Shown here: piece by piece, positions 1-22,150 of the stretch | Position numbering within the stretch: position 1 is the stretch's first letter | Layout of the letters: each line of letters starts with the position of its first letter | From: a virus | IMG/VR virus record: IMGVR_UViG_3300035162_001861 | Span: 1-22,150 of that record | Length of the DNA stretch: 22,150 nucleotides | Strand: one strand, 5' to 3' | The notes under the pieces: model-generated | The model's input: the letters and a program-made list of their open reading frames with translations, nothing else | The model's database searches: none | What the model was told of the DNA's origin: nothing | Position numbers and translations under genes: made by a program

Positions 1-700
1 CTTGTTCTTTTAAAAAGTTTTCTACTGTGTATTTAGGTTTGTGGCCTAAACTTGCCATCAAATCTGTGTTTGCCTGTGTCTTTGTTCGTTCGCCAATAGT
101 ATTTACTTTTACAGGTAAATGCGGGGCTATATCTTGGATCCGTACAGTAGTGCCAGTACCGATGTCCAATGCACCAGTTATATTATTATGCATCAACAAC
201 ATAATACCATCTGTTAGATCTTCAATGTGAATAAAGTCTCTTTCGTGTGTAGTTACATACTCTAGAGTATTATTAAGCAATTTGTCAAAGAACATTCTTG
301 CACGAGGGCTTTCACTGTATACTGTATGGAAGCGCATAAAACAAACATTAGGGTGAGGAATAAATTCAATCACATGCTTGCTTGCGGCATAAGGATTTAA
401 TTCTGGTTCATACTGTGAACTTGATCCTGCTACTAATACACGAACATCTTGGTAGTGTTCTAGAATTCTTTTTGTTCCTTCTACGTTGTTATTCCAATAC
501 TTTGTAGGATCATCAAGACTTTCTCGTACTCCTCCAATGCCTGCTAAATGAATAACAAAGTCTGCCTTTGGTAGCTCTGCGGTTAAAATATTTTTACCTT
601 CTCGAACATCTAACCCAATTATAGTATGTCCTCGTTCTTGTAACTTCTCACTTAACCTAGAGCCAATAAACCCTGCGTGTCCTGTAAGTAATATATCCAT
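1..700 (-). CDS. NAD-dependent epimerase/dehydratase (extended SDR), 3' end outside window
   Basis: The frame opens at an ATG at 698-700 and stays open to the left edge (about 233 codons), so the C-terminus is missing. The N-terminus has the Rossmann glycine motif GHAGFIG, and further in lies the extended-SDR active-site motif YAASK preceded by the serine stretch AGSSSQ. These are the hallmarks of NDP-sugar epimerases and dehydratases such as UDP-glucose 4-epimerase or GDP-fucose synthase; the exact substrate cannot be told. Its ATG overlaps the stop of the upstream UDP-glucose-dehydrogenase-like gene by one base (TAATG), implying translational coupling. The pair suggests phage-encoded nucleotide-sugar remodelling, perhaps of the host envelope or of virion glycans (inference). 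Fold assignment is confident, the specific reaction is not. Confidence 0.88.
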   Translation of the reverse strand, partial: MDILLTGHAGFIGSRLSEKLQERGHTIIGLDVREGKNILTAELPKADFVIHLAGIGGVRESLDDPTKYWNNNVEGTKRILEHYQDVRVLVAGSSSQYEPELNPYAASKHVIEFIPHPNVCFMRFHTVYSESPRARMFFDKLLNNTLEYVTTHERDFIHIEDLTDGIMLLMHNNITGALDIGTGTTVRIQDIAPHLPVKVNTIGERTKTQANTDLMASLGHKPKYTVENFLKEQ

Positions 701-1452
701 TAATCTTTCCTTTTATTATTATTGCTTTTTACAGCCGCATGTAATATCGGCATTGATACACCGACTACGTGTGCTGAGTACAATAGTGCTTCTGTATCTT
801 TAGGAAAACATGCTCCGCCAAATCCTAGTTCGCCATCTGGTCCAGGAACTTGCATATGACTAGGGGTAATTCTTTCATCCATCCCTACTAGATCTTTTAC
901 ACTGTTGTATGATATGTTTGCAATCTTGCACAAGTCAGATACTTCATTAAAGAACGCAACCTTAGTTGCTAAAAAACTGTTACGCAAATACTTTGTCATA
1001 ATTAGTTCTTCAACTGTTGCATACACCGGAGTAAACATTTTGCACAAAATAAACACATCATTCCAAAACTCTGAATTGCCACCGCCAAATAACATCTTGT
1101 TCTGCTTTTCAAAGTCTTCGTTTGCATTAGCCGCTGTTAAAAACTCAGGACTAAATGTAATTTGTTTATTCATTGGTGCTAGATCTTTGCGCCAGCCTTC
1201 TAAACTAATTGTACTTTTAATTAGAATAGGTTTATCTTGAGGACATGCTTTAACTACTGTTTCAACAATAGTCATATTACATGCTCCTGTTGGAGTAGTT
1301 GGTGTCGGGACGCAAATAATATATCCTTCGCTATCGTCATCAATAACATTTTCATTATATTGCGGATCAACTATCTTAACATTATGATAGTCTTTGAGTA
1401 CGTTATATACTGCTTTGCCTACAAAGCCGTACCCTATTAAAGTTAGTTTCAT
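700..1452 (-). CDS. UDP-glucose/GDP-mannose dehydrogenase-like protein, short form
   Basis: This 250-residue protein begins with an NAD-binding GxGxxG motif (IGYGFVG, residues 6-12) and retains the catalytic cysteine motif GGACFPKD near residue 212. That Cys is the thioester nucleophile of the family, which oxidises NDP-sugars twice to NDP-uronic acids. Family members are normally about 400-450 residues, so the C-terminal NDP-sugar-binding domain is absent: the protein ends soon after the central helix. There is no sign of a frameshift continuation, because the stop is directly fused to the next gene (TAATG). Its start overlaps the upstream small gene by ATGA. It could be active on another substrate or act as a homomultimer, or may have lost activity. 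Family assignment is strong, function uncertain. Confidence 0.85.
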   Translation of the reverse strand: MKLTLIGYGFVGKAVYNVLKDYHNVKIVDPQYNENVIDDDSEGYIICVPTPTTPTGACNMTIVETVVKACPQDKPILIKSTISLEGWRKDLAPMNKQITFSPEFLTAANANEDFEKQNKMLFGGGNSEFWNDVFILCKMFTPVYATVEELIMTKYLRNSFLATKVAFFNEVSDLCKIANISYNSVKDLVGMDERITPSHMQVPGPDGELGFGGACFPKDTEALLYSAHVVGVSMPILHAAVKSNNNKRKD

Positions 1453-1664
1453 TTGTCCTCCGTTTTTAATTTAAGTTTTGGGTGTATAGCTTTATCATTA
1501 AAGATATCACCTGCCATAGCTTGTATTTGTTCAACAAGATGTGTTACTCGTATTACGTCATACTCTTCGCCAGGCGCTTTTTTATACTTTTCGCGATGTG
1601 CTATCATTGCCATATCTTGCATTGCTTGTATTTTCTTTAGTAATTCATCAACAGTATGTTGCAT
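1449..1664 (-). CDS. Small hypothetical protein
   Basis: A 71-residue, mostly helical, charged protein with no membrane segment or recognisable catalytic motif; it is rich in Met, Gln and Lys in the first half. Its ATG overlaps the cupin stop by one base at 1664, and its stop overlaps the dehydrogenase ATG (ATGA), so it is embedded in a coupled cluster with the nucleotide-sugar genes. The function is not recognised. The tight packing on both sides is the main evidence that it is translated. Confidence 0.7.
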   Translation of the reverse strand: MQHTVDELLKKIQAMQDMAMIAHREKYKKAPGEEYDVIRVTHLVEQIQAMAGDIFNDKAIHPKLKLKTEDK

Positions 1665-2005
1665 TAGTGTGTTCTCCTACCGTCAAATACACAAACAAAA
1701 TAGCAACCTAGCGGACCAGCAGATACCCGATGAAACCATCCATCTGGAATAAGAACGACATCTCCTGCTAATACATTTTGTTCTGTTCGGTTTGCGTTTA
1801 GATCAATTAATTCCATTTTACCACTGCCTTTAACAAAGTAATATACTTCTTCTTGGTTCACATGTGCGTGTCCTGAAGTTGACTTGCCTGGGTGCAGTTC
1901 AGTTGAGCTAACTACTAAGTTGTTTAAAGTTTTATTATCCGTTACAATATAGCGGTCGTCTTCTTTAACAACTTCACCGCCGATATTATCAATATGTAAT
2001 TTCAT
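1664..2005 (-). CDS. Cupin-domain protein (sugar-isomerase-like single cupin)
   Basis: A 113-residue single-domain cupin. The motif HAHVNQEEVYYFVKGSG matches cupin motif 1 (HxH, then E, then G) and PDGWFHRV matches motif 2 (the metal-binding His). These residues normally bind one divalent metal. A longer reading frame starts at 2023, but the ATG at 2003-2005 is preferred: it has GGAGAG a few bases upstream, lying in the last codons of DNA polymerase, and begins one base after the polymerase stop. Single cupins beside SDR and dehydrogenase genes often act on sugar nucleotides or phosphates, for example as isomerases or epimerases; that role here is inference. Confidence 0.85.
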   Translation of the reverse strand: MKLHIDNIGGEVVKEDDRYIVTDNKTLNNLVVSSTELHPGKSTSGHAHVNQEEVYYFVKGSGKMELIDLNANRTEQNVLAGDVVLIPDGWFHRVSAGPLGCYFVCVFDGRRTH

Positions 2006-2006
2006 T

Positions 2007-4676
2007 TTACTCTCCAAAGTCAAATAAACTTGAAAATGTATTATGCCTCTTTGTATCTTCTAGTGGATAGTTAAGCACACCAATCAAGTTGTCTAGTTTG
2101 TTATCAATAATAGTTTCTGCCATTGCCGCATCATCAAACGGCAACTCTTTGAACCACTGTGGAATACGCAACTCGTCTGTTGGGTATGCAACACTAGTAT
2201 AACCTAGTGGGTTCTGTTTTAGTTTGCAAACAATAACTTTCATACCGTCGACAATCTCTTCCGAATATTTGTCGCCGTTCATACGTTTAAGTGTATTCCA
2301 ATTAATACTAGCTCTAACGTGACCAGGCATGTTTGCTTTGCCTTGTTTTTCTTCTAGTCGTTGATAGTGCCCAACTTTGTTTGCACGTTTCGGACTACCT
2401 TTTTCATATCCGGGGCGTTCATGGAACTCCTGACGGAACTCTGTAATGCGATCAAGGACATTTTTCTGCGGTTTATCAGTAAGCACCATAAGCAATAGTT
2501 CACTTAAAAACTCTTGCATAAACACAGGAGTATCTGATCTACGTAAGTCCAAGCCCATTGCTTTTACTTTACCTGCTTTGCCGTCTACATCTGTTCTAAA
2601 GCCTTCAATGTCTGTAACTAATGCCGCATAACGCTTCTTAGTAATAAACAATCCTGACTGTGCAACAATCTCTCTAGCCGCCGCAATAACGTCCGACCTA
2701 CTCTTTGGACAATGAAATGCTTCTTGCATCATGCCCGGAAATGTTACGTTTGCCGCTTCGCATACTTGGTCATACAATGTAATAATATTGTCTTTCTCCC
2801 AGGGAATATTTCCTGCGTCAATGTCATCTTTAAGTGTAGGGTATGCGCTAAAGTAACAAGAGTCAGTATCACCATAAATCATTGCATCACCAGTGTGATC
2901 ATATGTGCCTGTAATAGTTTTGTTAACTTCTGCACTCATGTGTTTAACAATAGTACGTCCTGTTAGTGTAGTTGACTGTCCAATACGCTTGTCAAAGAAT
3001 CTACAACCTGGATTAAGAATCGCACCATACAAACTGTTCAAGTTAATCTTCTTAACCAACTGTCGCTTATCCCAATACTCAGTTTCAACAGCATTCTTAG
3101 CATCTTTTGCTTTCTTAAGATGCGCCTGTAAGTCTTTACGTTCACTGTACCAACGTTTTAATAGTCCCGGTATAACACCTTCATGTTCTGTTGTAAAGAT
3201 TGTGCCATTAGCACTTAGCATCCAGGGTTGATTGCTATCAAATATTAGTTGATGTATTTCAGCACCACTCAGGATATCTTGGTTGCCATTCTCCCAATCA
3301 ATAGTAAGAGAAATGTCACGCTTCTTATCCATAACTGCTTCGTACTCCTCAGTACTAAAGCGTCCTTCCCAACTACCAGCAAAAGTTTTCTTCTTTAAGC
3401 CCATGTCTTCTGTTACACGAGCGTCACTAATCTCCGGACGTATTTGTCCTACAACAGTAGCAGGATCCATATTCAATGCACGAATCACTGATGGATACAG
3501 TGAGTTCAAATCCATTGAACCAACCCACTTGTGTAAGCCCTTCTTTGGAAATGCAACATATGCACCTGCGGCTTGCGTAGCTTCGTCATCACGCTTTTGC
3601 CTATTAGGTACTTGAAATCCACGCCTGTGTGCTTCGTTAACAATAGCTTGCTCTGTAACTGCTACAGCACCCATTGTAGTCTGCAACATAACAGTATTAG
3701 AGTGCGCCAGTTCGTTTGCTAGATCAATAAACTTTAGCTTCTTGTCTAGCTTGTCAAGTAGTGCAGTATCTTGAATGTTATATTCAATAAACTTACGGAA
3801 GTCGTTGTTGTATAGCTGATCAAGTGTTCCTTCATACGGAACTTTGTTCTCACCTACTTCAACTTCGCCAATAGCATCTAGTCGATATGTGTGACGTTCT
3901 TCGTATGTGTACTTACGATACAAGTTTAAGCTATCCAAGTGTACACGACCAACTAGGTCAAATGTCTGACTTTCTTTGCCATACTTTTCGTACATACGCT
4001 TCTTAGGAAGTTGTCCCCACAAGCAGAATCTACGTGTGTCATCTTTACTTAATACCCTTGCAGTCCTGTTTACAGTATACGGAATATCATATCCTTCACT
4101 GTTCCAGCCACTTAGTACGTCACTGTCTTCAATTAATGTTAAGAAGGTGTCAATCATGTCACCTTCTTTTTCAAACAACATTACGTTGTCAATGCCTTCA
4201 AGCTCTTTACGTGCTTCTTCCATAGTAAGTGTTTTAGGTGGTACAGCAATACACACCATTGTGTCAAGCCATTGCAAATACACACTAATACTTGTAATAG
4301 GCATAAACGGATCACTAGGATCAGCAAAGCCTCGCTCTGGATCAAAGTCAGTCTCAATGTCAAAGAAAGCAATGTTTAGTTTAGGTGCATCTTGATTAAG
4401 ATAGTTTTCACTTAAACATTGGAAGATTGGATTAATGTCGCTTTCAAACAACTTCTTTGAGTTGTTAATTGCTTGTTCCTTGCGAAACTCTTTAGTATTC
4501 TTACATACAATACGGCTTAGTGAATCACCAAATATGCTTTTGTACTTGCCTCTTGGATCTTCATGGTAAAAAGTGTACTTAATTGGATATTCTGTAAAGC
4601 GCCTCTTACCTTCTTTGCGCTCTACTACCCTAATAATGTCTGCATCTCTGTCAAACAGTGCGTCTACATAGCTCAT
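2007..4676 (-). CDS. 43: T4-like family B DNA polymerase (gp43)
   Basis: This is the replicative DNA polymerase with 3'-5' proofreading, 889 residues against 898 in T4 gp43. All diagnostic motifs are present: Exo I FFDIETD (D106, E108), Exo II GWNSEGYDIPY (D197), Exo III YNIQD (D303), Pol A MDLNSLYPS (D389), Pol B KINLNSLYGA (about 543-552), Pol C YGDTDS (D603, D605) and a later TKKRY. It therefore looks intact and active in both polymerase and exonuclease sites. The start overlaps the 2OG-oxygenase-like gene by ATGA, and the final codons carry the ribosome binding site of the cupin gene. It lies in the unit downstream of the sigma-70 promoter at 6137-6165, consistent with early expression. 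In the cell it would work with a phage sliding clamp and loader, which are not in this window. Confidence 0.98.
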   Translation of the reverse strand: MSYVDALFDRDADIIRVVERKEGKRRFTEYPIKYTFYHEDPRGKYKSIFGDSLSRIVCKNTKEFRKEQAINNSKKLFESDINPIFQCLSENYLNQDAPKLNIAFFDIETDFDPERGFADPSDPFMPITSISVYLQWLDTMVCIAVPPKTLTMEEARKELEGIDNVMLFEKEGDMIDTFLTLIEDSDVLSGWNSEGYDIPYTVNRTARVLSKDDTRRFCLWGQLPKKRMYEKYGKESQTFDLVGRVHLDSLNLYRKYTYEERHTYRLDAIGEVEVGENKVPYEGTLDQLYNNDFRKFIEYNIQDTALLDKLDKKLKFIDLANELAHSNTVMLQTTMGAVAVTEQAIVNEAHRRGFQVPNRQKRDDEATQAAGAYVAFPKKGLHKWVGSMDLNSLYPSVIRALNMDPATVVGQIRPEISDARVTEDMGLKKKTFAGSWEGRFSTEEYEAVMDKKRDISLTIDWENGNQDILSGAEIHQLIFDSNQPWMLSANGTIFTTEHEGVIPGLLKRWYSERKDLQAHLKKAKDAKNAVETEYWDKRQLVKKINLNSLYGAILNPGCRFFDKRIGQSTTLTGRTIVKHMSAEVNKTITGTYDHTGDAMIYGDTDSCYFSAYPTLKDDIDAGNIPWEKDNIITLYDQVCEAANVTFPGMMQEAFHCPKSRSDVIAAAREIVAQSGLFITKKRYAALVTDIEGFRTDVDGKAGKVKAMGLDLRRSDTPVFMQEFLSELLLMVLTDKPQKNVLDRITEFRQEFHERPGYEKGSPKRANKVGHYQRLEEKQGKANMPGHVRASINWNTLKRMNGDKYSEEIVDGMKVIVCKLKQNPLGYTSVAYPTDELRIPQWFKELPFDDAAMAETIIDNKLDNLIGVLNYPLEDTKRHNTFSSLFDFGE

Positions 4677-5281
4677 TCTGAATCCTTATATTCAATATCG
4701 TTTATATTTCCTGCTATTACATATCGGTTGCTATTACACGCAGATACTCTGTGCAGTAAGGAAGACGGAAACATAATAATCATTCCATTATACACTGGAA
4801 CGTGTACTTCGTCAACCTTTTCCTGGTCGTCATTAAGTTGTATAAAAGTAAGTGGCGTAGGGTCGTCACCAACATCAGCATAATACACCCAACTATATCT
4901 TGAATATGTGCCGTGTTCGTGAGGCATACTGCATTGTCCGGGCAAGTATTCTTGAAACCAAACGTTTGCATCTATATGTAAGTTATTAGTATTTTGGATT
5001 TGGTCTGTAATAAATTTAGGACCACGAGGACGAAGTATATTAGTACAGTACCACAGATGAACTTCATCTAGTAACGGTCCAAGTACATCGCTATGTTCTT
5101 GATGTGCAAACCATTCAGTTTTCCAACCTTGTTGGTCTACTCCAGGAATGCCGTTTCCTTGCTTTTTATTCTCTAGGAAGTAGTCAATTATACTAGCATC
5201 ACTATTACGAGAACGTCCAAGATGACTGTGCTTGATAGTCATCGGGTGCGAGAGGTGGAACGTGTTTATACTATACTTCAT
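4673..5281 (-). CDS. Putative 2-oxoglutarate/Fe(II)-dependent oxygenase
   Basis: A 202-residue protein resembling the 2OG-Fe(II) oxygenases common in marine T4-like phages. The core begins with a beta-rich stretch carrying PHEHGTYSRYSWVYYADVG (first metal His region near residue 118), and later FPSSLLHRVSACNSNRY supplies the distal His and the Arg expected to bind 2OG carboxylate. The metal-binding set looks like HxH...H rather than the classical HxD...H, or else another acidic residue is the ligand. Substrate unknown: nucleic acid, protein or small metabolite are all possible. GAGG lies six bases before the ATG. Its stop overlaps the DNA polymerase start by ATGA, so the two are probably translated together. 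Confidence 0.72.
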   Translation of the reverse strand: MKYSINTFHLSHPMTIKHSHLGRSRNSDASIIDYFLENKKQGNGIPGVDQQGWKTEWFAHQEHSDVLGPLLDEVHLWYCTNILRPRGPKFITDQIQNTNNLHIDANVWFQEYLPGQCSMPHEHGTYSRYSWVYYADVGDDPTPLTFIQLNDDQEKVDEVHVPVYNGMIIMFPSSLLHRVSACNSNRYVIAGNINDIEYKDSE

Positions 5282-5350
5282 TTATATCCTCGTTGCTTAT
5301 TGGCCAACTTAACCGTCTACATGCCTAGCTATTGCTATTGGCGTTACTTC

Positions 5351-5358
5351 TATTTATT
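5351..5358 (-). promoter_or_regulatory. Possible weak late-type promoter box AATAAATA
   Basis: On the minus strand AATAAATA lies across the stop of the 72-residue membrane-protein gene reading frame region, about 70 bases before the 2OG-oxygenase-like gene. It matches T4 TATAAATA in seven of eight positions, but it lacks the G seen in the clearer boxes of this window. The 75-base gap 5282-5356 holds nothing else that is recognisable beyond the ribosome binding site. Confidence 0.3.
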
Positions 5359-5575
5359 AGAACAATAAGCCCGCAATGTAAATTACGGTTAGTCCTACGT
5401 TCATAACAATTAAACTTTGTTCTTTCCAAAGGACACCAACAAGTATCCAAAGGCTATTACTAATAATGAACGCCCAAATGTACAAAGGGTAAACATTAAA
5501 TGCGGCTAGAGTAGCGGCTGTTAATAAACAAACAGTTGCTACCCATGCTAGCCATTGATAGGGCTTTACCACCAT
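5357..5575 (-). CDS. Small membrane protein with three predicted TM segments
   Basis: A 72-residue, almost wholly hydrophobic protein. Three likely membrane spans are visible: residues about 8-27 (WLAWVATVCLLTAATLAAF), 31-50 (LYIWAFIISNSLWILVGVLW) and 54-72 (SLIVMNVGLTVIYIAGLLF). The pattern SNSLWI..G.LW followed by MN recalls half-size three-helix transporters (SemiSWEET or PnuC type), but the resemblance is weak. It overlaps the preceding 3-TM gene by ten bases, so the two are likely co-translated and may act together. Confidence 0.72.
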   Translation of the reverse strand: MVVKPYQWLAWVATVCLLTAATLAAFNVYPLYIWAFIISNSLWILVGVLWKEQSLIVMNVGLTVIYIAGLLF

Positions 5576-5847
5576 AACGCGGCAACTCCATATCCGTATA
5601 CATTAACTACTGCAAAATATGCTGTTAACAACATGACCCAGGCCGCACCTCTACGTACAGCCGCATAACATTGTGAAACTGCTCCAATAAAGAATCCTGG
5701 ATAAACGAATAGCATATTTGGATCTCTTGCGTTAACAGCAAGTGTTAAACTTGCGGCTACAGTGAAGATAAAACTTATAAGCTCAAACGCAAATGCAGTT
5801 TTGTCTGTTGTGTAGCTGTTAATCCAGAACTCTTTAATTTTTTGCAT
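5566..5847 (-). CDS. Small membrane protein with three predicted TM segments
   Basis: A 93-residue protein with a short polar N-terminus and three hydrophobic stretches: AFAFELISFIFTVAASLTLA, MLFVYPGFFIGAVSQCYAAV and AAWVMLLTAYFAVVNVYGYG. No catalytic motif or signal peptidase site is seen. It starts three bases after the dsbA stop and overlaps the next membrane-protein gene by ten bases. Together they look like a two-subunit membrane device of unknown role in the early region; a transporter or membrane-remodelling function would be guesswork. Confidence 0.75.
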   Translation of the reverse strand: MQKIKEFWINSYTTDKTAFAFELISFIFTVAASLTLAVNARDPNMLFVYPGFFIGAVSQCYAAVRRGAAWVMLLTAYFAVVNVYGYGVAALWW

Positions 5848-5850
5848 ATA

Positions 5851-6111
5851 TTACTTGTCTTTTCCAACTGTTACAACTAGTGTTTCTAAATCATCAAACT
5901 CATTAGCCACTTTGTCCCAGTCACCTTTGTGTGCAACTTTAATTGCTTTATTAATAAGACCTGGCTTGATGTCAAGCTCTTCGGCAATAGCCTTTACAGT
6001 TTCTTTAAGACCTTCACTTAGATCTTCTATTTCTCTTAAAACTGTTGCGCCTTCATTAACAAGACGTTCTAGTTTTGCTTTTTCTTCTGCCCCGTAGGTA
6101 CGATCACTCAT
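5851..6111 (-). CDS. dsbA: DsbA-like dsDNA-binding late transcription protein
   Basis: The 86-residue protein matches the size (T4 DsbA is 89) and layout of T4 DsbA, a double-stranded DNA-binding protein that helps late transcription. A helical, acidic N-terminal half leads into EELDIKPGLINKAIKVAHKG, which parallels the ELGVDGKMFNRLLALYHK region of T4 DsbA, followed by an acidic C-terminus. AAGGAG lies eight bases upstream of the ATG. It is the first full-length gene after the perfect sigma-70 promoter at 6137-6165, so it should be made early, ahead of the late genes it would assist. Identification rests on pattern similarity and context. Confidence 0.8.
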   Translation of the reverse strand: MSDRTYGAEEKAKLERLVNEGATVLREIEDLSEGLKETVKAIAEELDIKPGLINKAIKVAHKGDWDKVANEFDDLETLVVTVGKDK

Positions 6112-6136
6112 AGATAAACTCCTTATGTTCTCTTAT

Positions 6137-6165
6137 ATTATACATGATTATTTAGGTAATGTCAA
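6137..6165 (-). promoter_or_regulatory. Perfect consensus sigma-70 promoter (early promoter of the dsbA-polymerase unit)
   Basis: On the minus strand TTGACA (6160-6165) and TATAAT (6137-6142) are separated by exactly 17 bases, so both hexamers match the bacterial housekeeping consensus in all twelve positions. Start of transcription would be near 6130, leaving a short leader containing the AAGGAG of dsbA. Position just downstream of a strong terminator makes this the entry of the early replication unit. Confidence 0.93.
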
Positions 6166-6170
6166 GCGTT

Positions 6171-6236
6171 TTATTTAATAAATTCACCAATTTGTTTGTG
6201 AACATCTGGATGATGAACAAGTTCTTTTAGTGTCAT
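6171..6236 (-). CDS. Possible 21-residue peptide
   Basis: An ATG at 6234-6236 opens a 21-codon frame reading MTLKELVHHPDVHKQIGEFI plus Lys and ending in TAA at 6171-6173. The predicted peptide is amphipathic and helical-looking, with three His residues. There is no Shine-Dalgarno sequence. The ORF begins 12 bases after the T-run of the terminator and stops six bases before the -35 of the early promoter, so it fills the gap exactly. It could be real, a decayed gene tail, or chance. Confidence 0.3.
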   Translation of the reverse strand: MTLKELVHHPDVHKQIGEFIK

Positions 6237-6247
6237 AACGTTCGGTC

Positions 6248-6279
6248 AAAAAAAAGCACCATTCCCACGTGGTGCTTTT
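6248..6279 (-). terminator. Rho-independent terminator closing the late block
   Basis: On the minus strand a ten-base-pair stem (AAAAGCACCA paired with TGGTGCTTTT, arms 6270-6279 and 6252-6261) with an eight-base loop is followed by an unbroken run of eight T. It lies 43 bases after the stop of the gene at 6322 and before the early promoter, so it separates late readthrough from the early unit. A weaker five-base inverted repeat (GTAAC/GTTAC, 6282-6298) precedes it. Confidence 0.93.
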
Positions 6280-6321
6280 GTGTAACCTTAACAGTTACGA
6301 TTCTAAGGTAGTTAGAATTTG

Positions 6322-7194
6322 TTAGGCATCACCTTTTACTTTGTGACAGCTATCGCCTTTACCTCTCCGATAGCCTTTCCAGCATACTTTACCATGACTG
6401 CCTTTTTTCTTTTTACTCGTTTCTTCGTCGAGTGTAGTATAACTTGGGTTGCCACACTCGGAGCAGTTAGCTAATTTTTTTTTTGAGTTTGCCTCTGCTA
6501 ATTTAGCAAAAAGAGTGTCTTCGTAAGATCCGCCTTCTTTTACTTTTTTATTTTTCTTAGCACGTTCGCCACGCTCTGGAAGTTTTTTATAACCTTCACC
6601 GTATGATTTTAATCTAGCGGCGTTTTCAGCTCGTTTTTTTACAAGATCTGCTTCATATTCAGCACTACGTTTAGCACGATGATCTTCTAAGTCTTTGCCC
6701 TGTAGCCCGGGTTTTTTATTTTGTTTAGGGATACTCTTACCACCATTATAAGCGCCTGCTTTAGCCGCTTGGTCTGATGCACTTGATCTAGCTTCTTCAA
6801 CAGCTTTGCCTTTAGTAGTAGCATCAACATAACGGTCATCACCGGCTTTCATTCTTTTGTATGCTTCGGTGCCGGCTTTTTTATCAGCGTCAGTAACCTT
6901 CATTTTCTCTGGAGCGGCTTGCTTCTTTGCTTCAGTAACTTCGTCAAATTTTGTTTCATAGTCTAAATGATGATATACACTGCCTAAATAGTCAGCGGCT
7001 TTAGTAATCTTTGCTTGTACCCAACCATCGAGGCCTTGTTCTTCACTAATGCCTGCAAGCATTTCGTGTAGTTTAATTCCGTACTTTGCAATCTTATATA
7101 GATCGGCACGTGCCATTTGTACTTCGTGGTCTTTATCAACTTTGTAAGCCATGTCAGCTAAACCAGTTTCTTTTAGATCTTTTTCTCTCATCAT
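6322..7194 (-). CDS. Conserved phage protein, Lys-rich, with C-terminal Cys-containing tail
   Basis: A 290-residue, highly charged protein of the kind found in marine T4-like phages. Residues about 20-90 form a helical domain (DHEVQMARADLYKIAKYGIK and onward to SVYHHLDYE). The middle is a long Lys/Ala-rich low-complexity region, probably disordered. The C-terminus carries CSECGNPSY, then KGSHGKVCWKGYRRG and a final Cys-His, a possible small zinc site. Two adjacent ATGs follow AAGGATAAT; either could be used. A late-type box GATAAATA (7220-7227) overlaps the upstream gene's stop, and the T4-like terminator follows, so this is the last gene of the late block. Function unknown; virion-associated by context. 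Confidence 0.72.
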   Translation of the reverse strand: MMREKDLKETGLADMAYKVDKDHEVQMARADLYKIAKYGIKLHEMLAGISEEQGLDGWVQAKITKAADYLGSVYHHLDYETKFDEVTEAKKQAAPEKMKVTDADKKAGTEAYKRMKAGDDRYVDATTKGKAVEEARSSASDQAAKAGAYNGGKSIPKQNKKPGLQGKDLEDHRAKRSAEYEADLVKKRAENAARLKSYGEGYKKLPERGERAKKNKKVKEGGSYEDTLFAKLAEANSKKKLANCSECGNPSYTTLDEETSKKKKGSHGKVCWKGYRRGKGDSCHKVKGDA

Positions 7195-7219
7195 ATTATC
7201 CTTGCATACACTTATAATG

Positions 7220-7227
7220 TATTTATC
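7220..7227 (-). promoter_or_regulatory. Late-type promoter box GATAAATA
   Basis: Minus-strand GATAAATA differs from T4 TATAAATA only in the first base. By T4 geometry (+1 six bases past the last A) the transcript would start near 7214, giving a 20-base leader that contains AAGGAT before the start of the 290-residue gene. It overlaps the stop codon of the gene at 7223. Confidence 0.65.
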
Positions 7228-8041
7228 GTTTGATAGTCTTGCCGCCCATTAAATTATTCTTAATATCTAAGGCGCTTTTAGCTGTTCCATCTGGGTTTTT
7301 TGCTTGCGGCGCTTTGGGAACACCGTTCTTGTCACGTTTAATTTTAGCATGTGCCGCAACTGGATTGACTACTACACCTATGTTACTCGAAACAGTTGCT
7401 CCTGAAGTAGCTTCTTCCTTAACAGCATTTTTTGTCTGCATATAATCATATAGTTTCTTACCGCCATACAATAGTGCAACAACTGCCGCGGCAGGTAATG
7501 CATATTTTACTGCATAGCTTGCTAACTTTTGAATAGCAATGGTGCTAATTGCACCTTTAGTAATCTTGCCGATACTGTTAGCCCATCCAGATGCATCTGT
7601 CGGTGCAACTGTTAATAATTCTTTAACTGCGGCAGGATCTTTAACTGCGTCAGGCACCTTGCTTATAATGTCAGCAGGTGCTGGTGCTTTTGCTCCACCT
7701 GCAGGTCCACCTGCTCCTGTGCCCGGTGCTACTGTTGTTGTAGCATTAGCATCCCACCAAGCAAAGTCAGGTTCATCTCCAGTAATTTTTTTAAAGATAT
7801 CAAGTAATTCTTTGTCGTTTGGATTAGCTTGTATTTTATCCTGAAATTCTTTAGCAATTCTATCAGCAACATCAGGATCTTTTCCTTGTGCTGTTAGTGC
7901 GTTATAAATTTGTGACGCAGGACTTCTGTCACTCCATGCACCTGCAGGTCTACTACCAACTAATAAATCTAATGCGGCCCATAAAGGTGCCCATTCATTT
8001 AACGGTTGATTAATGTTATTTGTAAGTTCTCTCAGTCTCAT
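7223..8041 (-). CDS. Ala/Gly-rich phage protein with one TM segment and capsid-targeting-like leader
   Basis: A 272-residue protein. The N-terminus MRLRELTNNINQPLNE ends in an LxE site like those cut by the T4 gp21 prohead protease. Residues about 113-130 are Gly/Ala/Pro-rich linker, and a clear hydrophobic helix (YALPAAAVVALLYGG, about 181-195) follows an amphipathic stretch. The C-terminal part is basic. No catalytic motif is recognised. A GGTAAATA box (8047-8054) is placed so that transcription could start on the ATG itself. Possible internal head protein or one that inserts in a membrane during DNA entry; this is inference. Confidence 0.7.
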   Translation of the reverse strand: MRLRELTNNINQPLNEWAPLWAALDLLVGSRPAGAWSDRSPASQIYNALTAQGKDPDVADRIAKEFQDKIQANPNDKELLDIFKKITGDEPDFAWWDANATTTVAPGTGAGGPAGGAKAPAPADIISKVPDAVKDPAAVKELLTVAPTDASGWANSIGKITKGAISTIAIQKLASYAVKYALPAAAVVALLYGGKKLYDYMQTKNAVKEEATSGATVSSNIGVVVNPVAAHAKIKRDKNGVPKAPQAKNPDGTAKSALDIKNNLMGGKTIKR

Positions 8042-8046
8042 ACTAG

Positions 8047-8054
8047 TATTTACC
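8047..8054 (-). promoter_or_regulatory. Late-type promoter box GGTAAATA, apparently leaderless
   Basis: Minus-strand GGTAAATA shares six of eight positions with T4 TATAAATA. Its last A lies exactly six bases before the A of the ATG at 8041, which is the T4 distance between box and +1. A transcript from here would carry no ribosome binding site; GGGG within the box is upstream of the predicted start. Confidence 0.45.
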
Positions 8055-8055
8055 C

Positions 8056-8250
8056 CTAACTAGCAACCATACTAAATAATGCCGGGCCAAAACTACTTGC
8101 GGCCCAACCTAGTGCTACAAGTGTTACCACTCCGTATACTAGCCATTTTATTTTAAAGTCATCTACTACCATCTTTAGTCCAACTAGTTCGTTACCTAAT
8201 ACACGCAACGATACTTCTAATTTACCAATGTCGTCTTTTTCGTCAGCCAT
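8056..8250 (-). CDS. Small single-TM protein
   Basis: A 64-residue protein. An acidic, helical N-terminal half (about residues 1-33) is followed by one strong membrane segment WLVYGVVTLVALGWAASSFG (about 35-54) and a short hydrophobic tail. The arrangement, cytoplasmic amphipathic helix then a single span near the C-terminus, fits a small tail-anchored or membrane-tethering phage protein; pinholin-like action is possible but it lies outside the lysis cassette. It begins six bases after the HAD-fusion gene stop, with AAGGA ten bases before the ATG. Confidence 0.68.
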   Translation of the reverse strand: MADEKDDIGKLEVSLRVLGNELVGLKMVVDDFKIKWLVYGVVTLVALGWAASSFGPALFSMVAS

Positions 8251-8256
8251 AATATA

Positions 8257-9294
8257 TTATCCTTTTGCTTTTTTACGTCCAGCTTTCATATTAGCCATCC
8301 AGTGTGCCATACGTTGCTTTTCGCCACTGCTATTCTTTGCAGTTTTTCTTAAATCACTTACACTTGCTTTTGTATTCACGCCACTACGCTTGGCTAATCC
8401 TTTACGGCCTGGCTTTTTACCATCTGCAAAGTTTTCTTCTACCGGCTCTTCTATGTGTTGTTTTAATTCTTTTGCTGTACGTTCAAACTTATGATCTTTG
8501 TATTTAAATCCAATACCGCCTGCCGCTTCCCACGAAGCAACGTTCTTACCAAAGTCGTCGACTAGTATATTTGGAGTTCCATCTTTGTTTGTAGCGTATT
8601 GCGGTTTGTTGTTAGTAATGTATACGTTCTTAGGTGGAAAAAATGCTAGATTCTTTTCAATCCATTCACGCTTATGTGGCTCTGATTTGGGATCATCTGC
8701 AAGTGGTGTACTACATATATTGTATTCACCTTTAACTTGTTTGATTAAATTTAGTAATTGTTTTGCTTGCGGTAGTAATGGTAAGTCTAACCAAAACTGT
8801 TCTGTGTCACGTATTGCTTGCAGTGCTACATTAATGTCAATATTGTCAATCTTTCTATAATGATCAACTTTCATTAGTTTAGCCCACTCACCAAAGAAGT
8901 CTGCTAATACACCATCCATATCTACGTATATTTCACTTGCAGATGCTAGTTCGCCTAGTTTAGCTTCTGATAAATTTGATAACATGCTGTATTGTAGCAC
9001 ACTTTCGGTGTTGTTGTCAACCAAATTGTTTTTGCTTTCAGCCATTCCTAGGTTAAACAATACGTTTGTTTTAGAACCTTTAACTTTTTTACTTAGTGTA
9101 GCAGGACGTCCGTCTTTGTCTACCTTAAAGCCAAACTTAGCGGCTTGTTTTGTAATTTCATTAGGACCGACATCAACAGTGGTGTTAACACCTTTAACAA
9201 TACGGCCGCCGTTCTCTTGTATACGAAGAAAATGTTTGAAACTTCCTGGCTTAGGAACTTTGTTATCAAGGTCTTTTAAATTATGAAACTTCAT
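8257..9294 (-). CDS. HAD-superfamily 5'(3')-deoxyribonucleotidase-like protein with extra N-terminal domain and basic tail
   Basis: This 345-residue protein has three parts. Residues 1-115 are an unrecognised phage domain (starting MKFHNLKDLDNKVPKPGSF). Residues about 120-275 are a HAD phosphatase of the 5'-nucleotidase C type: motif I DMDGVLAD (D125 nucleophile, D127), motif II CSTPL (T196), a Lys in the KREW stretch, and motif III/IV LVDDF (D246, D247). Residues about 300-345 are a strongly basic, Lys/Arg-rich tail that could bind DNA. Members of the family dephosphorylate dNMPs. Its start overlaps the upstream gene's stop (ATGA). A nucleotidase fused to virion-like modules inside a late block is unusual; it may act on nucleotides from host DNA or in the capsid (inference). 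Confidence 0.8.
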   Translation of the reverse strand: MKFHNLKDLDNKVPKPGSFKHFLRIQENGGRIVKGVNTTVDVGPNEITKQAAKFGFKVDKDGRPATLSKKVKGSKTNVLFNLGMAESKNNLVDNNTESVLQYSMLSNLSEAKLGELASASEIYVDMDGVLADFFGEWAKLMKVDHYRKIDNIDINVALQAIRDTEQFWLDLPLLPQAKQLLNLIKQVKGEYNICSTPLADDPKSEPHKREWIEKNLAFFPPKNVYITNNKPQYATNKDGTPNILVDDFGKNVASWEAAGGIGFKYKDHKFERTAKELKQHIEEPVEENFADGKKPGRKGLAKRSGVNTKASVSDLRKTAKNSSGEKQRMAHWMANMKAGRKKAKG

Positions 9295-9530
9295 TTACGT
9301 TTACGCCCTCTAAGTCCTTGCGGCATATTAACAGCGCCACCGCCTTTTTTAGTCATTTTAGGTAAACTAAACCATAGTTTAAACCATTCATCTGTGCCGG
9401 GCTTAATATTCTTTTCACGTTCAATCTCACGTTTCTCAGTTCCGGTTTGACTAATGTTTTCTAGAGTGTACTCAGTGTAACCTTTATACTCGTTAACTCC
9501 TGCTAACTGTTTTAAACGTTCAATATCCAT
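9291..9530 (-). CDS. Small conserved phage protein
   Basis: A 79-residue protein with a helical, charged N-terminal half and a C-terminal stretch NIKPGTDEWFKLWFSLP followed by a Gly-rich, basic end (GLRGRKRK). The N-terminus MDIERLKQLAGVNE resembles start sequences of other late proteins in marine T4-like phages. The ATG sits one base after the stop of the nucleotidyltransferase gene, and its stop overlaps the HAD-fusion start by ATGA. Function unknown; a small structural or DNA-associated protein is likely from context. Confidence 0.7.
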   Translation of the reverse strand: MDIERLKQLAGVNEYKGYTEYTLENISQTGTEKREIEREKNIKPGTDEWFKLWFSLPKMTKKGGGAVNMPQGLRGRKRK

Positions 9531-9531
9531 A

Positions 9532-10518
9532 TTAACTCGCTCGTCTTACTTGATGATCAATTTTTAATTGAGTGAATAGTTTTGATGTTGTTTCAACACT
9601 AGTAAGCATTTTTTTAATACGATCTTCATGCTCTGGATTGTCTTCAACCTTTTTCATAAATGATTTTGCGGCATCTGGTTTAATAAAAATTAATCTACCA
9701 CTCCAAGCGGTTCCTTTTACAAAGAAACTTAAAAAATGTTCTTTGCCATCATTACGTGAACCAACCCAGTCAAGCACTTTTAGTTTGTTTGGGTCTTGCT
9801 GTTTAGGATCAGCGTTATTTGTTTTCTTAAATAATTTTAATTCAGCAACTTCTTCGTCACTTTCAGTTGTTTCATCGTGACTAAACCCAAGTGCATTACG
9901 CACATCATCAAACATTTGTTGTGCTACACTTTGATCCGGAACGCCTTGTTTAAAACTTTCAAAGTCATCTTGTGCGGCCGCTTCACGCATCTTGCTCGCA
10001 CTCATACCACTAGCATCGTTTGCTTCTTCGTCTCGGAACCCACCTTCTTCAACACTTACTTCTTTAATATTATAAGCAATGTTACCTGACTGATCAGGTG
10101 TGTTGTTATATGGAAGTATTTGTGATTCAAATTCTTTAACTCTATCTGATCCACAAACAAGTACTACTTTTTCGTAGCCTTTATTTTCTAGATGTTTCAT
10201 AACACTCATAATAGTGGTTAAACTTGGATCTGTACTGATAGGAATATTAAAAAACTTTTGTGCATAACTGAGCTTTGTTTTCCAATCTAATGGATTTTTA
10301 ATATTTGCTGTTCTATAATGTTTACTTGTTTTTCCTTTAGGAGTCAAGAATGGTGTTTGCGACATAGTTAAAAACAGCATTGGATTTCCGCCGTACTGTT
10401 TTGCTTTAGAATTAATAGCATCAACTAATACGCCATGACCAATAGTAGGAGGATTCATTCTACCAAATCCAATTACTGCGGTTTTAGTATTAGCTTCAAA
10501 TAAATTTCTTAGCCGCAT
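9532..10518 (-). CDS. Nucleotidyltransferase (cytidylyltransferase-like) with capsid-targeting-like leader
   Basis: A 328-residue protein. Residues about 12-180 form an HxGH-type nucleotidyltransferase: GFGRMNPPTIGHG has T25-I-G-H28 in place of HxGH, VLVCGSDR lies around 119-126, and SASKMR at 173-178 matches the (I/S)SSTxIR nucleotide-binding motif. The family transfers NMP from an NTP to small phosphates, as in NadM/NadR or CTP:phosphocholine enzymes; substrate here is unknown. The C-terminal about 100 residues are an unrecognised domain. The first eight residues MRLRNLFE are followed by Ala, an (L/I)xE|A site like the T4 capsid-targeting cut. GGAGG lies nine bases before the ATG, and the gene overlaps its upstream neighbour by 23 bases. 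Confidence 0.82.
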   Translation of the reverse strand: MRLRNLFEANTKTAVIGFGRMNPPTIGHGVLVDAINSKAKQYGGNPMLFLTMSQTPFLTPKGKTSKHYRTANIKNPLDWKTKLSYAQKFFNIPISTDPSLTTIMSVMKHLENKGYEKVVLVCGSDRVKEFESQILPYNNTPDQSGNIAYNIKEVSVEEGGFRDEEANDASGMSASKMREAAAQDDFESFKQGVPDQSVAQQMFDDVRNALGFSHDETTESDEEVAELKLFKKTNNADPKQQDPNKLKVLDWVGSRNDGKEHFLSFFVKGTAWSGRLIFIKPDAAKSFMKKVEDNPEHEDRIKKMLTSVETTSKLFTQLKIDHQVRRAS

Positions 10519-10840
10519 CCAAGTCTGCCTCCTGTGGATTTCTTTCGTTATCCATAACTTTACTCATCAAGTCTGCCTTTTCTTGATTAGTCATTAAGTC
10601 CTTAGGCAACTTGTTAATATCGTACTTGTTACAATAATGATTTAGACACTTATCAATCATTGGCATTACGTGTCCTTGAATTATTTTTTCGTTGTTAGCA
10701 CTTTTAATTTTATCCATGCAAGGCATGTAATGCTTTCTATAGAACCCTTCGTCATTTAGCATGTGAAAATGTAGGTCACTGCCTACATCATATGGTGTTT
10801 CTTCTGGTTGTTGTCGACTAAAAATTTCACGGATCATCAT
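10496..10840 (-). CDS. Conserved hypothetical phage protein
   Basis: With a start at 10838-10840 the protein is 114 residues, beginning MMIREIFSRQQPEETPYDVG. A longer frame from a GTG at 10876 is possible but would overlap the Cys-rich small gene, whereas this ATG comes one base after that gene's stop. The protein is helical and charged, with Cys at two sites and many Met and His (FHMLNDEGFYRKHYMPCMDK), and has no membrane segment. Its stop lies inside the nucleotidyltransferase start region (23-base overlap). Function not recognised; it is flanked by virion-type genes. Confidence 0.72.
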   Translation of the reverse strand: MMIREIFSRQQPEETPYDVGSDLHFHMLNDEGFYRKHYMPCMDKIKSANNEKIIQGHVMPMIDKCLNHYCNKYDINKLPKDLMTNQEKADLMSKVMDNERNPQEADLDAAKKFI

Positions 10841-10841
10841 A

Positions 10842-11015
10842 TCATTTATCTGCCTTGTTCTTAGCATGACAATCACAATGCTTGCAATTAGGTCCGCATT
10901 CGCATTCTGTTACAGGCTTACCGCAACATGCTTCTGGACACATTTCTGGAGATTCTTGTATTGCCATTAAACGATCGCCTAGTTCTCTAATTTGTTCTGC
11001 TACTGATTTTACCAT
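10842..11015 (-). CDS. Small Cys-rich, metallothionein-like metal-binding protein
   Basis: A 57-residue ORF (ATG at 11013-11015, stop at 10842-10844). The N-terminal 20 residues are a helical lead (MVKSVAEQIRELGDRL). The rest holds eight Cys and two His within 25 residues: C26, C30-C31, then C38-E-C40, C44, H46, C47, C49 and H50. The CxC and CxxCxC spacing of ECECGPNCKHCDCH is typical of metallothionein-like or compact zinc/iron clusters. GGAG lies nine bases before the ATG. It overlaps the upstream gene by seven bases and is followed one base later by the next start, so it sits in a coupled operon. The codon register and neighbours argue that it is real. Which metal it binds and its role are unknown. 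Confidence 0.82.
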   Translation of the reverse strand: MVKSVAEQIRELGDRLMAIQESPEMCPEACCGKPVTECECGPNCKHCDCHAKNKADK

Positions 11016-11419
11016 TTTCTACAACTCCAATATCTCGCTTTAGTGCGCGGTCCCGGATTATCACAGTTGTGCCTTGCTCTAAACGACTTACGTGCGCCCG
11101 GATTGTTTTTACGAATCTTCATAGCTTTACCTTTAACACTGCTTCCACCGTGTCCAAAGTTAACTTTTTTAGTGTTACCCGTCTTAGGATCTTTAACATA
11201 GACTTTAAACTTCTTAACATCGCCTTGCATAGGCTTGCCTAGTTTAACTGTACGTCCTTGATATTCTGCTTCGTCCATGATGTCATCTTCATTATAGTGC
11301 ATAACACCGTATGCTTCAAAGAACGCATCATCATCGTCATACGTTTCGTCGATAGCAACATCATTAATATACACTCTATCTTCAGCTTCTGTCAAGTAAT
11401 CTTTAAATGTCTTTGTCAT
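11009..11419 (-). CDS. Virion-type protein with capsid-targeting-like leader and conserved basic C-terminal domain
   Basis: A 136-residue protein. It starts MTKTFKDYLTE|A, strikingly like the T4 capsid-targeting sequence MKTYQEFIAE|A. Residues about 18-52 are very acidic (ETYDDDDAFFEA and following), and residues 55-136 are basic with the conserved marine-phage ending SFRARHNCDNPGPRTKARYW plus SCRKW. The two Cys may bind metal. AGGAG lies eight bases upstream, and a GATAAATA box at 11437-11444 puts the predicted transcript start exactly at that AGGAG. Probably an internal or head-associated protein processed by the prohead protease (inference from leader and context). Confidence 0.77.
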   Translation of the reverse strand: MTKTFKDYLTEAEDRVYINDVAIDETYDDDDAFFEAYGVMHYNEDDIMDEAEYQGRTVKLGKPMQGDVKKFKVYVKDPKTGNTKKVNFGHGGSSVKGKAMKIRKNNPGARKSFRARHNCDNPGPRTKARYWSCRKW

Positions 11420-11436
11420 AATTTAACTCCTATTAG

Positions 11437-11444
11437 TATTTATC
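11437..11444 (-). promoter_or_regulatory. Late-type promoter box GATAAATA
   Basis: Minus-strand GATAAATAC differs from T4 TATAAATA at one base. With the T4 distance the transcript starts at 11431, giving a 12-base leader that begins with AGGAG, the ribosome binding site of the 136-residue gene. It lies in the only gap between that gene and the one at 11460. Confidence 0.7.
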
Positions 11445-11459
11445 GTAGGGTTGCTTGAG

Positions 11460-12503
11460 TTACCTAACTATTGCTGTAATTTTAGGAAATGCTTCGCCTA
11501 TTCTAGTTGTAATAGGATATGCTGATTTAACAATTACTTGACAAACTTCTAACAGTTCAGGCAAGCTATCTGCATAGTTTGTTTGTGCCGGCTGTGTTCC
11601 TGCATCAATAAACAAAATACCCATACCTGCTACTTTAGCACCAAAGTATATATGTAAGTTTGCAAGTCCATGGAAGTATAATGCTTTTTCTGCATTACCT
11701 GCTTTGAGCTGTTCTCCAATTTGACTAATATATTCACTTTCACCAAAAAGAGACTGAATTACTTTAGTTGTATCACTGATGATATCTTCTGCTTTATCAG
11801 GATTATGTTTAATGGCTCCTACAACGTGTGCCATTGAATAACCGCTTTTTCCAGGTGTACCAAATATATCTTTGTATTTGTTAAGATAGTCTTGAGCATC
11901 ATTAAGGTATACTCTTGAATTATTTTTTACATCATCATCACTAAATCTGCCACCTGTTTTTCCGCCTTTTACTTCAATTTCTTGTCCGTTAGCAAGTACA
12001 GTTAGATCGCCTTTTTTACCTTTAGTTAAGTTTTTACTATGTGCTGAAAATAAAATTTCTCCTGGGCCAATACGTTGACCTGGTTGATACATAAGCATGT
12101 CATCAAAGTAATGTGCAGTCTGTTTTGAGTGATTATAATATGGAATAATCTTACTTATATCACTTGTTACTGCTCTAAGTTGCTTTCCATTAATCACTGT
12201 ATCTGTTTCTAAATCTTGAATAATTTTTTTCATTTCTTCAAAAGTTAAATCATTACCAATCATAAACTTAGCCATAATTTTATATTGGGCTTTGATATCT
12301 GCATCATCTATTTTAGACAAAGGTCCTGCTATTCGACTATACGAAGATTGATCTCTGCCTTTTTCGTCTGTCCCACCCATTGCTATTTGTATTAAGTTTT
12401 CAATTTTATCTAATACACGTGAGTTTGTGCCATCAGGTAAATTCATAACATCTTGTTTAATTTGCTTTAGATCAGCTTCTTTAATTATTTGACTATATCT
12501 CAT
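11460..12503 (-). CDS. PD-(D/E)XK nuclease-like phage protein with capsid-targeting-like leader
   Basis: A 347-residue protein. The first nine residues MRYSQIIKE followed by Ala form an (I/L)xE|A site like T4 capsid-targeting leaders. Residues about 147-185 contain GPGEILFSAH, then KKGDLTVLANGQEIEVKGGK: D166 and E177-V-K179 fit the D...ExK core of the PD-(D/E)XK nuclease fold, with E149 as the expected upstream acidic residue. The rest is helical and unrecognised, with a hydrophobic stretch near FGAKVAGMGILFIDAG. Its ATG overlaps the preceding acidic gene by one base (TAATG). If real, it could be a DNA-cutting enzyme carried in the virion; the assignment rests on one short motif. Confidence 0.68.
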   Translation of the reverse strand: MRYSQIIKEADLKQIKQDVMNLPDGTNSRVLDKIENLIQIAMGGTDEKGRDQSSYSRIAGPLSKIDDADIKAQYKIMAKFMIGNDLTFEEMKKIIQDLETDTVINGKQLRAVTSDISKIIPYYNHSKQTAHYFDDMLMYQPGQRIGPGEILFSAHSKNLTKGKKGDLTVLANGQEIEVKGGKTGGRFSDDDVKNNSRVYLNDAQDYLNKYKDIFGTPGKSGYSMAHVVGAIKHNPDKAEDIISDTTKVIQSLFGESEYISQIGEQLKAGNAEKALYFHGLANLHIYFGAKVAGMGILFIDAGTQPAQTNYADSLPELLEVCQVIVKSAYPITTRIGEAFPKITAIVR

Positions 12504-12769
12504 TATACACTTACCTCAATATCAAAACTATTGTATCCTAGATCAAAAAGTTTAATTGCTATGTTTTCTGCAACTACATCCGACTCTTCTTCTGTAAGAG
12601 CAACATGTGTCTCAACCATAAGAACTGTTTGACCTTCTTCGGATTCATTTAAAGAGTAATTAGTTTCACTCTCCATTAGTGCAGTTGATGCACTAGTTGC
12701 TACTTCTGATATGACAATATCATCTACTTCTTCAATTTTGTCAAAAATGATATTAATAAAATTTTCCAT
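12503..12769 (-). CDS. Small, very acidic hypothetical protein
   Basis: An 88-residue protein very rich in Glu and Asp, with almost no Lys or Arg after the first 15 residues. It alternates short helix-like stretches (INIIFDKIEEVDDIVISEV) with a C-terminal beta-like end. AAGGGTT lies directly before the ATG, and its stop overlaps the start of the PD-(D/E)XK-like gene (TAATG). Acidic partners of this size can be DNA mimics or antitoxin-like or assembly factors for a neighbour; here a partner of the nuclease-like protein would be a reasonable guess, without direct evidence. Confidence 0.65.
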   Translation of the reverse strand: MENFINIIFDKIEEVDDIVISEVATSASTALMESETNYSLNESEEGQTVLMVETHVALTEEESDVVAENIAIKLFDLGYNSFDIEVSV

Positions 12770-12777
12770 GTTAACCC

Positions 12778-13122
12778 TTAATGATTTAATCTAATACTGT
12801 TTACTGATCCATCAGTGTACACTAACTTAGCTCTTACCCAGACAAAGTTTCCAGTAAAGTTTGCATATTTAACGCTTGTTTCTGAACTACTAGCAGTATA
12901 CGTATGCACATCAAACCAATCACTGTCAATTGGAGTTGTAGCCAACGTACCTTGAATTGTTATAGTTCCTGCTAGACCGACATAGTCGTATTGAACTGTG
13001 TGGATACCATCACTACGTCCGTAGTAACCGTCCCCTTTAAAGTTTTCACTCGTGACAGTTACACTAGAACTGTCTCCTGGGTGTGTGTTTTCTGATAAGA
13101 TTATTTCGCTATTATTTGGCAT
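12778..13122 (-). CDS. Beta-rich structural protein (tail or neck accessory type)
   Basis: With the ATG at 13120-13122 the protein is 114 residues, starting MPNNSEIILSEN. It is beta-rich, Ser/Thr-rich and low in Lys, with VQYDYVGLAGTITIQGTLA and FTGNFVWVRAKLVYTDG, and ends RLNH. This pattern matches small virion accessory proteins common in cyanophages and pelagiphages. An upstream extension in the same frame exists but would overlap the preceding gene by about 70 bases and has no clear ribosome binding site. A late-type box sits six bases from the chosen ATG. Confidence 0.75.
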   Translation of the reverse strand: MPNNSEIILSENTHPGDSSSVTVTSENFKGDGYYGRSDGIHTVQYDYVGLAGTITIQGTLATTPIDSDWFDVHTYTASSSETSVKYANFTGNFVWVRAKLVYTDGSVNSIRLNH

Positions 13123-13126
13123 ACAA

Positions 13127-13825
13127 CTATTTATGCAAATCATTCTCGGAAACAATTTTTTCGATTCGTGCAATCTTGCCACCAAGTGCAATCTTTGCTA
13201 ACATAAGATACTTTTCAGATTTGACATAAAAGTAAAATCCTTCAATATATCCACCTCTTTCAATAGTTTTCTTTGCAACATTGCCTATTTTAATAGCATT
13301 TGGATTATTATCACAGTAAACAGCAAATGATTTACTTACAGATCTGCCAAGGTATACCTTAAAAGGCCATTCTACATTGCCCTTAACTATTAGTGTGTTA
13401 GCATTGGCTAGTAGAAAGTCTTGCGCTTCATCTGAACTAGGAACACTAAAGCTAACAGCATTAACTTTCTTAGATAATGTGTTAAGCCAGTCATGTTCGT
13501 TAGAGTAGATATCAAGATTGTGTCCTTCTATCCTAGTCATGCATACATCTTGATTAGTTTCAAGTGCTGTATAGATTACACAACCATCCATAAAGGTTTC
13601 TAAATTAATAATATTTGGGTTGGCGCGACTAGCTGTGCCGCGTCCCCTCCAATAGAATGGACTTTCTATCGGAAGGTCAGCTTCAGCTTGTTGTTGCATT
13701 GCATCTAATTTAGTTTTAGCAAAAATTAAATTCATGCCTCTAAATATAGATGCTATACTGTTCTTTATACGTAACTTGTATACGTACTTGTTATAGAACA
13801 GCTTACTCGTGGACTGTTTCAGCAT
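13127..13825 (-). CDS. Conserved hypothetical phage protein
   Basis: A 232-residue mixed alpha/beta protein. The first 35 residues are basic (KLFYNKYVYKLRIKNSIASI), followed by a Gln/Ala helix and the motif FYWRGRGTASRANPN. The C-terminal half has alternating beta-strands and Lys. No membrane segment or known catalytic motif was recognised. It overlaps the ClpA-like gene by 23 bases in another frame, so it is probably co-expressed from the sigma-70 promoter upstream of clpA. A substrate-adaptor role for ClpA cannot be excluded from the coupling but has no direct support. Confidence 0.72.
   Translation of the reverse strand: MLKQSTSKLFYNKYVYKLRIKNSIASIFRGMNLIFAKTKLDAMQQQAEADLPIESPFYWRGRGTASRANPNIINLETFMDGCVIYTALETNQDVCMTRIEGHNLDIYSNEHDWLNTLSKKVNAVSFSVPSSDEAQDFLLANANTLIVKGNVEWPFKVYLGRSVSKSFAVYCDNNPNAIKIGNVAKKTIERGGYIEGFYFYVKSEKYLMLAKIALGGKIARIEKIVSENDLHK
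13128..13135 (-). promoter_or_regulatory. Possible late-type promoter box CATAAATA, apparently leaderless
   Basis: Minus-strand CATAAATA covers the end of the upstream gene (His-Lys-stop). Its last A lies exactly six bases before the A of the ATG at 13122, the T4 box-to-+1 distance. It could be a leaderless start or a coincidence with coding sequence. Confidence 0.4.
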
Positions 13826-16064
13826 CGGACTCTACTTTTTGCTTGGCCGGAGTAAGATGCAGTTGATTGTCGACGACATCGATCTTCAATGTGCCACCTT
13901 CTCTTAGATCACCGAACAATAGCATTTTACTAAGTGGACGTTTGATCTCTTTATCGATATATCTGTGCATAGGTCTTGCACCCATTTTACTATCAAAGCC
14001 GTTTTCAGCAAGGTGATCAAGTGCATCATCTGTAATTTCACAAACAACATTTTTATCATCAAGCATTGTTTTAAGTTCAAGTAAGAACTTACCAACAATT
14101 TTAAGCATAATAGGTTTTTCAAGTTTTCCAAATGTAACTACACCGTCAAGTCTATTTCTAAACTCTGGAGCAAAGAAACGTTTGAATTCTTCATCGCCGT
14201 ATTCACCATCTAGATCTTCATTAAATCCAATAGTATTCTTTTCTGCTTGTGCGGCACCTAAGTTAGTAGTAAGGATTAGGATACAATTACGTGCATCTGC
14301 TTCTTTACCATCACTACCTGTAATTTTACCATTGTCCATAATCTGTAATAGAATTTGTGCAATGTCAGGGTGTGCTTTTTCAATCTCATCAAGTAGTAGT
14401 ACACAGTTAGGATGTTCTTGTAGTTGATTAATCAACTGTCCTGAATGATCATCGTGACCTACATAGCCTGGAGGTGAACCAATTAGCTTACTTACACTAT
14501 GCTTCTCTTGGAATTCACTCATATCAAAACGTGCAAGGTGTACGCTTAGATGTTTTGCAAGTTGTTTTGCAAGTTCAGTTTTACCGACACCAGTTGGACC
14601 CATAAACACAAAGCTACCAATTGGCTTTTCTTCTGATTTAAGTCCAGCCTGTGCAACAAGAATCTTATCTACAATCTCATCAATAGCAGTGTCTTGTCCA
14701 TACACATTAAGTTTAAGATTTTTATCTAGCTGGCTAAGATTATTTGTTTCCTTTTGCTGAATCTGCTCAGGTGGTAGATTAACAAATTTAGCAAGTTCGT
14801 ACTTGACCTCGTCTGCTCCTACAATCTTTTCACCGTCATAAGATTTCAAGTTAAAGCGCGAACATGCAAGATCAATTAAGTCAATAGCTTTATCAGGTAA
14901 CTTTTTGTCAGTGATATACTTAATACTTAATTTAACAGCTTCGTCGATTGCTTCTTGTGTAATCGTTGTATTATGGAATTCTTCATAATACTTTTTAATG
15001 CCTTGTAAAATTTGTACTGTTGTTTTCTTATCAGGCTCGTCTACACTTACACGTTGGAATCGACGCATCAATGCACGATCCTTTTCAAAGAACTTACGAT
15101 ACTCGTCCCATGTAGTTGACGCAACAACTTTAATGTCGCCTTTACCTAGTGCAGGCTTTAACATATTAGCCAAATCGTTTGAACTATTGCCGCCACCGGC
15201 TCCTGCTCCGTTCATCATATGTGCTTCGTCAATGAATACAATAGTTTTACCTTGCTTCTTAATTGCGGCCATGACTAGCTTAAAGCGTTCTTCAAAGTCT
15301 CCGCGATACTTACTACCTGCAAGCATAGCACCAATGTCTAGATTATAAACACTATACTCTAACAAGAACTCAGGTACTTCTTTGTTAACGATACGATATG
15401 CAAGACCTTCTGCAATAGCAGTTTTACCAACACCTGGATCACCAACTAATAGTACGTTGTTCTTGTTACGGCGCCCTAATGAAAGAGCAATACTTTCAAT
15501 TTCTTCAGCTCTACCAATGACGGGATCAATTTTGCCGCTTTCAACTTCAATGTTTAGGTTAGTAGTAAACGCCTTCAACGCTTTTTGTGCTAAACCTGTT
15601 AGTTCTTCATCTTCTACTGACGATACAAATTCATTATTAATATAATTGCTGAACTTTTCTTTATCCACACCTGCCTTAGTAACAGTGTATGTAGCAAACG
15701 AATTCTTTTCGTTTAGCATAGAAAGAAAAACATCACAGATATCAATATGCTGACGTCCACTAAATAGAACTTGTGTAAACGCTCTGTTCATTACTCGTTC
15801 AACTGTTTGTGTCTTCTTGGGCTTATACTTTACCTTTGAATCAGGAACTGTAATATCAACTAGTTTAGTCTGGAGATACTCTAAGATCTCTTTTTGTAAC
15901 GGTGCAACATCTGTTCCATAACCTTGCAAAATCTTTGTAAAGTTATCAGTACATAGCATTGCAAATAGCAAATGTTCCAGCGTCACATACTCGTGATTTA
16001 ACTGTCTTGCATCTTTAATACTTTTATCAAATACAACTTGTAACTCTTCGGATGGTTCTACCAT
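13803..16064 (-). CDS. clpA: ClpA-type AAA+ unfoldase
   Basis: A 753-residue double-ring Clp ATPase, almost the same length as E. coli ClpA (758). It has an N-terminal repeat domain (about 1-150), D1 with Walker A GDPGVGKT (208-215) and Walker B FIDEAH, and D2 with Walker A GPTGVGKT (489-496), the pore loop GYVG and Walker B LLLDE (556-560). The arginine-finger stretch FAPEFRNRLD is present. Crucially, TIGFNED carries the tripeptide IGF (612-614) at the place of the ClpP-docking loop of ClpA (IGL), and there is no ClpB middle coiled-coil domain. It therefore probably feeds proteins to ClpP, either the host's or a phage one not in this window. A perfect sigma-70 promoter lies directly upstream, so expression should begin early. 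Confidence 0.96.
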   Translation of the reverse strand: MVEPSEELQVVFDKSIKDARQLNHEYVTLEHLLFAMLCTDNFTKILQGYGTDVAPLQKEILEYLQTKLVDITVPDSKVKYKPKKTQTVERVMNRAFTQVLFSGRQHIDICDVFLSMLNEKNSFATYTVTKAGVDKEKFSNYINNEFVSSVEDEELTGLAQKALKAFTTNLNIEVESGKIDPVIGRAEEIESIALSLGRRNKNNVLLVGDPGVGKTAIAEGLAYRIVNKEVPEFLLEYSVYNLDIGAMLAGSKYRGDFEERFKLVMAAIKKQGKTIVFIDEAHMMNGAGAGGGNSSNDLANMLKPALGKGDIKVVASTTWDEYRKFFEKDRALMRRFQRVSVDEPDKKTTVQILQGIKKYYEEFHNTTITQEAIDEAVKLSIKYITDKKLPDKAIDLIDLACSRFNLKSYDGEKIVGADEVKYELAKFVNLPPEQIQQKETNNLSQLDKNLKLNVYGQDTAIDEIVDKILVAQAGLKSEEKPIGSFVFMGPTGVGKTELAKQLAKHLSVHLARFDMSEFQEKHSVSKLIGSPPGYVGHDDHSGQLINQLQEHPNCVLLLDEIEKAHPDIAQILLQIMDNGKITGSDGKEADARNCILILTTNLGAAQAEKNTIGFNEDLDGEYGDEEFKRFFAPEFRNRLDGVVTFGKLEKPIMLKIVGKFLLELKTMLDDKNVVCEITDDALDHLAENGFDSKMGARPMHRYIDKEIKRPLSKMLLFGDLREGGTLKIDVVDNQLHLTPAKQKVESDAETVHE

Positions 16065-16098
16065 TACGTTTTTATTCCTTTTCTTAATTTACTTTACT

Positions 16099-16127
16099 AT
16101 TATAATACAATTACGGACCGTTGTCAA
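16099..16127 (-). promoter_or_regulatory. Perfect consensus sigma-70 promoter of clpA
   Basis: Minus-strand TTGACA (16122-16127) and TATAAT (16099-16104) are 17 bases apart, twelve of twelve consensus matches. The -35 overlaps the dnaJ-like stop codon (16124-16126). Start would be near 16092, leaving a 28-base leader with AAGGA before the clpA ATG. It gives clpA, and genes after it, a promoter independent of the lysis region upstream. Confidence 0.93.
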
Positions 16128-16948
16128 CTATATTTCTTACCAATCTCTTTAATAATATTTAAGTCTTCTTGATCTAATCCTGATGGTGTCTGGCCCACGA
16201 TTTTAACTAATACGTTGCCTGAATTGCCGCCTCTATTAAGTAGTCCCTTGCCTGTAATTTTTAATGTAGTGTTAGGTGGAGTGCCACCTGGTATATTTAA
16301 GTTTACACTCGACCCGCCCGGAACACTAATTCTAATTACGCACCCTGTTATTAGTGCTAGTGTGTTTATACGCTTAGTTGTAATTAAATCAAGACCATTT
16401 ACTTCATAATCGTTTGTGCCTTTAATTACAATTTGCACATATAAGTCTCCTGGAGGCACTTGTTGTATATCATGCTGGCCCATGCCTGCATATCTAATCT
16501 TATCACCTTGTCTTACACCCTGCGGTATCTGAATGTCAATCGTTTGTTCACGACCGTTGTTCAATCTATAGTTTGCAATAATGTTTTTGCCATTAAACAC
16601 TTCTTCAATACTAACGTCACAGCCAATAGTAATATCTTGATTACGCATTTGTTGTCTTGCACCCGGCCCCATTCCTCCACCAAATCCAAACTGACTCATA
16701 ATATCATTAATATCAAAGGCATGACCACCACCTTGGAATTGCTGTGAATTAAATGAATGTTGGGGATTGTCGTATTGCTGGCGTTTTTGTGGATCTTTTA
16801 GTATACCGTATGCTTCAGCAACTTTTTTAAAGTGTTCGGCATCACCACCCCTGTCGGGATGGTGTTTCATACTTGCTTGCTTGTATGCTTTTTTAAGGTC
16901 TTCGGGTGACGCTTGTTTTTGCACCCCTAGTATGTCATAATAATTCAT
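16124..16948 (-). CDS. DnaJ/CbpA-like co-chaperone (class B, no zinc finger)
   Basis: A 274-residue Hsp40. Residues 1-65 are a J-domain with the HPD motif at 30-32 (KHHPDRGGD), which stimulates DnaK ATPase. A Gly/Phe/Met-rich linker (FGFGGGMGPG, about 92-101) follows, then the two beta-rich client-binding domains. The four CxxCxGxG repeats of class A DnaJ are absent, so this is a class B protein like CbpA rather than a truncated DnaJ. No obvious Shine-Dalgarno sequence precedes the ATG. It follows the lysis cassette by 23 bases and precedes the clpA promoter. It would recruit the host DnaK to phage or host proteins, perhaps together with the phage ClpA. Confidence 0.94.
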   Translation of the reverse strand: MNYYDILGVQKQASPEDLKKAYKQASMKHHPDRGGDAEHFKKVAEAYGILKDPQKRQQYDNPQHSFNSQQFQGGGHAFDINDIMSQFGFGGGMGPGARQQMRNQDITIGCDVSIEEVFNGKNIIANYRLNNGREQTIDIQIPQGVRQGDKIRYAGMGQHDIQQVPPGDLYVQIVIKGTNDYEVNGLDLITTKRINTLALITGCVIRISVPGGSSVNLNIPGGTPPNTTLKITGKGLLNRGGNSGNVLVKIVGQTPSGLDQEDLNIIKEIGKKYS

Positions 16949-16971
16949 ACTAATACTTATTTGTTAGTAGG

Positions 16972-17343
16972 TTACTTTTTACTAGTTCCGGTATACAGTC
17001 CAAACCAAGCCGCACCTGCACCAACTACAATACTAATAAGTCCACTTTGCTCCATACTTGGATCTGGTAAGTTCATGTACCAAATAACACATTTATAAAG
17101 CAACACAATATACACAGTTAAGAACATACGTGGAAAGATTCTCCAAGCATCTACTGCTCTAGCCATATGTATAAGCCTAGCATACGGATTAGGACCCATA
17201 TCTTTTACGCTAGTATCTACTTCTAAGTCTAGTTTAACTTTACGTGTTGTAGTATCTGATGTGCTTACTACTACTGCATCAGGCTTTGATTCAACTGCTG
17301 GCCCAATGTCTTTATCTAAGTCTTCAAGTTTTTTTCTTGGCAT
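16972..17343 (-). CDS. Holin-like membrane protein
   Basis: A 123-residue protein with a long charged N-terminus (about 1-65) and two C-terminal membrane segments, MFLTVYIVLLYKCVIWYM and LISIVVGAGAAWFGLYTG, ending in a short basic tail. The second span and GLYTG resemble the conserved end of holin-like proteins in marine T4-like phages. GAGGG lies about nine bases before the ATG, and the gene overlaps its upstream neighbour by 20 bases. It is the last gene of the lysis cassette; together with the endolysin and spanins it would make the timed hole. Holin identity is inferred from topology and place. Confidence 0.75.
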   Translation of the reverse strand: MPRKKLEDLDKDIGPAVESKPDAVVVSTSDTTTRKVKLDLEVDTSVKDMGPNPYARLIHMARAVDAWRIFPRMFLTVYIVLLYKCVIWYMNLPDPSMEQSGLISIVVGAGAAWFGLYTGTSKK

Positions 17344-17623
17344 TTTTCTTTCCCTCTAGTTTATTTAAACGAGCTTCTAGCTCATCAATTTTTTTAGTGA
17401 CATGCGGATACTTCTTACGCCAAGCATCAGTCGGTTGTTCAAACCAAGTTAATCCCCAACGCTCTACTAGAAAGTCTAAGAACTGATCTAGTTTAGCATA
17501 GCACCAAAGCCCTGCTCTTGTATCTTTAAAATACGCTAAAAATGCGGCGCCAGCTATTGCGCCAAGTATACTTGTGTACACCCACAAAGTATCACCTGTT
17601 AGTCTTTCAATCAAATCCCACAT
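17324..17623 (-). CDS. Membrane protein with C-terminal coiled coil, lysis-cassette member
   Basis: A 99-residue protein: a short start, one hydrophobic span (WVYTSILGAIAGAAFLAYF, about 14-32), an amphipathic Trp-rich middle and a coiled-coil-like, Lys-rich end (KKIDELEARLNKLEGKKNAK). GGGGG lies seven bases upstream. It sits between the o-spanin and the holin-like gene. It could be a second holin, an antiholin or a holin partner; it could also be a structural protein. Topology suggests a cytoplasmic C-terminal coil. Confidence 0.68.
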   Translation of the reverse strand: MWDLIERLTGDTLWVYTSILGAIAGAAFLAYFKDTRAGLWCYAKLDQFLDFLVERWGLTWFEQPTDAWRKKYPHVTKKIDELEARLNKLEGKKNAKKKT

Positions 17624-17648
17624 AAATTGCCCCCTATGTTAGTATCTA

Positions 17649-18035
17649 TTATTCTTCTTTTTCTTCTTCTGGAAGCGGTTGTACTGCTTCTTCATAATAA
17701 ACAATTATTTCTTTTTGCTGTTCAATATAACGTCTTAGTTCAGCAAAATTTAAACTAAGATTTTCGTAGTCTTTTACACTAATAACAATGCGAGCATCGC
17801 CACCGTTTTTCTTTCTATATTCTTCAATAAACTCTTCAAAATTATCTTTGTTAACAACATAAATCTTAACATCGTTCATTTGCACAGGCTTTGGACTAGA
17901 AACAATAGGTACTACTGTTTTCTCAATTTTAGTAACGATTTGTATCTGCGGTTCTTGATTAAATGTACTACAACTACTCAGTAGGAGTGTCGCTAGTAAT
18001 AGACTCGAGATCGTCCCAAAGTTTATCTGTTGCAT
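17649..18035 (-). CDS. Outer-membrane spanin lipoprotein (Rz1-like, o-spanin)
   Basis: A 128-residue lipoprotein. It has a hydrophobic signal ending in the lipobox LLSSC with lipidated C22; Ser at +2 favours outer-membrane sorting. The mature part is charged, with an acidic end (PLPEEEKEE). Its first 62 bases overlap the 3' end of the i-spanin gene in another frame, the classical Rz/Rz1 arrangement. GAGG lies seven bases before the ATG inside the i-spanin gene. At 106 mature residues it is longer than lambda Rz1 and not Pro-rich. It would join the i-spanin to fuse the two membranes in the last step of lysis. Confidence 0.84.
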   Translation of the reverse strand: MQQINFGTISSLLLATLLLSSCSTFNQEPQIQIVTKIEKTVVPIVSSPKPVQMNDVKIYVVNKDNFEEFIEEYRKKNGGDARIVISVKDYENLSLNFAELRRYIEQQKEIIVYYEEAVQPLPEEEKEE

Positions 18036-18360
18036 TTTGCATCCTCTTTTCGATTAATCCTGGCTTCTTTTCTGCCAAGTGTGTTAGATTATGTTTTTGC
18101 AAAGTCGCACGAAGTTCATCCCCGTACGTCTCTGCTTTTCTTAGTTCTACATTGAGGGTATCAGTAAGTCCGTTAAGTCTAATGTTGTCTGCTTTAACTG
18201 TTGCAAGACTTTGTTCACTGATTTCAACTGCCGCTTCTAGTTTAGCGTTATTAAGCCGTGCAATTTCTAAATTAGACTGTAGTTGCTTAACGTAGAAAAC
18301 TCCGCCGCCAGCACCTGCTAACATAATAAAAACTAATGCAATTTTAATTGTGCTAAACAT
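17974..18360 (-). CDS. Inner-membrane spanin (Rz-like, i-spanin)
   Basis: A 128-residue protein with an N-terminal membrane anchor (IKIALVFIMLAGAGGGVFYV, about 5-24) and a long periplasmic coiled coil (about 26-85: heptad-like with Leu, Ala and Glu). This is the shape of Rz-type i-spanins. It starts eight bases after the endolysin stop and its end overlaps the o-spanin gene by 62 bases. In the membrane it would bridge the periplasm through the o-spanin once the peptidoglycan is cut. The gene pair plus neighbours make the assignment good. Confidence 0.83.
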   Translation of the reverse strand: MFSTIKIALVFIMLAGAGGGVFYVKQLQSNLEIARLNNAKLEAAVEISEQSLATVKADNIRLNGLTDTLNVELRKAETYGDELRATLQKHNLTHLAEKKPGLIEKRMQNATDKLWDDLESITSDTPTE

Positions 18361-18368
18361 AGACCAGT

Positions 18369-19226
18369 TTACCCTAGTAACTTTTTTATTGTGTTAGGCC
18401 CTACAATGCCATCAGCAGTTAAGCCGTTAGCACCTTGCCATTTTTTAACAAGCCTTGCAGTACCTGGACCAAAGATTCCATCAGCAGGGGAAATATTAAG
18501 TTTTTCTTGTACTTCTGCTACTAGTGGACCACGTGATCCTTGTCTAAGGGTTTGATTAAGATTTAGTTCTTTCTCATCAGGCTCTTCGTATCCGCCGCCA
18601 AACACATCAAGTGCGTGTATGTAATGTTTCTTGCGATCTTCTAAGCCAATTGTTCCGCCATTGATACGTTTGGTCATACCAACAATATCTTGTCCGTCAC
18701 AATACTTGTTAATGTTGTTTGTGTCCCAGAACCAACATGCTGAGTCTAGTGCGCCTTTCTTAGTGCGTACATAATCAGTTGCTTCTTCAGGAGACATTTC
18801 CATTTCTTTTGAAAATTCTGTATAGTTGTAACGCCCAGTTAACTGAAGTATGCCACCGCCGCGAAACTTCCAACCGTCACCACTATTAGTGTTGCCGTTG
18901 TCCATACGTGAAGCGTAAATAACGTTTGCAATTTTTTCTGGTTGTCTGTGATATTCATTAGCATCTCGTCCTGCTCGTTTAAAATACTTTGGAAAAATGC
19001 TGTTAAGTGCTTTTGCACTATAGTTGAGATTCTCACTCAAAACTCTAAAGCCACCTGACTCGTGTCCGCATTGTGCAATAAAGCCTGCAACCCGTTCAAC
19101 AGTGTCTACTTCCCAGAGTGGTAATACATCGCACATTGCGTCATACCAATCTTTCCAGTCTTCTCTATGAATTAGCTCTTCGGCCATCCATGGTTCAAAA
19201 TCAAATTTAAAGTGTTCTTTTGCCAT
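18369..19226 (-). CDS. GH19 endolysin with C-terminal peptidoglycan-binding domain
   Basis: A 285-residue lysozyme-like hydrolase of glycoside hydrolase family 19 (chitinase fold), which cuts the glycan of peptidoglycan. Evidence: GHESGGF with E56 and SENLNYSA with E65 as catalytic candidates, and FRGGGILQLTGRYNY, the family's substrate loop motif. Residues about 226-283 are a peptidoglycan-binding domain (LRQGSRGPLVAEVQ and later DGIVGPNT). There is no signal peptide, so it needs a holin for release. AGGA lies eight bases upstream of the ATG. It heads a cassette of endolysin, i-spanin, o-spanin, and two membrane proteins. Confidence 0.95.
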   Translation of the reverse strand: MAKEHFKFDFEPWMAEELIHREDWKDWYDAMCDVLPLWEVDTVERVAGFIAQCGHESGGFRVLSENLNYSAKALNSIFPKYFKRAGRDANEYHRQPEKIANVIYASRMDNGNTNSGDGWKFRGGGILQLTGRYNYTEFSKEMEMSPEEATDYVRTKKGALDSACWFWDTNNINKYCDGQDIVGMTKRINGGTIGLEDRKKHYIHALDVFGGGYEEPDEKELNLNQTLRQGSRGPLVAEVQEKLNISPADGIFGPGTARLVKKWQGANGLTADGIVGPNTIKKLLG

Positions 19227-19267
19227 TCTTACATTCCTTACTTTGGGGCAGTTGGCTATGACTGCGC

Positions 19268-19969
19268 TTATTTCCTCTTGAGGTGTAAACTGTAGCCCTC
19301 ATTAGTGAGTACAACAGTGTCGCCATATTTAGTGATATTGTAATCTCCTAAATACTTAGTTAGGAAAATTACTTCGCCCATATCTTTCATATTTATAGTT
19401 TCGCTTAGTTTAGTATCTGTACCAAAGTCAGTTACTTCAAACATAAGTGAGCCTGCATATGTATTTTTAACAATTAGTGTTTCGCCTAGCATGTCAATCG
19501 ACTCTGCATAGCTACTACTAAAAAAGTTTTTATAGTTTTCGTAGAACGTTTCATTTATTGCAATATCGTAACTGTCTTTATCAACAGGAATAGTTGCCAT
19601 TAAATTTTCTTCGTCTAAACTATGACTTCTAAAGTTCTTATAATACCTAAACTTCATGTTTTCTAATTTAGCTAATTTTTTAATACCATCAGCAATTTCT
19701 AGTACTTGTACTGCAACATCTTTGCTACGTTCAATTTCAACAAATACTTTATAAGTTCCGTCACTTTGTTCACCAGATGATACATCTGCATCTAATACAA
19801 ACGCATAACCTTTTTCAACAAAGTTTTCTAAGTCTTTTGCAGGAGCTTCGCCCATTACAGAAAATGCTAGTGTAACAATGTCACTATCTTCACCCATTTT
19901 AGATTTATAAGAATCAATTTCAACTATTGAATCAACTAAGTGTTTTAGATCATCTTTAAATAAGCCCAT
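19268..19969 (-). CDS. Conserved hypothetical phage protein
   Basis: A 233-residue, acidic alpha/beta protein with a beta-rich C-terminal half; no motif or membrane span recognised. Its ATG overlaps the preceding gene's stop by one base (TAATG). It ends 41 bases before the endolysin gene. In marine T4-like phages proteins of this type accompany the 173-residue protein next to it. A structural or assembly role is inferred from context alone. Confidence 0.7.
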   Translation of the reverse strand: MGLFKDDLKHLVDSIVEIDSYKSKMGEDSDIVTLAFSVMGEAPAKDLENFVEKGYAFVLDADVSSGEQSDGTYKVFVEIERSKDVAVQVLEIADGIKKLAKLENMKFRYYKNFRSHSLDEENLMATIPVDKDSYDIAINETFYENYKNFFSSSYAESIDMLGETLIVKNTYAGSLMFEVTDFGTDTKLSETINMKDMGEVIFLTKYLGDYNITKYGDTVVLTNEGYSLHLKRK

Positions 19970-20490
19970 TATACTGTCTCTGTTTCTGCTGTAGCTTCTG
20001 CATCAATGTCTGCTTGTTGTGTTTCATCTTCAATACTTGGAACACTACCAGCATCAAGCTCATAATCATTCATAGCTTTCATGCCACCGTAAATGTCAGC
20101 AATTAATTTCTTTGGCATCATAATTTCAACAACCCAAATTGGCAAAAGATCTAGTTTACCCTTTTTAGTCATTGACCTAATGTCGTCTGGTACGCGGATT
20201 TTACGTGGTTTAATAATTTTATCTTTTTTGAATGTAACTTTACAGTCATAATCTAATAGACGTTTGCCACCCATTGGGTCTGGCATGTTTTCATGTTCCC
20301 ACATAAATGAGCACGTAACCCAATGACGTGAAATCTTAGGACCAGCAACTAATTCGCCATCCTGCCAGTTATCGTACACATATACGTCAAGGTCGTCTAG
20401 CACTCTTTCAAAGTCTTTTAATACTGTGAATGCTACGTCACTGTCGTAGATTTCTGATATGTTCTTAATTACGTCAATAATGTCTTTCAT
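19969..20490 (-). CDS. Conserved phage protein, probably virion-associated
   Basis: A 173-residue protein with the stretches SRHWVTCSFMWEHENMPDPM, VTFKKDKIIKPRKIRVPDD and LLPIWVVEIMMPKKLIADI, a pattern I recall from many marine T4-like phages where it is listed as structural or hypothetical. The C-terminus is a Glu/Asp/Thr-rich tail. AGGTG precedes the ATG, and a GATAAATA box (20516-20523) would give a 20-base leader. It is the first gene of the leftward late unit that continues to the lysis cassette. Confidence 0.75.
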   Translation of the reverse strand: MKDIIDVIKNISEIYDSDVAFTVLKDFERVLDDLDVYVYDNWQDGELVAGPKISRHWVTCSFMWEHENMPDPMGGKRLLDYDCKVTFKKDKIIKPRKIRVPDDIRSMTKKGKLDLLPIWVVEIMMPKKLIADIYGGMKAMNDYELDAGSVPSIEDETQQADIDAEATAETETV

Positions 20491-20515
20491 GTCTGCACCT
20501 ATTCTCTTATACAGT

Positions 20516-20523
20516 TATTTATC
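20516..20523 (-). promoter_or_regulatory. Late-type promoter box GATAAATA (leftward)
   Basis: Minus-strand GATAAATAA, one mismatch to T4 TATAAATA. It lies in the divergent gap between the 173-residue gene and phoH, 38 bases from a matching box for phoH on the other strand. Predicted start near 20510. Confidence 0.72.
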
Positions 20524-20561
20524 AGTTTAATGTGTTAGTACTTAACACTCGTGACCAAGAT

Positions 20562-20569
20562 GATAAATA
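20562..20569 (+). promoter_or_regulatory. Late-type promoter box GATAAATA of phoH
   Basis: Plus-strand GATAAATAT with one mismatch to T4 TATAAATA. At the T4 spacing +1 falls on G20575, the first base of a perfect inverted repeat, so the leader is 56 bases and starts with a hairpin. Confidence 0.7.
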
Positions 20570-20574
20570 TTTTT

Positions 20575-20596
20575 GTAAGCAAGAAGTTATGCTTAC
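20575..20596 (+). repeat. Inverted repeat at the start of the phoH leader
   Basis: GTAAGC (20575-20580) and GCTTAC (20591-20596) form a six-base-pair hairpin with a ten-base loop. It begins at the predicted +1, as in leaders where a 5' hairpin protects the mRNA. There is no T-run, so it is not an intrinsic terminator. Confidence 0.65.
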
Positions 20597-20615
20597 GTGA
20601 AGTTATCGAAGTTAT
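20583..20615 (+). repeat. Three direct copies of GAAGTTAT in the phoH leader
   Basis: GAAGTTAT occurs at 20583-20590, 20599-20606 and 20608-20615. The first lies in the hairpin loop and the last ends just before AGGAGG of phoH. Three copies in 33 bases next to a ribosome binding site suggest a binding site for a regulator, or a decayed tandem repeat. Confidence 0.6.
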
Positions 20616-20630
20616 ATAGGAGGACACTTC

Positions 20631-21353
20631 ATGAGTGCAAAGCGAGCTCGCAAGAGTAAGAACTTTCACAATAACGTTGTTCAAATTAATACCTACCTTC
20701 CAGAAAAATCCAAAACTGTTAAAATCGTGCCTCGTAACAAGGCCCAAGAATCATACATGTTAACTCTGGCTGATGCTAAAAGAGACGTTGTCTTTGGTAT
20801 CGGACCAGCAGGAACAGGTAAGACTCTTATCGCGGTTCTAACAGCTATTAGTCTTTTCAAAGAAGGGGTAGTGGACAGAATTGTTGTAACAAGACCGGCT
20901 GTTTCAGTGGACGAAGACCTAGGTTTTTTACCGGGTACTTTGGAAGATAAAATGGCACCCTGGACAAGACCAATATTTGATGTTTTACGTGAATATTTCA
21001 CGGCAAAGGAAATTGAAGGCATGATAGCAGAAGGTGTGATTGAAATTGCGCCACTAGCATTTATGCGTGGTCGAACGTTTAAAAAAGCATATATTATTGC
21101 TGACGAGATGCAAAACTCTACAGCTAATCAAATGAAGATGCTACTTACACGTTTAGGAGAAGGTTCTAAAATGGCTGTAACAGGTGATCTTAATCAAGCA
21201 GATAGGATGAAAGACAATGGCTTAATTGACTTTGTTAATCAGCTCACTAGGTTTGGTGATGCAACACATTTAGCAACTGTTACTTTTGGTCATCAAGATA
21301 TCGAAAGGCATGACGCTGTAAAGGAGGTGCTTGAAGTCTACGGAGACGAATAA
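20631..21353 (+). CDS. phoH: PhoH-like P-loop ATPase
   Basis: A 240-residue PhoH family protein. After a basic N-terminus (MSAKRARKSKNFH) come Walker A GPAGTGKT (58-65), the PhoH stretch VTRPAVSVDEDLGFLPG, Walker B IIADEMQN, and TGDLNQAD. PhoH proteins bind ATP and are linked to RNA handling; in marine phages they are very common but their role is unsettled. AGGAGG sits eight bases before the ATG. It is the only plus-strand gene here, with its own late-type promoter, structured leader and terminator, so it is regulated as a single-gene unit. Length is typical for phage PhoH. Confidence 0.96.
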   Translation: MSAKRARKSKNFHNNVVQINTYLPEKSKTVKIVPRNKAQESYMLTLADAKRDVVFGIGPAGTGKTLIAVLTAISLFKEGVVDRIVVTRPAVSVDEDLGFLPGTLEDKMAPWTRPIFDVLREYFTAKEIEGMIAEGVIEIAPLAFMRGRTFKKAYIIADEMQNSTANQMKMLLTRLGEGSKMAVTGDLNQADRMKDNGLIDFVNQLTRFGDATHLATVTFGHQDIERHDAVKEVLEVYGDE

Positions 21354-21363
21354 CTAGGAATTC

Positions 21364-21394
21364 GAACGGGGGCCTAGTGTCCCTGTTCACTTTT
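21364..21394 (+). terminator. Intrinsic terminator of phoH
   Basis: GAACGGGG (21364-21371) pairs with CCCTGTTC (21381-21388) in an eight-base-pair stem with one G-U pair and a nine-base loop, followed by AC and TTTT. It lies 11 bases after the phoH stop and just before the end of the convergent gene at 21394. The T-run is short. An alternative ACTAGG/CCTAGT pairing overlaps the same bases. Confidence 0.72.
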
Positions 21395-21612
21395 CAGTAA
21401 CACCAAATTATTAATGCAATTATAGCGATAACAAATACTGCAATCTTTTTCGTATGACGAACAGGCTTTGGCACTACTATTGGTGCTTCCATATTACCGT
21501 ATCCAGATTCCCAATCCCAATGTGCTTTAGACTTGATCATATGAGGATGTTGAATCCTCGTCCTACGATCTTCTTCTTTCTGCTCATCAGTTAGCTTATG
21601 TTTAGATTTCAT
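21394..21612 (-). CDS. Small protein with C-terminal TM anchor
   Basis: A 72-residue protein: a very basic and acidic N-terminal half (KSKHKLTDEQKEEDRRTRIQ), a Trp/Gly-containing middle, then one membrane span at the C-terminus (IAVFVIAIIALIIWCY). This is a tail-anchored topology. It overlaps its upstream neighbour by 11 bases and converges on phoH. Function unknown. Confidence 0.7.
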   Translation of the reverse strand: MKSKHKLTDEQKEEDRRTRIQHPHMIKSKAHWDWESGYGNMEAPIVVPKPVRHTKKIAVFVIAIIALIIWCY

Positions 21613-21826
21613 TTTTTATCGTTGCTATTAAGTATTCATTCTTAGTATAAACATAGTCCCAACTATAACCTTTTATTGGTGGCTTGCCAGTGTTGTCGAA
21701 AAATGTGTGTCTAATGTAATAGTCTTGTAACCATATACGTTTACTACTACCAGACCAAACTGGCAACCAAGCAAACTTCCTTACATAGGAATGTTGCCTG
21801 TTCCTTTGCCAATTAGCACCCATCAT
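21602..21826 (-). CDS. Small hypothetical phage protein
   Basis: A 74-residue protein starting at the first of two ATGs, one base after the thyA stop. A longer frame would run 42 bases into thyA. It is rich in Trp, Tyr and Arg (RKFAWLPVWSGSSKRIWLQD, DNTGKPPIKGYSW) with no membrane segment, no Cys and no known motif. It overlaps the next gene by 11 bases and so belongs to the thyA operon. Confidence 0.7.
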   Translation of the reverse strand: MMGANWQRNRQHSYVRKFAWLPVWSGSSKRIWLQDYYIRHTFFDNTGKPPIKGYSWDYVYTKNEYLIATIKNEI

Positions 21827-21827
21827 G

Positions 21828-22150
21828 TTATACTGCCATAGGCGCTTTAATACTAAGCATTGGATCATAGTCTAAGAGCGTGTATGCGCTTGTTGTAGTG
21901 CTTAATAGTTCGTCTAGTGTACTAAACTTGGGCATTAATAATGTAGGGCCTTTACGCGGGTAACGTTGACGTTGTTCTTTAACTTGATCCATATGGTTAT
22001 TGTAAATGTGACAATCACCGCCACTCCATACAAAGTCGCCTACTTCTAGTCCTGCAATTTGTGCAAGCATATGTGTAAGCAAACTGTAGCTTGCAATGTT
22101 AAACGGTACACCTAAGAACATGTCTGCACTACGTTGATATAGTTGACAAC
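21828..22150 (-). CDS. thyA: Thymidylate synthase ThyA, C-terminal part (5' end outside window)
   Basis: The open frame runs off the right edge and holds the C-terminal half of ThyA, which makes dTMP from dUMP with methylene-THF. The visible part begins at the conserved CQLYQRSAD-type region (here [13 protein letters not shown]), including the catalytic-Cys segment. It continues through [39 protein letters not shown] (nucleotide-binding) and ends with [14 protein letters not shown], the normal ThyA terminus. It is therefore full length at its C-terminus; the N-terminus must lie beyond the window. Phage ThyA supplies dTMP for phage DNA synthesis. Confidence 0.95.

Follow-up and report, generated by a model that had tools for sequence, protein, structure and literature searches.

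Do the short N-terminal leaders shared by a group of phage genes direct their proteins, enzymes among them, into the capsid? The question arises in the window analysed here, a 22,150-nt stretch of IMGVR_UViG_3300035162_001861 (positions 1-22,150; all coordinates below are window positions), in which several genes open with a peptide ending in (L/I)xE, the motif of the T4 protease gp21. The T4 internal proteins IPI-IPIII carry a capsid-targeting sequence (CTS) that is cut by gp21 (PMC9026906; PMC12373910). The analysis makes it likely that the leaders of the window are T4-type capsid-targeting propeptides, and that the block bearing them is a cassette of cargo that is loaded into the capsid, cut by gp21 and injected.

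Leader-bearing genes in the window

Four leaders had been described in the initial annotation, at the gene starts 11419, 10518, 12503 and 8041. All four are in the sequence as given, each opening with ATG behind a purine-rich stretch, but the count was too low: at least seven leaders are found in the window, with those starting at 9530, 7194 and 11015 having been missed. Seven window genes, like their homologues, begin with a short predicted propeptide whose end matches the gp21 motif, with V rather than L/I at P3 in the gene at 9291-9530. The features are as follows; a slash marks the putative cleavage site.

7168-7194, minus strand: additional leader MMREKDLKE/T, on gene 6322-7194
7223-7993, minus strand: body of a 272-aa gene; behind EE, its C-terminal module (7223-7411) is similar to the N-arm of mature gp23
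7994-8041, minus strand: leader MRLRELTNNINQPLNE/W of the same gene, longer than the others first described
8257-9294, minus strand: block member resembling deoxyribonucleotidases (NT5C; Pfam PF06941, E 3e-8)
9489-9530, minus strand: additional leader MDIERLKQLAGVNE/Y, on the 79-aa gene 9291-9530
9532-10494, minus strand: NMNAT/cytidylyltransferase-like nucleotidyltransferase body, orthologue of the cyanophage virion protein T4-GC190
10495-10518, minus strand: leader MRLRNLFE/A, immediately preceding strand 1 of the nucleotidyltransferase fold
10496-10840, minus strand: gene starting MMIREIFSRQ, a leader-like start without an (L/I)xE site
10953-11015, minus strand: leader MVKSVAEQIRELGDRLMAIQE/S, additional and of the longer kind; its gene (10842-11015) encodes a 57-aa, Cys-rich protein
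11009-11386, minus strand: body of a 136-aa gene, with a phrog_7595 C-terminal domain
11387-11419, minus strand: leader MTKTFKDYLTE/A of the 136-aa gene, the window's nearest to the T4 CTS MKTYQEFIAE/A
11460-12476, minus strand: protein of 347 aa bearing a PD-(D/E)XK-like motif, a nuclease by motif only
12477-12503, minus strand: leader MRYSQIIKE/A, with homologues MRAFELITE/T and MRAKEFLKE/D

The NT5C-like gene has no clear leader in its window copy; its homologue in relative G007 begins MRASELE/LPKG, just ahead of the HAD motif. Homologues of the gene starting MMIREIFSRQ begin MLLNEIFNN (G004) and MRLMELFSS (G007). The description of the leader-bearing proteins as late is not established, because there is no excess of TATAAATA-like late-promoter sites in the window.

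T4 ipII and ipIII start MKTYQEFIAE/A, as had been noted; the same start had been ascribed to Alt, wrongly, since T4 alt starts MELITELFDE/D. Other T4 starts are MAKINELLRE/S in gp24 and MLKEQLIAE/A in gp22. The aromatic residues that IPIII has at positions 4 and 7 are present in MTKTFKDYLTE (shifted by one) and in cyanophage orthologues, and are absent from the other window leaders, which resemble the T4 Alt and gp24 starts.

Conservation, exchange and enrichment of leaders

A comparison of homologous leaders showed that the Glu is kept, as is an L, I or V two residues before it, and that the remaining leader residues vary. Among 26 distinct leaders the Glu is constant, and P3 is L, I, V or F in 25 of them. 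Homologues of MRLRNLFE/A are MLLRQLFE/D, MHLRQLFE/A and MRLFDLFE/D. Those of the 8041 leader are MRIRELITE/Y, MLIRELFIE/A, MKINEILE/A and MRIRDVVTE/K, the last, from G007, being followed by a second conserved site, ..QQLNE/W. For the 7194 leader they are MREKDLKE followed by D or N, MKMDNITE/G, MKQSELLE/A and MKQNKIIHE/A, and the leader of the 9530 gene is kept in six relatives with its end conserved as [VI]NE/[YF]. Leaders are also swapped between unrelated bodies, one leader occurring on non-homologous mature proteins and one body behind differing leaders. A homologue of the 11419 gene has the leader MAKTFKDYLKE/A and shares the C-terminal domain, with an unrelated middle; G008 has a leader near-identical to MVKSVAEQIRELGDRLMAIQE/S in front of an unrelated body, and in G005 and G009 the Cys-rich body of the 11015 gene follows other leaders.

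Leaders were counted by a basic residue at positions 2-4 together with an [LI]xE whose last residue lies at 8-12, and compared with shuffled sequences. The window had this pattern in 5 of its 27 genes (mean after shuffling 0.55), G003 in 13 of 266 (4.3), G006 in 9 of 139 (2.4) and G007 in 5 of 36 (0.8); G001, G002 and G005 showed no clear enrichment. These counts are partly post hoc, the patterns having been drawn up following an initial listing. Under a mechanical rule, with five contigs pooled, leaders gather in the block flanked by the ClpB-like and DNA polymerase genes (26/56, versus 66/473 elsewhere). The window alone gave no significant difference by this rule (block 6/11, rest 4/16, p = 0.12). 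Sinorhizobium phage Phosso had no comparable block among the genes inspected near its polymerase.

Composition alone might repeatedly produce short N-termini of hydrophobic and acidic character, the four leaders first described then being unrelated. Loose patterns are indeed common, as the 66 genes outside the blocks illustrate, and the p value of the window by itself would allow this. The pooled block enrichment, the exchange between bodies and the presence of the tag in phages with virion data (S-CREM2 and S-CRM01, below) argue the other way, and since homologues of the window families keep both leader and site, a chance origin is disfavoured and appears extremely improbable.

Head genes of relatives

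A gp21-like protease, which had been suggested as a further point to look for, was found in relatives G003 and G006 (E about 1e-27), together with gp23; none was found in the window, a fragment that does not span that genome region. The gp23, gp22 and gp21 proteins of relatives have starts or sites of the same (L/I)xE type: gp22 starts MLDALKNLFE, gp23 MSELLE and gp21 MNKIQYLRE, and gp23 has a matching cleavage-type site, YLAE/AATAG. That scaffold and shell proteins begin likewise could mean that the leaders attach to the core or shell of the prohead, their proteins being structural or core parts that are neither released nor injected, with (L/I)xE perhaps uncut. The gp23 N-arm-like module of the 7223 family and the block gene with a leader but no Glu site would fit such a role. 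However, the cargo includes enzymes with conserved catalytic motifs, and in S-CREM2 a SAM hydrolase and a kinase, and the Glu with L/I/V before it is conserved while the rest varies, as a protease site would be. A purely structural role is considered unlikely, and targeting propeptides on cargo remain the preferred reading.

Confirmed and putative enzymes of the block

The protein encoded at 9532-10518 had been called a nucleotidyltransferase, and this was confirmed by its match to phrog_3041 (E 3e-45), by invariant GRxNPxTxGH, GSDR and GMSxxKxR motifs, which include the TxGH and SxxKxR types seen in Rossmann-fold nucleotidyltransferases, and by Foldseek matches to FAD synthetase, NadD and phage cytidyltransferases. 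It scored far under the cut-off against TIGR00482. In the model, a short N-terminal helix is followed by a strand at residues 13-20.

For the 11460-12503 protein, the proposed PD-(D/E)XK likeness stands as far as the motif, but not beyond it. E149, D166 and E177-V-K179 are invariant (three homologues), giving the E...D...ExK motif; Pfam, NCBIfam, PADLOC and PDB sequence searches returned nothing credible, there was no credible structure match, and a genome-collection scan found no relative. The AlphaFold2 model (pLDDT 43) is unusable for judging a nuclease fold. In a direct tblastn search of annotated phages, neither the 7223 nor the 11460 protein found a match.

Tagged proteins in cyanophage virions

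Cyanophage orthologues of the nucleotidyltransferase start MKKFSAFLNE/A, MKKFSAFLTE/A, MKSFFQFLSE/A, MKSFTSFFTE/A, MKSFSQFLTE/T, MKSFLQFLKE/A and MKNFSSFLTE/A, and leaders of the MKKFSAFLNE/A type are close to T4 MKTYQEFIAE/A. The cytidyltransferase homologues of P-HM1, Cr30 and Ettore lack a leader. The orthologue was detected by mass spectrometry in purified virions of S-SM1 (PMC3037559), S-SCSM1 (PMC9602691) and S-CREM2 (PMC10665884), and three block families have orthologues or module homologues among the virion proteins so detected (same reports). A tagged protein of G007 is 61% identical to the S-SCSM1 virion protein gp93, and the C-terminal module of the G006 homologue of the 7194 protein matches virion proteins of S-CREM2 and S-SCSM1.

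Structural and lytic proteins aside, S-CREM2 virions contain four enzymes, and every one is tagged (SAM hydrolase, kinase, Cas9-like protein and cytidylyltransferase); gp13 and gp136 are tagged too. The strict T4 pattern occurs in 4/52 virion proteins versus 1/146 others in these data (p = 0.017), a separation that is only moderate. Among the six proteins listed there as non-structural virion proteins it occurs in three, or four with the Cas9-like site, versus the same 1/146 of undetected genes. In S-CRM01, an out-of-sample check made after S-CREM2, the virion kinase starts MISFDQFLSE/K and its neighbours are tagged. The expectation that the tag would predict further virion effectors elsewhere holds in both phages. 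A genome-wide loose-motif test in S-SCSM1 showed no enrichment among virion proteins; other virion proteins therefore enter without such a tag, and a bare LxE near the start is insufficient evidence for any given protein.

Carry-over is raised explicitly by the proteome authors, who could not exclude contamination. The detected enzymes might then be contaminating abundant proteins of the infected cell, with the leaders serving otherwise, for example as amphipathic helices for complex assembly. Against this, the tag in the S-CREM2 enzymes listed as detected lies far above the background among undetected genes and is repeated in S-CRM01, and it is similar to the leaders of T4 internal proteins, for which capsid targeting is proven (PMC9026906). 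Contamination as the whole explanation is very improbable. Capsid loading, as originally proposed, is well supported by gp21 and gp23 in relatives, by conserved modular leaders and, above all, because virion-detected orthologues and enzymes of cyanophages carry the tag; we infer the same targeting for the window's phage itself.

Proposed mechanism and significance

In the proposed mechanism, an N-terminal peptide, mostly of 8-16 residues, would dock its protein onto the prohead scaffold core, the phage gp21 protease would cut behind the Glu of (L/I/V)xE as the head matures, and the freed protein would remain in the head beside the DNA and enter the host at infection. Besides small basic and Cys-rich proteins, the cassette between the ClpB-like and DNA polymerase genes would supply an NMNAT-like nucleotidyltransferase, a putative nuclease and probably also a nucleotidase. 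Cleavage at the Glu and injection would be expected by analogy with T4, and the cargo may act in the host on NAD or nucleotide metabolism or on DNA defence. The injected T4 proteins IPI-IPIII are restriction inhibitors; tagged proteins are therefore candidate early anti-defence or host-takeover factors of abundant aquatic phages.

Cyanophage virion proteomes have repeatedly contained metabolic and regulatory enzymes, and their authors could not decide between packaging and contamination. A targeting tag on virion enzymes offers an explanation, a direct test and a sequence-based prediction of phage-injected proteins. The chances seem even that an N-terminal loading code across the T4 superfamily, cyanophages included, marks whole cassettes of injected enzymes, namely NMNAT-like nucleotidyltransferases, SAM hydrolases, kinases, Cas9-like nucleases, and ligase-like and nucleotidase proteins. 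If so, reading the tag would uncover a large hidden effector set acting before phage gene transcription.

Comparison with known systems

The T4 capsid-targeting mechanism is already known and is extended here to enzyme cargo in other T4-superfamily phages. As with IPI-IPIII, there is a short N-terminal leader ending in (L/I)xE, one leader on unrelated basic proteins, and gp21 and gp23 in relatives; the IP-type leader is matched closely by window gene 11009 and cyanophage orthologues. Unlike IPI-IPIII, the window cargo includes enzymes, up to about ten genes per block are tagged, and most window-type leaders read MR..EL(L/F)xE, without the aromatic positions important in T4 IPIII. T4 Alt, a packaged and injected ADP-ribosyltransferase, is likewise enzyme cargo with an 'ELF.E'-type start (compare MLIRELFIE and MRLRNLFE), whereas the window block has no recognised ADP-ribosyltransferase and its enzyme is a nucleotidyltransferase. 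The inner-body and ejection proteins of phiKZ and SPN3US are prohead-protease-processed cargo ejected with the DNA, as proposed here, but differ in their cleavage motif and belong to a much more divergent head. The cyanophage T4-GC190 cytidyltransferase/NMNAT is orthologous to the 9532-10518 gene, has an N-terminal leader and is virion-resident (PMC3037559, PMC9602691, PMC10665884). In the available passages of these reports its packaging is not tied to a targeting leader; in the window version, by contrast, the leader is fused straight to the domain, without the long linker.

Leader peptides in the window and its relatives

The four N-terminal leaders of the initial annotation (genes starting at 11419, 10518, 12503 and 8041), two of them on predicted enzymes and read there as tags for packaging, cutting and injection, agree exactly with the sequence, and the count has to be raised, as three further genes of the block between the ClpB-like and DNA polymerase genes carry comparable leaders (/, putative cut):

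6322-7194, minus strand, leader MMREKDLKE/T
9291-9530, minus strand, leader MDIERLKQLAGVNE/Y
10842-11015, minus strand, leader MVKSVAEQIRELGDRLMAIQE/S

Because the DNA polymerase of this 22-kb virus fragment is less than 50% identical to its nearest named counterparts (Sinorhizobium phage Phosso and Agrobacterium phage Atu_ph07), relatives were drawn from IMG/VR, among them contigs G003 (229 kb) and G006 (146 kb), both gone through in full. Alignment across homologues, a check proposed with the leaders, found the leader retained with E at the putative P1; P3 was L, I, V or F in 25 of 26 distinct leaders and the remaining positions varied, the constancy of E following partly from its choice as the table's anchor. 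Leaders are also exchanged between different protein bodies. In G008, MVK(S/T)xAExIRE(L/M)GDRL heads a protein unrelated to the Cys-rich one that it heads in the window, the Cys-rich module itself is preceded by MLIRELFIE in G005 and MKQSELLE in G009, and (T/A)KTFKDYL(T/K)E starts proteins with only the C-terminal domain in common. The Cys-rich module, CP.ACCG..TEC.CGP.CKHC.C (window 10842-11015; L009; L033/L030), moves among different leaders and proteins, and is possibly a metal-binding, DNA-associated internal protein.

Leader frequency was assessed by counting a basic residue at positions 2-4 with (L/I)xE ending at residues 8-12. The counts, partly post hoc because patterns were drawn up after a first listing, were 5/27 genes in the window (shuffled mean 0.55), 13/266 in G003 (4.3), 9/139 in G006 (2.4) and 5/36 in G007 (0.8), with no clear excess over shuffled sequences in G001. 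By a mechanical rule applied to five contigs, 26/56 block genes had a leader versus 66/473 outside the block (p ~7e-8, kinship between contigs ignored); for the window taken alone, block and rest did not differ significantly (p=0.12). The G007 run from 10593 to 18920 includes MRLFDLFE/D, MDLDTLKKLAGINE/F, MRAKEFLTE/R, MRASELE/L, MRIRDVVTE/K, MRIRDIIVE/G, MKIRDIIIE/K and MKQNKIIHE/A.

A ClpB-like ATPase and a DnaJ-like protein (window 13803-16064 and 16124-16948) adjoin the block, the ClpB-like gene likewise in G003, G005 and G007; they may be chaperones that serve the cargo or the assembly of heads. NATAAATA-like sites (11437-11444 and 7220-7227, minus strand), each a short way upstream of a gene (11009 and 6322 respectively), could be late promoters; the window shows no enrichment of such sites.

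Protease and capsid protein

A gp21-like protease was found in relatives: G003 and G006 encode Peptidase_S77 (gp21) and gp23. Their gp21 and gp22 have starts of the (L/I)xE type, and their gp23 has YLGE/AATAGATSS or YLAE/AATAGASS ahead of the mature capsid domain. The gene 7223-8041 belongs to a family whose C-terminal module is similar to the N-terminal end of mature gp23 in these phages, E/AATAGATSSGNVATLN:

window 7223-7411, minus strand, E/ATSGATVSSNIGVVVNP
G003 128562-129020, E/SATAGATSSGSIATVVNP
G006 5411-5629

In the contigs scanned, a motif like the mature gp23 start stands right behind an E in gp23 and this family and scarcely elsewhere, which suggests a further putative gp21 site at the module. 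The G007 member has two conserved sites, including QQLNE/W, the counterpart of the window's odd QPLNE/W.

Cyanophage virion proteins

The nucleotidyltransferase gene (9532-10518) has conserved catalytic motifs and is orthologous to the cyanophage T4-GC190 cytidyltransferase. Its usable model (pLDDT 76) gave strong matches to cytidyltransferases of phages and weak ones to FAD synthetase/NadD structures. Of the other candidate enzymes, 8257-9294 is NT5C-like; in 11460-12503, called PD-(D/E)XK-like, E, D and ExK are invariant, and searches for its fold and family gave no credible match.

Starts of T4-GC190 cytidyltransferases
S-SM1: MKKFSAFLNE/A
S-RIM12: MKKFSAFLTE/A
S-SM2: MKSFFQFLSE/A
P-TIM68: MKSFTSFFTE/A
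P-SSM2: MKSFSQFLTE/T
S-SCSM1: MKSFLQFLKE/A
S-CREM2: MKNFSSFLTE/A

Virion presence has been shown by published mass spectrometry for the orthologues of S-SM1 (PMC3037559), S-SCSM1 (PMC9602691) and S-CREM2 (PMC10665884), in the latter two cases by authors who could not exclude carry-over. In S-CREM2 the tag is also found on the remaining non-structural, non-lytic virion enzymes (SAM hydrolase, MKDFDSFLEE; kinase, MKRFDAFLTE; Cas9-like, RFASFMAE/A after ~16 residues) and on gp13 (MKDLHSFLTE) and gp136 (MQTFSMFFSE); the strict T4 pattern occurs in 4/52 virion proteins versus 1/146 others (p=0.017). The S-SCSM1 whole proteome showed no enrichment of the tag pattern among virion proteins, so that many of these would enter in another way, and a bare motif counts for little in any single protein. 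The leader is absent from the cytidyltransferase homologues of P-HM1, Cr30 and Ettore, which argues that the tag is an add-on, gained and lost.

The S-CRM01 kinase, reported in virions and looked up afterwards, starts MISFDQFLSE/K and has tagged neighbours; its orthologues start MKRLGRLLAE (S-B68) and MKSLKLFE (S-N03), linking aromatic leaders with those of the window type. Around the S-SCSM1 NMNAT, gp89-gp93, gp95 and gp97 are marked as virion proteins, and gp93 shares 61% identity, over 57 residues, with the G007 protein whose leader is MRIRDVVTE. Another virion protein, gp160 of S-CREM2, is matched by the C-terminal module that the 6322 gene's homologue in G006 encodes (71% over 52 residues).

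S-SCSM1 gp93 (L057 42227-42436) has a CTS-like C-terminus, RTFKEFLEYIE, the leader of its G007 homologue being N-terminal. The cyanophage virion 'Cas9-like' family (S-CREM2 gp12, L061 7704-10313; L071, L072, L073) has a tag-like site in four phages, F.(S/N)F(M/I/L).E/A or similar, behind an extension varying in length, at roughly 15-20 residues. Cyanophage T4-GC71 proteins (L086 2689-3915; L053 2866-3762) contain KWDGAPAIVFG, which resembles motif I of ATP-dependent ligases; in L086 a neighbouring ligase-like gene, a T4-GC71 relative, is tagged (MKKFSTFITE/Q) and the nucleotidyltransferase is not.

Comparison with T4

A T4-type propeptide for capsid targeting is the best explanation of the leaders; we infer cleavage and injection, and for the window phage itself targeting too. 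The literature searched, which included few subscription journals, yielded no description of an enzyme cassette with Alt/gp24-like leaders or of its link to cyanophage virion enzymes. The targeting principle is already known from T4, where ten residues of IPIII are enough for targeting, which depends most on residues 4 and 7, processing depending most on 8 and 10, and gp21 cleaves after (L/I)xE (PMC9026906). According to the T4 record, MKTYQEFIAE/A begins both ipII and ipIII, gp22 starts MLKEQLIAE/A and gp23 contains GSFLTE/A. The initial annotation gave Alt the MKTYQEFIAE start; the record has MELITELFDE, and this and the gp24 start, MAKINELLRE, are better models than the MKTYQEFIAE type for the MR..EL(L/F)xE leaders. 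T4 internal proteins are basic, and so are most block proteins examined (6/8, pI 8.4-9.7).
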